A stretch of 59,815 nucleotides of DNA from Ruminococcus sp. Lineage in GTDB: Bacteria; Bacillota; Clostridia; Oscillospirales; Ruminococcaceae. Below, piece by piece: positions 1 through 59,815 of this stretch. The stretch spans positions 1 through 59,815 of the forward strand of contig JAFUXL010000026.1 of NCBI GenBank assembly GCA_017470905.1. Reading direction: 5' to 3'. The position numbers were made by a program, and so were the translations under genes. The stretch's first letter is position 1. Each line of letters begins with the position of its first letter. Below the pieces are notes generated by a model that saw only the letters and a program-made list of their open reading frames with translations, searched no databases and was not told the origin of the DNA.

Positions 1-320
1 ATTAGGGGTAATCATTCCTCTATGATAAGGGTTTTGCAGGTTATCCTCTTTATGATACCGTTATCGGACAGCCGGTCGCTGTAGCCAGTCAGCAGTAAAT
101 CAGTGCGAAGTCAGTGAGAGAGAGCAGACAAATCTGTAATTTGGTATATTTCAGAAAGGAGAAAGCTATTCAAAATACCGTGGGTTGCACGGGAATTTAC
201 GCCTGTGGACTGTAGAAAAAATGTGAGTAGTATTTAGTTCTGATACAAAAGCATACAGGTTGAAGCAGGAATTTTCTCAATATGGGTATATTTGTCCATA
301 TTTTGAGTAGCAGATTTTAT
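1..320. other. Left-edge non-coding stretch, nothing recognised
   Basis: No convincing gene is visible. An AAAGGAG string near 155-161 looks like a ribosome binding site, but it is followed only by a codon run of about 15 triplets without a standard start. A weak hairpin (GATAA/TTATC) lies at about 24-43. The stretch could hold the 3' end or trailer of a gene outside the window. I see no tRNA, promoter consensus or terminator. Confidence 0.4.
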
Positions 321-1106
321 ATGGCAAGAATGTACCCTCTTTTCAGCTCCAGCAAGGGAAATTCAACCTTTGTCGGCACCGAACGGGGCGGAATACTGAT
401 TGACTGCGGAGTAAGTTTCAAAAAATTCTCCGAAGCTCTCGAAATCAATAATATCCCCCTCGATGCAATAAAGGCGGTTTTCATAACCCACGAACACGCC
501 GACCATGTGAACGGTCTTAAAATGCTCACCAAAAAGACGGGTATCCCCGTTTACGGTCAGAAGAAAACTCTTCAGAATTTATGCGCTCAGGATAAAATAG
601 CCTCCTGCTCCCCCGTAATTGAAATCACGCACCGCCCCATAATATGCGCAGACCATGAATTAAGCTGTTTCAATACTCCGCACGATACAGTCCAGAGCTG
701 CGGATATAAAATATCAACATATGACGGCAAGCTGTGCGCCGTATGCACCGACCTCGGCCATGTCAGCACGGAGGTGCATAATGCCCTCACGGGCTGTAAT
801 GCGGTGCTTATTGAATCCAATTACGATGAAAATATGCTCCGCACGGGGAATTATCCCTTTTACCTCAAAGAGCGGATACTCTCCGGTACGGGTCATCTCT
901 CCAATGACGACTGCGCAGCGGAGGTCAGAAAGCTTGTTGAATCGGGAACCACTCATATAATACTCGGTCATTTAAGCCCCGACAACAACCGCCCCGATAT
1001 TGCACGCTCGGCTGTAAAAAATAAACTTAAAGGCTTTACTGTGGGGAGGGATTACCTCATTGGTGTCGCTCCCGTTGAATCAAAGGGAGGTGCTGTCATA
1101 TTCTGA
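321..1106 (+). CDS. MBL-fold metallohydrolase, WalJ/YycJ family
   Basis: Predicted metallo-beta-lactamase-fold hydrolase of 261 aa. The N-terminus (PLFSSSKGNST) matches the opening strand of the YycJ/WalJ group, and THEHADH gives the HxHxDH metal-binding motif, with further histidines in HDTVQSCG, GHLSNDD and GHLSPDN. WalJ proteins are linked to cell-wall or DNA-repair processes in Firmicutes, and the exact substrate is uncertain. An in-frame ATG at 282 would add 13 residues, but similarity begins at the ATG at 321, so I prefer the latter; neither has a strong Shine-Dalgarno site. The TGA stop overlaps the start of rlmH. In many Firmicutes yycJ and rlmH are near neighbours, which supports both calls. 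Confidence 0.85.
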   Translation: MARMYPLFSSSKGNSTFVGTERGGILIDCGVSFKKFSEALEINNIPLDAIKAVFITHEHADHVNGLKMLTKKTGIPVYGQKKTLQNLCAQDKIASCSPVIEITHRPIICADHELSCFNTPHDTVQSCGYKISTYDGKLCAVCTDLGHVSTEVHNALTGCNAVLIESNYDENMLRTGNYPFYLKERILSGTGHLSNDDCAAEVRKLVESGTTHIILGHLSPDNNRPDIARSAVKNKLKGFTVGRDYLIGVAPVESKGGAVIF

Positions 1107-1576
1107 ACATAAATCTCATTGTAATTGGCAGGCTGAAAGAGGATTATTTAAAAAATGCCTGTGCCGAATACATAAAAAGACTTTCACGCTATTGTTCATT
1201 GGAAATTCATGAGCTTGACGAATACCGCCTAAGCGATAACCCCTCCGAAAAGGAAATCGCATCGGCTCTCGCAAAGGAAGCCGTACAGATTAAAAAATAT
1301 GCAAAGGGATTTATAATTCCCCTTTGCATAGAGGGCAGACAGCTCGGCAGCGTTGAATTTTCCGAAAAAATATCCTCCGCCGCCGTCAGCGGTTTCAGCA
1401 GCATAACGTTTATTATAGGCAGCTCGTTCGGGCTTGACAATGATATAAAAAACATGGGCAGTTTTAAGCTGTCAATGTCAAAAATGACCTTTCCGCACCA
1501 GCTTGCAAGGGTCATGCTCCTCGAACAGATATACCGTGCCTTTCAGATTGCCGAAAACGGAAAATACCATAAATAA
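1103..1576 (+). CDS. rlmH: 23S rRNA (pseudouridine-1915-N3) methyltransferase RlmH, apparent CTG start
   Basis: SPOUT-class methyltransferase that modifies pseudouridine 1915 in helix 69 of 23S rRNA. The 157-aa length fits the family (about 155-160 aa). The knotted SAM site is visible as FIIGSSFGL, and the C-terminus MTFPHQLARVMLLEQIYRAF...YHK is diagnostic. The reading frame is open upstream to the stop of the preceding gene and encodes the conserved N-terminal strand NINLIVIGRLKEDY, which the first TTG at 1199 would delete. No ATG, GTG or TTG lies there. The codon at the family's Met position is CTG at 1103, overlapping the upstream TGA as CTGA, with GGAGG at 1086-1090. ATT at 1100 is the alternative. 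Identity is certain; the start is inferred. Confidence 0.9.
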   Translation: MNINLIVIGRLKEDYLKNACAEYIKRLSRYCSLEIHELDEYRLSDNPSEKEIASALAKEAVQIKKYAKGFIIPLCIEGRQLGSVEFSEKISSAAVSGFSSITFIIGSSFGLDNDIKNMGSFKLSMSKMTFPHQLARVMLLEQIYRAFQIAENGKYHK

Positions 1577-1592
1577 TGCATAATTCATAATT

Positions 1593-1612
1593 GCATTGAC
1601 TTTCGTCAATGC
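1593..1612. repeat. AT-rich palindromic unit downstream of rlmH
   Basis: An 8-bp perfect hairpin (GCATTGAC / GTCAATGC, loop TTTC) sits just after a CATAATTCATAATT string at 1579-1592. The same 14-mer recurs at 51584-51597, also inside a palindrome. It may be the remnant of a small dispersed intergenic repeat. Confidence 0.4.
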
Positions 1613-1621
1613 ATAAAGGCG

Positions 1622-1650
1622 TATCTCCCATGCCTGCGGCATGGGAGATA
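1622..1650. terminator. Hairpin between convergent rlmH and PPTase genes
   Basis: A perfect inverted repeat with 13-bp arms (TATCTCCCATGCC / GGCATGGGAGATA, 3-nt loop). It lies between two convergent genes and probably ends transcription from one or both sides. Neither side has a long U tract, so the termination role is inferred from position. Confidence 0.5.
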
Positions 1651-1651
1651 A

Positions 1652-2185
1652 TTAATTATGATTTAAAGAACGGCATAAAGATACGACATATTTTTCATGT
1701 ATTATATATTGCCGAAATGAATATCCCTGTATATTCGTCCTTATAATTCCGTTTTCAATGGAAAAGCATACCGTGTTCAGCGGATAGGATATGCCTGTTC
1801 CTATAGCCTTGACATAGGACTCCTTAAGCGTCCATAACCTGAAAAACATTGCGTTTCTCTCTTTTTCAGGAGTATTTTCAAGCATGATTTTTTCCTCTCC
1901 GGAAAAGGCTCGTTTTATGACATTCGGTCTGTAGGGTCTTATCTTTTCGCAGTCTATACCGCATTCGCCGTCCGCAATCATACACGAGGCTATCCCGTCC
2001 GCATGAGATATATTATAATGTATTCCGGGATAATTGGCAAGAGAGGGCTTGCCCATTTCGTTTTTATTTATAACAGTATTTTCGTCATACTCTATCCCGT
2101 ATTTTTTAAGGCACTCCCTGAGCAGATTATGCGCATGGGAGTGCTGTTCTTTTTTCGGAATGTCTTTCAGCGATACTATAAGCAT
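1652..2185 (-). CDS. 4'-phosphopantetheinyl transferase superfamily protein
   Basis: Transfers the phosphopantetheine arm of CoA to a serine of carrier proteins. The two hallmark motifs are present: GIDCEKIR (Mg-binding Asp) and FFRLWTLKESYVKAIG (the W/F-xxKE-xxxK signature). At 177 aa it is shorter than Sfp (about 224 aa), with a reduced N-terminal half. It resembles stand-alone Sfp-like enzymes more than AcpS. No carrier protein or synthase gene is adjacent, so the target is unknown. The start has GAGGA a few bases upstream. A promoter and a terminator hairpin lie just upstream (2213-2412), so the gene may be controlled by attenuation. Confidence 0.85.
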   Translation of the reverse strand: MLIVSLKDIPKKEQHSHAHNLLRECLKKYGIEYDENTVINKNEMGKPSLANYPGIHYNISHADGIASCMIADGECGIDCEKIRPYRPNVIKRAFSGEEKIMLENTPEKERNAMFFRLWTLKESYVKAIGTGISYPLNTVCFSIENGIIRTNIQGYSFRQYIIHEKYVVSLCRSLNHN

Positions 2186-2212
2186 TATTCCTCACCTGCC
2201 ATATAGAATTTC

Positions 2213-2377
2213 AAAAAAATTCCCCGACAGATGTCGGGGGTGTTGCAAATAAAATAAAAAAATAAATATGTGTAGAACAAAAGAAAGGAGACAACAAAAC
2301 GAGTGTTAATAACTGTGTGCAATCGTCTGTACCGGTGTACAGATTTGTAGATGATTGACTAAAGATTATTTAACACT
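2213..2377 (-). ncRNA. Candidate structured small RNA or cis-regulatory leader
   Basis: A self-contained minus-strand unit of about 165 nt, from the predicted start at 2377 to the terminator U tract at 2213. Nested pairing is visible: AGTGTTAA (2377-2370) with TTAACACT (2309-2302), CAATC (2357-2353) with GATTG (2324-2320), and an apical hairpin CTGTAC/GTACAG (2342-2327). A single-stranded pyrimidine-rich part follows (complement of 2276-2296) containing CTCCTTT, which is complementary to Shine-Dalgarno sequences. No credible reading frame is present. It could be a trans-acting RNA that masks ribosome binding sites, or the leader of the PPTase gene. I do not recognise it as a known riboswitch. 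Confidence 0.55.
2222..2239 (-). terminator. Intrinsic terminator of the RNA unit upstream of the PPTase gene
   Basis: CCCCGACA / TGTCGGGG, an 8-bp GC-rich stem with a 2-nt loop. Read on the minus strand it is followed by AATTTTTTTG. It ends only 28 nt before the PPTase start, so it either closes a small RNA gene or acts as an attenuator in the mRNA leader. Confidence 0.75.
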
Positions 2378-2383
2378 ACAGTT

Positions 2384-2412
2384 ATTATAGCTGATTTTCC
2401 GCATTTCGTCAA
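2384..2412 (-). promoter_or_regulatory. Sigma-A promoter for the RNA unit / PPTase gene
   Basis: On the minus strand TTGACG (2412-2407) and TATAAT (2389-2384) are separated by exactly 17 bp. Predicted transcription begins near 2377, the first base of the long-range helix of the structured RNA. Confidence 0.75.
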
Positions 2413-2696
2413 GAGAAAACTGAAAAAAATTATAATATCGGCTGAAATTCTGTCATTTTTCACAATAAATTGATTTTAGTTTTTGCAATATGCACAATGA
2501 AAATGTGAGGTATTATTTATTTTTTTACCAAACATTATAAAACAAAACAAAAATATATATGTGATTTTTATATCCCCCGACTGCGGCGAAAGAAACAGAC
2601 GAACAATTTAAAATTTATTTTTTCAGAAGTTTCACCAAAAAAATATGCTCATATTTGTTCATTGTAACTTAAAGTTTTTAAAATCAAAAAAAGTTA
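2413..2696. other. Very AT-rich intergenic stretch upstream of the nifJ promoter
   Basis: No gene or clear terminator is visible. The stretch is rich in A and T runs. A short GC island near 2575-2588 (CCCCCGACTGCGGCG) resembles one half of the stem-loops seen elsewhere in the window but has no matching arm. It may be an UP-element-like or regulatory region for the divergent transcription units. Confidence 0.35.
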
Positions 2697-2725
2697 TTTA
2701 CATTTCGGATATTGTGTGATATAAT
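2697..2725 (+). promoter_or_regulatory. Promoter of nifJ
   Basis: TTTACA (2697-2702), a 17-bp spacer, and TATAAT (2720-2725) preceded by TGA, an extended -10. It leaves a leader of about 65 nt before the AGGAGG site of nifJ. Confidence 0.7.
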
Positions 2726-2796
2726 ATCTATTAAAGTTATATGCGGTTTCTGCAATCGCTCATAACCCTTGGATATTTTTTACAGGAGGTCAAACA

Positions 2797-5700
2797 ATGG
2801 CTATCAAAAGAAAAATGAAAACTATGGACGGTAACAACGCTGCCGCTTGGGTATCATATCCCTTTACTGACGTTGCTGCCATCTACCCCATCACCCCTTC
2901 ATCTGTAATGGCTGAAGTTACCGACAGCTGGGCTGCCAAGGACAAGAAAAACCTTTTCGGTCAGCCTGTTACTGTTGCTGAAATGCAGTCGGAAGCAGGT
3001 GCGGCGGGTACTGTTCACGGCTCACTCTCGGCAGGTGCGCTCACTACTACATATACAGCTTCACAGGGTCTTCTCCTTATGATTCCCAATATGTACAAAA
3101 TCGCAGGCGAACTTCTCCCCAACGTTATCCATGTTTCCGCAAGATGCGTATCATCACACGCTCTCAATATCTTCGGCGACCACTCGGACGTTTATGCCTG
3201 TCGTCAGACCGGCTACGCTATGCTCTGCTCAGGCAGCGCACAGGAGGTTATGGACCTCGGCGCAGTAGCTCATCTCTCCACTATCAAGGGCAGAGTTCCT
3301 TTCCTCCACTTCTTCGACGGCTTCCGTACATCTCACGAAATTCAGAAGATTGAAACATGGGACGACGAAACTCTCTACAACCTCCTCGACAAGGATGCTG
3401 CACAGCGTTTCAGAGACGGCGCACTCCACCCCGAAAGACCCGTTCTCCGTGGCTCGGCTCAGAACCCCGACATCTTCTTCCAGGCTCGTGAGGCCTGCAA
3501 TAAATATTACGATGCTCTCCCTGCTATCGTTGAGGATTATATGAACCAGGTTAATGAGCTTATCGGCACTGATTACAAGCTCTTCAACTACTACGGCGCA
3601 CCCGATGCGGAGCATATCATCGTTGCTATGGGTTCGGTAAACGAGACTATCGAGGAAACCATAGACTACCTCAACGCACAGGGCGGCAAGTACGGTCTTG
3701 TAAAGGTTCGTCTCTACAGACCCTTCGTTGCAGAAAAGCTTGTTGAAGTTATTCCCGACAGCGTAAAGAGAATTTCCGTTCTCGACAGAACGAAAGAACC
3801 CGGTTCACTCGGCGAACCTCTCTATCTCGATGTTGTTGCAGCTCTCAAAGGCACTAAATTCAATGATATTCCGATATTCACAGGCAGATACGGTCTCGGT
3901 TCAAAGGATACCGTTCCCGCACAGATTGTCGCAGTATTCAAGAACGACTCAAAGCCCAGATTCACAATCGGTATCGAGGACGATGTTACAGGTCTTTCGC
4001 TTCCTCTTGAGGCTAACCCCGATTCTGCTCCGGCAGGTACTACTGCCTGTAAGTTCTGGGGTCTTGGTTCTGACGGTACTGTCGGCGCAAACAAGAACTC
4101 CATAAAAATCATAGGCGACCACACTGACCTCTATGCACAGGCTTATTTCGCATATGACTCGAAAAAATCGGGCGGTGTTACAATTTCTCACCTCCGTTTC
4201 GGAAAAACTCCCATAAAGTCAACATATCTCATCAACAAGGCTGATTTCGTTGCCTGTCATAATCAGAGCTATATCGACAAGTACGATATGGTTTCCGACA
4301 TCAAGCCCGGCGGTACATTCCTCCTCAACACTATCTGGTCTCCCGAAGAGCTTGACGCTAATCTCCCCGGACAGGTTAAGAGATATATCGCAGAGAACAA
4401 TATCAACTTCTATATCATCAACGGCGTTAAGCTCGGCGAAGAAACAGGAATGGGTACACGTATCAATACTATCCTCCAGTCCGCATTCTTCAAGCTTGCA
4501 AACATCATTCCCTTCGAGGACGCTCTCGGCTACATGAAAGCCGCTGCCGAAGCTTCATACAGCAAGAAGGGTCAGGACGTTGTTGAAAAGAACTGGAAAG
4601 CTATTGATGCAGGTCATCAGAACATCGTTAAGGTTGACGTTCCCGACGCATGGAAGGACTGCGCAGATACTCAGATGGGTATGGCTCACGTTGAATGCGC
4701 CGACAAGAAGCTTCAGGACTATGTAAACCATATCCAGATACCCTGCAACGCACAGAAAGGTGATACTCTCCCCGTTTCGACATTCGTTGACATGGCTGAC
4801 GGTACTTTCCCGCAGGGCAGCGCAGCATTTGAAAAGCGTGGCATTGCAGTAAAGGTTCCCTCATGGGATTCCTCAAAGTGTATCCAGTGCAATCAGTGCG
4901 CATATGTTTGTCCTCACGCTGTAATCAGACCCGTTGCAATGACTGCCGATGAGCTTGCCGCTGCTCCTGCTGCAACAAAGTCTGCTGCATTCAAACCTGC
5001 TGTCGGCGACCTTAAATTCGTTATGACAGTTTCGGCTCTCGACTGCACAGGCTGCGGAGTCTGCGCTAATGTTTGTCCTGCAAAGGAAAAGGCACTCGTT
5101 ATGGAACCCCTCGCTTCTCAGACAGAACAGCAGGAGGTATTCAACTACGCTATTACTCTCGATGAAAAGCCCGAAATTGCTGCCAAGTTCAAGGCTGAAA
5201 CAGTAAAGGGTTCGCAGTTCAGACAGCCCCTCCTCGAATTCTCCGGTGCTTGCGCAGGCTGCGGCGAAACTCCTTATGCTAAACTCGTTACACAGCTCTT
5301 CGGCGACAGAATGATGATTGCCAATGCTACAGGCTGTTCGTCAATCTGGGGCGGTTCTGCTCCCTCAACTCCCTACACGGTAAACAAGAAGGGCAGAGGT
5401 CCCGCATGGTCCAACTCACTCTTCGAGGACAACGCTGAATTTGGTTATGGTATGTATCTTGCTCAGGAAACACTCCGCAAGAGAGTTACCGACAAGGTTC
5501 TTGACCTCAAGGAAAAGGCTGAAAGAGAAGACGTAAAGGCTGCTGTTGCAGAATATCTTGATACATACAACGACGGTGCTGCCAATGCAGAGGCTACGGA
5601 CAAGCTCGTTGCCGTTCTTGAACAGTGCGACTGTGAGCCTGCTAAGGCTATTCTTGCCGAAAAGGACTATCTCTCCAAGAAATCGCAGTGGATATTCGGC

Positions 5701-6342
5701 GGCGACGGCTGGGCTTATGATATAGGCTTCGGCGGTCTCGACCATGTTATCGCTTCGGGCAAGAATGTAAATATCCTCGTATTCGATACAGAGGTTTACT
5801 CAAATACAGGCGGTCAGGCTTCAAAGTCCACTCCTACGGGTGCTATCGCACAGTTTGCTGCCGCAGGTAAGGTAATGAAGAAGAAAGACCTCGCAGGCAT
5901 CGCTATGAGCTACGGCTATGTATATGTTGCTCATGTTGCTATGGGTGCAAATATGAACCAGTGTATCAAGGCATTTGCAGAGGCAGAGGCTTATGACGGT
6001 CCTTCAATCGTTATCGCTTATGCTCCCTGTATCAATCACGGTATCAAGACAGGTATGGCTACCGCACAGGCTGAAGAGAAAAAGGCTGTCGAGGCAGGCT
6101 ACTGGCACCTCTACAGATACAACCCCACACTCAAGGAGCAGGGCAAGAATCCTTTTACTCTCGACTCCAAGGCTCCCAACGTTGACGAATACAAGAACTT
6201 CCTCATGGGTGAAGTACGTTACAATTCACTTGCCCGTCAGAACCCCGAAAGAGCTGAAAAGCTTTTCGATGCTGCTGTTGCTAATGCTAAGGACAGATAT
6301 GACTATCTCACAAGGCTTACAACACTCTACGGACAGGACTGA
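2797..6342 (+). CDS. nifJ: Pyruvate:ferredoxin (flavodoxin) oxidoreductase
   Basis: Oxidises pyruvate with CoA to acetyl-CoA and CO2 and passes electrons to ferredoxin, the central step of anaerobic fermentation in clostridia. At 1181 aa it is the single-chain homodimeric form. Domain order: an N-terminal pyrimidine-binding domain starting at YPFTDVAAIYPITPSS, the transketolase C-like and gamma domains, an insert with two [4Fe-4S] motifs (CIQCNQCAYVCP near residue 694 and CTGCGVCANVCP near 749), a cysteine pair CAGCGE before the TPP domain, and the TPP site GDGWAYDIG...SNTGGQ near 969. AGGAGG sits 8 nt upstream of ATG. Monocistronic, between its own promoter and terminator. Codon choice is highly biased, as expected for an abundant protein. 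Confidence 0.97.
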   Translation: MAIKRKMKTMDGNNAAAWVSYPFTDVAAIYPITPSSVMAEVTDSWAAKDKKNLFGQPVTVAEMQSEAGAAGTVHGSLSAGALTTTYTASQGLLLMIPNMYKIAGELLPNVIHVSARCVSSHALNIFGDHSDVYACRQTGYAMLCSGSAQEVMDLGAVAHLSTIKGRVPFLHFFDGFRTSHEIQKIETWDDETLYNLLDKDAAQRFRDGALHPERPVLRGSAQNPDIFFQAREACNKYYDALPAIVEDYMNQVNELIGTDYKLFNYYGAPDAEHIIVAMGSVNETIEETIDYLNAQGGKYGLVKVRLYRPFVAEKLVEVIPDSVKRISVLDRTKEPGSLGEPLYLDVVAALKGTKFNDIPIFTGRYGLGSKDTVPAQIVAVFKNDSKPRFTIGIEDDVTGLSLPLEANPDSAPAGTTACKFWGLGSDGTVGANKNSIKIIGDHTDLYAQAYFAYDSKKSGGVTISHLRFGKTPIKSTYLINKADFVACHNQSYIDKYDMVSDIKPGGTFLLNTIWSPEELDANLPGQVKRYIAENNINFYIINGVKLGEETGMGTRINTILQSAFFKLANIIPFEDALGYMKAAAEASYSKKGQDVVEKNWKAIDAGHQNIVKVDVPDAWKDCADTQMGMAHVECADKKLQDYVNHIQIPCNAQKGDTLPVSTFVDMADGTFPQGSAAFEKRGIAVKVPSWDSSKCIQCNQCAYVCPHAVIRPVAMTADELAAAPAATKSAAFKPAVGDLKFVMTVSALDCTGCGVCANVCPAKEKALVMEPLASQTEQQEVFNYAITLDEKPEIAAKFKAETVKGSQFRQPLLEFSGACAGCGETPYAKLVTQLFGDRMMIANATGCSSIWGGSAPSTPYTVNKKGRGPAWSNSLFEDNAEFGYGMYLAQETLRKRVTDKVLDLKEKAEREDVKAAVAEYLDTYNDGAANAEATDKLVAVLEQCDCEPAKAILAEKDYLSKKSQWIFGGDGWAYDIGFGGLDHVIASGKNVNILVFDTEVYSNTGGQASKSTPTGAIAQFAAAGKVMKKKDLAGIAMSYGYVYVAHVAMGANMNQCIKAFAEAEAYDGPSIVIAYAPCINHGIKTGMATAQAEEKKAVEAGYWHLYRYNPTLKEQGKNPFTLDSKAPNVDEYKNFLMGEVRYNSLARQNPERAEKLFDAAVANAKDRYDYLTRLTTLYGQD

Positions 6343-6383
6343 TTAACTGAATATACAGACAGAAATATAAAATAATACAAAAG

Positions 6384-6416
6384 CTCCCCTACTGCGGACA
6401 AGCAGAGGGGAGTTTT
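6384..6416 (+). terminator. Intrinsic terminator of nifJ
   Basis: Two-part stem CTCCCCT-A-CTGC / GCAG-AGGGGAG followed by TTTTT, about 40 nt after the nifJ stop. Confidence 0.9.
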
Positions 6417-6480
6417 TATGCGCAACCCCGAAAATAAGCCTTTTGCAACCAACGATTGACAAATTGCAAGGTATAATTTG

Positions 6481-6509
6481 TAGACAGCAACGGGATAAAA
6501 TGCTATAAT
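6481..6509 (+). promoter_or_regulatory. Promoter of the XRE-family regulator gene
   Basis: TAGACA (6481-6486), 17 bp, then TATAAT (6504-6509) with an extended TGC. A TTGACA at 6456-6461 is too close to the nearby TATAAT at 6472 to form a promoter. Confidence 0.6.
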
Positions 6510-6556
6510 TATCACAGTGAAAAACATCACTAAGATTTTTTCAGGAGGTATTTGAA

Positions 6557-7531
6557 ATGATTTTAGCAGACAAAATTATCGAACTCAGAAAAAAGGCAGG
6601 GCTTTCTCAGGAGGAGCTTGCCGAAAAAATTAACGTCAGCCGTCAGGCTGTCTCCAAATGGGAGAGTATGCAGTCCACTCCCGACATCAATAAAATTCTC
6701 TCCCTCTCACAGATTTTCGGAGTATCAACGGACTATCTCTTAAAGGATGATGTCAATGATGCGGAGATATGCATCGCAGACGATAACGACACCACTTTAA
6801 GAAAGGTATCACTCAGCGAGGCAAACAAGTTCCTTTCCGCAAACACAAACCACGCTTTTTATCTTGCACTCGGCATTGCACTCTGTATAATATGTGCAGC
6901 ACCGGTTATCTTTGTCGATGCATTATTCCCTGCATTAAGTGATTTAAGCGTTATACCCATGTTCATGCTTGTTGCGGCTGGAGTTGCGCTAATAGTTTTA
7001 TCAAATAAAATAATCAGACCCTTCCGCTATCTCGGACGTGAGAATATAGAAACCGAATACGGCGTTTCGGGCATGATAAAGGAAAAGAAAGACAGCTTCA
7101 CTCCCATACATATAAGAGATACCATTGTCGGAATTGTACTCTGCATAATGAGCGTTACAGCTCCGGTTATCTTTGAACAGATTAAAAGCAGGTCAGAAAC
7201 TTTCTCCGAAATCGGTGCGGCTTTAATGCTTGTAATAGTCGCAGCAGGTGTATTCTTAATAGTCAGGGCTTCAGCCACAAACAAGGGCTATCTGAAAATC
7301 CTCGAAGAAGAACAATATTCCCGTGAGAGAAAAATCACGAGACATGAAAAGCATGAAACACATATCGGCGAGGTAATGGGCATATACTGGAGCATCACAA
7401 CTGCGCTCTATCTCGGAATATCCTTTGCATTTCACAATTTCGATGTATCATGGATTATATGGGCAATTGCAGGTATATTATGCGTACCCGTGATTATAAT
7501 TACAAAAATAATCGGAAACAGAGACAGATAA
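6557..7531 (+). CDS. XRE-family HTH regulator with C-terminal membrane domain
   Basis: 324 aa. Residues 1-65 form a Cro/CI-type helix-turn-helix (LRKKAGLSQEELAEKINVSRQAVSKWE, then STDYLLKDD). The rest holds about six hydrophobic segments arranged in pairs, for example AFYLALGIALCIICAAPVIF, LVAAGVALIVL, IVGIVLCIMSVTAPVIF, MLVIVAAGVFLIV and WIIWAIAGILCVPVIIITKII. This is a membrane-tethered regulator of the type found in Firmicutes with unknown signals. The paired repeats ALCIICAAPVIF / LCIMSVTAPVIF suggest internal duplication. AGGAGG precedes the ATG. Monocistronic with its own promoter and terminator. Its targets cannot be read from the sequence. Confidence 0.85.
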   Translation: MILADKIIELRKKAGLSQEELAEKINVSRQAVSKWESMQSTPDINKILSLSQIFGVSTDYLLKDDVNDAEICIADDNDTTLRKVSLSEANKFLSANTNHAFYLALGIALCIICAAPVIFVDALFPALSDLSVIPMFMLVAAGVALIVLSNKIIRPFRYLGRENIETEYGVSGMIKEKKDSFTPIHIRDTIVGIVLCIMSVTAPVIFEQIKSRSETFSEIGAALMLVIVAAGVFLIVRASATNKGYLKILEEEQYSRERKITRHEKHETHIGEVMGIYWSITTALYLGISFAFHNFDVSWIIWAIAGILCVPVIIITKIIGNRDR

Positions 7532-7538
7532 AGAACAA

Positions 7539-7560
7539 TCCCCGTCATTCATGACGGGGA
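7539..7560. terminator. Bidirectional terminator between convergent regulators
   Basis: TCCCCGTCAT / ATGACGGGGA stem with a 2-nt loop, followed by ATTTTATT on the plus strand and preceded by A residues for the minus strand. It serves the XRE gene and probably the convergent DtxR-like gene. Confidence 0.85.
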
Positions 7561-7566
7561 ATTTTA

Positions 7567-7947
7567 TTATTTCTTGTGTATGGTTCTTCTTACGAGGTGC
7601 TTTAATCTCTCGCATGTATCGTTCGGAAAATCCGTTATGAATAATATCGCCTGCGAATGTGCCTCCTCTGCAGGGAGTTTAAGAAAATTATGGAAAAACA
7701 TATATACTTCGTTAAAGCTTGAGAATATCTGATTTACCGTTTCAACACCCTCCGGTGTAAGCACAACGCTGTTGCAGAAATCCTCATACACAAGCCCCGA
7801 ATTTGCCATACAGCGGAGCATTTTGCTCACGCTCGGTCTTGAAACTCCGAGATGTCTCGATATGCTTACACATCTCACATAATCATCTTTGTCGGAAAGT
7901 TCTTTTATAGCTATAAGATATTTTATTTGTCCTGCACAATGTTTCAT
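7567..7947 (-). CDS. DtxR/MntR-family metal-dependent transcriptional regulator
   Basis: 126 aa. The N-terminal winged helix (YLIAIKELSDKDDYVRCVSISRHLGVSRPSVSKMLRCMANSGLV) and the dimerisation segment with FHNFLKLPAEEAHSQA follow the DtxR/IdeR/MntR pattern. The usual metal-ligand pattern is only partly kept: the His-Glu-Ala-His region is present as EEAHSQA, but canonical EACxxEH is altered, so metal specificity or even metal dependence is uncertain. There is no SH3 domain. I chose the ATG at 7947 because GGAGGA lies just upstream; a start at 7983 has no ribosome binding site. A perfect palindrome 35 nt upstream may be its own operator. Confidence 0.75.
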   Translation of the reverse strand: MKHCAGQIKYLIAIKELSDKDDYVRCVSISRHLGVSRPSVSKMLRCMANSGLVYEDFCNSVVLTPEGVETVNQIFSSFNEVYMFFHNFLKLPAEEAHSQAILFITDFPNDTCERLKHLVRRTIHKK

Positions 7948-7981
7948 AAATCCTCCGGTTAAAATAATATTGTAAACAAGC

Positions 7982-8004
7982 ATTTTTGAATAATATTCAA
8001 AAAT
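7982..8004. promoter_or_regulatory. Candidate operator palindrome upstream of the DtxR-like gene
   Basis: ATTTTTGAAT-AAT-ATTCAAAAAT, perfect 10-bp arms with a 3-bp spacer, 35-57 nt upstream of the regulator start, where a promoter would lie. Its length and symmetry suit a dimeric winged-helix repressor. Autoregulation is inferred from position only. Confidence 0.45.
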
Positions 8005-8019
8005 TTTTATATTTTCTTT

Positions 8020-8048
8020 GTTTCCCTCTGTATAAGGCAGAGGGAAAC
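8020..8048 (-). terminator. Hairpin downstream of pgsA
   Basis: GTTTCCCTCTG / CAGAGGGAAAC, perfect 11-bp arms with a 7-nt loop, 9 nt after the pgsA stop on the minus strand. The minus-strand sequence that follows is A-rich rather than U-rich, so termination may be weak or the stem may mainly protect the mRNA end. Confidence 0.5.
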
Positions 8049-8056
8049 GTTATCTG

Positions 8057-8641
8057 TTATTTGTCAGAATCAATGAGATGCCAGTAGCCCTTGAGATATA
8101 CTGCGCCCGAAACTATAGTAAGTAATGTAGATACCCATATCAGCACGGGGATAACTATGTCATCGACTGCATTTACAAGACCGTCAGGCAGCGAAAAGCC
8201 GAAATCATAGCATACACCAAGCCAGAAAAGCGCAAAAATTATCGCTGTCATGGTAAAGGCGGTTTTGAGCTTTCCCCATATTCCTGCGGCGACTACAATT
8301 CCGCTGTCAGCCGCAAGCAGTCTCAGTCCCGATACCATAAATTCCCTTGCGCTGATTATAATAAGCGGTACTGCGCCGACGTGTATCTCGGATATATCCA
8401 CAAATACAGCAAGCGCAGAAATTACGAGAACTTTATCCGCAAGGGGGTCGAGAAATTTTCCGAAATTGGTTATAAGATTCCTCTTTCTTGCGATACTTCC
8501 GTCAAGTGCGTCCGTTATCGCCGCCGCAGAAAAAATCAAAAGTGCTATGCAGTAATGAAAAGGGATTTTCCAATATATGAATACAAGAAAGAAGGGTATG
8601 AGAAATACTCTTAAAAGCGTAAGCTTATTCGGCAGATTCAT
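8057..8641 (-). CDS. pgsA: CDP-diacylglycerol--glycerol-3-phosphate 3-phosphatidyltransferase
   Basis: Makes phosphatidylglycerol phosphate from CDP-diacylglycerol and glycerol-3-phosphate in the membrane. 194 aa with the CDP-alcohol phosphatidyltransferase signature D-G-x2-A-R-x8-G-x3-D-x3-D (DALDGSIARKRNLITNFGKFLDPLADK region) and several hydrophobic segments. The start overlaps the end of rimO by 17 nt, so the two are translationally linked. Last gene of a long minus-strand unit. Confidence 0.95.
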   Translation of the reverse strand: MNLPNKLTLLRVFLIPFFLVFIYWKIPFHYCIALLIFSAAAITDALDGSIARKRNLITNFGKFLDPLADKVLVISALAVFVDISEIHVGAVPLIIISAREFMVSGLRLLAADSGIVVAAGIWGKLKTAFTMTAIIFALFWLGVCYDFGFSLPDGLVNAVDDIVIPVLIWVSTLLTIVSGAVYLKGYWHLIDSDK

Positions 8642-9968
8642 CTGCTATCACCTCTCCTATCAAATCATAATCAAGCGTATCCGTAATTCTTATTTTTACA
8701 TAATCCCCTGTTTTAAGCGGCTTTTCCGATGTAAAAAATACCTTTCCGTCTATGTCGGGGGCATCGTTGGGGGTTCTTCCGAAATAGCACTCTCCGAAAC
8801 GGTCAAAGCCCTCGACTACCGCCTCAAATTCCGCATCTATGAGCTTTTCGTTGTTTTCGCTGCTGATAAGCAGCTGCTGCTCCATTATTATATCCGCACG
8901 GTGGTTCGCCGTTTCCTCGTCAATCTGGTCAGGAAAATCATATGCCCTCGTACCCTCCTCACGGGAATAGGCAAAGCAGCCGAGACGGTCAAATCTCAAT
9001 CTCTTTATAAATTCGGCGAGGGAATTAAACTGCTCCTGTGTTTCGCCGGGAAATCCCGTTATAAGTGTTGTACGCAGAATAACACCGGGAATTTTTTCCC
9101 TTATGTGCCTGAACAGATTTTCAAGCTTTTCCTCATCGCCCCAGCGGTTCATACGGCTCAATATTTCGCCGCTGCTGTGCTGTATGGGAATTTCGAGGTA
9201 TTTTACAAGCTTTTCCTCCGCTGCAATGGTTTCGAGGAGTTCGTCTGTTATTCTTTCGGGATAGCAGTAGAGCGTTCTTATCCATTTAAGCTTATCTATT
9301 TTACAAAGCTCACGCAGAAGCTTGGGGAGTTCGGATTTTCCGTACAAATCCTCTCCGTAGCGTGATGTATCCTGAGCGATTACGACAATTTCGGTAACTC
9401 CGTTGTCCGCAAGCCACTTAGCCTCTTCGACAACCTTTTCAATGGGTGTACTCCTGAATTTTCCCCTTATCTGCGGTATAGCGCAGTAGGTACAGCAGTT
9501 TGAACAGCCCTCGGCTGCTTTAAGGTAAGAGAAAAACGGGAGAGTTGAAATTATTCTTCCGCCCGTCATCTCCGCACTGAGTTTCGGGGCAAAGTTCACA
9601 TATCTCTCGTCCGCCATTACATGACCGATAACATCGACAATATCCCTGTTGTTTCCTATTCCCATTACCGCATCGGCTTCGGGGAAGAGTTCCGCTGTTT
9701 CCTCCTTATAGCGTTCGGAAAGGCAGCCGGTGATAACTATTTTCTTGATAGTTCCCTCCGCCTTTAATCTTCCGAGTTCGAGGACGGTTTCTATTGCCTC
9801 CTCCTTGGCGGATTTTATAAAACCGCAGGTATTCACCACCGCAACGTCTGCAAGTCCGGGTTCGGTAACAAGCTCATAACCGTTTTGTCTCAGTTTATAC
9901 AACATTCTTTCCGAGTCAACAAGATTTTTTGAACAGCCAAGCGATACCATTCCAACTTTTATCGCCAT
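8625..9968 (-). CDS. rimO: Ribosomal protein S12 methylthiotransferase RimO
   Basis: Radical-SAM enzyme that adds a methylthio group to the conserved aspartate of ribosomal protein S12. 447 aa. Order: UPF0004 domain with MVSLGCSKNLVDSE and NTCGFI (first cluster cysteines), the radical-SAM motif CSNCCTYC, and a C-terminal TRAM-like domain around EAVVEGFDRFGECYFGRTPNDAPDIDG. The ORGANISM-typical start is the ATG at 9968, where MAIKVGMVSLG begins, with GGAGGA 9 nt upstream; an earlier in-frame codon at 9995 lies inside recX and is not needed. RimO rather than MiaB is supported by VSLGCSKNLVDSE and the short TRAM region. Confidence 0.95.
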   Translation of the reverse strand: MAIKVGMVSLGCSKNLVDSERMLYKLRQNGYELVTEPGLADVAVVNTCGFIKSAKEEAIETVLELGRLKAEGTIKKIVITGCLSERYKEETAELFPEADAVMGIGNNRDIVDVIGHVMADERYVNFAPKLSAEMTGGRIISTLPFFSYLKAAEGCSNCCTYCAIPQIRGKFRSTPIEKVVEEAKWLADNGVTEIVVIAQDTSRYGEDLYGKSELPKLLRELCKIDKLKWIRTLYCYPERITDELLETIAAEEKLVKYLEIPIQHSSGEILSRMNRWGDEEKLENLFRHIREKIPGVILRTTLITGFPGETQEQFNSLAEFIKRLRFDRLGCFAYSREEGTRAYDFPDQIDEETANHRADIIMEQQLLISSENNEKLIDAEFEAVVEGFDRFGECYFGRTPNDAPDIDGKVFFTSEKPLKTGDYVKIRITDTLDYDLIGEVIADESAE

Positions 9969-9972
9969 TTTT

Positions 9973-10617
9973 CTAATCCTCCGATAAATCTGCATTTTTA
10001 AAGTATTCTCTTATCGCACGGTTTATATCGTCAAAATTATAGCCGTACCTGAAAAGAATACCCTTAACTTTTTCAATTTCTTTTCTGTCTTTTTTATCTT
10101 CGAGTTGTCTGCAATACTTGCTCTCTATAAGATATACAAGATTTTCGTAAAATAATCCGTCATAATGCGAAAGGGCTTCGTCTGCGGTATCCTCGTCAAT
10201 GCCCTTCAGGACAATTTCTCTTTTCGCACGTTTAAAGCCGTATTTTTTCGACTCCACATAACGTCCTGCAAGCTTTTCGGCATAACGTTTGTCGTTAATT
10301 ATATCAGCCCTCGCAAGCTTTCTGACAACATCGAGACAGAGCTTTTCGCTCTTGTATGTTTTCATCAGCTTTTCGTATATCTCCTCCGCCGAATAGTCAC
10401 GGTAATCGAGACAGTAAAGGGAATATTGATATGCCCTGCGGAAATTCGATGCATATATTATTTTACGCAGAGTTTCACGGTCGAGTTCCATTCCCCTTGC
10501 TATCCCGAAATCCGTTATTGTATCGATATGAAGATATATTTTTCTCTGATTGTCTATTTCAATTTCATAGGTAGTGCCTTTGTATTTTTTTAAACCGGTT
10601 ACTTCCATTACTTTCAA
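9973..10617 (-). CDS. recX: Recombination regulator RecX
   Basis: Binds RecA filaments and modulates their activity. 214 aa, in the longer range for the family. The three-helix repeat motifs are visible: LYCLDYRDYSAEEIYEKLMKTY, VVRKLARADIINDKRYAEKLAGRYVESKKYGFKRAKREIVLKGI, and KVKGILFRYGYNFDDINRAIREY. It starts on the base after the recA stop, and the recA-recX order is the classical operon. Four bases separate its stop from the rimO start. Confidence 0.92.
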   Translation of the reverse strand: MKVMEVTGLKKYKGTTYEIEIDNQRKIYLHIDTITDFGIARGMELDRETLRKIIYASNFRRAYQYSLYCLDYRDYSAEEIYEKLMKTYKSEKLCLDVVRKLARADIINDKRYAEKLAGRYVESKKYGFKRAKREIVLKGIDEDTADEALSHYDGLFYENLVYLIESKYCRQLEDKKDRKEIEKVKGILFRYGYNFDDINRAIREYFKNADLSED

Positions 10618-11823
10618 TTATTCTTCGGCAGGAGTAAATTCCTCAAAATCCTCATCTTCCGCACTTACCGTAATATCATCTTCGGCGATTTCGTAATCAT
10701 CAAGATTAATATCCTCAACTGCATCTTCGGCAGCCTGTGCAGCCTTGCCCTTTGCCTTTTTATCCTTTTTCTTTGTATTGCTTGCGACCACTTCGTCCTT
10801 GCGTGCAAGAATTTTCTCTTCAATTTCCTGCATGAGTGCGGGGTCATTTTTGAGGAGTTCCTTTACATTATCCCTGCCCTGACCGAGCTTCTTGTCGTTA
10901 TAGCTGAACCATGAGCCGCCCTTCTTGATAATTTCAAGCTCTGTTGCAATGTCGAGAATTTCTCCCGTGCGTGAGATACCCGTGCCGTACATCATATCGA
11001 AATGAGCCTCCTTGAACGGGGGAGCGACTTTATTTTTGACCACCTTGCATTTGGTTTCCGCACCGATTATCATAGTGCCGTCCTTGATTACTTCGCCCTT
11101 GCGGACTTCTATGCGGACTGACGAATAGAATTTCAATGCTCTGCCGCCGGGGGTAGTTTCGGGGTTGCCGTACATTACACCAATCTTTTCACGCACCTGA
11201 TTTATGAATATCGCAACGCAGTTTGATTTTGAAATTGCCGCTGTGAGCTTTCTCATAGCCTGCGACATGAGCCTTGCAAGCTGTCCGACATGGAGGTCGC
11301 CCATTTCGCCGTCGATTTCCGCACGGGTAGTCATGGCGGCTATCGAGTCGAGGACGATGACATCTATCGCTCCCGAACGTATGAGGGCTTCTGCGATTTC
11401 GAGAGCCTGTTCGCCGCTGTCGGGCTGTGAAACAAGCAAGTCGTCAATATTCACACCGAGAGCCTGTGCATAAACGGGGTCGAGGGCGTGTTCAACGTCT
11501 ATGAATGCGGCTTCACCGCCCATTTTCTGTGCCTGTGCGATTACCGAAAGCGCAACGGTGGTCTTGCCTGAGCTTTCCGGACCGTAAATTTCGATTATAC
11601 GTCCTCTGGGTACACCGCCTATTCCGAGTGCCATATCGAGTGTCATTGAACCTGTGGGGATAGCATCAACCTTGAGGGTCTGTGTCTGACCGAGGCGCAT
11701 TACCGCACCTGCTCCGTATTTTTTTTCTATCTGTTTGAGCGCACCTTCAAGTGCGGCTCTTTTGTCCTCTTTTGTAGTAACTCTAACAACGGGAGCTTTT
11801 TTTACAAGTTCTTTCTTTGCCAT
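10618..11823 (-). CDS. recA: Recombinase RecA
   Basis: DNA strand-exchange ATPase and SOS co-protease. 401 aa. Walker A is GPESSGKTT, Walker B is VIVLDS, and the L2 region [28 protein letters not shown] is intact. The C-terminus is longer than the roughly 350-aa standard: after residue 340 comes a Lys/Ala-rich linker ([17 protein letters not shown]) and a very acidic tail ending [13 protein letters not shown]. Acidic tails in RecA restrain DNA binding, so this one may be under stronger self-inhibition. It follows prmC with a 15-nt gap containing a GGAGG site. I did not see a clear LexA box next to it, and it may rely on the distal operon promoter. Confidence 0.98.
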
Positions 11824-11838
11824 TTTTTAATCCTCCAT

Positions 11839-12690
11839 TTAAATATGTTTTTGCGCAGTAACTGTGCGGATAATTCCTGCAAGGTCACGGCTCATACTTA
11901 TATTATCAAATCTATTTTTTATCAGTATATTTTTTACGTCCTCGTGCTGGTCATAGCCAAATTCATAACAAAGCCAGCCGCCGTTTTTCAGATATTTCTT
12001 CCATTTTTCGGTTATTACCCTGTAAAAGTCAAGACCGTCCGCACCCCCGAACAATGCAAGCTCAGGCTCAAATGTAACTTCTCTTTGCAGTGTGTCCATA
12101 TCCTCCTGCGTGAGATAGGGCGGATTGCAGACTATTATGTCGGGAGCTTTAAAATTCCCGATATTTTCGGGGGTTCTCACGTCCGAATTGATTATATTTA
12201 TATCTGCGTTATTAATAGCGGCATTTTCCTTTATTATCCCGACAGCCTTTTCCGAAATTTCAACGGCATAAACCTCCGCCGAGGGTATTTCTTTTTTGAG
12301 CGTTACGGCTATACAGCCGCTTCCGCTGCAAAGGTCGTATATTACAGGGGAATTTATCCTGTCCCTGCGGCATATTGACAAAACATTCTCAACAAGTACC
12401 TCCGTATCGGGACGGGGTATAAGCACATCGGGGGATATTCTGAAATCATAGCCGTAAAATTCCCATTTGCCAAGGATATATTGCAGCGGATAGCCCTCAC
12501 TGCGCTTTTTTACATACTCTCTTATTATATTTTCATCTCTGTCCGATACTGCCTCCATAGGCTGAAAAAGCGGATTTTTGTCATGGATTATATCCTGAAA
12601 TATGCACAGCGTATCAAATTCCGCATCAGGATTTCCGTGATTTTTAAGAATATCCGTGCATTCATTATACAGCTCTCTGCGGCTTACCAC
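11839..12690 (-). CDS. prmC: Peptide chain release factor N5-glutamine methyltransferase
   Basis: Methylates the GGQ glutamine of release factors RF1/RF2 using SAM. 283 aa. The Rossmann motif is DLCSGSGCIAVTLKK, and the catalytic NPPY motif is CNPPYLTQEDM, preceded by the N-terminal helical domain with YILGKWEFYG and VLIPRPDTE. The start codon is GTG at 12690, with AAGGAGGAGG just upstream, overlapping the preceding gene by 7 nt. Pairing with a YqhQ-like gene is common in Clostridia. Confidence 0.95.
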   Translation of the reverse strand: MVSRRELYNECTDILKNHGNPDAEFDTLCIFQDIIHDKNPLFQPMEAVSDRDENIIREYVKKRSEGYPLQYILGKWEFYGYDFRISPDVLIPRPDTEVLVENVLSICRRDRINSPVIYDLCSGSGCIAVTLKKEIPSAEVYAVEISEKAVGIIKENAAINNADINIINSDVRTPENIGNFKAPDIIVCNPPYLTQEDMDTLQREVTFEPELALFGGADGLDFYRVITEKWKKYLKNGGWLCYEFGYDQHEDVKNILIKNRFDNISMSRDLAGIIRTVTAQKHI

Positions 12691-13610
12691 CTGTCCTCCT
12701 CCTTATCCTTCGGGATACAGGGCTTCATTGCGGCTATTGCAATTTCAATCATGCTGTCATCCGGTTCTTTTGTAGTAATCCTCTGCATGGCAAGTCCGGG
12801 GGCGGACAATATTCTTGTGAACCAGTTGTCATTATTTCCGGCAAGCCTTATACACTCATAGGATATTCCGACAACAAAGGGCAGCAACACAAGCGATGCA
12901 AGCACCCTCTGCCATGTCACCGTAAACGGCACAAAGCACATGACCAGTATGCCTACTATCAATACTATGAATATAAAGCTTGTTCCGCATCTTTTGTGAA
13001 ATCTTATCTGTTTTCTGACATTTTCGACAGTAAGGGGGAGTTCAGCCTCGTGGCAGGCTATAGTCTTATGCTCCGCACCGTGATACATATACTGTCTTTT
13101 TATGTCTTTTGTAAGGCTTATGCCGTACATATAGGCTACGAAAATTATTATCTTTACTATGCCCTCCAGCACCGAACGGATTATCATTTTTTCCTTTATA
13201 CCCGGAATAAGTCCGACAAGGTATTTCGGCAGGAACATAAACAGTCCGAGAGCAAGGACTACTCCTATAACCGAGCCTATGAGCATAACTGCGTCAAAAA
13301 ACGAGTCTCCGCCGGCCTCCTCTCTTTCCTCTTCGGTTATCTGCTTATCGGCGGATTTCATCATATACTTATATCCCTTTACAAGAGACACCACAAAATT
13401 GCAGCAGCCTCTTACAAGGGGAGTTTTCTTGTACCACGGGGCATTTTTTCCGTTATGCTCCTCCCATGTTTCAACATCAATGCTCCCATCGGGCATACGG
13501 CAGGCCATAGCACCCGTATTGGGGCCGAGCATCATTATCCCCTCTATGAGAGCCTGACCGCCTATTTTTGACTTGAATTTTTCGGCACTTTCATTCCTGT
13601 TGCTGCTCAT
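12684..13610 (-). CDS. DUF1385 membrane protein, YqhQ-like
   Basis: 308 aa. The N-terminus IGGQALIEGIMMLGPN is the hallmark of DUF1385 proteins. Hydrophobic stretches follow (GVVLALGLFMFLPKYLVGLI, IVKIIIFVAYMYGISL, FIFIVLIVGILVMCFVPF, VLASLVLLPFVVGISYE), with the conserved YHGAEHKTIACHE region between them holding histidines and a cysteine that could bind metal. The biochemical function is not established. It sits directly upstream of prmC with overlapping ends. Confidence 0.85.
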   Translation of the reverse strand: MSSNRNESAEKFKSKIGGQALIEGIMMLGPNTGAMACRMPDGSIDVETWEEHNGKNAPWYKKTPLVRGCCNFVVSLVKGYKYMMKSADKQITEEEREEAGGDSFFDAVMLIGSVIGVVLALGLFMFLPKYLVGLIPGIKEKMIIRSVLEGIVKIIIFVAYMYGISLTKDIKRQYMYHGAEHKTIACHEAELPLTVENVRKQIRFHKRCGTSFIFIVLIVGILVMCFVPFTVTWQRVLASLVLLPFVVGISYECIRLAGNNDNWFTRILSAPGLAMQRITTKEPDDSMIEIAIAAMKPCIPKDKEEDRW

Positions 13611-13623
13611 TACATCCCTCTTT

Positions 13624-15030
13624 TCAAATATTATCCTTTGCCGGGAGCGATATGGTCACGGTGGTTCCAAGACCCTCGCCCTGACTTGTTATGTCAAGCG
13701 TTCCGCCGTGGAGCGTTATTATTTCGTCCGCCACAGCAAGTCCTATTCCCGAACCTCGTCTTGTATGGTTCGCCTTATAGAATTTTGTCTTTACTTTTGA
13801 AAGGTCTGATTTTTTAATTCCGACACCTGTATCCGTAACGGATACCACCACATTTCCATCACGCTCAAAGGCTTTTATAGTGACGGTATCGCCAGCCGAG
13901 GAATATTTCACGGCATTGTCTATTACATTGATGAACACCTGTCTTATCCGGTTTTTATCCCCGTAGACAAAGGGGAGCATTTCGGGTTCTTCATATATTA
14001 TGCGTTTGGTTTCCTTTCTTGCCTTTTCGCTGTAAATAAGCACTGCGTCTCCGAGTTCGGCAAGTATATCCATATTTGCGCTCTGGAGCGTAAAATGACC
14101 GTTCTGCATACGTGAAAAGTCGAGCAGCTCCTCCACCATCTGCGAAAGTCTCTCCGTCTCGTTGACGATAACCCCTACACCCTTTCTCATGGTTTCGGGA
14201 CTGCCTCCGCCGTCTATCATGAGAGTTTCCGCCCAGCCCTTTATTGCGGTAAGGGGGGTTCTCAATTCATGCGATACAGATGATATAAATTCATTCTTCA
14301 TAGCTTCCGCCGTGGACAATTCATCAGCCATATGGTTTATAGCCATACACAATTCGCCTATTTCGTCATCGCTGTTGTTTTCTATTCTTACGGAAAAATC
14401 TCCCATGGCAAATTTTCTTGCTATGGTGCTTATCTGACGTATGGGCTTTACGATAGAGCCTGCGAAATAAAGACCTGTTATTATAATTATAAGTATGATA
14501 GCCGTGCAGACCACGGTTATCATGAGAATATAGCCCTGTATCGTATTGTCTATCTCCGTAAGGCTTGTCACCATGCGGACTGCGCTGTATTCGCTGTTGA
14601 ACGAGGATATAGGAACGGACACGGCAAGGATTTTCTCTCCGCTTGTAAGAGTACCCGTATATGAACCCTCGCCCTCCTCCATAGCCTCCTCATAGTCGGG
14701 CATGGGGGCATCGTCATCGGGAGAAAATCCCGACGAGGTGAGAACAACTCTGCCCTTTGAATTTATCGCCATGAGTTCAATTTTGTCCTTCTCGTTGAAG
14801 GTTTCGAGCATATTGCGCATTTCTGCGGAAAAGCTTGCGGAGCTGTCCTGCGAATGTATGCTCAGTACGCTTGTTACGGCATTTATTTTCGAGATTATAT
14901 ACTGCTTTGCGGAGCTGTAGAAATAACTCTGAACTGCGTATATTACCACCATTTCTATCACGAGGAGCGCAAGGATTATAACACCGAGATTATTGACTAT
15001 CCAGCGTTTGGTTATACTCTTTTTAGCCAT
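13624..15030 (-). CDS. Sensor histidine kinase with HAMP domain
   Basis: 468 aa membrane kinase of the OmpR/PhoR class. Transmembrane helices are at about 15-35 and 167-193 and flank a roughly 130-residue outside sensor domain. HAMP follows at about 194-245, the phospho-acceptor His254 lies in SHELRTPL, then comes the ATPase domain with N box VFINVIDNAVKY, G1 VTDTGVGI and G2 GSGIGLAVA. Its start overlaps the response regulator stop by one base (TAATG), indicating coupled translation. The ligand is unknown. The neighbouring lipoprotein could be a partner or target. Confidence 0.93.
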   Translation of the reverse strand: MAKKSITKRWIVNNLGVIILALLVIEMVVIYAVQSYFYSSAKQYIISKINAVTSVLSIHSQDSSASFSAEMRNMLETFNEKDKIELMAINSKGRVVLTSSGFSPDDDAPMPDYEEAMEEGEGSYTGTLTSGEKILAVSVPISSFNSEYSAVRMVTSLTEIDNTIQGYILMITVVCTAIILIIIITGLYFAGSIVKPIRQISTIARKFAMGDFSVRIENNSDDEIGELCMAINHMADELSTAEAMKNEFISSVSHELRTPLTAIKGWAETLMIDGGGSPETMRKGVGVIVNETERLSQMVEELLDFSRMQNGHFTLQSANMDILAELGDAVLIYSEKARKETKRIIYEEPEMLPFVYGDKNRIRQVFINVIDNAVKYSSAGDTVTIKAFERDGNVVVSVTDTGVGIKKSDLSKVKTKFYKANHTRRGSGIGLAVADEIITLHGGTLDITSQGEGLGTTVTISLPAKDNI

Positions 15031-15731
15031 TACTGAACGTCATTCCACTTATAGCCGTAGCCCCATATGGTTATGATGTATTTCGGGCTGGACGGCTCTT
15101 CCTCTATTTTCATTCTTATTCTCCTGATATTTACATCGACAATCTTGTCATCGCCGTAGTAGCTTTCGCCCCATATATGATTTAGTATGCTTGCACGGTC
15201 GAGGGCGGTGTTCTTGTTGTTCATGAAAAATTCAAGTATCTGGTATTCAACCTGCGTAAGCTCAATTGGTACTCCTTTTTTGGTGACGGTACGGCTTTTC
15301 AGGTTGAGAACAAAAGGTCCGCTTTCGATTACCGACTGTTTTTCGTTCTTTATAAAGCTCATGCAAACACGTCTGTATATTGCATCGACACGGGCGGTAA
15401 GCTCTGACGGAGAGAAAGGCTTTGTTATATAGTCGTCCGCACCTATCATAAGACCGCTTACCTTATCCATTTCCTGCGTCTTTGCCGTGAGCATGATAAT
15501 TCCTATAGTAGAGCTTTTCTCACGTATTTTCTTGCAGACGGTAAAGCCGTCTATACCGGGCATCATTATATCGAGGAGTACAACGTCAAAATTTCCTCTT
15601 TCGGATTCAAATGTCTTAAGCGCAGCCTCTCCGCAGTTTACGTCAACGACATCATAGCCTGCACGTTTAAGGTTTATCACCACAAATTCACGTATAGTGT
15701 CCTCGTCCTCGCATATCAATATGCGCTTCAT
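15030..15731 (-). CDS. OmpR/PhoB-family response regulator
   Basis: 233 aa. Receiver domain with acidic pair ED at 8-11, phospho-acceptor Asp54 in VVLLDIMMPGIDGF, the TAK switch region and KPFSPSEL. The C-terminal winged helix spans about residues 130-230 and ends NIRRIRMKIEEEPSSPKYIITIWGYGYKW, typical of the family. AAGGAG lies 7 nt before ATG. Cognate of the downstream kinase. Confidence 0.95.
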   Translation of the reverse strand: MKRILICEDEDTIREFVVINLKRAGYDVVDVNCGEAALKTFESERGNFDVVLLDIMMPGIDGFTVCKKIREKSSTIGIIMLTAKTQEMDKVSGLMIGADDYITKPFSPSELTARVDAIYRRVCMSFIKNEKQSVIESGPFVLNLKSRTVTKKGVPIELTQVEYQILEFFMNNKNTALDRASILNHIWGESYYGDDKIVDVNIRRIRMKIEEEPSSPKYIITIWGYGYKWNDVQ

Positions 15732-15742
15732 AAAATCACTCC

Positions 15743-17053
15743 TTATTTGTATTTAAAGCCTATCGCAGCATCGCCCGGAGTTATCGAAAGGCCGTCCGGA
15801 TTTTCTGCGGAGGGCGGTATATAGGCAAGGTACGAAAAATCTCCCTTTGTATGGAGGAGCATATATCCCGTTGATATTCTGTCCTCTGCGGAGGCAGAAT
15901 CCTCCGCAACAAATATTCTCATAAGCTCCCTGCCGGCCTGATTTTCCTCGTTAAGAGCGCAGAATACAAGTTCATCATTTATTGCGTCACGTCTGACCGT
16001 AACTTTATTATGCCACTTTTCGGGAAAAACAAATATATAGCCGTTCTGTATGCTGTAATAGGAGGTATATTTTCTTTCCTTTTTCTCATTTGCGTTTATG
16101 AAAACCCAGTTTGTAAGCTTTAGCTGTTCGCTCTCGGAAACTTCCTCATATCCGGGGGCGATAGTCTGCACGGGTATTTCAAGCGAACCGTCGCCGTCTA
16201 TGTCGAATGAATTACAGCCTGCAGGACGGAGCGTTTCAAGAGATTCCTCAGGGTCTTTGAAAATTTTTTTCATTCCCAAGCCGTCCATATAGACTATATC
16301 AGTTTGCAGCATTCCCGCACCCGATGCGGCATCTATATAAAGCCCCGTATTGCCGTTGATACTTCCGTAGTTCAGACTGTCGAACTCCGTAAAGCTGCCG
16401 CTAAGCTCCACGCTGTATTTATGATACTTGCCCTCGCTGTCAAGCTTATATGCCTCCGCAGCGGCAGGACTTCCCGATGCCGCACCTGCAAGTACAAGAA
16501 ATTCGTTTGTCTCGTCCTTGTCGAGGTCTGTGACATCTATGAAAGAATAAGGCTCGTTGAATGTCCTTTCTATTATGCCATTGTTATAGTTATATATCGA
16601 GACATTCTTTTCGGAACGGTTTATGAGACTGCTGCCGATTATAAGATTTATTCTTTCGTTTTCGCCGAGACGGGATATTATTACCTTTTCGATTTCCGTT
16701 CCGTCTGCGGAGGTATCGCACACGGAACGCCATTTATCCCCCTCCTTGTCGAGGATATTTATTCTGAGGGTATTTTCCTCAACGGCAAGGCTTGTCTTTT
16801 CGTAGAATACTACAGCCTCGTTGCCGCCGTCACCGTCAATATCCTCAACTATGAAAGCCGAGAGATATTTGCCCGATTTCGGATATTTAAGGCTTATCGA
16901 AGTGCCTGCCGCATCGGTGAGCGCATTGTATATCTGTTCCTGCTCAACGCTTAGCTTAGGGGGAGACATAAGGGTATCTATGCTTGCGCTGAACGAACAG
17001 CCCGTAAGAATAAACAGCGATAAAACCGCAGGCAATATTTTAAAAGCTTTCAT
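15743..17053 (-). CDS. Predicted lipoprotein with Asp-rich DxDGDG calcium-like repeats
   Basis: 436 aa, exported. The signal peptide MKAFKILPAVLSLFILTGC has a clean lipobox (LTGC). Three DxDxDxxxE loops occur (DIDGDGGNEA, DLDKDETNEF, DIDGDGSLEI) at spaced positions in beta-rich repeats, as in FG-GAP/VCBS propeller proteins that bind calcium. I do not know the function. It lies between citrate synthase and the two-component pair, so it may belong to their signalling unit. I chose the ATG at 17053; a TTG at 17062 is also possible, and neither has a strong ribosome binding site. Translation may depend on coupling with the citrate synthase stop 9 nt upstream. Confidence 0.7.
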   Translation of the reverse strand: MKAFKILPAVLSLFILTGCSFSASIDTLMSPPKLSVEQEQIYNALTDAAGTSISLKYPKSGKYLSAFIVEDIDGDGGNEAVVFYEKTSLAVEENTLRINILDKEGDKWRSVCDTSADGTEIEKVIISRLGENERINLIIGSSLINRSEKNVSIYNYNNGIIERTFNEPYSFIDVTDLDKDETNEFLVLAGAASGSPAAAEAYKLDSEGKYHKYSVELSGSFTEFDSLNYGSINGNTGLYIDAASGAGMLQTDIVYMDGLGMKKIFKDPEESLETLRPAGCNSFDIDGDGSLEIPVQTIAPGYEEVSESEQLKLTNWVFINANEKKERKYTSYYSIQNGYIFVFPEKWHNKVTVRRDAINDELVFCALNEENQAGRELMRIFVAEDSASAEDRISTGYMLLHTKGDFSYLAYIPPSAENPDGLSITPGDAAIGFKYK

Positions 17054-17062
17054 TAAAAACAA

Positions 17063-18421
17063 TTACTCTCTGTTATCAAGTTTGACATATTCATGTTCCT
17101 TTGCGATTGCCTTGTAAGCAGGGCGGATAATTCTGCTGCTTGTGAGTATTTCTTCCATTCTGTGCGCTGACCAGCCTGCCATTCTTGCAACGGCAAAAAG
17201 CGGTGTGAACAATTCATCGGGTATTCCGAGCATTCTGTAGACAAGTCCCGAATACATATCAACATTTGCGCACATGGTTTTTTCACTGCCCTTGACCTCC
17301 TTGAATATTTCGGGGGTAAGACGCTCGATAGTGGAGAGAAGTCTGAATTCTGCCTCTATCTCTTTTCCTGCCGCAAGCTCAAAGGCTTTTTTCTTGAGTA
17401 TTACCGCACGGGGGTCGGAAATTGTATAGACAGCATGACCCATTCCGTAGATAAGTCCCGAATGGTCGTTGGTTTCCTTGCGGATGGTTTTTCTCATATA
17501 GTCGGCAACCTCGCCCTCGTCCTCCCAGTTCTTTATATTGGCTTTGAAGTTGTCGAGCATATGTATAACCTGCAAATTCGCTCCGCCGTGACGTGGACCT
17601 TTAAGCGAACATATTGCAGACGAATATGCGGAATAGGGGTCTGTTCCCGATGATGTAAGCACACGGCAGGTAAATGTGGAGTTATTTCCTCCGCCGTGTT
17701 CAGCCTGAAGCATAAGAAGTCTGTCGAGCATCTGTGCTTCGTCCTTTGTATACTGTCTGTCGGGGCGCAGGAGCGATAAAATACACTGTGCGGTATTTTC
17801 CTCGTATCTTATCGGGTGCATTATCATGCTCTCGTTGTCGAAAGAGCGTTTTTTCACCTGATATGCATTTGCCATTATAACAGGCAGCTTCGATATAAGG
17901 CTGACAGCAGTTTTCATCTCGTATTCAAGGCTTTTCGTCTCGCATTCTTCGTCATACGAATAGAGCGCAAGCACCGAACGTGCAAGCTTGTTCATGATAT
18001 TTTTTGAGGGAGCTTTCAGTATCATATCCTCAACAAAACCGTTCGGCAAATCCCTCATAATGGATATGTAGGTGCAGAAGGTTTTCAGCTCCTCCCTGGT
18101 GGGGAGATGTCCGAATATCAGGAGAAATACGGTTTCCTCAAATCCGTATCTGTCCTCCTGCTCAACATTTTCAACGAGGTCGTTTATGTTATAGCCCCTG
18201 TATATGAGCTGTCCGGGGATAGGCTCGACTTCTCCCTCGTTGATTACATAACCGTGAACGTTGCATATATTTGTTATGCCTGCGACAACACCCGTGCCGT
18301 CACTGTTCCTCAAGCCTCTCTTTACGTGATATTTCTCGTAAAGGCTGGGGTTGATTGCGGAATTTTCCTTTATCTCGCTGCATAAACTTTTAATATCTTC
18401 ATTGAAATTCATTAAACGCAT
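17063..18421 (-). CDS. Citrate synthase
   Basis: Condenses acetyl-CoA and oxaloacetate to citrate; here it probably feeds an incomplete TCA branch to 2-oxoglutarate and glutamate. 452 aa. Active-site regions are visible: the first His in LQAEHGGGNNSTFTCRV, LKGPRHGGAN, the second in MGHAVYTISDPRA, and the late Arg/Asp region in ANVDMYSGLVYRMLG. The long N-terminus and HGGGNNSTFTCRV fit a clostridial type of Si-like synthase. The start at 18421 has GGAGTG 7 nt upstream; an ATG at 18436 lacks one. It is the first gene of the minus-strand unit and has a perfect promoter. Confidence 0.93.
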   Translation of the reverse strand: MRLMNFNEDIKSLCSEIKENSAINPSLYEKYHVKRGLRNSDGTGVVAGITNICNVHGYVINEGEVEPIPGQLIYRGYNINDLVENVEQEDRYGFEETVFLLIFGHLPTREELKTFCTYISIMRDLPNGFVEDMILKAPSKNIMNKLARSVLALYSYDEECETKSLEYEMKTAVSLISKLPVIMANAYQVKKRSFDNESMIMHPIRYEENTAQCILSLLRPDRQYTKDEAQMLDRLLMLQAEHGGGNNSTFTCRVLTSSGTDPYSAYSSAICSLKGPRHGGANLQVIHMLDNFKANIKNWEDEGEVADYMRKTIRKETNDHSGLIYGMGHAVYTISDPRAVILKKKAFELAAGKEIEAEFRLLSTIERLTPEIFKEVKGSEKTMCANVDMYSGLVYRMLGIPDELFTPLFAVARMAGWSAHRMEEILTSSRIIRPAYKAIAKEHEYVKLDNRE

Positions 18422-18453
18422 GGTATCACACTCCATATAATTACTTACTATTA

Positions 18454-18482
18454 ATTATACACCATATTCTGCCTTATGTCAA
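18454..18482 (-). promoter_or_regulatory. Consensus promoter of the citrate synthase-led unit
   Basis: On the minus strand TTGACA (18482-18477), a 17-bp spacer ending TG-rich, and TATAAT (18459-18454): a perfect sigma-A match. It probably drives citrate synthase through several downstream genes toward pgsA, as gaps are short and no strong internal terminator is visible. Confidence 0.85.
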
Positions 18483-18510
18483 ACTATTTTTGAAAACGGA
18501 GGAAAACAAA

Positions 18511-19500
18511 ATGAAAAAATATTTATCTGTCATTGCATTTCTCTCGGCGGCGATAATTTTCATACCTGCCGTTCCCGTCTGCATATACGGAACAACTGCC
18601 GGAAAGGATATTGAAGAGTATATGCTCGACGACAAGCCGCTTTTTTCATCAGAGCCTTATAAAGTATTAAACACTGCAACGGGAAAAATAACCGAAGTTC
18701 CCGTTGAAGAATACGTCATAGGGGCTGTATGCGCCGAAATGCCGGCAAGCTTTGAAACGGAGGCTTTAAAGGCTCAGGCTGCCGCCGCACATACCTATGC
18801 CGAAAGACAGAGACTGAGGGCTGAAATTTCGCCCGACCCGGAGCTTTGCGGAGCGGATTTTTCGGACGATACCTCAAAATATCAGGGATTTTTCGACAAC
18901 GAAAAAATCCGTGAGCAGTACGGCGACAATTACGAAAGCTATTATTCAAAAATCAAGGACGCTGTGAGCGAAGTCCTGCCCTATATAATTACATACGAGG
19001 ACGAGCCGATAGTTTCGGCTTTTCATTCCATGTCATCGGGAAAGACCGAGAGCGCAGAAAATATATGGGGGACTAAGCTTGACTATCTCGTCCCCGTTGA
19101 CAGCAGCTATGACAAGGACGCTCCCAGATACCTCGATGAAGTAAGCTATTCAGGAGATGAGCTGCGTGAGAAATTGACGGACGAATTTCCTGACATAAGG
19201 CTTGATAATGATTTGAGAAAATGGATTGAAACAGAAAGCGTTTCCGACTCCGGAACGGTTCTTTCCGTGAATGTCGGGGATAAGAATATATCGGGCAGTG
19301 TTCTGCGTGACATTCTCGGTCTGCGTTCAGCCTGTTTCGATGTTAAATACAGCGATGATACATTCACATTCACGACAAAGGGCTTCGGTCACGGTGTCGG
19401 AATGAGTCAGTACGGTGCAAATGCTATGGCTGCACAGGGCAGCAAATGGCAGGATATTATAGCACATTACTATCCTCATTCCACGATAGTCAAAATATAA
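18511..19500 (+). CDS. spoIID: SpoIID/LytB-domain protein
   Basis: Peptidoglycan lytic enzyme of the SpoIID family, needed for engulfment during sporulation. 329 aa with an N-terminal membrane anchor or signal (ISVIAF-like hydrophobic stretch to residue 25). The family signature is VPVEEYVIGAVCAEMPASFETEALKAQAAAAHTYA, where the Glu of CAEMP is the catalytic candidate, and the C-terminus has FTTKGFGHGVGMSQYGANAMA and IIAHYYPHSTI. The ATG at 18511 has GGAGG 8 nt upstream. It is transcribed away from citrate synthase and suggests that the organism is a spore former or retains part of that programme. Confidence 0.9.
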   Translation: MKKYLSVIAFLSAAIIFIPAVPVCIYGTTAGKDIEEYMLDDKPLFSSEPYKVLNTATGKITEVPVEEYVIGAVCAEMPASFETEALKAQAAAAHTYAERQRLRAEISPDPELCGADFSDDTSKYQGFFDNEKIREQYGDNYESYYSKIKDAVSEVLPYIITYEDEPIVSAFHSMSSGKTESAENIWGTKLDYLVPVDSSYDKDAPRYLDEVSYSGDELREKLTDEFPDIRLDNDLRKWIETESVSDSGTVLSVNVGDKNISGSVLRDILGLRSACFDVKYSDDTFTFTTKGFGHGVGMSQYGANAMAAQGSKWQDIIAHYYPHSTIVKI

Positions 19501-20011
19501 AGCCTTTTCTCCCCGACGCAGACGGGGAGATTTTATTATTTAAATATTCTTCTATCTCCCTGGTGCTTCCGTATGTTCTCAGGAGTGTATAGCCCGTGTT
19601 CTTCAGTACGGCATTTACAAATACATCTCTCTCAACCCTGTCGGGACGCTGGTGCGAACGGTCATCGAGTTCTATCAATGCTATTATATCCGTATCGCAA
19701 TCGGCAAGGGCAAAGTCAATATGCTTTGATTTTATCTTGTTAAAGCACTGTATCCACATGGGGTTTTCCTCCTTTGCCTTTGGTTCAACGAGGTCGGCAA
19801 GGCGCACCTTCATAAAAATCTGCAAATCATACTTATCGGCTACGGGCTTTAATTTTTTATAGAATTTATATTCTCTGTCGGTGAGTATGGGCTTAGAGAC
19901 ATACATCTCAGTAATGTCGGGGGGTTTTTTCTCTTTTTTCCCTGAAAAATTCAGGGATATTATTATCACTGCAATTACAATAAGAATGAGCAGTGCCTCA
20001 TTTCCGTCCAT
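19490..20011 (-). CDS. DUF2726 domain protein with N-terminal membrane helix
   Basis: 173 aa. Residues 6-24 are a hydrophobic anchor (LLILIVIAVIIISLNF). The rest resembles DUF2726, with ILTDREYKFYKKLKPV, IDFALADCDTDIIALIELDD and RDVFVNAVLKNTGYTLLR: a restriction-endonuclease-like core in which D-x(n)-E-L-D-D could be catalytic. The function is unknown. Its 3' end runs through the spoIID terminator and overlaps spoIID by 11 nt, tail to tail. A GGAGG site precedes the ATG. Confidence 0.75.
   Translation of the reverse strand: MDGNEALLILIVIAVIIISLNFSGKKEKKPPDITEMYVSKPILTDREYKFYKKLKPVADKYDLQIFMKVRLADLVEPKAKEENPMWIQCFNKIKSKHIDFALADCDTDIIALIELDDRSHQRPDRVERDVFVNAVLKNTGYTLLRTYGSTREIEEYLNNKISPSASGRKGFIF
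19508..19530 (+). terminator. Terminator of spoIID, inside the convergent gene
   Basis: TCTCCCCG / CGGGGAGA with a 7-nt loop, then TTTTATTATT. It begins 8 nt after the spoIID stop, and its DNA encodes the last residues of the DUF2726 gene on the other strand. Confidence 0.85.
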
Positions 20012-20041
20012 ATTTCCTCCCTGTAAATTTAAAATAACAAA

Positions 20042-20069
20042 AACCGTCCTCCTCAGCGGGAGAACGGTT
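20042..20069 (-). terminator. Terminator of the ribosomal superoperon
   Basis: Minus strand: AACCGT-TCTCC...GGAGG-ACGGTT with a continuing TTTTTGTTATTTT tract, 16 nt after the rplQ stop. Confidence 0.85.
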
Positions 20070-20084
20070 CATTTATATCTGCGG

Positions 20085-20426
20085 TCAGACGAGCTTGATT
20101 ATAGCCATTTCAGCGGCATCACCACGGCGGGGGCCAATCTTTACGATTTGTGTATAACCGCCGTTTCTGTCAGCGTACTTAGGCGAAATCTCGTCAAAAA
20201 GCTTCTTGGCAACGGCTTCCTTGGTTACATAAGCCATTACCTGACGCTTGGAGTGCAGATCATTATTTTTACCGATAGTAATCATCTTTTCTGCAACAGC
20301 ACGTACTTCCTTTGCTCTTGTAACGGTTGTTTCAATCTGACCGTTTTCAAGAAGGAAAGTTACCATACCTCTGAGCATTGCTCTTCTGTGGTCAGATGTT
20401 CTGCCCAGTTTTCTTGTACCCGGCAT
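20085..20426 (-). CDS. rplQ: 50S ribosomal protein L17
   Basis: 113 aa, near the short bacterial core length. The N-terminal [21 protein letters not shown] motif is diagnostic. L17 binds domain III of 23S rRNA near the exit tunnel. Last gene of the alpha operon after rpoA and just before the terminator. Confidence 0.97.
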
Positions 20427-20458
20427 TGTAATTCACTCCTTTTTAATTTATCGGTGAT

Positions 20459-21424
20459 TTAATCCTCGTCCGAGGCAAGCTCAAATCCGAGAGACTGGAG
20501 CTTTTCCTTTACCTCGTCGAAAGATTTCTTTCCAAGGTTTCTGACCTTCATCATTTCTTCCTCAGACTTGTTGATAAGGTCATCTACAGTATTAATTCCG
20601 GCACGTTTAAGGCAATTGAATGAACGTACCGACAAGTCAAGATCCTCAATGGTCATCTCAAGGATTTTTTCCTTACCCTTTTCGTCCTTTTCAACGAGTA
20701 CCTCTGCCATTCCTGCCTCTTCGGAGAGGTCGATAAACAGCTTCAGATGCTCATTGAGGAGATTGGCTGCCTGTGACAGAGCCTCCTTTGCGGAGATTGT
20801 ACCGTCCGTCCATACCTCCATAGTAAGCTTGTCATAGTCTGTTACCTGTCCCAGACGGGTATCCTCCACGGTATAATTTACCTTGAGTACAGGTGTATAT
20901 ATACTGTCCACTGCAATAACATCAACGGGGAGATTTATCTGTTTCTTGTTTCTTTCTGCTGAGACATAGCCTCTGCCTCTGTCGATGGTTATCTCCATGT
21001 ACAGCTTTGCATCCTTGCCCAGTGTAGCGATATGCATACCGGGGTCAAGGATATTGACCTCAGAATCGGTTTTTATGTCGCCTGCGGTGATTTCACACTC
21101 GCCCTCTGCCTCCACGTAAACCGTCTTGGGTCCTTCGCCGTAGAGCTTTGCGGTAAGACCCTTGATGCTGAGAATAACCTCCGTAACATCTTCTTTTACG
21201 CCCGGAATTGTTGACAACTCATGGTGGACTGTACCGTCCTTGCCCGAAAGCTTAACGGAGGTAACAGCCACACCCGGAAGTGAGGAGAGCAGCACACGTC
21301 TGAGGCTGTTGCCCAACGTTATACCGTATCCACGCTCAAGCGGTGCTAAAACGAATTTGCCGTATTTGCCGTCACTTTTAAGCTCGACAATGTCGATATC
21401 CGGCTTCTTGATATTTTCCAGCAT
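20459..21424 (-). CDS. rpoA: RNA polymerase subunit alpha
   Basis: Assembles the polymerase core and contacts UP elements and activators. 321 aa. N-terminal assembly domain with [29 protein letters not shown]-terminal domain from about residue 240 with [23 protein letters not shown] and [15 protein letters not shown]. The ATG at 21424 ([11 protein letters not shown]) has AGGAGG upstream; the codon at 21445 has none. Confidence 0.98.
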
Positions 21425-21485
21425 AAAAACCCTCCTAATTCGCAATAACTGTTTTCTTCGAGTTCTGGCGATTCAAGCAATATTA

Positions 21486-22085
21486 TTACTTGGAGTACAA
21501 CTCGACGATGAGGTGTGTAGCTACCTCGTAGTCTATATCCTCTGCCGAGGGGAGACGAGTAACCGTAGCCGAGAAATCGTCCTTCTTTGCATCAAGCCAT
21601 ACAGGAACGAGTCTGTCCTTGGTTTCTTCAACGGTATTCTTGAATTTATCCGAAGTCCTGTCTTTTTCTCTGAGAGCGACAACATCGCCTGCCTTTACTC
21701 TGTAGGAAGGAATGTCTACCTTGTTGCCGTTTACGGTATAGTGACCGTGAGTAACGAGCTGTCTTGCTTCTCTTCTTGTGAGGGCAAGACCCATTCTGTA
21801 AACCACGCTGTCAAGTCTGGATTCGAGAACGGTGATAAGGTTGTCACCTGCCTTGCCTTCCATTTTTACGGCAATCTCGAAATAGTGTCTGAACTGCTTT
21901 TCGAGTACGCCGTAGATGAACTTGAGCTTCTGTTTTTCCTTGAGCTGCAAGCCGTATTCGGAAACCTTCTTTCTGTTGTTTGCGTTCTTGAAACGGATTG
22001 ACTCCTTCTTTGAAACGCCCATAACAGCGGGGCTTATGCCCAGGTATCTGCACTTTTTAAGAATAGGTTCTTTCTGTACTGCCAT
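21486..22085 (-). CDS. rpsD: 30S ribosomal protein S4
   Basis: 199 aa. Primary 16S rRNA binder and, in many bacteria, a translational repressor of its operon. The S4 RNA-binding domain contains LESRLDSVVYRMGLALTRREARQLVTHGHYTVNG. The N-terminus lacks the four-cysteine zinc knuckle found in some S4 proteins. Followed by rpoA after a 61-nt gap. Confidence 0.97.
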   Translation of the reverse strand: MAVQKEPILKKCRYLGISPAVMGVSKKESIRFKNANNRKKVSEYGLQLKEKQKLKFIYGVLEKQFRHYFEIAVKMEGKAGDNLITVLESRLDSVVYRMGLALTRREARQLVTHGHYTVNGNKVDIPSYRVKAGDVVALREKDRTSDKFKNTVEETKDRLVPVWLDAKKDDFSATVTRLPSAEDIDYEVATHLIVELYSK

Positions 22086-22106
22086 TTTAAAACACCTCCT
22101 GTTAAA

Positions 22107-22511
22107 TCAGACACGACGTCTTTTTGGCGGACGGCAGCCATTGTGGGGAATGGGAGTTACGTCCTTAATCATTCTTACCTCAAGACCAACGGTCTGAAGC
22201 GCTCTGATAGCAGCCTCTCTGCCTGCGCCGGGTCCCTTTACGTATACCTCAACGTTTTTAAGACCATGCTCCATTGCAGCCTTAGCAGCGGTTTCTGCTG
22301 CTGTCTGTGCTGCGAAGGGAGTTGACTTCTTTGAGCCTCTGAAACCAAGCTCGCCTGCGCTTGCCCATGAGATAGCATTGCCTGCTGTATCTGTAATGGT
22401 AACAATCGTATTGTTGAAAGTTGACTGAATATGAACTGCGCCGTTTTCGATATTCTTACGCTCTCTGCGTCTTCTTATCGTAGAAACCTTTTTACCTTTC
22501 TGCTGTGCCAA
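22107..22511 (-). CDS. rpsK: 30S ribosomal protein S11
   Basis: 134 aa platform protein. Conserved [15 protein letters not shown] and the basic C-terminus [14 protein letters not shown] are present; the N-P/N-G site in HNGCR is where isoaspartate forms in other bacteria. It lies between rpsM and rpsD as in the alpha operon. Confidence 0.97.
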
Positions 22512-22525
22512 AGCTCATGCCCTCC

Positions 22526-22894
22526 TTACTTCTTCTTGTTAGCGATAGTCTTTACGGGACCCTTGCGGGTTCTTGCGTTTGTCTTTGTTCTCTGACCTCT
22601 TACGGGCAGACCCTTTCTGTGGCGTACGCCTCTGTAGCAGCCTATTTCAACAAGTCTCTTGATATTGAGTGCTGTTTCACGGCGGAGGTCGCCCTCAACC
22701 GTATAGTTAGCATCGATATAGTCACGGAGCTTAGCTACGTCCTCCTCGGCGAGATCCTTAACTCTTGTATCGGGATTAACTCCTGTTGCCTTGAGGATAT
22801 CTGTTGCAGTCTGACGACCAATTCCGTAGATATAAGTAAGACCGATTTCTACTCTCTTGTTCTTCGGAAGGTCAACGCCTGATATTCTTGCCAT
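22526..22894 (-). CDS. rpsM: 30S ribosomal protein S13
   Basis: 122 aa head protein contacting 5S/L5 and t[29 protein letters not shown] start and the [20 protein letters not shown]-terminal motif are typical. Confidence 0.97.
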
Positions 22895-22927
22895 TTGATT
22901 AAAACACCTCCATTAGTGCTGCGCCGA

Positions 22928-23041
22928 TTAACCCTGACGCTGCTTATGCTTCGGGTTTTCGCAGATTACCATTATTCTGCCCTTACGTTTAATAACCTTG
23001 CACTTTTCGCAAATAGGTTTTACTGAAGGTCTGACTTTCAT
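22928..23041 (-). CDS. rpmJ: 50S ribosomal protein L36
   Basis: A 37-aa gene that is easy to miss because of its size. Translation gives [14 protein letters not shown], then [23 protein letters not shown]. The zinc ribbon is C11-x2-C14-x12-C27-x4-H32, the Zn-bound form of L36. A GGAGG site lies a few bases before the ATG. Position between infA and rpsM is canonical. Confidence 0.96.
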
Positions 23042-23086
23042 TGAAAATACCTCCTTAGCGGAAACGGATAAGATAATATCCTTTTG

Positions 23087-23305
23087 TTATTTTACACGCC
23101 ATGTTATGCGACCCTTTGAGAGGTCGTAGGGCGACATTTCGAGCTTTACCCTGTCACCCGGCACGATTCTTATATAATTCATTCTGAGCTTGCCTGAAAC
23201 GTGCGAAAGAACCTCGTGACCGTTTTCAAGCTGAACCTTGAACATTGCATTCGGCAGAGCATCGGTAACGACACCCTCAACCTCGATTACATCTTCCTTT
23301 GACAC
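23087..23305 (-). CDS. infA: Translation initiation factor IF-1
   Basis: 72 aa OB-fold protein that occupies the ribosomal A site during initiation. The core [27 protein letters not shown] and the C-terminal [13 protein letters not shown] are diagnostic. I place the start at GTG 23305 (SKEDVIE...), which has AGGAGGAGG 9 nt upstream and gives exactly the E. coli length. The longer version starting at 23329 would add eight residues inside the preceding gene. Confidence 0.95.
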
Positions 23306-23306
23306 C

Positions 23307-23567
23307 TCAGATAACCTCCTCCTGCTCAATTTCGCCCCTGATTGCGCTCAGCGAGCGTCTGAGCCTTTTATCAGTTATATCATTTAGTTCTATCATACTG
23401 TTTGTCGGGCGGACGTGCTTTATGTTCTTGCGCTTTGGCCTGCCGAGCTTTCTCGATTTGCCGTCGGCTATAAAGCAGTAATTTCCGTCAACATCGACCA
23501 CGGCGAAAAGACCTCCGCAGTCCCTGCCTGCGTCCGCTGTGACAACCGAGCCTTTTTTAAGCTTCAC
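23307..23567 (-). CDS. KOW-domain RNA-binding protein, L14e-like
   Basis: 86 aa. N-terminal KOW-like SH3 barrel ([26 protein letters not shown]) followed by a basic [21 protein letters not shown] stretch and a charged helix. Found between map and infA in many Clostridia, as here; thought to be a ribosome-associated protein, function not established. Start is GTG at 23567 with GGAGGG upstream, overlapping the map stop region. Its stop lies one base before the infA GTG. Confidence 0.85.
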
Positions 23568-23579
23568 AATATCCCTCCG

Positions 23580-24332
23580 TCACTGTACTGTCAGAATGAC
23601 GGGACCGTCAGGAGTTATTGCGATCATATGCTCGAAATGAGCAGACAGTGAACCACTTTTTGTAACCACGGTCCAGCCGTCCTTTAAGGTTTTAACGTCA
23701 TCGCCCCTGATATTTATCATAGGCTCAATGCATATCGTCATACCCGAAACGAGTCTCGGACCGTGACCCGCACGACCCCAGTTCGGTATTTCGGGTGATT
23801 CATGAACCTCTCTGCCGATACCGTGGCCGCAGTAATTTCTTACGATTCCGTAGCCTCGTGAAGCGCAGTACTCTTCAACAGCATGAGAAATGTCACCGAT
23901 TCGGTTTCCTGCCTGAGCCTGATTTATGCCCTCGAAGAGGGATTTCTCGGTTACATCAAGCAGTGCCTTTGCTTCATCAGAAATTTTTCCCACAGGGAAG
24001 GTCCAGCAGCTGTCGCCATTGAAGCCCTTATATGCGGCTCCTGTGTCGATGCTTACTATATCGCCTTCTTTAAGCCTGCGGCTTGCCTTCGGGATTCCGT
24101 GGATTACCTCCTCGTTTATCGAGATGCAGGCATTTCCGGGGAATCCGTATAAGCCCTTGAATGCAGATTTGCAGCCGTGCTTTGCGTAGAACTCGCCGAC
24201 AAGCTTATCGACTTCAAGTGTTGTCATGCCCGGCTTTAATCTTTCACCGGCATACCATATTGCGCCGCAGGTAATTCTGCCTGCTTCACGCATTATGGCA
24301 AGCTCGGATTTTGATTTGATGGTAATGCTCAT
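23580..24332 (-). CDS. map: Type I methionine aminopeptidase
   Basis: Removes the initiator methionine from nascent proteins. 250 aa, dinuclear metal enzyme: His in GFPGNACISINEEVIHG, the two Asp ligands in VSIDTGAAYKGFNGDSCWTF, the next His in NYCGHGIGREVHE, and the late Glu residues in CIEPM and SAHFEHM. The true start is the ATG at 24332, overlapping the adk stop as TAATG; upstream codons in this frame are the adk gene read in another frame. Confidence 0.96.
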   Translation of the reverse strand: MSITIKSKSELAIMREAGRITCGAIWYAGERLKPGMTTLEVDKLVGEFYAKHGCKSAFKGLYGFPGNACISINEEVIHGIPKASRRLKEGDIVSIDTGAAYKGFNGDSCWTFPVGKISDEAKALLDVTEKSLFEGINQAQAGNRIGDISHAVEEYCASRGYGIVRNYCGHGIGREVHESPEIPNWGRAGHGPRLVSGMTICIEPMINIRGDDVKTLKDGWTVVTKSGSLSAHFEHMIAITPDGPVILTVQ

Positions 24333-24967
24333 TACTCTACTCCTACAGCAGCGAGTGTGAGCTTTGATGTGTCGGCTACTTCCTCCTGACCCTCTACAGT
24401 GACAAGCTTGCCCTGTGCAGCGTAGTAGTCCTTGAGGGGAGCAGTCTTTTCGTGATATGTTGCGAGTCTGTCGAGTACAACCTCGGGCTGGTCGTCCTTG
24501 CGGATAACGGTCTTGTCGCCGCACTTGTCGCAGATTCCCTCAGCCCTTGAGGGCTTGTACTGAATGTGATACGAAGCACCGCATCCCTGACAAACTCTTC
24601 TGCCCGAAACTCTCTTCTTGATGGTTTCGTCGGGAACGAAGATTTCGATTACCTTGTCAATCTGTATTCCCATTGCATCGAGTGCCTCAGCCTGGGGAAC
24701 GGTTCTGGGAAAACCGTCGAGGATAAATCCCTTTTTGCAGTCGTCCTCGGCAATGCGCTCCTTGAGTATTCCGATAACTATATCGTCGGAAACGAGTGCG
24801 CCTGCGTCCATAGCGGCCTTAGCCTTAAGACCGTACTCCGTACCGTTCTTTGCAGCCTCACGGAGAATATTTCCCGTTGAAATCTGCGGAATACCGAGAG
24901 CATCGGAAACAACCTCTGCCTGAGTACCCTTGCCTGCGCCGGGTGCGCCTAAGAAAATAAGGTTCAT
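24332..24967 (-). CDS. adk: Adenylate kinase with zinc-binding LID
   Basis: Interconverts ATP + AMP and 2 ADP. 211 aa. P-loop GAPGAGKGTQ, NMP site ISTGNILREA, DGFPRT and the LID with a zinc-binding pair CQGC...CDKC (about residues 128-152), the Gram-positive form. Located between secY and map as in the standard spc operon, with a one-base stop/start overlap to map. Confidence 0.97.
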   Translation of the reverse strand: MNLIFLGAPGAGKGTQAEVVSDALGIPQISTGNILREAAKNGTEYGLKAKAAMDAGALVSDDIVIGILKERIAEDDCKKGFILDGFPRTVPQAEALDAMGIQIDKVIEIFVPDETIKKRVSGRRVCQGCGASYHIQYKPSRAEGICDKCGDKTVIRKDDQPEVVLDRLATYHEKTAPLKDYYAAQGKLVTVEGQEEVADTSKLTLAAVGVE

Positions 24968-24983
24968 AAAAGTACCTCCTTGA

Positions 24984-26309
24984 TTATCGTAAGAAGCCCT
25001 TATGATGTCTCATCATAAGCTGGGATTCGAGTGTACGTGTTGTTTCAAGCGCAACACTTACTGCGATAAGGATTGTAGTTCCGCCCATTGAAAGCGACTG
25101 CAAATTCTGGTCAGCCATCGAGATGAATATCGGGATTATTGCGATAATTCCGAGGAACACTGCACCGACGAGAGCAATTTTGGAAAGTACTCTCTGGATA
25201 TAGTCCGAGGTGGGCTTGCCGGGTCTTATTCCGGGGATACCGCCGTTTGACTGACGGAGATTGTTTGCAATCTCAACGGGGTTGTACTGTATCGATACGT
25301 AGAAGTAATTGAACGCAATTATAAGAATGAAATAGAGAATTGCATACGACCAGCTCCTCGTGCTGAAGAACTGACAGAACTTTATATAGAAAGTTGATGA
25401 ATCCTCTGTTACGGGTTTGAAGAGCTGTATGGTTGACGGAAGCGACATAAACGACATTGCGAAGATGATAGGCATAACACCGCTCATCATTACCTTTATC
25501 GGGATATGTGTTTTCTGACCGCCGTACTGTTTTCTTCCCACGACACGTTTAGCGTACTGAATGGGGATACGTCTTTCAGCCTCGTTCATGAATACTATGA
25601 AAGCAAATTCTGCAATTATAAAGAGCAGGTATCCGATTGATACAAAGAGATATTTAGCAGGGTTATCCATAGTGAGTGTGACGAGTCTGCCTGCGTCAAC
25701 GGGAAATCTTGCGGCGATACCGGCAAAGAGGATAATGGAAACGCCGTTTCCTATACCCTTGTCGCTTATTCTGTTGCCCATCCAGACAACGAACGATGCG
25801 CCCGCAATGAATGTTACTACAATTACTATTCCTGCGAATATACCCTGACCGCCGTCAATATACTTGACTGCGGAATTGCCGCTGTCATCGGTCATTCTTC
25901 TGAGAGTGAGGTAATACGCATAGGACATTGCAACTGCGAGAACCACCGCAACGAATGCGGTTATTTTGTCGATTTTCTTACGTCCCTCTTCGCCCTCGTC
26001 ACGCAGCCTTTCCAGAGGAGGCAAAGCGTAGGTGAGGAGCTGCATAATGATAGATGCATTGATGAAGGGGGTTATTGATAGTGAGAACACGGTTGCCTGT
26101 GAGAGCGCACCGCCTGTAATGGTATTGAGATATTCAAGGAAGTTTCCGCCTGATGCGTTTGTATCCATCCAGCTTTTGACAACATCGGGATTGAGGAAAG
26201 GCACGGTAACGGCACTTCCGAACCTGAATATGACAATCATCAGTAATGTGTAAAGAAGCTTTTTACGGATTTCGGGTGTGTTCCATGCATTCTTCAGTGT
26301 TTTGAACAC
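24984..26309 (-). CDS. secY: Protein translocase subunit SecY
   Basis: 441 aa channel of the Sec translocon with ten transmembrane helices. Conserved features: FRFGSAVTVPFLNP near the N-terminus, SQATVFSLSITPFINASIIMQLL, the cytoplasmic loop QYAKRVVGRKQYGGQKTHIPIKVMMSGVMPIIFA, and NLRQSNGGIPGIRPGKPT. The start codon is GTG at 26309, one base after the rplO TAA, with GAGGTGAT serving as ribosome binding site. Confidence 0.97.
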   Translation of the reverse strand: MFKTLKNAWNTPEIRKKLLYTLLMIVIFRFGSAVTVPFLNPDVVKSWMDTNASGGNFLEYLNTITGGALSQATVFSLSITPFINASIIMQLLTYALPPLERLRDEGEEGRKKIDKITAFVAVVLAVAMSYAYYLTLRRMTDDSGNSAVKYIDGGQGIFAGIVIVVTFIAGASFVVWMGNRISDKGIGNGVSIILFAGIAARFPVDAGRLVTLTMDNPAKYLFVSIGYLLFIIAEFAFIVFMNEAERRIPIQYAKRVVGRKQYGGQKTHIPIKVMMSGVMPIIFAMSFMSLPSTIQLFKPVTEDSSTFYIKFCQFFSTRSWSYAILYFILIIAFNYFYVSIQYNPVEIANNLRQSNGGIPGIRPGKPTSDYIQRVLSKIALVGAVFLGIIAIIPIFISMADQNLQSLSMGGTTILIAVSVALETTRTLESQLMMRHHKGFLR

Positions 26310-26310
26310 A

Positions 26311-26751
26311 TTACATCACCTCGGTCTTTCCGCCTGCCTTTTCTATCTTCTCGACAGCACTCTGCGAGAATTTTGCAGCTTTAACTGTAAGCTGTGCGGT
26401 AAGTTCTCCGTTTCCGAGTATCTTTATACCGTCATACTCCTTCTTTACAAGACCTGATGCCTTGAGGAGTTCTGCGTCAACTACAGTACCGTCCTTGAAT
26501 TTATTGAGGTCAGAAACATTAACTATTGCATACTTAGTTGCAAAGATATTGTTGAAGCCTCTCTTGGGGATACGTCTTGCGAGAGGCATCTGACCGCCTT
26601 CAAAGCCGATTCTTACACCGCCGCCGCTGCGGGCGTTCTGTCCCTTGTGACCCTTGCCTGCTGTTTTTCCGTTTCCGGAGCCGTGACCTCTTCCCACACG
26701 CTTTACAGCCTTGTTGGAGTCGGGAGCGGGTGTCAATTCATGTATTTTCAT
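26311..26751 (-). CDS. rplO: 50S ribosomal protein L15
   Basis: 146 aa. The glycine-rich, basic N-terminal tail ([21 protein letters not shown]) that threads into 23S rRNA is clear, followed by [17 protein letters not shown]. Directly upstream of secY. Confidence 0.97.
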
Positions 26752-26769
26752 GCCAATGCACCTCCTTGC

Positions 26770-26946
26770 TTACGCCTGTGTAACCTCGATGAGGTGTGAA
26801 ATTTTCTTGATTTTGCCCTCTGTCTGAGCGTTGTCAGGCTGAGTGGTTGTATCGCCGATTTTTCTGAGACCGAGAGACTGTGCAGTAGCTATCTGGTCTT
26901 TTTTTCTTCCGATGAGGCTCTTAACGAGCTTTATATTCTTAGCCAT
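26770..26946 (-). CDS. rpmD: 50S ribosomal protein L30
   Basis: 58 aa, found by translating the gap between rpsE and rplO: MAKNIKLVKSLIGRKKDQIA, then TAQSLGLRKIGDTTTQPDNAQTEGKIKKISHLIEVTQA. The pattern KSLIGRKKDQIATAQSLGL is typical of L30. A short gene in its canonical place; GGAGG precedes the ATG. Confidence 0.96.
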   Translation of the reverse strand: MAKNIKLVKSLIGRKKDQIATAQSLGLRKIGDTTTQPDNAQTEGKIKKISHLIEVTQA

Positions 26947-26958
26947 GCCGCTGCCTCC

Positions 26959-27459
26959 TTAACCTAAAATTTCCTTAACGGACTTGCCTCTCTTTTCTGC
27001 AACAGACTTGGCAGAAGTGCATGAAGTAAGACCGTTGATTGTAGCTCTTACAACGTTGCAGGGGTTATTTGAACGAAGAGACTTTGTTCTGATGTCCTTT
27101 ATGCCTGCAACCTCAATAACGGCACGGACGGGACCGCCTGCGATAACGCCTGTACCGGGTGCGGCGGGCTTCATGAGGACTCTGCCTGCGCCGAATGTGC
27201 CGACAATCTCATGAGGAATGGTAGTACCCTTGAGAGAAACCTTTACAAGATTTTTCTTAGCGTCCTCGATGCCCTTGCGGATAGCATCGGGAACTTCTCC
27301 GGACTTTCCGAGACCGAAGCCTACAGTGCCGTTTCCGTCGCCCACTACTACGAGAGCAGAGAATTTCATGATACGGCCGCCCTTAACGGTTTTGGAAACT
27401 CTGTTGATAGCGACAACCTTTTCCTGAAATTCGGGTGCCTGTGTTTCAATATTAGCCAT
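26959..27459 (-). CDS. rpsE: 30S ribosomal protein S5
   Basis: 166 aa. Double-stranded RNA-binding N-terminal domain ([49 protein letters not shown]) and C-terminal domain with [20 protein letters not shown]. Contributes to decoding fidelity. Confidence 0.97.
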
Positions 27460-27476
27460 TGTTTAACCTCCCTGTC

Positions 27477-27836
27477 TCAGAATTTTAATCCGTTTTCACG
27501 TGCGCCCTCTGCGAGAGCCTGAACTCTTCCGTGATAGAGGTAGCCGCCTCTGTCGAATACAACCTCGGTTATACCCTTATCGGCAGCGTTCTTTGCGATA
27601 GCCTCGCCGACCTTGCGTGCGCCCTCGACATTTGAGCCGCTTTCGCCGAAGTCCTTGTCCATGCTGGATGCGGCAGCAAGAGTAACACCGTTTACATCGT
27701 CAATAATCTGAGCATAGATATGCTTGTTTGAACGGAACACATTGAGACGGGGACGCTCGGGAGTACCTGAAATCTTGGCACGTACTCTGCGGTGTCTCTT
27801 TAATCTTGCCTTATTGCTTTCAAATTTCTTAATCAT
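27477..27836 (-). CDS. rplR: 50S ribosomal protein L18
   Basis: 119 aa 5S rRNA binder. Basic N-terminus [37 protein letters not shown] and C-terminal [26 protein letters not shown] are diagnostic. Confidence 0.97.
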
Positions 27837-27855
27837 AGCAATTTGCTCCTTCTAA

Positions 27856-28401
27856 TTACTTCTTGCCCTTGCCGGCCTTACCTTCCTTGCGGATGATATG
27901 CTCGCCGGCATATCTTATACCCTTGCCCTTATAAGGCTCGGGGGGACGCTTTTCACGAACCTCGGCTGCGAACTGACCCACAGCCTGCTTGTCGATACCG
28001 CTGATGATGATTTTGTTGGGCTGGGGAACATCAAGCTTGATAGTATCTGTTTCCTCAATCACAACGGGGTGCGAAAATCCGAGGTTAAGAGTAACCTTAG
28101 TTCCGCTCTTTGCGGCACGATAGCCTACGCCCTCGATTTCGAGAGTTTTTGAATATCCGTTTGTAACGCCCTCAACCATATTGTGAATGAGGGTTCTTGT
28201 AAGACCGTGAAGTGAACGGTGACGCTTGTCATCGCTGGGTCTTGTGACATTTATAACACCTTCAGCAATCTCAATGCCGAGCTCCTTTGAAAACTGTCTC
28301 GAAAGCTCGCCCTTCGGTCCCTTTACCGTGATAAGGTTATTTTCATTTTTAACCTCTACACCTGCGGGAATGCTGACAGGCTGTTTACCGATTCTTGACA
28401 T
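27856..28401 (-). CDS. rplF: 50S ribosomal protein L6
   Basis: 181 aa, two tandem L6 folds. [17 protein letters not shown] start and the C-terminal motif [16 protein letters not shown] are typical. Sits near the sarcin-ricin loop. Confidence 0.97.
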
Positions 28402-28415
28402 AATCAGCTTCCTCC

Positions 28416-28814
28416 TTACCAGATGTATGCGAGAACCTCGCCGCCGACGTTAAGCTCTCTTGCCTTCTTGTCGGTAACGATTCCCTTTGAAGTTGAAACG
28501 ATTGCTATACCCAGACCCTTACGAACCTTGGGCATATCTGCGCAGCTTGAATAGATACGCAGACCGGGCTTTGAAACTCTTCTGAGTCCCGTAATTACGG
28601 GCGATTTATTGTCGCCGTACTTGAGCGTGATTCTGATAACACCCTGCTTGCCGTCCTCTATCACCTGAAAGCTCTTTACATAACCCTCGTCAACGAGAAT
28701 CTGAGAGATAGCCTTCTTCACGTTAGAAGCGGGAACGTCAACTGTGGCGTGCTTTGCAGTATTCGCATTGCGGATTCTTGTTAAAAGATCTGCTATTGTA
28801 TCAGTGATTTGCAT
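28416..28814 (-). CDS. rpsH: 30S ribosomal protein S8
   Basis: 132 aa. [14 protein letters not shown] at the N-terminus and [27 protein letters not shown] at the C-terminus are diagnostic. In other bacteria S8 represses the spc operon by binding mRNA near rplE; I did not test for that site here. Confidence 0.97.
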
Positions 28815-28838
28815 TGCAGATGACCTCCTTTTCGTATT

Positions 28839-29024
28839 TTACCAGCTTGCTTTTTTGACGCCGGGAATCTGACCGTCATGAGCCAGCTCTCTGAAGCAGA
28901 TACGGCAGATGCCGAATTTTCTCAGATAAGCGTGGGGTCTGCCGCAGATTTTGCATCTGTTGTAAGCTCTTGTGGAATACTTGGGAGTTCTCTGCTGCTT
29001 GTTAATCATTGCCTTTTTAGCCAT
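28839..29024 (-). CDS. rpsZ: 30S ribosomal protein S14, type Z
   Basis: 61 aa. The zinc ribbon C-x2-C-x12-C-x2-C is present as CKIC and CRIC, making this the short zinc-dependent S14 (S14 type Z) of Gram-positive bacteria rather than the longer rpsN form. Confidence 0.97.
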
Positions 29025-29040
29025 TGTATTTCCTCCCTGA

Positions 29041-29580
29041 TTACTTAATGAACGGTGCGCCGAGGAGGCTGAGGAGTTCTCTGCCCTCTTCGTCGGTCTG
29101 AGCTGTGGTGATGAAATTAATATCCATACCTCTTACCTTGTCAATCTTATCGTACTCTATTTCGGGGAAGATAAGCTGTTCCTTGACACCTGTGGAATAG
29201 TTGCCCTTGCCGTCGAACGAATTTGCGCTTATTCCTCTGAAGTCACGAACACGGGGGAACGCAACGTTGAAGAGCTTATTAACAAATTCGTACATTTTTT
29301 CGCCTCTGAGGGTAACTTTTACGCCAATGGGCATACCCTCACGGAGCTTGAAGTTAGCAACTGACTTCTTTGCTCTGCACACTACAGGCTTCTGACCTGT
29401 GATAGCGGCGAGGTCGGTCATTATAGCGTCAATTACCTTTGCGTTGTCCTTGGCATCGCCTGCGCCGACATTGATAACAACCTTGTCGAGCCTGGGAATC
29501 TGCATAACGCTCTTATAGCCGAACTTCTTCATCAGTGCAGGAGCAACGTCACTTGTATAATAATCTTTCAATACAGACAT
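29041..29580 (-). CDS. rplE: 50S ribosomal protein L5
   Basis: 179 aa 5S rRNA-binding protein. [18 protein letters not shown] and the C-terminal [20 protein letters not shown] are typical. The ATG at 29580 (MSVLKDYY) has AAGGAGA upstream; the open frame extends to 29634 into rplX without a better start. Confidence 0.97.
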
Positions 29581-29599
29581 TTTCGGTTTCTCCTTTACA

Positions 29600-29941
29600 T
29601 TATTCAAAAGACTTTCCGCACTTCTTGCAGACACGGAGCTTTTTGCCGTCCTCTATGGTATGACCCACTCTTGTGGGCTTGCCGCACTTGGGGCAAACGA
29701 GCTGAACCTTGCAAGCGTAAACAGGAGCTTCGGTTCTTACGATGCCGCCTGCCTGACCCACTCTTGTGGGCTTTACGTGTTTGGTGATTATGTTGATGCC
29801 CTCAACGATAACCTTGCCCTCCTTGGGGCTTACTTCTGCGATTTTGCCGGTTTTTCTGTCGCCGTTCTTCTCGAACTTATCCTCGTACTTACCTGTACGG
29901 AGGATAACAGTGTCACCGGTTTTAACGTGTACTTTACTCAT
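29600..29941 (-). CDS. rplX: 50S ribosomal protein L24
   Basis: 113 aa. KOW motif at [17 protein letters not shown]-like N-terminus, [12 protein letters not shown] core, and a C-terminal zinc ribbon CPKC...CKKC, common in Clostridia. Confidence 0.97.
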
Positions 29942-29959
29942 ATCAATGACACCTCCGAA

Positions 29960-30328
29960 TTAAAGAACTTCAGGTGCGAGGCTGAGGATTTTTGTATATT
30001 CCTTCTCACGCAATTCCTTGGCAACAGGTCCGAAAATACGTGTACCTCTGGGGTTCTTGTCTTCCTTAATGATAACAGCAGCGTTCTCGTCGAAGCGGAT
30101 ATAAGTACCGTCCTCTCTTCTGAGACCCTTTGCTGAACGAACGATAACTGCCTTTACAACATCGCCCTTCTTTACAACGCCTCCGGGTGTTGCTTTCTTA
30201 ACGGAAGCAACTACTACATCGCCGATATTTGCATATCTTCTGCGTGTACCTCCCAGAACTCTGATACACATAAGCTCCTTTGCGCCTGTGTTGTCAGCGA
30301 CCTTTAAATAAGTCTGCATCTGTATCAC
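29960..30328 (-). CDS. rplN: 50S ribosomal protein L14
   Basis: 122 aa. [27 protein letters not shown] and [14 protein letters not shown] are nearly invariant L14 motifs. Helps form the intersubunit bridge with 16S rRNA. Confidence 0.98.
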
Positions 30329-30371
30329 AGCGAGTTCCTCCTTTCAAGCATTAAGCTTCTATCAAATATAA

Positions 30372-30632
30372 TTACTTAGCCTTTTCGATGATGGTTGTCA
30401 CACGCCATCTCTTGTCCTTTGAAAGCGGACGTGTTTCCATAACTTCAACACGGTCGCCTGTTCTGCACTCATTGTTTTCATCGTGAGCCTTAAGTTTAAC
30501 AGTACGCTTGATGATTTTCTTGTAAAGTGGGTGCTTAACGTTGTCAACGATAGCAACAACAACGGTCTTATCCATCTTATCGCTTACAACCTTGCCTACT
30601 CTTGTCTTTCTAAGGTTTCTCTCTGCAGACAT
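30372..30632 (-). CDS. rpsQ: 30S ribosomal protein S17
   Basis: 86 aa OB-fold protein. [21 protein letters not shown] and [13 protein letters not shown] are diagnostic. The ATG at 30632 has GGAGG upstream; the frame stays open further into rpmC, but those residues are unrelated to S17. Confidence 0.97.
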
Positions 30633-30651
30633 TAGCCGAATCCTCCCTTTC

Positions 30652-30852
30652 TTACTGCTGCTGTGCGAGTTCTGCCGCACGCAGAACGGTTTTAACACGG
30701 GCAATATCTTTCTTTACAGCGTTAAGTCTTGCTGTATTGTCTAGCTGACTTACAGCGTGCTGAAAGCGGAGCGCAAAAAGCTCTTCCTTTAAGCTGACGA
30801 GTTTTTCGTTAAGCTCGTCAACGGACATTTCTCTGATTTCCGATGCCTTCAT
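30652..30852 (-). CDS. rpmC: 50S ribosomal protein L29
   Basis: 66 aa two-helix protein at the exit tunnel. [37 protein letters not shown] is typical. Its ATG overlaps the rplP stop as TAATG. Confidence 0.97.
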
Positions 30853-31277
30853 TACTGCTCCACCTCCTGCTCTGCTTTAGTAACGAATTTACACTTGATA
30901 GGAAGCTTGTGCATAGCAAGACGCATAGCTTCTCTTGCGGTTTCCTCGGCAACGCCCTTGATTTCAAAGAGTACTCTGCCGGGCTTTACGACTGCAACCC
31001 AGTATTCGGGAGAACCTTTACCTGAACCCATTCGTGTTTCAGCAGGCTTCTCTGTGACTGGCTTGTCAGGGAATATCTTAATCCAGACCTGACCGCCTCT
31101 CTTGATATATCTTGTCATAGCGATACGGGCTGACTCAATCTGATTGGAGGTTATCCAAGCAGGCTCAAGTGCCTGTAAGCCGTAATCGCCGTATGTTACC
31201 TTATTTCCTCTGTAAGCCTTGCCCTTGAGGCGGCCTCTGTGTACTCTGCGGTACTTAACTCTCTTTGGAAGCAGCAT
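30852..31277 (-). CDS. rplP: 50S ribosomal protein L16
   Basis: 141 aa. [21 protein letters not shown] start and [20 protein letters not shown] are diagnostic. Contacts the A-site tRNA. Both ends use TAATG overlaps with rpsC and rpmC. Confidence 0.98.
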
Positions 31278-32059
31278 TACTGATTACCTCCTTCACTTCT
31301 TCTGTTGTCACGGCTGAAGTTTCTGTTTCCGCCTCTTCTGTTTCCGTCACGTCTGTCGTCACGGCGGTTATTGCGGCGGTCGTTTTTCTTTTCGGACTTT
31401 TCTCTCTGAGCGGCAGCCTTTGCAGCATCGCCCTTGAGGACTTCGCCCTTGTATATCCAAACCTTTACACCAAGCTTTCCGTAGGTTGTATCGGCCTCGG
31501 CAAAGCCGTAGTCGATGTCTGCACGGATAGTCTGGAGCGGAATTGTACCCTCGTGGTAGCTTTCGCTTCTTGCGATTTCTGCACCGGCAAGTCTGCCTGA
31601 TACCTTAACCTTGATACCCTTTGCACCGAGGCGCATGGTTCTTCCGATGGACTGTTTCATAGCTCTTCTGAACGAAACACGGTTTTCGAGGTCGAGAGCG
31701 ATTTTCTCGGCAACGAGCTGGCTGTCCATATCGGGCTGCTTTACTTCGATGATATTGACATAAACCTGTTTGCCAATCATCTTTTCGAGCTGCTGTCTGA
31801 GCTTTTCGATTTCTGCGCCCTGTCTGCCGATAACGATACCGGGCTTAGCGCAGTGGATGTGGATTCTGACTTTATCGGCGAAACGCTCGATTTCTATTCT
31901 GGGAACACCGGCAGCATACAAGCTCTTCTTAATGAATTTACGAACGTTGTAGTCCTCAACGAGGGTATTGCCGAAATCTGCCTTATTGGCATACCAGCGT
32001 GAATCCCAGTCCTTTATAACGCCCACACGAAGACCGTGCGGATTAACTTTCTGTCCCAT
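31277..32059 (-). CDS. rpsC: 30S ribosomal protein S3 with Arg/Asn-rich tail
   Basis: 260 aa. KH-type domain [23 protein letters not shown] and C-terminal [23 protein letters not shown] are typical of S3, part of the mRNA entry helicase. After about residue 220 an Arg/Asp/Asn/Gly-rich tail ([20 protein letters not shown]) extends it past the usual 210-230 aa; this low-complexity tail is probably disordered and could add RNA contacts. Confidence 0.97.
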
Positions 32060-32078
32060 TATTCAGACCTCCTCGGGA

Positions 32079-32414
32079 TTATTCTTTTTCTTTAAGAACA
32101 ACTGTGATGTGTGATGTTCTCTTTAAAATTCTGTATGCTCTGCCCTGAGCTCTGGGCATAATTCTCTTCATGATGGGACCGGGTGTAACGAAGCACTCGG
32201 CAACATAAAGGTTGTTTCTGTCCATGCTGAAATTATTTTCTGCATTTGCCTGTGCGGACTTTACAAGCTTACTTACGATAGGACTTGCAGCCTTAGGAGT
32301 AAGATCTAAAGTAGCCAAAGCGAGGTCAACGTCCTTGTTTCTGATAAGATCAAGAACAATCTGAACCTTTCTGGGCGATATGCGGGCATTTCTCAAATAA
32401 GCTCTTGCTTCCAT
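32079..32414 (-). CDS. rplV: 50S ribosomal protein L22
   Basis: 111 aa. [19 protein letters not shown] and the hairpin region [17 protein letters not shown] that lines the exit tunnel are present; this loop is where macrolide-resistance changes arise in other bacteria. Confidence 0.97.
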
Positions 32415-32433
32415 TCAAAGCTCCTCCTTTCGC

Positions 32434-32718
32434 TTACTTCTTACCGTTGTTTGATGTCTTTGAACCTGCGTGTCCCTTGTAAGTTCTTGTAGGAGCAAAC
32501 TCACCGAGCTTATGTCCTACCATATCCTCCGTAACGTATACGGGAACGTGCTTGCGTCCGTCATGAACAGCGAATGTATGACCTACAAAATCGGGGAAGA
32601 TTGTAGAAGACCTGCTCCATGTTTTGAGGACTTTCTTTTCGCCTGCCTCGTTCATTGCAACGACCCTCTTGAGGAGAACTTCCTGCACATAAGGTCCTTT
32701 TTTAACGCTTCTGCTCAT
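32434..32718 (-). CDS. rpsS: 30S ribosomal protein S19
   Basis: 94 aa. [46 protein letters not shown] and [13 protein letters not shown] are diagnostic of S19, a head protein paired with S13. Confidence 0.98.
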
Positions 32719-32738
32719 TAATAGTTCCTCCTTTCAGA

Positions 32739-33572
32739 TTATTTGCCGTTGCGGCGTTTTACGATAAACTTATCGGTTCTGTGGTGCTTCTTGCGAGTCT
32801 TGTAACCGAGAGCGGGCTTGCCCCAGGGGGTAACAGGTCCGGGTCTGCCGACGGGTGATTTACCCTCACCGCCGCCGTGCGGATGGTCACAGGGGTTCAT
32901 GACAGAACCTCTTACGGTAGGTCTCCAGCCCATGTTTCTGACACGTCCTGCCTTGCCGTAATTAACGTTTTCGTGGTCTATATTTGAAACCTGACCGATA
33001 GCAGCCTTGCAGTCAATCGGAACCTTTCTCATTTCGCCGGAGGGAAGTCTGATAAGAGCGTACTTATCCTCCTTGCCCATAAGCTGAGCCTGATTTCCTG
33101 CGCTTCTTACGAGCTGTGCACCCTTGCCGGGATAAAGCTCAACGGCGTGGATAAATGTACCGACGGGAATATCGGAAAGCTTGAGAGCGTTGCCGGGCTT
33201 GATGTCAGCCTCTGCGCCCGATTCAATCTTGTCGCCGACTTTAAGACCGTTGGGAGCGAGAATATATCTCTTTTCGCCGTCCTCGTACTGAACGAGAGCG
33301 ATGAATGCGCTTCTGTTGGGGTCGTATTCGAGTGTAAGAACGGTAGCAATCATATCGTCCTTGTCACGCTTGAAATCTATTATACGGTATTTTCTTCTGT
33401 TGCCGCCGCCTCTGTGACGGACTGTTATTCTGCCGTAGCTGTTTCTTCCCGATTTCTTTTTAAGGGGTTCGAGAAGGCTTTTCTCCGGCTCAACCTTGGA
33501 CAGAACGGAGTAATCCGTTACAGTCATCTGACGCCTTGAAGGTGTCGTAGGCTTATAGGTTTTAATAGCCAT
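32739..33572 (-). CDS. rplB: 50S ribosomal protein L2
   Basis: 277 aa. [13 protein letters not shown] start, [25 protein letters not shown], and the C-terminal GVAMNP-equivalent [27 protein letters not shown] with the conserved histidine near the peptidyl-transferase centre. Confidence 0.98.
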
Positions 33573-33644
33573 TTATTTCACTCCTTGTAAAATGCTTTTT
33601 TGCGGGAGCATTACTCCCATACTCCGGGGTGCTTCGTCCTCTTA

Positions 33645-33938
33645 TCAATAGAGACCCTCGAAGAACTCGATAGCCTTTGAATTTTCCGTAAGAGTAACAA
33701 CAGCCTTTTTCCATGAGGCTGTTTTTCCGACATATCTGCCGACTCTTTTCTCCTTGCCCTTGACGTTGAGGGTGTTCACCTTAGCTACTTCAACGCCGAA
33801 GAGAGCCTCGACAGCCTTTTTTATCTCGGTCTTGTTTGCGTCCTTGGCAACCTTGAAGGTGTACTTTCCCTCCTGAAGATTGTCCATTGACTTTTCCGTG
33901 ATAACGGGTTTGAGGATAATATCCTGCGGTGCTTTCAT
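33645..33938 (-). CDS. rplW: 50S ribosomal protein L23
   Basis: 97 aa. [37 protein letters not shown] is typical. Docking site for trigger factor and SRP at the tunnel exit. Its ATG overlaps the rplD stop by one base. Confidence 0.97.
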
Positions 33939-34624
33939 TATGCGTACACCTCCTCGATTTTTCCTACGGCGGTCTTAACGATGATAAGCTTGTCATAGTT
34001 AAGAATATCGTATACATTCAGTGTGCTGTTGATTTTACGGTCTTTTACCTCATTGCCGTTCTCGTCAATGCGGATTACTTCCTGTGTCATGACGGAAGCT
34101 GTTTTCACACCGGGAATATTGGCTGCGCTCTTTATTACCTTTTCGTCAACGCCGTCTGTAACTATGAGAGCCTTGCCGGTAACGTTGAGAGCTTTAAGCA
34201 TTTCAACGACAGTCTTTGTTTTAAAGCTGTCAAGCGTGAGGGTATCGAGAACAATCATATTGTTGTCGATGACCTTGGTTGAAAGAGCAGACTTCATAGC
34301 AAGTCTTTTTACTTTCTTATTGAGAGCGTATCTGTAATCTCTGGGCTTGGGGCCGAGAGCAACGCCGCCGTGATACCACTGGGGAGCTCTTGTCGAACCC
34401 TGTCTTGCGTGACCTGTACCCTTCTGTCTCCACGGCTTTCTGCCGCCTCCTCTTACTTCTGTTCTCGTAAGAGTGGACTGAGTACCCTGTCTCTGGTTAG
34501 CGAGGTAATTTACCACCGCAGCGTGCATAACGCCCTGATTGGGTTCGATTCCGAAAACTGCGTCAGAAAGCTCTGTTTCGGAAACCTGCTTCCCTGTCAT
34601 ATCATAAACTGAAATCTTAGACAT
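33938..34624 (-). CDS. rplD: 50S ribosomal protein L4
   Basis: 228 aa. The RNA-binding loop [41 protein letters not shown] is strongly conserved. In E. coli free L4 represses its own S10 operon by attenuation and translational block; the long leader with a terminator-like hairpin upstream of rpsJ would be a possible target here. Confidence 0.97.
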
Positions 34625-34641
34625 TTACGTTTCCCCCTTTC

Positions 34642-35280
34642 TCAAGCCTTTACGCTGTCAACGATGTAAACTATACCGCCCTTGGGACCGGGAACGGCAC
34701 CCTTGATAGCGATAAGATTGTTTTCTGCATCTATCTTGACTATTTCAAGGTTCTGTACAGTTACCTGTTCTGCGCCCATGTGACCTGCCATGCCCTTGCC
34801 CTTGTAGATTCTTGAAGGCGAGGAGCAAGCACCCATTGAGCCTGCCTGTCTGTGAACGGGACCTGTACCGTGAGTTTCCTTGAGTCTGTGCTGGTTATGA
34901 CGCTTGATTGCGCCTGCGAAGCCTTTACCTTTGCTTGTGCCTACAACGTCAACTGCATCTCCGACAGCGAAAGTGTCAGCCTTTACGATGTCGCCCACAT
35001 TGAGGGCATCGCAGTCATCAAGTCTGAATTCCTTAAGATTTTTCTTGCAGGCAACGTCAGCCTTTTCAAAGTGGCCCTTGAGGGGCTTGTTCATTCTCTG
35101 AACCTTGACATCGCCGTAGCCGAGCTGAAGAGCAGCATAGCCGTCGTTCTCGACAGTTTTCTTCTGAACGACAACGCAGGGACCTGCTTCAACAACAGTA
35201 ACGGGAATAACCTTTCCCGATTCGTCGAAAATCTGTGTCATACCGATTTTCTTTCCGATAATGCCTTTCTGCATTTTCAT
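34642..35280 (-). CDS. rplC: 50S ribosomal protein L3
   Basis: 212 aa. [29 protein letters not shown] start and the loop [56 protein letters not shown] are diagnostic. A 94-nt gap to rpsJ contains two small GC hairpins without U tracts. Confidence 0.98.
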
Positions 35281-35374
35281 TTCCTCCTATAAGGTTATTG
35301 GTTGACATTCATCATCAACATGACCGGCGGATTACCGCCATTCCGCTTCAGGAGCGGTTTTGCAGGTGTGATTA

Positions 35375-35689
35375 TTACTTAACTTCCATAACAACGTCTA
35401 CGCCTGCGGGGATTTCAAGCTTGTCGAGAGCAGCAGTGGTTTTCTCTGTGGGACGGATAACGTCTATAAGTCTCTTGTGAGTTCTCATTTCAAACTGCTC
35501 ACGGCTGTCCTTGTACTTGTGTACAGCACGGAGGATAGTAACAACTTCCTTATCTGTAGGGAGCGGTATGGGACCTGAAACTCTTGCACCGCTTCTTTTA
35601 GCTGCCTCCACGATTTTAGCTGCTGCAATATCAACAGTAGCGTGGTCGTATCCTTTAATCTTGAATCTGATTTTTTCATTGACTGCCAT
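35375..35689 (-). CDS. rpsJ: 30S ribosomal protein S10 (NusE)
   Basis: 104 aa, first gene of the superoperon; also acts as NusE in antitermination. [40 protein letters not shown] and [15 protein letters not shown] are diagnostic. The ATG at 35689 has AAGGAGG 8 nt upstream; the frame is open to 35842, but those codons are leader sequence. Confidence 0.98.
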
Positions 35690-36006
35690 TATTTTCGCCT
35701 CCTTGGATAATATTTTGGGGACGCTTGTCGGGACATCACACGTTCCCGTGTGTTTCATGCCGTATCCACTAAAAAAACCCGAAAAAACGATGTTTTCCGA
35801 GTTACAAACGACATATCGGGACACAAAGAGACACAAACGCACATACGCAAGCTGTACCGTTACTCCACAAACTGTGTCCGCTATCCCATTTCGCCCGGTT
35901 TAAAATCGGACATACTCCACGGAAATTCCCCGGCACACCGCCGGCAACCTTCCGTTTCAACGCATATCTTTGCAGTCAGTGCATATCATATGCACCCAGC
36001 TTTCAT
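35690..36006 (-). promoter_or_regulatory. 5' leader of the ribosomal superoperon
   Basis: About 310 nt from the predicted start near 36000 to rpsJ. It begins with a perfect hairpin GTGCATA-TGA-TATGCAC, then a longer stem closed by CGGAA/TTCCG, then an attenuator-like terminator at 35777-35802, then a hairpin CACACG-GGA-ACGTGTG. The length and layered structure suggest autogenous regulation, for which L4 is the classical effector, but I cannot match it to a named leader family. Confidence 0.55.
35777..35802 (-). terminator. Attenuator-like terminator in the S10 leader
   Basis: Minus strand: ACTCGGAAAA-CATCG-TTTTTTCGGGT (10 pairs, two of them wobble) followed directly by a T tract (complement of 35771-35777). 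It lies about 200 nt after the promoter and 88 nt before rpsJ, so readthrough is required for ribosomal protein synthesis. Confidence 0.6.
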
Positions 36007-36035
36007 ATTATAACACGCAAAAGGAGATATTGCAA
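36007..36035 (-). promoter_or_regulatory. Promoter of the ribosomal superoperon
   Basis: Minus strand TTGCAA (36035-36030), 17 bp, TATAAT (36012-36007). The only consensus-like promoter upstream of rpsJ. Confidence 0.75.
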
Positions 36036-36142
36036 GACTTTTCCTGCATTTTTTATTGTAAATTTTTTATTAACGAAAATATTTATTTAACTATAATCGG
36101 CATTTAAAAAATAATCTACAGAAATTTTTATATTTTTCTTTA

Positions 36143-36165
36143 TTCCTCCGCTCACGGCGGAGGAA
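36143..36165 (+). terminator. Hairpin in the intergenic region before the GH94 gene
   Basis: TTCCTCCG / CGGAGGAA with inner pairs, followed by CAGTGTTTTTATT. It looks like a plus-strand terminator, but no plus-strand gene precedes it within 35 kb. The rest of 36036-36245 is AT-rich with nothing else recognised. Confidence 0.4.
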
Positions 36166-36245
36166 CAGTGTTTTTATTATACCTTTATATATAATATATT
36201 GTCATGAAAAATCCAAAATTAATATCATAAATTACCGAAAAGCAC

Positions 36246-36274
36246 TTGAAACTGCTGTCGGATAATGTTATAAT
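36246..36274 (+). promoter_or_regulatory. Promoter of the GH94 phosphorylase gene
   Basis: TTGAAA (36246-36251), 17 bp, TATAAT (36269-36274) with an extended TGT. AAAGGAG follows before the ATG at 36318. Confidence 0.7.
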
Positions 36275-36317
36275 TATAAAAGCATAACGCCGTCATACGG
36301 CAAAAGGAGTAAAAATT

Positions 36318-38732
36318 ATGGATTACGGACATTTTGACCTTGAAAACAAGGAATACGTCATCACAAACCCCGCAACCCCGGCACCCTGGGCGAATTATCT
36401 CGGCGACCCCGAATACGGCGCAATGATTTCAAACAATGCCGCAGGCTACAGCTTTGTAAAATCAGGCGCAAACGGAAGAATTTCTCGTTTCCGTTTCAAT
36501 TCCGATATGGCTCTCCCCGGAAGATACATCTATATACGTGACAACGATGCAAATGACTACTGGTCGGCATCATGGCAGCCTGTCGGAAAGCCCCTTGACA
36601 AATACAAGAGCGAATGCCGCCACGGTACTGCATATACCGTCATTTCCGCAGAATATTCCGATATAAAATCGGAGGTTACATATTATGTCCCCTACGGAAA
36701 AACCTATGAGATCTGGAGGGCTAAGGTAACCAACAACGACTCAAAGGACAGAAAGCTCTCCGTTTACGGCTTCGTTGAATTTACCAACGACAACAACTAC
36801 GAACAGGACCAGGTAAATCTCCAGTATACATTATTTATAACACGCACAAGCTTTGAGGAAAATAAAATCCTCCAGCATATCAACGAAAATGACGGCAGAG
36901 ACACAAGCGGTTCAAATCACCGTGAAAGATTTTTCGGAATGGTCGGCGCACCGATTTCGGCATATAACGGCTCACTGAGCGACTTCATAGGCGCATACAG
37001 GACTTTTTCAAACCCCATAGCCGTTGAGTCGGGCAGGTGCAATAACAAGATGAATTTCAATTCAAATGCCTGCGGTGCATTGCAGTCGGATATTACCATC
37101 AAAGCAGGCGAAACCGCCGAGCTTATATATATCCTCGGTCAGCGTGACAACGAACAGGCATCCGCTATCCTTAACGAATATAAAACAGCAGGAAAAGTCG
37201 ATTCCGAAATAGAACAGCTCAAAAATTACTGGCACGGTCAGCTTTCAAATTTCAAGGTTGAAACCCCCTCCGCAGAATTCAACAATATGATTAACGTATG
37301 GAATGCATACCAGTGCTTTATAACATTCATCTGGTCGAGAGCAGCTTCATTCGTTTACTGCGGTTTAAGAAACGGCTACGGCTACCGTGATACAGTTCAG
37401 GACATTCAGGGCATAATCCACCTTGACCCCGAAATGGCTGCCGATAAAATCCGCTTCATGCTTTCCGCACAGGTAAGCAACGGCGGAGGACTTCCCCTCG
37501 TAAGGTTCAATCACAATGCAGGTCATGAAAACTGTCCCGATGAAAACGATGTCAACAGCGTATACGCAAAGGAAACAGGTCATCCCTCCTACCGTGCCGA
37601 TGATGCTCTCTGGCTTTTCCCGACTATCGTCAAGTATATCGGCGAAAGCGGAAACAAGGCATTTTTGGACGAAGTAATCACCTATGCCGAAGAGGGCGGC
37701 GGAGAGGCTACCGTCTATGAACACCTCAAAAATGCCGTGCGCTTTTCAATGGAACGTCTCGGCGGTCACGATATGCCAGCAGGACTTCATGCAGACTGGA
37801 ATGACTGTTTAAGGCTCGGCGCAAAGGGCGAATCCACATTCGTTGCTTTCCAGCTTTATTATGCCATGAGCGTTATAAAAGATATGGCTGTTTCGAGAAA
37901 TGACAATGATTATGTATCATATATCACGGACGCACAGTCAAGGCTTGCGGCTGCACTCGAAAAGTGCTGGGACGAGGACAGATTTATCCGTGGAATACGT
38001 GAGGACGGCATTGTTGTCGGCGCAAAGAAAGACCCCGAAGCAAATATGTGGCTCAATCCCCAGAGCTGGAGCGTAATATCGAAATTTGCCTCGGACGAAC
38101 AGGCTGAAAAAGCTATGAACAGCGTTCACGAAATTCTCAACACTCCCTACGGCGCAAAGCTCCTCGAACCGCCCTACAAAGACCATTATTTTGACGGTGC
38201 ATTAATGCATATCTTCAATGCCGACACGAAGGAAAACGGCGGTATCTTCTCGCAGTCGCAGGGCTGGCTCATACTTGCGGAATCGCTCCTCGGTCACGGA
38301 AACAGGGCTTTTGAATATTTCCTCGAAAGCTCCCCTGCCGCTATGAATGACAAGGCTGAAATAAGAGTAATGGAACCCTACGTTCACGGACAGTTTACCG
38401 AATCAAAGGCATCGCCCTTCGAGGGACGTTCGCACGTTCACTGGCTCACAGGTACGGCATCTACGGTCATGGTTGGCTGTGTGGAGGGTATCTGCGGTAT
38501 GCGCCCCGATGCTGACGGTCTTTTGATTTCGCCCTCTATTCCCTCGGAATGGGACGGATTCAAGATAGAAAAGAATTTCAGAGGAAAGAAATTAAATATA
38601 AATATCGACAACTCCGCACACGTTGAATCGGGCGTAAAGGAGATAACTCTCAACGGCGAAAAGCTCGGCAGAAATTATATCCCTGCCGACAAACTTTCCG
38701 ATACAAACGAAATAACAGTCATTCTCGGCTGA
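36318..38732 (+). CDS. GH94 disaccharide phosphorylase (cellobiose/chitobiose type)
   Basis: Splits a beta-1,4-linked disaccharide with phosphate to a sugar-1-phosphate plus free sugar, saving ATP. 804 aa, standard for GH94. Order: N-terminal beta-sandwich with NYLGDPEYGAMISNNAAGYSF and RYIYIRDND.. YWSASWQPV, helical linker, (alpha/alpha)6 barrel with GYRDTVQDIQG (354-364) and HADWNDC (491-497), where the DWND stretch supplies the general acid, then the C-terminal sheet. No signal peptide, so cytoplasmic. In a Ruminococcus the obvious substrate is cellobiose, but several stretches (PGRYIYIRDND, YAEEGGGEATVYEHLKNAV) read closer to N,N'-diacetylchitobiose phosphorylases, so the acceptor is open. 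Monocistronic. Confidence 0.9.
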   Translation: MDYGHFDLENKEYVITNPATPAPWANYLGDPEYGAMISNNAAGYSFVKSGANGRISRFRFNSDMALPGRYIYIRDNDANDYWSASWQPVGKPLDKYKSECRHGTAYTVISAEYSDIKSEVTYYVPYGKTYEIWRAKVTNNDSKDRKLSVYGFVEFTNDNNYEQDQVNLQYTLFITRTSFEENKILQHINENDGRDTSGSNHRERFFGMVGAPISAYNGSLSDFIGAYRTFSNPIAVESGRCNNKMNFNSNACGALQSDITIKAGETAELIYILGQRDNEQASAILNEYKTAGKVDSEIEQLKNYWHGQLSNFKVETPSAEFNNMINVWNAYQCFITFIWSRAASFVYCGLRNGYGYRDTVQDIQGIIHLDPEMAADKIRFMLSAQVSNGGGLPLVRFNHNAGHENCPDENDVNSVYAKETGHPSYRADDALWLFPTIVKYIGESGNKAFLDEVITYAEEGGGEATVYEHLKNAVRFSMERLGGHDMPAGLHADWNDCLRLGAKGESTFVAFQLYYAMSVIKDMAVSRNDNDYVSYITDAQSRLAAALEKCWDEDRFIRGIREDGIVVGAKKDPEANMWLNPQSWSVISKFASDEQAEKAMNSVHEILNTPYGAKLLEPPYKDHYFDGALMHIFNADTKENGGIFSQSQGWLILAESLLGHGNRAFEYFLESSPAAMNDKAEIRVMEPYVHGQFTESKASPFEGRSHVHWLTGTASTVMVGCVEGICGMRPDADGLLISPSIPSEWDGFKIEKNFRGKKLNINIDNSAHVESGVKEITLNGEKLGRNYIPADKLSDTNEITVILG

Positions 38733-38737
38733 CAAAA

Positions 38738-38765
38738 AATCCCCCGTCTTTCGTGACGGGGGATT
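38738..38765. terminator. Bidirectional terminator after the GH94 gene
   Basis: AATCCCCCGTC / GACGGGGGATT, perfect 11-bp arms, followed by TTATTATA on plus and by TTTTTTG on minus. Serves the GH94 gene and the convergent lipoprotein gene. Confidence 0.92.
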
Positions 38766-38768
38766 TTA

Positions 38769-39731
38769 TTATATGTCATTATCAACTTCGCCGTCGCCGT
38801 TCTGCTCGGCACTTTCGGACTCGGAATACTGCGAATTTTCGGGATTTTCTGAATTTTCCGGATTTTCTACATTTTCCGGATTTTCCGGATTTTCGGGAAC
38901 ATCATCGCCGCCGTCCGTCTGAATATCGCCTTCCGAAATCTCATCATCAACGGCTGTGTTTATTTCAATCGGCAGGGAGTTTCCGTCAGCGTCATAAAAA
39001 ACCACATTGTCAATGTAAAAATTTCCCTCGTTTTTTATGCCCCAGCGCATAATCAGGAATGTCGCTTCGGGCATAGTCTCGTCCCAGCATCTTCCGCTGT
39101 CGGCGAGCAGGAATTTAAATCTGACGTGGACTGCGCCCGACATATCAAAATTATATTCTCCGCCCTCCCATTCGCTGAAATCGTACCATTTGTCGCCCGA
39201 AACGTTTGCGCCTCCGCCGCCGCCTATCCAGCCGGGGGCTTTTACATTTTCGCCGTCCTCGTTGGTGAATTTTTCGGCTGTCGCATCTGCATATGCATCA
39301 AATTCTATCGAACGCACCTTTGAAACGTTTTCGGGACTGAGCATTTTTGCGGCATCAAGCTGTATTTTCTGTACTTTTTCATTGAGCGGAGCAGTTCCGT
39401 CATCTGTAAAGCGCAGCATTTTATTTCCCTGAACCTCGGCAATTTCGAGAGTTCCCTGTGCGGAGTCGGTGTCGCTTGTCTGTGCAAATGCGAACGAAAA
39501 TTCTTCATCATCAAATGTCACTGCATTCGGGTCTTTCGCCTCGGCAGGAGAGGGCGGAACAGGCTCTTCCTCGTCCGTATCTTCATCATCTGCGGCGGAC
39601 GGCTCCGACTGCACGGCAGTCTGCTGAACTTCGGATTCCTGCGAAACCTCTGTCTTTACCGTATTTGAACACGCAGAAACTGCGGCGCACAGCGACAGTG
39701 CGGCAATGCAGGAAAATAATTTCTTGTACAT
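38769..39731 (-). CDS. Secreted lipoprotein with carbohydrate-binding-like domain and PEN repeats
   Basis: 320 aa. Signal peptide MYKKLFSCIAALSLCAAVSAC with lipobox VSAC. After an acidic linker (DDEDTDEEEPVPP) comes a beta-rich domain (about 70-255) whose last strand, FYIDNVVFYDADGNSLPI, is typical of jelly-roll carbohydrate-binding modules. The C-terminus carries seven xEN tripeptides (PEN, VEN, SEN) encoded by 9-bp DNA repeats, then an acidic end. No catalytic motif seen. It may hold polysaccharide near the cell while the cytoplasmic phosphorylase uses the disaccharide; this role is inferred. Confidence 0.7.
   Translation of the reverse strand: MYKKLFSCIAALSLCAAVSACSNTVKTEVSQESEVQQTAVQSEPSAADDEDTDEEEPVPPSPAEAKDPNAVTFDDEEFSFAFAQTSDTDSAQGTLEIAEVQGNKMLRFTDDGTAPLNEKVQKIQLDAAKMLSPENVSKVRSIEFDAYADATAEKFTNEDGENVKAPGWIGGGGGANVSGDKWYDFSEWEGGEYNFDMSGAVHVRFKFLLADSGRCWDETMPEATFLIMRWGIKNEGNFYIDNVVFYDADGNSLPIEINTAVDDEISEGDIQTDGGDDVPENPENPENVENPENSENPENSQYSESESAEQNGDGEVDNDI
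38835..38897 (-). repeat. Tandem 9-bp coding repeat (xEN)7
   Basis: Seven 9-bp units of the form CCN-GAA-AAT on the minus strand encode PEN/VEN/SEN. Copy number of such repeats can change by slippage without frame loss, altering the length of the disordered tail. Confidence 0.85.
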
Positions 39732-39754
39732 ATATATACCCTTTCTCCAAAAAA

Positions 39755-39778
39755 GCCCCCCGCCATAAAGCGGAGGGC
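39755..39778 (-). terminator. Terminator of the cell-wall protein gene
   Basis: Minus strand: GCCCTCCGC-TTTATG-GCGGGGGGC with one mismatch, then TTTTTTGG. It separates the two surface-protein genes. Confidence 0.85.
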
Positions 39779-39797
39779 ATATATCATGGAATTATTA

Positions 39798-40607
39798 TCA
39801 GTCCTTTTTCTTTACAACAAAGGCTGTACCAACGGCAATGGCAGTACCGAGAACAGCAAGACCAACGCCTGCATCACCTGTCTGTGCAGACTTCTCGCTT
39901 GATGCCGAAGATGCACTGCCCGACTTTGATGACGAGCTGCTTGAACTTGAAGAGCTTGTCGTAGTGGTTGTTGCAGCAGCACCATCTGTAGTGGTTGTAG
40001 CTGCCTCGGTGGTAGTAGTCTCTTCTTCCTCTGCGGGAGCAACTGTATAAACCCTGTCTATTGTGATTTTGATGCCTGTTGAAGAAACATCGCCGTCAAC
40101 ATATCCCTCACGGTTAAAGGGGTTTATATTTGTCTCAAGATAGAGGCAGTCAATTGCAGCAGCAGGGTCTGTGATATTGAAAGTAGCAGTGTAAGAGCCG
40201 TCACCTGTAATATCAACAACGCTGTCGCCTACGGAGTCAATGTCCGAACGCTGGAAACGCTGGGGATTTGTACCTATAGAACCGCCGAGGAAAGCGTAAT
40301 AGGAATCCGAATTGGTTCCGTCTGTATTCTTGTTTGTTACCTGGTCGCCGAGACCGCTGATTGTGAAATCAACCTTTACCCATTCGCTGCACGCATAGGC
40401 ATTGGTATCGAGGTCTTTAATATCATTTCCCCATGTGTTCCAGATATTTACACGGAGATTGTTGCTTTCGTTTTTATAAGCACCTACCGAGGGACCTGTA
40501 TAATTAATAGTTGTTTCATCTGCATAGGCAGTAAGGCTCATACCTGCAAGTGCTGTCAACGATACAGCCGAAGCAGCAGCGGCTGCAATAAATTTTCTTA
40601 TCTTCAT
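39798..40607 (-). CDS. Secreted surface protein with beta-sandwich domain and sortase-like tail
   Basis: 269 aa. Signal peptide MKIRKFIAAAAASAVSL...AYA, cleavage likely near residue 29. The mature part (about 30-190) is beta-rich with WVKVDFTISGLG and GIKITIDRVYTV, resembling the domain of the neighbouring lipoprotein. Then follows a Glu/Thr-rich and Ser-rich linker (TTTTEAATTTT, long Ser run) and a tail SAQTGDAG + hydrophobic helix + KKKD, which has the layout of a sortase signal, with AQTGD in place of LPxTG. The ATG at 40607 has AAGGAG 10 nt upstream; the longer frame to 40664 has no support. Likely wall- or membrane-anchored; function unknown. Confidence 0.75.
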   Translation of the reverse strand: MKIRKFIAAAAASAVSLTALAGMSLTAYADETTINYTGPSVGAYKNESNNLRVNIWNTWGNDIKDLDTNAYACSEWVKVDFTISGLGDQVTNKNTDGTNSDSYYAFLGGSIGTNPQRFQRSDIDSVGDSVVDITGDGSYTATFNITDPAAAIDCLYLETNINPFNREGYVDGDVSSTGIKITIDRVYTVAPAEEEETTTTEAATTTTDGAAATTTTTSSSSSSSSSSKSGSASSASSEKSAQTGDAGVGLAVLGTAIAVGTAFVVKKKD

Positions 40608-40629
40608 TTTAAAAAACTCCTTACATTGC

Positions 40630-40664
40630 GTGCGCCCTGTGATGAAAACAAGCTGTATGCGCAC
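40630..40664 (-). other. 5'-UTR hairpin of the surface protein mRNA
   Basis: GTGCGC / GCGCAC arms 23 nt apart near the predicted 5' end of the mRNA. Could stabilise the transcript. Confidence 0.4.
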
Positions 40665-40685
40665 TTACTTTTTCCGTATGTCAAT

Positions 40686-40714
40686 ATTGTAACACAAATC
40701 GATATTATTATCAA
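40686..40714 (-). promoter_or_regulatory. Promoter of the surface protein gene
   Basis: Minus strand TTGATA (40714-40709), 17 bp, TACAAT (40691-40686) with extended TGT. Confidence 0.7.
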
Positions 40715-40765
40715 GTGGCAGTTTGCACAATGTTGATGAGATTTTTTATTCACTTTTTACATTAT

Positions 40766-43700
40766 TTATACATTTAATTTTGACTGCGACAAAATTCCGA
40801 CAGCTTCCTTCATCATGTCAAAGACTTTAATTTTCGGGGGGATTTTAACGGAAACGTATGATTTTCCCGAACCGTTGAAGGTAATTCTTCCCCTGTATTT
40901 TGTGGAAAGTGCGGCAATCTGCTGTGTCGAGAGGTATTCCGTATAGAAATACATAGAGCCGTTTTTCTGGGATATTTCGGTTATTCCGAGACGGGCTGCG
41001 CTGTTCCTGAGCATGGAGACCTCGACAAGTCCGACAACGGAGCCGGGCGGGTCGCCGTAACGGTCTATAAGCTCGTCTATAAGGTCGATTTTATCCTCCG
41101 GGCTGTTCACGAGCATTATTTTTCTGTAAACATCAATACGCTGGTTAAGGCTGGGGATATATTTTTCGGGTATATGGGCATCTGTCTGAATATCGACAAG
41201 ACATTCGGGTATTTTTTCGGGTCTTTCGCCCTTTGCCTCGGATATTGCCTCCGAAAGGAGCTTTAAATACATATCGTATCCCACAGCCTCCATATGACCG
41301 TGCTGACTTCCGCCAAGAATACTGCCTGCTCCCCTGATTTCGAGGTCACGCAGGGCAATTCTGAAACCGCTGCCGAATTGAGTAAATTCACGCATGGCAC
41401 TGAGTCTCTTTGCGGCGATTTCGGTGAGGACTTTATCCTTTTTATAGGTGAAATATGCGTATCCTCTGCGGTTTGAGCGTCCTACTCTTCCACGCAGCTG
41501 ATAAAGCTGTGAAAGCCCGAAACGGTCTGCATCTTCTATTATTAAAGTATTGACATTCGGAACGTCAACGCCTGTTTCTATAATGGTTGTACAAACGAGT
41601 ATATCAATTTCATGCTCCACAACCTGCTGCCAGATGTCGGACATATCGTCCTCGCTCATCTGACCGTGTGCAAAGGCTGTTCTTGCGTCGGGAAAAAGTT
41701 CCTGTAATTTTGCGGTGCATGACTGTATACTTTCCACACGGTTGTGTATATAATATACCTGACCGCCACGGCGCAGTTCCTTTCTGATTGCCTGAACGAT
41801 TGTTCCTGTGTTATATTCAATGACATAGGTCTGTACGGGGTATCTGTCCTGCGGAGGTTCTTCGAGTACCGACATATCTCTTATTCCGCTCATAGCCATA
41901 TTGAGGGTTCTCGGAATGGGAGTTGCCGAAAGCATAAGCACATCGACCCCCGTAAAGCTTTCCTTGAATTTTTCCTTATGAGCAACGCCGAAACGCTGCT
42001 CTTCATCTATTATTGCCAGACCGAGGTCTTTAAATACAACGCTTTTCTGGATAATCTTGTGAGTGCCGATAAGTATGTCTATTCTGCCCTTTCTGAGCCT
42101 GCTGACAATTTCAGACTGCTGCTTCGGGCTTCTGTATCTCGAAAGCAGCTCCACATTTACGGGGAAATGTTCAAATCTTCTAAGTGCCGTCTGATAGTGC
42201 TGATATGCAAGGACAGTCGTAGGGGCGAGTATTGCGCACTGCTTTCCCGAAAGAACGCATTTCATCGCCGCACGGAATGCGACCTCGGTTTTTCCGAAAC
42301 CTACATCTCCGCACAGCAGTCTTTCCATAGGTCTTGTGCGCTCCATATCGGCTTTTATCTCCGATATTGCGGTAAGCTGGTCATCAGTCTCAATATAGGG
42401 AAATCTTTCCTCAAAATCTTGCTGTATCTCGTCATCGGGAAAAAATGCGAACCCTTCGCTTTTATCACGCTTTGCATAGAGTCTGATTAGTTCGTCCGCC
42501 ATATCCTTTACGGCACGCTTTACATTGTTTCTCGTCCTCTGCCAGTCGTTTGACGAAAGCTTGTTTAACTTAACGCCGGAGTCGTCACGGGGACCTATAT
42601 ATTTTGAAACCATGTCAAGCTGTGTGACGGGTATGTATAATTTGTCCGTTCCTGCGTACTGAATTGTTATGTAGTCTTTCGTTATTCCGTCAAATTCAAG
42701 CTTTCTTATGCCGATAAACCTGCCTATTCCGTGACCCGAATGCACAACGAGGTCGCCCTCGGATATATCGGCAAGACTGCGTATTTCCTCGGCTTTGTTC
42801 TTCTTTTTGCGTCTGGTTTTCCGTGAAGTATCGAGAGAACGTGCCTGCGTTATGAGGACGATTTTATTTTCGGGGTATTCAAAGCCTCCGCTGAAGCTGC
42901 CCGACATGAGGTATACCCTGCCGCCCTGCGGAACAATATCATCGCCGGCAATATCGCAGGGGATATTATTTTCCTGCAAATCATGCTGTATTATGGGGAG
43001 TGTCTTTTCACTGCCGGCACAAAGCAAAATGCGGTAATTTCTTCGCTTGTAATCGCTTATATCCTCGATAAGCTGTTTCATCTCTCCGCTCCACAAGGCT
43101 GTCTGCATAGCCTCAAAGCTCACAATCCTGCGGAAATTTATGCGTTCTCCGCCCTGAATGAAATTGCTTATATATATGCAGCTGAATTTTTCGGCGATAA
43201 GCTGAACCTGCGCAAGCTCCATGCAGTAGCCGTCAAGCCCTCTGCAAAGCTGACCCTCCTCCGTGAGTGCTTTTATATCCTCGCTGTACTGTGACATTAT
43301 GCCGGAAGATGTATTCAATATATCGGAATAGTCGCTGAAAATAACGGCACCGCTTATATAGTCGAATACCGTTGAGATATTTTCATATGCAAGGGGGTAG
43401 TATTTCATGGAATGAGAGAGTATTTCACCGCTGCGCAGTCTTTCGATGTCGGAATATAAATGCTCACGGACGAGGTTCATTCTTTTTCCCCTGACTTTTT
43501 TTGCAAGAATTTCTATTTTGTCTGCGAGTTCATTTCCTCCGCACACTACTTCGCCTGCCGGAGATATTTCTATACTTTCAAGTTTTTCGTCAAATCTGCG
43601 CTGTGTATCCGTTTCAAATTCACATATGGTTTCAATCTCGTCGCCCCATAATTCAATTCTGACGGGTCTGTCGGAATTTACGGGGAATATGTCGAAAATA

Positions 43701-44230
43701 TCCCCCCTGACCGAAAACTGCGATGCGCCCTCTACCTTTTCGCACCTCTGATAGCCGCTTAATGATAATATCCTGCTCAAATCCCGTATATCCGTTTCCT
43801 GACCCTGCGAAAGCGATATGCATGACTTTTTAAGCACATCGGGCGGAATAACGGGCTGCATTACGGCTTCTATGCCTGCACACAATACGGAGCATTTTCC
43901 CTCTGCGGCTTTTGAAAGGGCGGATATTCTCATATGCTCATATTCTCCGCTTGTGCTGTCAACGGAGGTGAGAACGAGTTCCTTTGACGGAAAAAGTACG
44001 GCTGTTTCCTCCCCCGACATCATGTTTATGTCATCGCATAATTTTTTGGCCTCCGCCTCCGAACCGGTTATCACGAGGTTTACACCCTCTCCCGAAAGGG
44101 CATATATAAGCTGTGACCTGTGTATATGGGAAAGACCCGTCACGGAGACGGGCGAAATGTTTTTGTCAAGAGCCTGACGTATTCCCGAATACCCCGAAAG
44201 CTCTCTGAAAAGTTCTTTGAAAATTTTCAT
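40766..44230 (-). CDS. mfd: Transcription-repair coupling factor
   Basis: DNA translocase that removes stalled RNA polymerase and recruits UvrA. 1154 aa. UvrB-like N-terminal region (VEGASQFSVRGDIFDIFPV), RNA polymerase interaction domain (LVVHSGHGIGRFIGIRKLEFDGITKDYITIQYAGTDKLYIPVTQLD), helicase core with Walker A LLCGDVGFGKTEVAFRAA and DEEQRFG box, TSS/motif VI QLRGRVGRSNRRGYAYF, and a C-terminal TRCF domain. Two adjacent ATGs exist; the second (44230) is better spaced from GGAG. Follows pth, the usual partner in Firmicutes. No strong terminator after it. Confidence 0.97.
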   Translation of the reverse strand: MKIFKELFRELSGYSGIRQALDKNISPVSVTGLSHIHRSQLIYALSGEGVNLVITGSEAEAKKLCDDINMMSGEETAVLFPSKELVLTSVDSTSGEYEHMRISALSKAAEGKCSVLCAGIEAVMQPVIPPDVLKKSCISLSQGQETDIRDLSRILSLSGYQRCEKVEGASQFSVRGDIFDIFPVNSDRPVRIELWGDEIETICEFETDTQRRFDEKLESIEISPAGEVVCGGNELADKIEILAKKVRGKRMNLVREHLYSDIERLRSGEILSHSMKYYPLAYENISTVFDYISGAVIFSDYSDILNTSSGIMSQYSEDIKALTEEGQLCRGLDGYCMELAQVQLIAEKFSCIYISNFIQGGERINFRRIVSFEAMQTALWSGEMKQLIEDISDYKRRNYRILLCAGSEKTLPIIQHDLQENNIPCDIAGDDIVPQGGRVYLMSGSFSGGFEYPENKIVLITQARSLDTSRKTRRKKKNKAEEIRSLADISEGDLVVHSGHGIGRFIGIRKLEFDGITKDYITIQYAGTDKLYIPVTQLDMVSKYIGPRDDSGVKLNKLSSNDWQRTRNNVKRAVKDMADELIRLYAKRDKSEGFAFFPDDEIQQDFEERFPYIETDDQLTAISEIKADMERTRPMERLLCGDVGFGKTEVAFRAAMKCVLSGKQCAILAPTTVLAYQHYQTALRRFEHFPVNVELLSRYRSPKQQSEIVSRLRKGRIDILIGTHKIIQKSVVFKDLGLAIIDEEQRFGVAHKEKFKESFTGVDVLMLSATPIPRTLNMAMSGIRDMSVLEEPPQDRYPVQTYVIEYNTGTIVQAIRKELRRGGQVYYIHNRVESIQSCTAKLQELFPDARTAFAHGQMSEDDMSDIWQQVVEHEIDILVCTTIIETGVDVPNVNTLIIEDADRFGLSQLYQLRGRVGRSNRRGYAYFTYKKDKVLTEIAAKRLSAMREFTQFGSGFRIALRDLEIRGAGSILGGSQHGHMEAVGYDMYLKLLSEAISEAKGERPEKIPECLVDIQTDAHIPEKYIPSLNQRIDVYRKIMLVNSPEDKIDLIDELIDRYGDPPGSVVGLVEVSMLRNSAARLGITEISQKNGSMYFYTEYLSTQQIAALSTKYRGRITFNGSGKSYVSVKIPPKIKVFDMMKEAVGILSQSKLNV

Positions 44231-44243
44231 CATTCACTCCAAA

Positions 44244-44870
44244 TCAGGAATTATATTTGTTCATCGCCTCGTCCGTTCTGCCCTGAACCATAAGCTTTAT
44301 GCATTCACAGGCATTTTCTGCGGCGGTGTCGAGCTTTGCCAAATCCTCTTTGCCGAATTTTCCGAGAACCCATTTTGCAAGGTCATAATCGGGGTGAGGC
44401 TTTTTTCCCACGCCCATTTTAATCCTCAGAAAATCCTCGCTGCCCGTGAGTTCTATAATGCTCCTTATGCCGTTATGACCGCCGTGGCTGCCTTTTCTGC
44501 GTATTCTGAGCCTGCCCGGTTCGAGGGAAATATCATCGTATATGACGATAAGATTTGATGTGTCAAGCTTATAGAAATCAAGAGCCTGCACGACAGCCTC
44601 ACCGCTGTTGTTCATATATGTAAGCGGCTTCATCAGGATACAGCGTTTGCCCTCCACAGTAATTTCTGCGGTTTTGCTTTTGAATTTAAGGCGGTTTATA
44701 TCCTCGCCGAGACTTTTTGCAAGCTTATCAGCCGTAAAAAATCCTGCATTATGCCTTGTGTTGTCATATTCCATTCCGAAATTTCCCAGACCTGCGATGA
44801 CATATTCTATTTTACCTCTTTGTGTCTGCGAATTTGCGGAAATCCTGTCGAAAACTTCAAAAATACTCAT
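44244..44870 (-). CDS. pth: Peptidyl-tRNA hydrolase
   Basis: Releases tRNA from peptidyl-tRNA dropped by ribosomes. 208 aa. GLGNFGMEYDNTRHNAGF (catalytic His), KPLTYMNNSGEAV, and DDISLEPGRLRIRRKGSHGGHNGIRSI are diagnostic. It has about 20 extra N-terminal residues before the usual start, but AAGGAGA sits just before the ATG at 44870, supporting this start. First gene of the pth-mfd operon. Confidence 0.96.
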   Translation of the reverse strand: MSIFEVFDRISANSQTQRGKIEYVIAGLGNFGMEYDNTRHNAGFFTADKLAKSLGEDINRLKFKSKTAEITVEGKRCILMKPLTYMNNSGEAVVQALDFYKLDTSNLIVIYDDISLEPGRLRIRRKGSHGGHNGIRSIIELTGSEDFLRIKMGVGKKPHPDYDLAKWVLGKFGKEDLAKLDTAAENACECIKLMVQGRTDEAMNKYNS

Positions 44871-44897
44871 AAAAATTATCTCCTTTCTTCAACAGAT

Positions 44898-44926
44898 ATT
44901 ATATCACAGAAAACCAAAAAAATCAA
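44898..44926 (-). promoter_or_regulatory. Promoter of pth-mfd
   Basis: Minus strand TTGATT (44926-44921), 17 bp, TATAAT (44903-44898) with extended TGA. Confidence 0.7.
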
Positions 44927-44957
44927 CAGAATAATATTACAAAAACGGAAAGCCGTA

Positions 44958-44986
44958 TTGATAAAAGCCAGCTTTTGTGATACAAT
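44958..44986 (+). promoter_or_regulatory. Promoter of the GTPase-NYN gene
   Basis: TTGATA (44958-44963), 17 bp, TACAAT (44981-44986) with extended TGA. Back to back with the pth promoter, about 30 bp apart. Confidence 0.7.
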
Positions 44987-45023
44987 AAATATAATTATAA
45001 TCTATCTCAAAAGGGGAAATCCT

Positions 45024-47573
45024 ATGAAAAAAATAACACTCGGAATTACTGCCCATGTCGATTCGGGAAAAACCACCCTCGCCGAGTCCATGCTCTACAC
45101 AACAGGAAACATAAAGAAAAAGGGAAGAGTTGACAGCGGCAATTCTTTCCTCGATACTAATTTCATCGAAAGAAACAGAGGAATAAGCATATTTTCACAT
45201 CAGGCTGAAATGACCGTGGGCGATGATGTCATAACCCTCCTCGATACCCCGGGTCACGTTGATTTTTCAGCCGAAACCGAAAGAACCATGCAGGTTCTTG
45301 ACTACGCAATACTCGTCATAAGCTGCACGGACGGCGTTCAGAGCCATACTTCAACGCTCTGGAAACTGCTTTCAAAATATGAAATACCTGTTTTTATATT
45401 CATAAACAAAACAGATTTGACGACCGCCGAACCGTCCTTCATACTCGAAAATATCCGCCGCAAGCTTTCGGAAAACTGCGCTGATTTTTCGGGTACTGAC
45501 AGCGATATATACGAAAGCTGCGCTCTTTGTTCCGAGGATATGATGAATAAATATATCGCCGATGAATTTATACCGGACGAGGATATAATAAACGCAGTCG
45601 CCGAAAGGAGAATTTTTCCGTGCTTTTTCGGCTCTGCGCTGAAAATGCAGGGAATTGAGAAATTTATATCCGCCGTTTCAAGATTTACAAGACAGCCCGA
45701 ACGACAGGAGCAGTTCGGCGCAAAGGTCTATAAAATCTCCTATGACAGCAAGGGGAGCAGGCTGACGCATATGAAAATAATGGGCGGTCAGCTTAGTGTC
45801 AGGGACGAAGTGGAATATATCTCGGACGGCGAAAAATTCAGCGAAAAAATCAGCTCCGTGAGATTTTATTCGGGGGAGAAATTCCGCACCGAAAAATCCG
45901 CCGAAGCAGGCGATATATGCGCCGTAACGGGTCTTGAAAATACATATTCGGGTCAGGGCATAGGCTTTGTGAGAAATTCCGAAAGAGCCGTGCTTGAACC
46001 CGTAATGTCCTACAGGGTGATACTCCCTGATAATATAAATCCTTTCGATGCGCTTAAGGATTTGCGGAGGCTCGAAGATACCGATCCGCAATTGCATATA
46101 GTATGGAATGAAAATTCAAAGGAAATACATATGCAGCTTATGGGTGCAGTACAGATTGAGGTGCTTACCGATATAATAAAGGAAAATTTCGGATATGACG
46201 TGATTTTTGCAAACGGCACGGTTTCATACAGGGAGACAATAAGAAATATTTCCGAGGGCGTGGGGCATTACGAACCGCTGAAGCATTATGCGGAGGTTCA
46301 TCTTCTGCTTGAACCTCTGCCGAAGGGCAGCGGTCTTGTATTCGCTGCGAAATGCCCCGAAGATGACCTTGACCGAAACTGGCAGAGATTAATTCTCACC
46401 CACCTCGAAGAAAAAACTCATGTCGGAATACTCACAGGCTCGCCAGTAACCGATATGAAAATTACCCTCATGTCGGGAAAAGCCCACCTAAAACATACCG
46501 AGGGCGGAGACTTCCGACAGGCAACCTACAGGGCAGTCCGTCAGGGGCTGAGATATGCCGAGAGCGTACTGCTTGAACCGTATTTTGAATACGAGCTTGA
46601 AATACCGTCCGAATATACGGGCAGGGCGATAGCAGATTTACAGCATATGTCCGCTGAATTTGACTCCCCCGAAACCGTGGGCGAATTTTCAATAATAAAG
46701 GGTACTGCTCCCGTCTGTGAAATAAACGGCTATTATCAGCAGGTAATAAGCTACACAAAGGGCAGAGGTCATATAAGCTACACCCCGTGCGGATACAGGG
46801 AATGCCACAATGCGGAGGAGATAATCGAAAATACAGGCTACGACTGTGACGGCGATGTCGAAAATTCTGCGGATTCCGTATTCTGCTCCCACGGAGCAGG
46901 ATTTATCGTCAAATGGAACGAGGTATACAGCCATATGCACCTTCCCTCCTGTCTCAAAAAGAAACACGAAAACGATACCCCGAAGGCAATATCCAAAAAG
47001 ACGGAAAGACCCGATGTTTCTGAAAAGGAATTAATGGAAATATTCGAGAGAACCTACGGAAAAATAAACCGTGACCCCCGAAAGGCTTTCAGCAAAACCA
47101 AAAAGGAATCGGACTATTCAAAGCCCGTAAAGCTCCCCGACTACGAAAAGCCCGATTATCTCATAGTTGACGGATATAATATAATATTTGCATGGGATAA
47201 TCTGAAGAAAGCCGCCGAAGAAAGCCTCGATGCCGCAAGGTCTGACCTGATAAATATATTATCCAATTATCAGGGATATTCGGGATATGAAATAGTACTT
47301 GTTTTCGATGCCTATAAAGTAAAGGGAAACCGCAGACATTCGGAAAAATATATAAACATAAATATAGTCTACACTCAGGAGAACGAAACCGCCGACAGCT
47401 ATATTGAGAAATTAAGCCATGACCTGTCAAAGAAACACCGTGTAAGGGTTGCTACCTCCGACAATGCCGAACAGATGATTATTTTCGGCGGCGGAGCTAT
47501 GAGAATTTCGGCGAATGAATTAAAACTCAATATCGAAAATGCCGAAAAGCAGATGAGAGAAAAAATAAAATGA
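45024..47573 (+). CDS. TetM/EF-G-like translational GTPase fused to a Rae1/YacP NYN nuclease domain
   Basis: 849 aa. Residues 1-640 follow the EF-G/ribosomal-protection layout: G1 AHVDSGKTT (10-18), switch I ERNRGIS, G3 DTPGH (74-78), G4 NKTD (128-131), G5 GSALKMQ (203-209), then domains II-V with SSVRFYSGEK and GRGHISYTPCGYRE. After a basic linker, residues 708-849 match YacP/Rae1 (DYLIVDGYNIIFAW, VLVFDAYKVKG, TQENETADSYIEKL, VATSDNAEQ), with the acidic set D716, D762, D791 and D813 of NYN nucleases. Rae1 cuts mRNA in the ribosomal A site, so the fusion probably acts on ribosomes. The true start is ATG 45024 with AAGGGGAA upstream. Tetracycline resistance is possible but not implied. Confidence 0.88.
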   Translation: MKKITLGITAHVDSGKTTLAESMLYTTGNIKKKGRVDSGNSFLDTNFIERNRGISIFSHQAEMTVGDDVITLLDTPGHVDFSAETERTMQVLDYAILVISCTDGVQSHTSTLWKLLSKYEIPVFIFINKTDLTTAEPSFILENIRRKLSENCADFSGTDSDIYESCALCSEDMMNKYIADEFIPDEDIINAVAERRIFPCFFGSALKMQGIEKFISAVSRFTRQPERQEQFGAKVYKISYDSKGSRLTHMKIMGGQLSVRDEVEYISDGEKFSEKISSVRFYSGEKFRTEKSAEAGDICAVTGLENTYSGQGIGFVRNSERAVLEPVMSYRVILPDNINPFDALKDLRRLEDTDPQLHIVWNENSKEIHMQLMGAVQIEVLTDIIKENFGYDVIFANGTVSYRETIRNISEGVGHYEPLKHYAEVHLLLEPLPKGSGLVFAAKCPEDDLDRNWQRLILTHLEEKTHVGILTGSPVTDMKITLMSGKAHLKHTEGGDFRQATYRAVRQGLRYAESVLLEPYFEYELEIPSEYTGRAIADLQHMSAEFDSPETVGEFSIIKGTAPVCEINGYYQQVISYTKGRGHISYTPCGYRECHNAEEIIENTGYDCDGDVENSADSVFCSHGAGFIVKWNEVYSHMHLPSCLKKKHENDTPKAISKKTERPDVSEKELMEIFERTYGKINRDPRKAFSKTKKESDYSKPVKLPDYEKPDYLIVDGYNIIFAWDNLKKAAEESLDAARSDLINILSNYQGYSGYEIVLVFDAYKVKGNRRHSEKYININIVYTQENETADSYIEKLSHDLSKKHRVRVATSDNAEQMIIFGGGAMRISANELKLNIENAEKQMREKIK

Positions 47574-47650
47574 TTTCTGGCAATCATGTGTTCCGCACAC
47601 ATATGACAGGCGAAACAGAGAAAAAATAACTCGCTTATTTTTGTACCGCC

Positions 47651-47679
47651 TTGACATTTTTTTCATAAGGGTATATAAT
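47651..47679 (+). promoter_or_regulatory. Consensus promoter of the phosphonate operon
   Basis: TTGACA (47651-47656), 17 bp, TATAAT (47674-47679): a perfect sigma-A promoter. The leader of about 95 nt contains a weak hairpin (ACGGTT with AAGCCGT, near 47694-47719). Confidence 0.85.
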
Positions 47680-47779
47680 AAATAAGTAACTACGGTTAAA
47701 CAGGCTGAAAAGCCGTAATCCCCCCAAATAAAACGGGAAAATTAATATAAAATTTTTTATCCGCAAAAGGAGATAAGCA

Positions 47780-49075
47780 ATGAAAACAGTTTACACCTGC
47801 TTCTGCACAGACGTAATTCACGAGGGACACCTCAATATAATACGCAGAGCAAAAGAATACGGCGATGTTATTGTCGGAATACTAAGCGATGAAGCTATGG
47901 TAAAATATAACCGTTTCCCCACCGTTTCATTTGAAGAGAGAGTGAAAATGGTCGAGGACATAGAGGAAGTCTCAAAAACTGTCGTTCAGGAAACCGTCCT
48001 CTATGACGATATAATTGACCAAATCCGCCCCGATTATGTAATTCACGGCGACAACTGGAACAGCGGCCCGATGAAAGCCATAAGGAACAGAGTTGAGAAA
48101 AAGCTTTCGGAATACGGCGGTCAGATTATTGACGCACCCTACACCTATAACGAAAACGTCCACCGCATAGACATGAGAATAAAGGAAAAGCTCGCTATGC
48201 CCGAATTTCGCAGAAAAAGACTGAGACAGGCTATAAAGCTTCGTGGAATTGTAAAGGCTCTCGAAGTACACAGCGGTCTCACGGGTCTTATCGCCGAAAA
48301 GACCTTTGTCGAGAATAACGGCGAATTTGACCAGTTTGACGCAATGTGGATAAGCTCCCTGTGCGACTCCACCGCAAAGGGCAAGCCCGATATTGAACTT
48401 GTCGATATGACATCACGTTTCCGCACCATTGAGGACGTTATGGAGGTAACTACAAAGCCGATAATCTTTGACGGCGATACGGGCGGACTTGCCGAGCATT
48501 TCGTCTATACTGTGAGAAGTCTCGAAAGAATGGGCGTTTCGGCGGTCATAATCGAGGACAAAATGGGTCTGAAAAAAAATTCCCTCTTCGGCACGGACGT
48601 TAAGCAGACACAGGACAGCATTGAGCATTTCTGCGAAAAAATAAGAGCAGGAAAGAAAGTCCAGCTCACTAAAAGCTTCATGATAATCGCAAGAATTGAA
48701 AGCCTTATTCTTGAACAGGGCATGGAAGATGCCCTCGAAAGGGCATTCGCCTATGTAGATGCGGGTGCGGACGGCATCATGATACACAGCAGAAAGAAGT
48801 CCCCCGACGAGATACTCGAATTTTGCGACAAATTCCGTGAGAAAAATACGGATACACCCATAGTTGTAGTGCCTACTACATTCAATACAATCACGGAGAG
48901 CGAACTTAAAGAACACGGCGTTAATGTCGTCATATATGCAAATCAGCTTACAAGAAGCGCATTCCCCGCAATGGAGAATACCGCAAAACAGATACTTATT
49001 CACCACCGTGCAAAGGAAGTCGATGACAGCCTTATGCCCATAAAGGAGATAATCTCCCTTATTGACGAACTTTAA
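47780..49075 (+). CDS. PEP mutase with N-terminal HxGH nucleotidyltransferase domain
   Basis: Rearranges phosphoenolpyruvate to phosphonopyruvate, forming the C-P bond that starts nearly all phosphonate pathways. 431 aa. Residues 1-135 form a cytidylyltransferase-like domain with HEGH (14-17) and GDNWNSGPMKA. Residues 145-431 are the mutase: DGDTGG (231-236) and the defining EDKxGxKxNS motif (259-268), which separates true mutases from isocitrate-lyase relatives. The nucleotidyltransferase lacks a clear C-terminal ISTT-like motif (the segment reads ENVHRIDMRIKEK), so its activity is uncertain. This two-domain layout is known for AepX-type proteins. First gene of the operon; AAAGGAG before ATG. 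Confidence 0.93.
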   Translation: MKTVYTCFCTDVIHEGHLNIIRRAKEYGDVIVGILSDEAMVKYNRFPTVSFEERVKMVEDIEEVSKTVVQETVLYDDIIDQIRPDYVIHGDNWNSGPMKAIRNRVEKKLSEYGGQIIDAPYTYNENVHRIDMRIKEKLAMPEFRRKRLRQAIKLRGIVKALEVHSGLTGLIAEKTFVENNGEFDQFDAMWISSLCDSTAKGKPDIELVDMTSRFRTIEDVMEVTTKPIIFDGDTGGLAEHFVYTVRSLERMGVSAVIIEDKMGLKKNSLFGTDVKQTQDSIEHFCEKIRAGKKVQLTKSFMIIARIESLILEQGMEDALERAFAYVDAGADGIMIHSRKKSPDEILEFCDKFREKNTDTPIVVVPTTFNTITESELKEHGVNVVIYANQLTRSAFPAMENTAKQILIHHRAKEVDDSLMPIKEIISLIDEL

Positions 49076-49088
49076 AATTGGTGATGAT

Positions 49089-49814
49089 ATGCAGCTTGTT
49101 ATATTATCGGATATACACGGAAATGTCTCCGCCCTCAAAAGCGTATTGAATGACGTTTATAAAAATTATTCCCCCGACAGCATAGCACTTCTGGGCGATT
49201 TTATTGACTATGGTATGCGTTCGGATAAAGTCATAGAAATCATAAAAAGTCTCAGTACTCCCGTGATATGCAATATATGGGGAAATCACGAAAGGGCGGT
49301 AGTCGAAAGGGATTATTCGCATTTTTCATCACCGAGGGGTGCGGTATCGGCTGAAAACACAAGGAAAAATTTATCAGCCTCCTCGATTGAATATCTCGAA
49401 AAGCTTTCGGGCAGATGCGGATATGAAGAATTTGAATTTGCAGGAATGAAATTCCTCGCCGTACACGGAAGTCTCAGAGACCCGTACTGGAAAGCCATAT
49501 TTCCGGACGGGGATTTTGACGGATATGAAAAATATGACTATGTGCTTTCGGGTCACAGCCATTATGCACACGCATTTCCAGTTTTCTATCCTGCCGAAAA
49601 TCCCGCATACAGGAATAAAAAACGCACGTTTTTCATAAATCCGGGGTCGGTCGGTCAGCCGAGAAATCATGACCCACGGGCGCAGTATGCCGTCCTTGAT
49701 ACCGAAAAGGGAGTTTTTCTTCTTGCAAGCGAATATGATATAAAATACGAACAAAGTCTTTTCACTGATGACGTTGACCCGTTCTACAGCAGGAGACTTG
49801 AAAAAGGAGTGTAA
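49089..49814 (+). CDS. Calcineurin-like metallophosphoesterase
   Basis: 241 aa. LSDIHGN (D-x-H), GDFIDYG (GDxxD), WGNHE (GNHE), and SGHSHYAH with the late His pair give the full metallophosphoesterase signature with two metal sites. Closest in style to YfcE/ApaH-like phosphodiesterases. Within this operon it may remove phosphate from a phosphonate intermediate or cleave a nucleotide-activated donor; this is inference. The start at 49089 follows GGTGAT and is 13 nt after pepM. Tight spacing (2 nt) to the next gene. Confidence 0.85.
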   Translation: MQLVILSDIHGNVSALKSVLNDVYKNYSPDSIALLGDFIDYGMRSDKVIEIIKSLSTPVICNIWGNHERAVVERDYSHFSSPRGAVSAENTRKNLSASSIEYLEKLSGRCGYEEFEFAGMKFLAVHGSLRDPYWKAIFPDGDFDGYEKYDYVLSGHSHYAHAFPVFYPAENPAYRNKKRTFFINPGSVGQPRNHDPRAQYAVLDTEKGVFLLASEYDIKYEQSLFTDDVDPFYSRRLEKGV

Positions 49815-49816
49815 AA

Positions 49817-50818
49817 ATGAAAGCTTTATACGTTATAAGCGGTGCTGCGGGTATGACGGGAAACGAACTCGCAAGACAGATTTTGAACGGAAACAAAGGC
49901 GCAGTTATCGGTTTTGACAATTTTTTCTGTTCCTCAATGGACACCATAGAGGATATAGTCGGAAACGATAATTTTGACTTTTTTCAGTATGATATAAATT
50001 CAGCCGCACAAATGGCTGAAATACAGTATCTTGTAAACAGGAGAAAATCAGATTTCGACAGGGTTTATTATATAAACTGCGCCGCCGTAGTCCATACAGA
50101 ATATTTCTATTATGTGAATACTACCTACGACACGAATGTAAACGGCATGAGAGTATTTTTACAGCAGGCAATAGCCGTGGGCGCAGATGCATATATAAAC
50201 TGCTCAACCTCCGAAGTCTATTCAATGCAGTCATTCGCAGAGGGCGGAGTTAAAGAAAGCGATTTTCTCTTAATGGCAGATGCGGAACACAGTCAGAGGA
50301 CAAGCTACGCAACAGGAAAACTACTTACGGAATTTTTCATGAAGGATGCAGCCGACAACGGTCTTATAAAGGGGTGTTCGATTAGATTTGCAAATGTCTA
50401 CAGCAAGAACGAAAGATTTGCAAAGCATATTCTTCCGCATATCGTGACAAGCCTTTCCGAAACGGGCAGGGTCGTTCTCCTCGAAAATTCAAAGAAAAAT
50501 AAAAGGACTTTCCTGCATAACAACGACAGCTGTGCATCTGTGCTCAAGCTTCTCGAAACTCCGCAGGCACTTGACGGCACTGTCTATAATGTAGCCACAG
50601 ACGAGGAAATTTCTATCATAGACCTTGTGTATCTCATAGGTGAAAAGCTCGGCATTGAAAAGCCTGAGATAATTTTTGAGGGCTACCGTGAGTCAGACCC
50701 CGAAAGACGTGTGCTGAATACGGAAAAAATCCGCTCACGCACGGGCTGGAAGCCCGAAATATCTCTCTCCGAGGGTATTGACATGATAATACAGTACAGA
50801 AAAGAGAACTGCAAATGA
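49817..50818 (+). CDS. NAD-dependent epimerase/dehydratase (extended SDR)
   Basis: 333 aa. Rossmann GxxGxxG at residues 9-15 (GAAGMTG), catalytic S/T around NCSTSEVY and Y164-x3-K168 (SYATGK). Extended SDRs of this type act on nucleotide sugars such as UDP- or CDP-linked donors. In context it probably supplies the sugar part of the surface polymer, or modifies the activated phosphonate. Its stop overlaps the next start as ATGA, indicating coupled translation. Confidence 0.87.
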   Translation: MKALYVISGAAGMTGNELARQILNGNKGAVIGFDNFFCSSMDTIEDIVGNDNFDFFQYDINSAAQMAEIQYLVNRRKSDFDRVYYINCAAVVHTEYFYYVNTTYDTNVNGMRVFLQQAIAVGADAYINCSTSEVYSMQSFAEGGVKESDFLLMADAEHSQRTSYATGKLLTEFFMKDAADNGLIKGCSIRFANVYSKNERFAKHILPHIVTSLSETGRVVLLENSKKNKRTFLHNNDSCASVLKLLETPQALDGTVYNVATDEEISIIDLVYLIGEKLGIEKPEIIFEGYRESDPERRVLNTEKIRSRTGWKPEISLSEGIDMIIQYRKENCK

Positions 50819-51567
50819 AAAAAGCCTTTATAACCACCGCTGCCGGCATGGCGACAAGATTTTCCGCATCGCTGCCTGCTCCCGTCCCGAAATGCATATA
50901 CACGGACAACAAGCCCGAAAATACCCTGCTTTACAGACTGGTATCCCTTGCGGAGGATTTTGACAGGATAGTAATTGTCACGGGCTTTATGGAAGATAAT
51001 ATCAAAGAATATGCCGAAAAATATCTCCCGAAAGAGATACTTGACAAAACCGTTTTTGTAAGCAATGAACAATATGCGCAGTACGGTTCGGGCTGGAGCC
51101 TGTATCTCGGACTTAAAGCCCTCGAAAATTCGGATGAAAAATACGATGATATAATTTTTGCGGAGGGAGATTTGTATTTCAGCCGTGAGGATTTTGAAAA
51201 AATATGCATAAGCAGGAATGATGTCATAACCGTGAACAATGAACCGATTGAGGCTAAAAAAGCCGTGGCACTCTATTTCGATACGGACAGCAGACCGCAC
51301 TATATATATGACACACATCACGGCACACTCGAAATAAACGAACCGTTCACGGGGATATACAATTCCGCACAGATATGGAAATTCCGTGATGCGGATAAGA
51401 TTTTCCGCATAATGAACGAAATGGGCGAAAAGGCTCATCAGGGTACAAATCTTGTGCTGATAAACCATTATTATCGTGACTGCGAAAATATTGAAATTAT
51501 CCGCATGAATACATGGGTAAACTGCAACACAACGGAGGATTTCAAAAAACTGGACTTTAACTATTAA
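50815..51567 (+). CDS. LicC/PntC-like nucleotidyltransferase
   Basis: 250 aa. The N-terminal AAGMATRF (9-16) is the sugar-nucleotidyltransferase signature AAGxGxRF with a changed spacing, followed by PKCIY, VIVTGFMEDN, NEQYAQYGSGWSLYLGLKAL, FAEGDLYFS, and NVNT-like NTWVNCNTTEDF at the end. This pattern (NEKYxxYxNxxSLYL) is that of LicC choline-phosphate cytidylyltransferases, a group that includes the phosphonate cytidylyltransferase PntC. It probably makes a CDP-phosphonate. One C-terminal motif suggests a metal site DxD is replaced by EGD. Start by ATGA overlap with the epimerase gene. Confidence 0.85.
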   Translation: MKKAFITTAAGMATRFSASLPAPVPKCIYTDNKPENTLLYRLVSLAEDFDRIVIVTGFMEDNIKEYAEKYLPKEILDKTVFVSNEQYAQYGSGWSLYLGLKALENSDEKYDDIIFAEGDLYFSREDFEKICISRNDVITVNNEPIEAKKAVALYFDTDSRPHYIYDTHHGTLEINEPFTGIYNSAQIWKFRDADKIFRIMNEMGEKAHQGTNLVLINHYYRDCENIEIIRMNTWVNCNTTEDFKKLDFNY

Positions 51568-51569
51568 TT

Positions 51570-51607
51570 CATAATTCTTAATTCATAATTCATAATTAAG
51601 AATTATG
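51570..51607. repeat. AT-rich palindrome inside the phosphonate operon
   Basis: CATAATTCTTAAT / ATTAAGAATTATG, perfect 13-bp arms, just after the nucleotidyltransferase stop. Shares CATAATTCATAATT with 1579-1592. It splits the operon into two parts and could be an mRNA processing site or the remnant of a mobile repeat. Confidence 0.55.
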
Positions 51608-51677
51608 CTTTCAGACGAAAAATTATATCTCTTTATTGTAACGCAGATGTATAAATATTAATAACCAGGAGGATATT

Positions 51678-52838
51678 ATGCTTGAAGAAAAATTACTGCT
51701 TTTGACTAAGCATGAAAAAACCAAAATAATGATAATCGGTCTCGGCAGCGTGGGAAATTATCTGCTTGACTATCTCCTCTCAACAGGTGATGAGAATATC
51801 GAGATAATTACCGCAGGAAGAAATGCCGAAAAAATGCAGTGCGATGTAAATATCGCAAGGGTTTCATCTCTTATCCGCCGTCAGAACAGGACAAATGTAA
51901 TCGTAGAGGGCGGAGTTGACCTCGAAAATATCGACAGCATTGCGGAATGTCTCGAAAAACATCAGCCCGATATTATCGTCAATACAAGCCGTGTGTATGC
52001 AGGTCTTAAATACGGCTCAATCTCATGGAAAAACGTCAGGGCTTACGGTATCTGGATACCGCTTTCGATAAAATACATCAGGAATATAATGCTCGCCTAC
52101 AAGAAAGCCGACTGCAAGGCGATAGTTATAAATACGTCATACTCGGACGGCACTATCCCGTGGCTTAAATGTTCGGGAGTTCCCTATCCCGATTTCGGCA
52201 GCGGAAACCTCAACCACCTGCTCCCGAGAATTAAATTCGCTGTTGCAGCCGAAAAAGGCATATCCGATTTCTGGAATATAAATGCCGCAATCGCAACAGC
52301 TCATTTCCACGATGTAGTCATAAGCAAGGAGGGTCAGAACGAGGGCGTTCCCCAACTTCTGAGAGTTTTCTACAAAGACAGGGAAATTGAAATAAACCAG
52401 GACGATATACTCAAAAAGGCTGTAATCTCAATGCCCGTTGACGCTAAGAGAAATATGATGAACGCATCAAGCAATTTCGATATTATACAATGCATTCTCC
52501 GTGCGGTAAGGACAGGCTCGGAGGAGATTTTCCACTCCCCCGGAGCATTCGGCGAGATAGGCGGCTATCCCGTATTCGTTGACGGTGCGCTTCTCACAGC
52601 CAAGATAGATACCTCTGTTTTCAGCATGGAAGAAATGCGTGAAAAGAACAGACAGTCCCTCTATCTTGACGGTATAGAGAGAATTGAAAACAGCTGCATG
52701 ACCTATACGGACGAACTCATAAACAAGACAAAGCGTGCATTTTCCGCAGACCTCCCGAAGACCGTCCATTTCGATGAAATTGACCGTGCGGCAGACTATA
52801 TAATAAAAAATATAATCGAACCGCAGCTCAGAAGATAA
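51678..52838 (+). CDS. Rossmann-fold protein of unknown function in the phosphonate operon
   Basis: 386 aa. GLGSVGNYL (21-29) is a GxGxxG dinucleotide-binding motif, followed by an acidic or amide strand end AGRNAEKMQ and VNTSRVYAG. Later parts (SGVPYPDFGSGNLNHLLPRIKFAV, HSPGAFGEIGGYPVFVDG) do not match a family I can name; the general shape is of saccharopine-dehydrogenase or homoserine-dehydrogenase type. In place next to the decarboxylase it could reduce or oxidise phosphonoacetaldehyde, replacing the missing aminotransferase. AGGAGG before ATG. Confidence 0.7.
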   Translation: MLEEKLLLLTKHEKTKIMIIGLGSVGNYLLDYLLSTGDENIEIITAGRNAEKMQCDVNIARVSSLIRRQNRTNVIVEGGVDLENIDSIAECLEKHQPDIIVNTSRVYAGLKYGSISWKNVRAYGIWIPLSIKYIRNIMLAYKKADCKAIVINTSYSDGTIPWLKCSGVPYPDFGSGNLNHLLPRIKFAVAAEKGISDFWNINAAIATAHFHDVVISKEGQNEGVPQLLRVFYKDREIEINQDDILKKAVISMPVDAKRNMMNASSNFDIIQCILRAVRTGSEEIFHSPGAFGEIGGYPVFVDGALLTAKIDTSVFSMEEMREKNRQSLYLDGIERIENSCMTYTDELINKTKRAFSADLPKTVHFDEIDRAADYIIKNIIEPQLRR

Positions 52839-52847
52839 GGAGTTAAT

Positions 52848-53972
52848 ATGAAGGCTGAAAAACTCGCCGAAATAATCGGCTCGGAATTTTATACGGGCGT
52901 TCCCGACTCACAGCTGAAAGCCCTCTGCAATTATCTGATTAATACCTACGGCACAGACCCTAAACACCATATAATCGCCGCAAACGAGGGAAACTGCACC
53001 GCTGTCGCCGCAGGCTATCACCTTGCAACAGGAAAAATCCCCGTTGTGTATATGCAAAATTCAGGGGAAGGCAATATCATAAATCCCCTTGCATCACTTT
53101 TGAGCGATAAGGTATATGCTATACCGACCGTGTTTATAATAGGCTGGAGGGGCGAACCGAATGTCCATGACGAACCCCAGCATATATATCAGGGTGAAGT
53201 CACAGTTAAGCTCATGGAGGATATGGACGTCGAGACTTTCATAATCGGAAAGGATACTGCCGATGATGAGGCAGTATCCGCTATGGAGCATTTCAGGACT
53301 GTTCTCGGCAAGGGAAAATGCGCTGCGTTTATCGTCCGCAAGGGTGCGCTCTCATACGATGAAAAGGTAATTTACAAAAATGACAACAAAATGCTCCGTG
53401 AGGATATAATCAGCCATATCACAGCCGTTTCGGGCGATGACCCGATAGTCTCCACCACGGGAAAGACAAGCCGTGAGCTTTTTGAAATACGGGAAGCGAA
53501 CTCACAGCCGCATAAATTTGATTTCTTAACAGTCGGCTCTATGGGTCACAGCTCGTCAATTGCCCTCGGAATAGCCATAAACAAGCCCGGTACAAAAATA
53601 TGGTGCATTGACGGTGACGGCGCAGCCCTTATGCATATGGGTGCTATGGCGGTCATAGGCTCGGTAAATCCGAAAAATCTCGTGCATATCATCATAAACA
53701 ACGGCGCACATGAGACAGTAGGCGGTATGCCTACCGTGGCGAATGATATAAATATAACAGGTATCGCCAAATCCTGCGGCTATCAGTACGCCGTTTCCGC
53801 CGACAGCTTTGAAAGCCTTGACAGAGAACTCAAAGCCGCAAGGGAGAGAAACTCTTTGAGCCTTATCGAAGTGAAATGCTCGATAGGAGCAAGGGACGAC
53901 CTCGGCAGACCTACCACAACAGCCCTCGAAAATAAAAGGAATTTCATGGAATATTTAGAAAATCTCGGATAA
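52848..53972 (+). CDS. Phosphonopyruvate decarboxylase
   Basis: TPP enzyme that turns phosphonopyruvate into phosphonoacetaldehyde, making the unfavourable PEP mutase step proceed. 374 aa, the short AepY/Ppd form. The catalytic Glu47 lies in AANEGNC, phosphonate-pocket residues in MQNSGEGN and WRGEPNVHDEPQH (the latter diagnostic for the family), and the TPP-Mg motif is GDGAALMHMGAMAVIG...NNGAHETVGG (256-293). Nine bases after the preceding gene with AAGGAG upstream. The pair of PEP mutase and this enzyme makes the pathway assignment firm. Confidence 0.94.
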   Translation: MKAEKLAEIIGSEFYTGVPDSQLKALCNYLINTYGTDPKHHIIAANEGNCTAVAAGYHLATGKIPVVYMQNSGEGNIINPLASLLSDKVYAIPTVFIIGWRGEPNVHDEPQHIYQGEVTVKLMEDMDVETFIIGKDTADDEAVSAMEHFRTVLGKGKCAAFIVRKGALSYDEKVIYKNDNKMLREDIISHITAVSGDDPIVSTTGKTSRELFEIREANSQPHKFDFLTVGSMGHSSSIALGIAINKPGTKIWCIDGDGAALMHMGAMAVIGSVNPKNLVHIIINNGAHETVGGMPTVANDINITGIAKSCGYQYAVSADSFESLDRELKAARERNSLSLIEVKCSIGARDDLGRPTTTALENKRNFMEYLENLG

Positions 53973-53986
53973 TCAATGCTTTTGGA

Positions 53987-54015
53987 TTGACAGAGAGATG
54001 TAATTGTGATAAAAT
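53987..54015 (+). promoter_or_regulatory. Second promoter of the phosphonate region
   Basis: TTGACA (53987-53992), 17 bp, TAAAAT (54010-54015) with extended TGA. Drives the small membrane protein and the YidC fusion. Confidence 0.75.
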
Positions 54016-54031
54016 ATATTGAAAACTTTAT

Positions 54032-54053
54032 TTCCCTCGCTGCGGCGGGGGAA
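54032..54053 (+). other. Leader hairpin before the small membrane protein
   Basis: TTCCCTCGC-TGCG-GCGGGGGAA, 9 pairs with one wobble, directly upstream of the GGAGG site. It may terminate transcription from the upstream operon or modulate translation. Confidence 0.5.
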
Positions 54054-54072
54054 TTTAACGGAGGAAAATAAA

Positions 54073-54327
54073 ATGATAAATCTGTTCTTAAACGGCAGCG
54101 TTGCCGCCTATATCGACCCTGCGACAACAAGCTATATCATTCAGATAGTTATAGGTGTCGTTATCGCCCTCGGAACTGTCATGGGAATATTCTGGAGCAA
54201 GATAAAAAGGCTCTTCAAAAGAAACAAGGACGAAGAAACCGCTCCCACGGTCATGAAGTCGGACACCGAAGGAAAAGCCGAAATTACCGCCGCCGACCTC
54301 CTCAACGATGACGATGACGACGAATAA
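54073..54327 (+). CDS. Small membrane protein with acidic C-terminus
   Basis: 84 aa. AYIDPATTSYIIQIVIGVVIALGTVMGIF forms one long hydrophobic helix preceded by the YIDPxTxSY pattern seen in small proteins of polysaccharide and teichoic-acid loci, then a basic patch KIKRLFKRNK and an acidic tail ending in DDDDDE. Probably a partner of the following transferase in the membrane. The ATG at 54073 has GGAGG 8 nt upstream. Confidence 0.75.
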   Translation: MINLFLNGSVAAYIDPATTSYIIQIVIGVVIALGTVMGIFWSKIKRLFKRNKDEETAPTVMKSDTEGKAEITAADLLNDDDDDE

Positions 54328-54338
54328 GAGGATTTGAA

Positions 54339-56372
54339 ATGGGAGTAATAATAAAGATACTCGGCACGGCTCTCGGCTGGATTATGAGGGGCTGTTTCAG
54401 CATAACAAGAAATTACGGCATAAGTATTATCGTATTTACATTTATAACCAAGATAATTCTCTTTCCCCTGAGTATTCTAACGCAGAAGAACTCAATCAAA
54501 ATGGTACGGCTCATGCCCGAAGAAAATGCACTTAAAATTAAATATATTGACGACAAGGATAAGCTTGCGGACGAAAGACTTGCGCTGTATAAAAAATACA
54601 AGTACAATCCGATGTTAAGCTCCGTTCCCCTGCTTTTGCAGATACCGCTTGTCCTCGGTCTGGTATATGTAATATACCGCCCTATTTCATATGTACTCGG
54701 CATTGATGAAACCACCGTAAATCAGTTAAGGGAATGGCTTGTATCGCTTATCGGTGCGGCGAATGTTCAGGACAACTCATATCAGGTTGAAATAATAAAC
54801 CGCATACAAAGCGGAATACTCCCCGATTTCACGGGAGATTTCATAGACAGGATAAACAGTCTGAACATGAATTTCCTCGGCTTTGACCTTGCGGCAACGC
54901 CCTCATTCAAGGAAAATTATATATTACTGCTTATACCGCTTCTTTCGGGAATAAGCGCATGGCTTCTCTGCTATGTGCAGAATAAGATAAATGTATTGCA
55001 GGTAACTCAGAATAATCTCACAAAGGCGGCAACTACAATTTTTATGGTTGCATTTTCGGCGTATTTTTCGTTCCTCGTTCCTGCGGGAGTGGGTCTTTAC
55101 TGGATATTCGGAAATTTATTCGCCATACCGCCCATGTATCTGCTGAATATAATCATTCCGCCGAAAAAATACGTTGACCTCGATTATCTCAATAAAATCA
55201 ACGAACAGCGTATCGAGAAAGAGAAAGTACATAAAAAATACAAAGTCCGTGAAAAAGAGGATTACAAGAGATTTTTCGCCGTTGAAAAAATGGAGCTTAT
55301 GATATATTCCGAGCAGAGCGGATTTTACAAGTACTTCAAGGATATTATCGACTATGTGTGCGAACATTCGGATATTCAGATACACTATGTCACAAGCGAC
55401 CCCGATGATATTATCTTCAGGGACGAAAGAAAACAGATAAGCTCATACTATGTTGCATCAGACCAGTATCTCGTTCCGCTTTTCATGAAGCTTGACTGCA
55501 AAATGTGTCTGCTGACCGTTCCCGACCTCGAAAAATACCACCTCAAGCGTTCGAGAATTAACAAAAATGTTGAGTATGTTTTCGTCAGCCACGGCATGGG
55601 AAGCACCGCACTTACACTCCGAAAGGGCGCACTCAACTGGTATGATACGGTATTCTGCCCCGGAGTTGATACATTCAACGAGATAAGAGATGCGGAGGAA
55701 CTCTATCAGACACCCAAAAAACGCCTCGTCGAAACGGGTTATCCCCTGATTGACGAGATGCTCGCACAGTACGAAAGCACGGAGCATAAACAGAACGAAA
55801 TTCCGAAAATCCTTATAGCTCCCTCTTGGCAGCCCGATAATATAATTGATATGTGTGCAGAACAAATTCTCGACAGTCTGAAAAATACGGACTATGAAAT
55901 AATTCTCCGTCCGCACCCCCAGCAGGTAAGACATCAGCCCGAAAAATTCGAGATATTCAAGGAAAAATACAAGGACTGCAAAAATATCGAGATACAGACA
56001 GATTTCTCCTCGAATAACCCGATAATGCAGTCGGATATATTAATAACGGACTGGTCTGATATTTCATGGGAATACGCTTTCGTCACAAAGCGTCCGATAA
56101 TCTTCATCAATACCCCCATGAAGATCATGAACCCCGAATGGGAAAAGATAAAGACAAAGCCCATAAATATTTCCCTCAGAAATGAACTCGGAAAGGCTCT
56201 CGATGTGGAGCAGGTAAGTCAGATAAATGATGTAATCAGGGATATGTTAATCCGCCGTGAAGAATATCACGAACAAATCGACAGAGTTTTCCACGAACAC
56301 GTTTACAATATCGGAAAAAGCAAAATCCTCTGCGGAAAATATGTCATCAAATCCATACAGAATAAAGTTTAA
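54339..56372 (+). CDS. YidC/Oxa1 insertase fused to CDP-glycerol glycerophosphotransferase
   Basis: 677 aa, two complete domains. Residues 1-275 are a YidC-type insertase: FTFITKIILFPL in the first core helix (Lys38 where SpoIIIJ-type proteins carry the groove Arg), LYKKYKYNPMLSSVPLLLQIPLVLGLVYVIYRP (the YidC KYxxNP...P..LQ.P hallmark), and helices near 192-212, 228-248 and 252-274. Residues 280-310 are a charged linker. Residues 315-677 are a TagB/TagF-like transferase: HGMGS (418-422), RPHPQ (524-528) and LITDWSDISWEYA (568-580), which carry the catalytic histidines and the CDP site. It follows the small membrane gene after 11 nt. It probably transfers a CDP-linked glycerol- or phosphonate-phosphate group at the membrane. 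Confidence 0.9.
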   Translation: MGVIIKILGTALGWIMRGCFSITRNYGISIIVFTFITKIILFPLSILTQKNSIKMVRLMPEENALKIKYIDDKDKLADERLALYKKYKYNPMLSSVPLLLQIPLVLGLVYVIYRPISYVLGIDETTVNQLREWLVSLIGAANVQDNSYQVEIINRIQSGILPDFTGDFIDRINSLNMNFLGFDLAATPSFKENYILLLIPLLSGISAWLLCYVQNKINVLQVTQNNLTKAATTIFMVAFSAYFSFLVPAGVGLYWIFGNLFAIPPMYLLNIIIPPKKYVDLDYLNKINEQRIEKEKVHKKYKVREKEDYKRFFAVEKMELMIYSEQSGFYKYFKDIIDYVCEHSDIQIHYVTSDPDDIIFRDERKQISSYYVASDQYLVPLFMKLDCKMCLLTVPDLEKYHLKRSRINKNVEYVFVSHGMGSTALTLRKGALNWYDTVFCPGVDTFNEIRDAEELYQTPKKRLVETGYPLIDEMLAQYESTEHKQNEIPKILIAPSWQPDNIIDMCAEQILDSLKNTDYEIILRPHPQQVRHQPEKFEIFKEKYKDCKNIEIQTDFSSNNPIMQSDILITDWSDISWEYAFVTKRPIIFINTPMKIMNPEWEKIKTKPINISLRNELGKALDVEQVSQINDVIRDMLIRREEYHEQIDRVFHEHVYNIGKSKILCGKYVIKSIQNKV

Positions 56373-56374
56373 TA

Positions 56375-56400
56375 AAAAGCCGTCCGTTGTGACGGCTTTT
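56375..56400 (+). terminator. Terminator of the phosphonate/transferase region
   Basis: AAAAGCCGTC / GACGGCTTTT, perfect 10-bp arms, 6-nt loop, followed by GTTTATT. Confidence 0.92.
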
Positions 56401-56542
56401 GTTTATTATATATAAATTATTATGTTGAAATTTATTTATTCATACAAAGTTTTTTAAAAATGATAAAAAGTAGGGCATTTTTCGACATTTATATATAGGA
56501 CGGAAAAATTATTCCGTCAAATATTTCAAAGGAGTGATTTTT

Positions 56543-58093
56543 ATGTTGAAAAAAATCATCGCTGCAATGACAGCAGCCCTCACTGTCGGATGTACAAACG
56601 TACTCAATGCCAGTGCTTTGAGTGAAATCGAAACCGCCGAGCATTTCGGAGGCAGAACCATAACAAATGTATCGGCTGCGGAAACGAATTTTCAGCTCCC
56701 CGATACCGACCCCACACACGACAAAAAATACACGGAATATGTAACAAATCTTGAAAGCTACGGCTATAAGGCTATGCCAGAGCTTGCCGAACCGTTCGCA
56801 AAATGTGCCGAGACAGGTCATGCTGTGAACGTCTACGGAAAAGAGAGCGAATATGCATGTTATTCCTACATGGTAGAGGCATCTGACGAACGTTTCTACA
56901 CAACCATATCAGTCACAGAGAGAAATATCAACACCGCAGACATAGAAAACGAAATAAGAGACCTCATAAATAGCGAGAATGTAACGGTACAGGCAAGCAC
57001 CCCGGCAACCAAAACTTCTTTCACCATAAACTTTGAGCATTTATCCCCGGAAGAGAGCTATGAAATATCGCTGAAAGTTGCCGATATGCTTGACAAAGAC
57101 TACAGCATAACAGATGCCGCCGAATATTTCGGCTATCATGTATTCTACGACCTCACGGTATGTTATGACCGGTTTGAGAGAATAGAAAACACAAAAAGGA
57201 CAGCGCATGAAGTCACACTCGAAGAGCTTTCAGAATTTAACAAAATTCTCGCCGAAAACGACATAAAGGCTCATTTTGAGACATCACAGACAGATGCAAA
57301 ATACGGACTTGTAATATACGACGAAGGACTTACACATGACGAAATACGCAGCTATGCCTTAAAAATAGAGGATTTGACAGGCTTGTCAATGTACATGGCA
57401 GGAACTGACCTCGCACGTTCGCATTACGGTGCAGTCGTGAACTTTGCCGCAGCCTACAAAATCCCTGCCGAAATAAGGGAACAGATTGCCGCAGGCGTTA
57501 CCGAAATTCCCGTCGTAATCGGCTATGAGTATTCGTCTATGGATACGATAATCGAAAACTATGTCTCCAAAGTAAACGACTACAAGAAGCTTATCGGAGG
57601 AAGATACAAATACTCCGACGAGGAGAGAAAAAAGCTTATCAAAGACTTCAAGGCGCAGACATGGGAAAGCCTCGTATACGAGAATAGAGAACGTGCCGTG
57701 AAATATACTGCCAAGGATTTGGGTCTTACGCCTGATGATGTTAATTACTGGACGGAAAAATCCGAATTTTTATGCACAGTCACCCCTGAACAGCTTGAAA
57801 CTATGGCGGACAGCTCCTACGCAAGGACGATACGTCTTTTAGCGGACGGCGAGGACATTGACAGGGATAATCAGGCATTCTATGACAGCTTTTCAGCCGT
57901 TGAAGGAGATGCAAACGGCGATAAAAATGTCAGCATCTCCGACGCTGTACGCATATTGCAGTACGTTTCAAATCCCGAAAAATATGCCCTCCCTCCGACA
58001 CTGTTAATAAATGCCGATATAGCCGACAATGACGGTGTTACCGCACACGATGCGGCTGTTATCCAGCAGATGGACGCAGAAGCTTCGCAGTAA
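56543..58093 (+). CDS. Secreted dockerin-containing protein 1
   Basis: 516 aa. Signal peptide MLKKIIAAMTAALTVGC...NASA. The main region (about 40-450) has two repeat-like halves with NxxxLESY/YxxK, AGVTEIPVVIGYEY, and a C-terminal part FLCTVTPEQLETMADSSYARTIRLLADG that looks like an inhibitor-I9-type propeptide fold; I do not recognise it as a known enzyme. The last 62 residues are a dockerin: loop 1 DANGDKNVSISD, loop 2 DIADNDGVTAHD, both F-hand-like, with loop 2 losing the ligand at position 3. Attaches to a cohesin on a scaffoldin. ATG 56543 has AAAGGAG upstream. Confidence 0.8.
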   Translation: MLKKIIAAMTAALTVGCTNVLNASALSEIETAEHFGGRTITNVSAAETNFQLPDTDPTHDKKYTEYVTNLESYGYKAMPELAEPFAKCAETGHAVNVYGKESEYACYSYMVEASDERFYTTISVTERNINTADIENEIRDLINSENVTVQASTPATKTSFTINFEHLSPEESYEISLKVADMLDKDYSITDAAEYFGYHVFYDLTVCYDRFERIENTKRTAHEVTLEELSEFNKILAENDIKAHFETSQTDAKYGLVIYDEGLTHDEIRSYALKIEDLTGLSMYMAGTDLARSHYGAVVNFAAAYKIPAEIREQIAAGVTEIPVVIGYEYSSMDTIIENYVSKVNDYKKLIGGRYKYSDEERKKLIKDFKAQTWESLVYENRERAVKYTAKDLGLTPDDVNYWTEKSEFLCTVTPEQLETMADSSYARTIRLLADGEDIDRDNQAFYDSFSAVEGDANGDKNVSISDAVRILQYVSNPEKYALPPTLLINADIADNDGVTAHDAAVIQQMDAEASQ

Positions 58094-58132
58094 ATCAAAA
58101 ATATTAATTACTGATTATAAGGAATGATTTTT

Positions 58133-59632
58133 ATGATTAAAAAAATTATCGCAGCACTCACAGCAATTCTCACTGTCGGCTGTACAAGCGTATTCAGTGT
58201 ATCGGCGGCAGACCTCCCCGATACCGACCCCACACACATCGGGGGCTACATAAGCCGTCTGGAAAAGATTGAAGTCTCTTCGCAGAAAGTCTCCCCCGAA
58301 CTTTTTGAAAAAATAAAGGCTTGTTTCAAATTCATCTATGACTCAGGGGAAATTGTGAATATCTATGCAAAACAGGAGCTCATGACCCGCAATCCCGATG
58401 ACCTCTACCCTGATGAACCCGACCTCTATGACGAAATAATCATCACCCTTGAACTTGAAACTCCCGCAATTACGGTGATAGGCTTGTTTGACGAGGATAT
58501 TGACCAGGATGTGCTGACAGAAAATATAACGGCATTTATCGACAATGAGAACGTGACTTTAACCACAACCAGAAATTCAGAGGACGAAATGATGGTCGGT
58601 ATGCACTTCAACGGCATATCCGATGAAGAAATCAACGATATTTCCGTGAAAACTGCGGATATGCTCAGTAAAAATTACAATATTTCACGCTTTACGGAGA
58701 CATTCGGCGGACGTTTATTTGAAGAATGGGGCTTGTACTATAATCAGCCGTTTTTTGCAAGCGAACAGCCTGTAAAAATAACCGCCGAGGAAATACGCAA
58801 CGCAGGTGTGAAGGCTGAATTTGACCCCATGACGGGCAATATAACTCATGATAAGGGTCTGAGCATGGAGGAGATAATCGGAAATATCTTCAAAATTAAT
58901 GAGCTTACAGGTTTAGAACCGTATTTTATGTCATCAATCGCAGAGCTGCCATACTGTACAACCCTTGACCTTTCATCGAAGTATTTGCAGTATAAAATCC
59001 CCGATGAGGTAAAGAAACAGATTAACGCAGGAGTTGCGGAAATTTCCGTTGTAATTACATACAAAGATATGTCATTCGACAAGATAAACGAAAGCTACAC
59101 CTCCGAGGTAAACAATTATAAAAAGCTTATCGCAAGACAGTCCGCCTCAAAATACACTAACGAACAGAAGAAACAGCTTATCGAGGATTTCAAGACGAAA
59201 ACATGGCAGACACTTGTGACAGATGCAAGAGAAAGTGCCGTCAAATCCGCCGTAAGAGGTCTGGGAGTTACCATTGACGACGTTGATTACTGTGTCGGAA
59301 AATCGGAGTTTGTATGCACCCTCACCCCCGAACAGGTAAATACCGCCTCGCTCCTCACTCAAATCAAATCAATCCGCCTTTTAGCGGACGGCGATGACAT
59401 AGAGGCTGATAACAGGGCATTTTACGAAAGCTTTTCGCCGATTGAGGGCGATGCGAACGGCGACAGGAATGTCAGCATATCCGATGCTGTACGCATATTG
59501 CAGTACATGGCAAATCCCGAAAAATATGCCCTCTCCCCGACACTGCTTGTAAATGCCGATATATCAGACAATGACGGAGTAACCACGCACGATGCGGCTG
59601 TTATCCAGCAAATGGACGCAGGACTTTTATAA
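58133..59632 (+). CDS. Secreted dockerin-containing protein 2 (paralogue)
   Basis: 499 aa, a tandem duplicate of the preceding gene after 39 nt. Shares the signal peptide pattern (KKIIAA.TA.LTVGCT), PDTDPTH, YKKLIxxR..KY, ACTLTPEQ-type segment and the dockerin (439-499) with loop 1 DANGDRNVSISD and loop 2 DISDNDGVTTHD. The central part has diverged and lost some segments. The first loop is almost identical between the copies, so the dockerin is under stronger constraint, or was converted, compared with the body. Both copies probably bind the same cohesin. Confidence 0.8.
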   Translation: MIKKIIAALTAILTVGCTSVFSVSAADLPDTDPTHIGGYISRLEKIEVSSQKVSPELFEKIKACFKFIYDSGEIVNIYAKQELMTRNPDDLYPDEPDLYDEIIITLELETPAITVIGLFDEDIDQDVLTENITAFIDNENVTLTTTRNSEDEMMVGMHFNGISDEEINDISVKTADMLSKNYNISRFTETFGGRLFEEWGLYYNQPFFASEQPVKITAEEIRNAGVKAEFDPMTGNITHDKGLSMEEIIGNIFKINELTGLEPYFMSSIAELPYCTTLDLSSKYLQYKIPDEVKKQINAGVAEISVVITYKDMSFDKINESYTSEVNNYKKLIARQSASKYTNEQKKQLIEDFKTKTWQTLVTDARESAVKSAVRGLGVTIDDVDYCVGKSEFVCTLTPEQVNTASLLTQIKSIRLLADGDDIEADNRAFYESFSPIEGDANGDRNVSISDAVRILQYMANPEKYALSPTLLVNADISDNDGVTTHDAAVIQQMDAGLL

Positions 59633-59647
59633 GCAATCCACAACTCC

Positions 59648-59815
59648 TTATATATGAAACGAGGGGCTGACATTATGGTGCTGTTGACAAACCGGTATTT
59701 TTGCAATAAAAAACAGCCCGAATAGCTTTCGGACTGAAAAAATAGCTGAATATTGATGTAAAAATAGTATCTCTACAAGCCTTTTTAAATTCAAGGCGCA
59801 TGCCGATAAGAGGCA
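59648..59815 (-). pseudogene. Possible 3' end of a transposase-like gene running off the window
   Basis: A minus-strand frame is open from the window edge to a TAA at 59648-59650 and begins CLLSACALNLKRLVEIL, a pattern seen at the C-termini of some DDE transposases. It passes through a terminator hairpin, so the true stop may lie differently or the frame may be chance. Only 55 residues are visible; treat as tentative. Confidence 0.25.
59714..59736 (-). terminator. Minus-strand terminator at the right edge
   Basis: Minus strand CAGTCCGAA-AGCTA-TTCGGGCTG with one wobble pair, followed by TTTTTTATT. It implies a minus-strand gene whose end lies near or beyond 59815. Confidence 0.75.

Follow-up and report, generated by a model that had tools for sequence, protein, structure and literature searches.

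The question raised by an eight-gene locus in Ruminococcus sp. (contig JAFUXL010000026.1; the window, that is the whole stretch of DNA analysed, is 59,815 nucleotides long) is which phosphonate it makes and to what that phosphonate would be attached. The best reading is a variant of CMP-phosphonate surface tailoring, and the block is probably a phosphonyl-tailoring operon, in which C-P entry, a modifying module, activation by a DUF6564 nucleotidyltransferase and transfer to a membrane acceptor by a YidC-TagF fusion (YTF) would follow one another. All eight genes, placed by a sequence-only reading on the + strand, are confirmed by open reading frames and profile matches:

47651-56400, + strand: phosphonate block of eight genes, in the order PepM, MPE, SDR, DUF6564, Ross, Ppd, smTM, YTF
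47651..47679, + strand: sigma-70-type promoter-like site, TTGACA-N17-TATAAT, 12/12 consensus (consensus match only)
47780..49075, + strand: PEP mutase (PepM), C-terminal, with a fused N-terminal Fom1-type cytidylyltransferase (CyTase) domain; TIGR02320, 420 bits against a cut-off of 320
49089..49814, + strand: calcineurin-like metallophosphoesterase (MPE), YfcE-like; PF12850
49817..50818, + strand: extended SDR of the NAD-dependent epimerase/dehydratase type (Epim); PF01370
50815..51567, + strand: DUF6564 LicC-related nucleotidyltransferase; PF20202, 286 bits
51678..52838, + strand: Rossmann protein (Ross), predicted lactate/malate-dehydrogenase fold
52848..53972, + strand: phosphonopyruvate decarboxylase (Ppd); TIGR03297, 458 bits against a cut-off of 313
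53987..54015, + strand: second promoter-like site, TTGACA-N17-TAAAAT with TG before it, 11/12 consensus (consensus match only)
54073..54327, + strand: small membrane protein (smTM) with motif YIDPATTSYIIQ and an acidic tail
54339..56372, + strand: YTF; 60KD_IMP/YidC and Glyphos_transf profiles
56375..56400, + strand: terminator-like hairpin (sequence consensus)

The block as originally delimited starts at the 12/12 promoter-like site and ends at the terminator-like hairpin. Its description as a single operon holds with regard to eight genes on one strand, and is weakened by another strong promoter-like site, which lies ahead of smTM and YTF, the final pair of genes. An Rfam scan of 44000-59815 gave nothing at the gathering threshold.

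The first two steps rest on family membership. PepM and Ppd both lie above the cut-offs of their curated families, which bears out a C-P pathway as far as phosphonoacetaldehyde, and the PepM active-site motif, EDKMGLKKNS, fits the EDKxxxxxNS of Pnt-pathway PEP mutases. On this assignment PepM would form phosphonopyruvate and Ppd would convert it to phosphonoacetaldehyde, while every later step is one that we infer from sequence and gene context.

There are two nucleotidyltransferases near the PEP mutase, the CTP_transf_like domain (Pfam, residues 11-97) fused at the N-terminus of PepM, which was missed when the protein was correctly recognised as a PEP mutase, and DUF6564, encoded three genes downstream. 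The top PDB match of the fused domain is 5x3d (116 bits), which we take to be a Fom1 domain. PepM shares with Fom1 the placing of the CyTase N-terminal to the PEP mutase, and differs from it in the absence of GISST. Fom1 itself, a CyTase-PEP mutase of fosfomycin biosynthesis, is reported to form CMP-2-hydroxyethylphosphonate (CMP-HEP) (PMC6697681). Activation in the manner of Fom1 was the initial reading and now appears disfavoured: the window PepM keeps HEGH with GISST replaced, and both Fom1 motifs (HxGH and GISST) occur together in 0/63 readable module-linked PepM-CyTase copies (partial PepM rows L154, L163 and L191 excluded). Because one motif is missing in all 63, DUF6564 is the likelier CTP-using enzyme. 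Its closest solved structure is LicC (1jyk, E 7e-4), a weak match over the N-terminal half only, and this relation lends support to the nucleotidyl activation proposed earlier for the pathway. Among 148 family genomes DUF6564 exceeds 100 bits in just two, both of which carry the module described below.

The four middle genes, MPE-SDR-DUF6564-Ross, form a module of fixed order. Scoring 80 of 123 Ross relatives (the other 43 were left out), the genome scan found the module complete at 77/80 loci, 75 of them in identical order, across Ruminococcus, Treponema, Fibrobacter and Methanobrevibacter; two pairs of loci have identical Ross (L094 and L174, L095 and L194), such that 84 module loci amount to 82 distinct ones. 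PepM or Ppd is present at 70/80 loci, Ppd at 67/80 and both at 63/80. For nine of the ten loci with neither, PepM is found elsewhere in the genome; these ten belong to 15 genomes checked, 14 of which, including the nine, have PepM above cut-off, a result that speaks against a module acting without phosphonates. The six-gene core recurs across phyla, and the block is conserved beyond its own genome, contrary to the refuting condition first set for it. Cultured carriers of the module include Butyrivibrio sp. X503 (L200) and Roseburia sp. 1XD42-69 (L147). The full eight-gene form is present at five more Ruminococcus loci (L121-L125), and a sixth (L126) has every block gene except smTM, with the fusion ahead of PepM. 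Evolutionary distances at 53 loci (L094 counted beside its duplicate L174) correlate mutually for SDR, Ross and DUF6564 (rho 0.74-0.80) and for PepM with Ppd (rho 0.63), while values between module and PepM/Ppd are only 0.18-0.38, which points to a mobile module set on a generic C-P entry.

Within the module, the modelled structure of Ross has the lactate/malate-dehydrogenase (LDH/MDH) fold, so that it is likely a dehydrogenase that uses NAD(P), with phosphonoacetaldehyde or phosphonopyruvate as its substrate. It departs from lactate/malate dehydrogenases in being ca. 70 residues longer and in giving no Ldh_1 profile match at E 0.05 (Pfam); a sequence-level LDH relation received an hhalign probability of 9.8% (8 LDH sequences from 20 loci). 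H209 and N152 are kept without exception, also in homologues from rhizobia and cyanobacteria that share no more than 25-29% identity. In the weak hhalign alignment R184 lies opposite an LDH arginine, presumably the substrate-binding one, and the LDH histidine lies opposite E218; H209 and R184 stand at plausible positions for the LDH/MDH catalytic histidine and substrate arginine. A relationship to saccharopine/carboxyspermidine dehydrogenases (Sacchrp_dh_NADP, 26.2 bits against a cut-off of 25.1, residues 17-104; 8deb, E 0.11) was ranked behind the LDH/MDH fold. At phylum level, 299 genomes gave a strong Ross match only in the window's own genome, and seven weak others; the neighbours of rhizobial-plasmid relatives, alr-like and HAD genes, gave no functional clue. 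The SDR motifs GxxGxxG, TSE and YxxxK are invariant in 4/4 aligned copies, as are the MPE residues D8/H10, G36/D37, N66/H67/E68, H126 and H156/H158.

With regard to the product, a profile scan agrees with the earlier observation that the block contains no AEP aminotransferase, the enzyme of the Pnt AEP branch, and there is also no iron alcohol dehydrogenase (Fe-ADH) of the kind that reduces phosphonoacetaldehyde in the HEP pathway. In the window genome (74% complete) the search for an AEP aminotransferase gave partial 25-29% matches only, and the best match to Fe-ADH was 28%. Plain HEP was the product first guessed, with Ross here replacing Fe-ADH as phosphonoacetaldehyde reductase, and this remains a minority view, though the strongest of the alternatives. 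It draws on a window genome in which no close relative of either enzyme was found, on the near constancy of Ppd with the module and on an Fe-ADH cluster (one Pfam-scanned member) near PepM in 20/37 family loci, the window not being counted. (PepM surroundings were covered for 42 of 47 PepM genomes, window included, G085, G201, G244, G289 and G336 being left out; simple ORF picking missed PepM in L079, L089, L090 and L120, leaving 37 loci and the window.) However, Fe-ADH already lies beside the module at 5/80 loci, among them L160, which has PepM twice, and L131, which combines Fe-ADH, AEP aminotransferase and the module; a search of the six Ruminococcus relatives found a 61% identical Fe-ADH away from the module in the L126 genome; and three further conserved enzymes would be left superfluous. 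An AEP aminotransferase likewise stands at 3/80 module loci, and the presence of both enzyme types next to some module copies makes it look as if the module makes something else, weakly suggesting a third product beyond AEP and HEP.

Two further routes compete with this. The SDR is similar to nucleotide-sugar dehydratases and to UDP-glucuronate decarboxylases, and neither it nor MPE has an obvious role on a two-carbon phosphonate, which would suit a module that builds a nucleotide-activated acceptor or sugar carrying the phosphonate, the latter being activated by the fused CyTase or an unseen enzyme. The tie of the module to PepM, the closeness of DUF6564 to LicC and the motif loss in the fused CyTase make this improbable. 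More doubtful again is a route in which phosphonopyruvate, the phosphono counterpart of oxaloacetate, is the compound that Ross reduces and the resulting phosphonolactate is activated, Ppd serving a separate branch: the LDH/MDH fold and an R184 invariant in 40 module copies are in its favour, but that arginine is lost in distant homologues, its alignment is weak, and the frequency of Ppd, alone or with PepM, would be unexpected if the carboxylate stays.

The last gene encodes a 60KD_IMP/YidC domain (residues 26-270) followed by a Glyphos_transf domain (residues 453-590; Pfam). Both folds are retained in the predicted structure. In a comparison by VIA, TagF and TarL with CDP-ribitol are among the top fold matches, GT-B epimerases reaching a nearly equal Z. 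K38, H418 and the RPHP motif are invariant across 30 aligned proteins, and the TagF part has its conserved histidines. Profiles and folds together favour a membrane-embedded transferase of CDP-dependent type, as was first supposed. Unlike the TagF/TarL CDP-polyol transferases, YTF carries a fused YidC domain; unlike the Gram-positive YidC of Bacillus halodurans (3wo7), it has K38, at what we take to be the position of the groove arginine, and a C-terminal transferase, and is additional to another YidC in 12/12 genomes checked. A plasmid collection held three YTF records, covering the YidC part only. The preceding smTM gave no Pfam or NCBIfam match (scanned as the form from 54019); its cluster is near the fusion at 14/27 fusion/TagF loci, window included, and in 5/6 of the Ruminococcus relatives L121-L126.

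Gene order and co-occurrence suggest that YTF uses the phosphonate as its substrate. At least 26 genomes have the fusion, counted as rows reaching the TagF part (G264, whose TagF part has a stop, is out; G392 and G382, truncated where their contigs end, are counted; a tally of 384 refers to the YidC part alone). Among the matches listed, PepM is present in 17/26 of these against 30/370 others (Fisher p 1.5e-11), and PepM or Ppd lies within the stretch around YTF in 9/26, window included. Such clusters include ones with AEP aminotransferase (L081), with Fe-ADH (L071, L078, L079) and with the module, to which, on the tree, the fusion was joined twice, in the window clade and independently in L066. 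These three observations count against a YTF that merely adjoins phosphonate genes and transfers glycerol phosphate, or some other polyol phosphate, with a CDP-linked donor, an unlikely reading that takes support from the TagF and TarL fold matches, the separate promoter-like site before smTM-YTF, the 9/26 fusion genomes, among the matches listed, with no PepM above cut-off, and a sulfatase-superfamily membrane-enzyme cluster nearby in 13/27 loci (for cluster c4, 11/15 members were Pfam-scanned).

On the preferred reading, phosphonyl tailoring, the portable module would reduce and modify phosphonoacetaldehyde, with Ross as the dehydrogenase and SDR and MPE carrying out additional steps; DUF6564 and CTP would convert the product to a CMP-phosphonate; and the Ruminococcus YTF, anchored by its YidC domain, would hand the phosphonyl group to an acceptor bound to the membrane, either a glycan or a molecule of teichoic-acid type. 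LicD-family proteins, found near the module in many other carriers, may fill the transferase role there. The Pnt pathway with PntC is a system of phosphonyl tailoring (Rice et al., 2019, PMC6697681), and the block resembles it in PEP mutase and Ppd, a nucleotidyltransferase that is part of PepM or encoded close to it, predicted activation of the LicC type and a putative cell-surface transferase. It differs in lacking AEP aminotransferase and in having DUF6564 where Pnt has PntC; its SDR, MPE and LDH/MDH-fold enzyme are additions, the words epimerase, metallophosphoesterase and dehydrogenase giving no hits in that paper. Listings of open-access papers on YidC-glycerophosphotransferase/teichoic acid, DUF6564 and gut phosphonate clusters showed none that describes either the module or the YidC-TagF fusion.

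It is tentatively proposed, at somewhat less than even confidence, that a horizontally mobile four-gene module with a new LDH/MDH-fold phosphonate dehydrogenase and a DUF6564 cytidylyltransferase leads, in methanogens and gut bacteria, to a new surface phosphonate, neither AEP nor HEP, and that in Ruminococcus a YidC-type insertase fold now serves as the membrane portion of the transferase. The analysis names testable enzymes for what follows the making of the C-P bond in a pathway common to methanogens and bacteria of the rumen, assigns a probable function to DUF6564, a family so far uncharacterised, and finds a cell-envelope transferase fused to a YidC fold. If gut microbes do have surfaces coated with phosphonate, this would be relevant to phosphorus flow, to recognition by the host and to the binding of phages.

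The phosphonate block, eight genes on the + strand between 47780 and 56372 of the window, is a real, conserved phosphonyl-tailoring system. Its borders are marked by two features:

47651-47679, + strand, sigma-70-like promoter site with a perfect consensus match (5' border)
56375-56400, + strand, terminator-like hairpin (3' border)

Phosphoenolpyruvate (PEP) mutase (PepM) and phosphonopyruvate decarboxylase (Ppd), taken in the sequence-only reading as proof of a C-P bond pathway, both score above curated equivalog cut-offs as window proteins, bearing that reading out, and C-P entry is firmly assigned to them by family. The remaining genes, according to the Pfam scan, encode a YfcE-like metallophosphoesterase (MPE), an extended epimerase/dehydratase-type protein (SDR), DUF6564, a Rossmann protein (Ross), a small membrane protein and a YidC-TagF fusion whose YidC and Glyphos_transf-type domains are both complete. 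Ross, with a single profile match narrowly above cut-off, is a probable dehydrogenase, and the fusion is plausibly a phosphonate transferase. Near two other PepM loci, 475-aa proteins with 28% YidC-like similarity are found (L111, 13563, -; L113, 1484, +). Upstream in the window is a TetM-type ribosomal-protection-like GTPase (44751-47573, +), scoring under the tet_protect cut-offs shown, whose C-terminal stretch is presumably a NYN/YacP-like domain. Directly 3' of the operon is a tandem pair of similar secreted-type proteins (56534-58093 and 58124-59632, both +), each ending in a dockerin domain (Pfam scan).

When genomes were scanned using four aligned Ross proteins as the query, 123 relatives turned up, of which the best 80 were analysed. 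These belong to Ruminococcus, other Clostridia, Treponema, Fibrobacter and Methanobrevibacter, plus one locus each labelled Thermoplasmata, Salinivirgaceae and Synergistales. In tblastn comparisons, the genes for MPE, SDR, DUF6564 and Ross occur together in 77 of these 80 loci, with order and strand identical in 75 of the 77, forming a four-gene module; PepM is present in 66/80, Ppd in 67/80, either in 70/80 and both in 63/80. When the genomes of the ten loci with neither gene, plus five others, were checked, PepM was above cut-off in 14 of 15, the exception being a Treponema bin. The parts are rare in family and phylum samples: PepM is above cut-off in 47/396 sampled family genomes, DUF6564 exceeds 100 bits in 2/148 family genomes, both with the module, and a strong Ross match occurs in 1/299 sampled phylum genomes, the window's own. 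No published description of the module or of the YidC-TagF fusion was found among the papers listed by searches of an open-access library. Rhizobial plasmids encode distant Ross homologues (L236-L238) whose neighbours are a TIGR01459 HAD gene and an alanine-racemase-like gene; two of the three also lie near a gene for a DMT transporter.

The window PepM also carries an N-terminal cytidylyltransferase domain, overlooked earlier. Among solved structures this domain matches 5x3d best, an entry titled phosphoenolpyruvate phosphomutase that we take to be the Fom1 domain. Two motifs mark the 5x3d domain, HxGH and GISST. Among 63 readable module PepM copies, 53 have HxGH only, 10 GISST only and none both. 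Since the motifs are never both kept in these copies, the fused domain may be weak or have another role, with LicC-related DUF6564 the probable activation enzyme. Motif loss is not special to the module, as it also occurs outside it: of 34 non-module family copies, 32 have HxGH only, one both and one neither. Second PepM copies in module loci (n = 3) have HxGH only in two and both in one. According to Rice et al. (2019; PMC6697681), roughly 60% of PEP mutases occur as fusions with another domain, the partner being nearly always a nucleotidyltransferase, and PntC and the Fom1 domain yield CMP-AEP and CMP-HEP, respectively; the window block follows the same logic as these pathways.

What the module makes was approached through an iron alcohol dehydrogenase (Fe-ADH, HEP-type) cluster and a class V aminotransferase (AEP-type) cluster, each named from its Pfam-scanned member. 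Of the 37 family loci in which the PepM ORF was recovered (window excluded), 20 have a member of the first and 5 a member of the second near PepM. In the best 80 module loci these enzymes are rare (Fe-ADH in 5/80, aminotransferase in 3/80). No close copy of either was found in the window genome (74% complete), nor a close aminotransferase in the genomes of six Ruminococcus relatives of the block (L121-L126), one of which (L126) holds a 61% identical Fe-ADH. One module locus (L131) has both enzymes in addition, and another (L160) a second PepM. That these enzymes are extra to the module where present points weakly to a third product; it could also be redundancy. Elsewhere, one protein (L066, 13305-14834, -) combines NTP_transf_3, CTP_transf_like and a weak, partial PEP mutase match, and adjoins an Fe-ADH. 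Radical-SAM/cytidylyltransferase fusions lie beside PepM and Ppd in L073 (2578-4005, -; Pfam-scanned) and L086 (from 1293, +; placed by cluster), also adjoining a YidC-TagF or contig-cut TagF gene; we assume a resemblance to Fom3-type chemistry.

In a tree built quickly from 77 Ross rows, ten Methanobrevibacter rows group inside a mainly Bacillota part, which suggests, and does not prove, transfer; metagenome bins make up many of the records. The genome paper on M. millerae describes a four-gene cluster in strain ZA-10 that includes PEP mutase and phosphonopyruvate decarboxylase and may serve wall polysaccharide (PMC4987999). In marsupial isolates of Methanocorpusculum, a cluster of PPM, PPD and a phosphonoacetaldehyde-reductase-like gene is reported (PMC10035134). 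Across 53 loci, SDR, Ross and DUF6564 have pairwise distances that correlate with one another (rho 0.74-0.80), as do those of PepM and Ppd (0.63), whereas agreement between the two sets is only 0.18-0.38; MPE agrees about equally with both (0.52-0.62). Because distances agree within the two gene sets and poorly across them, the tailoring module seems to travel as one unit and may be read as joined to various PepM-Ppd pairs, which argues that its substrate would be what any PepM-Ppd pair supplies.
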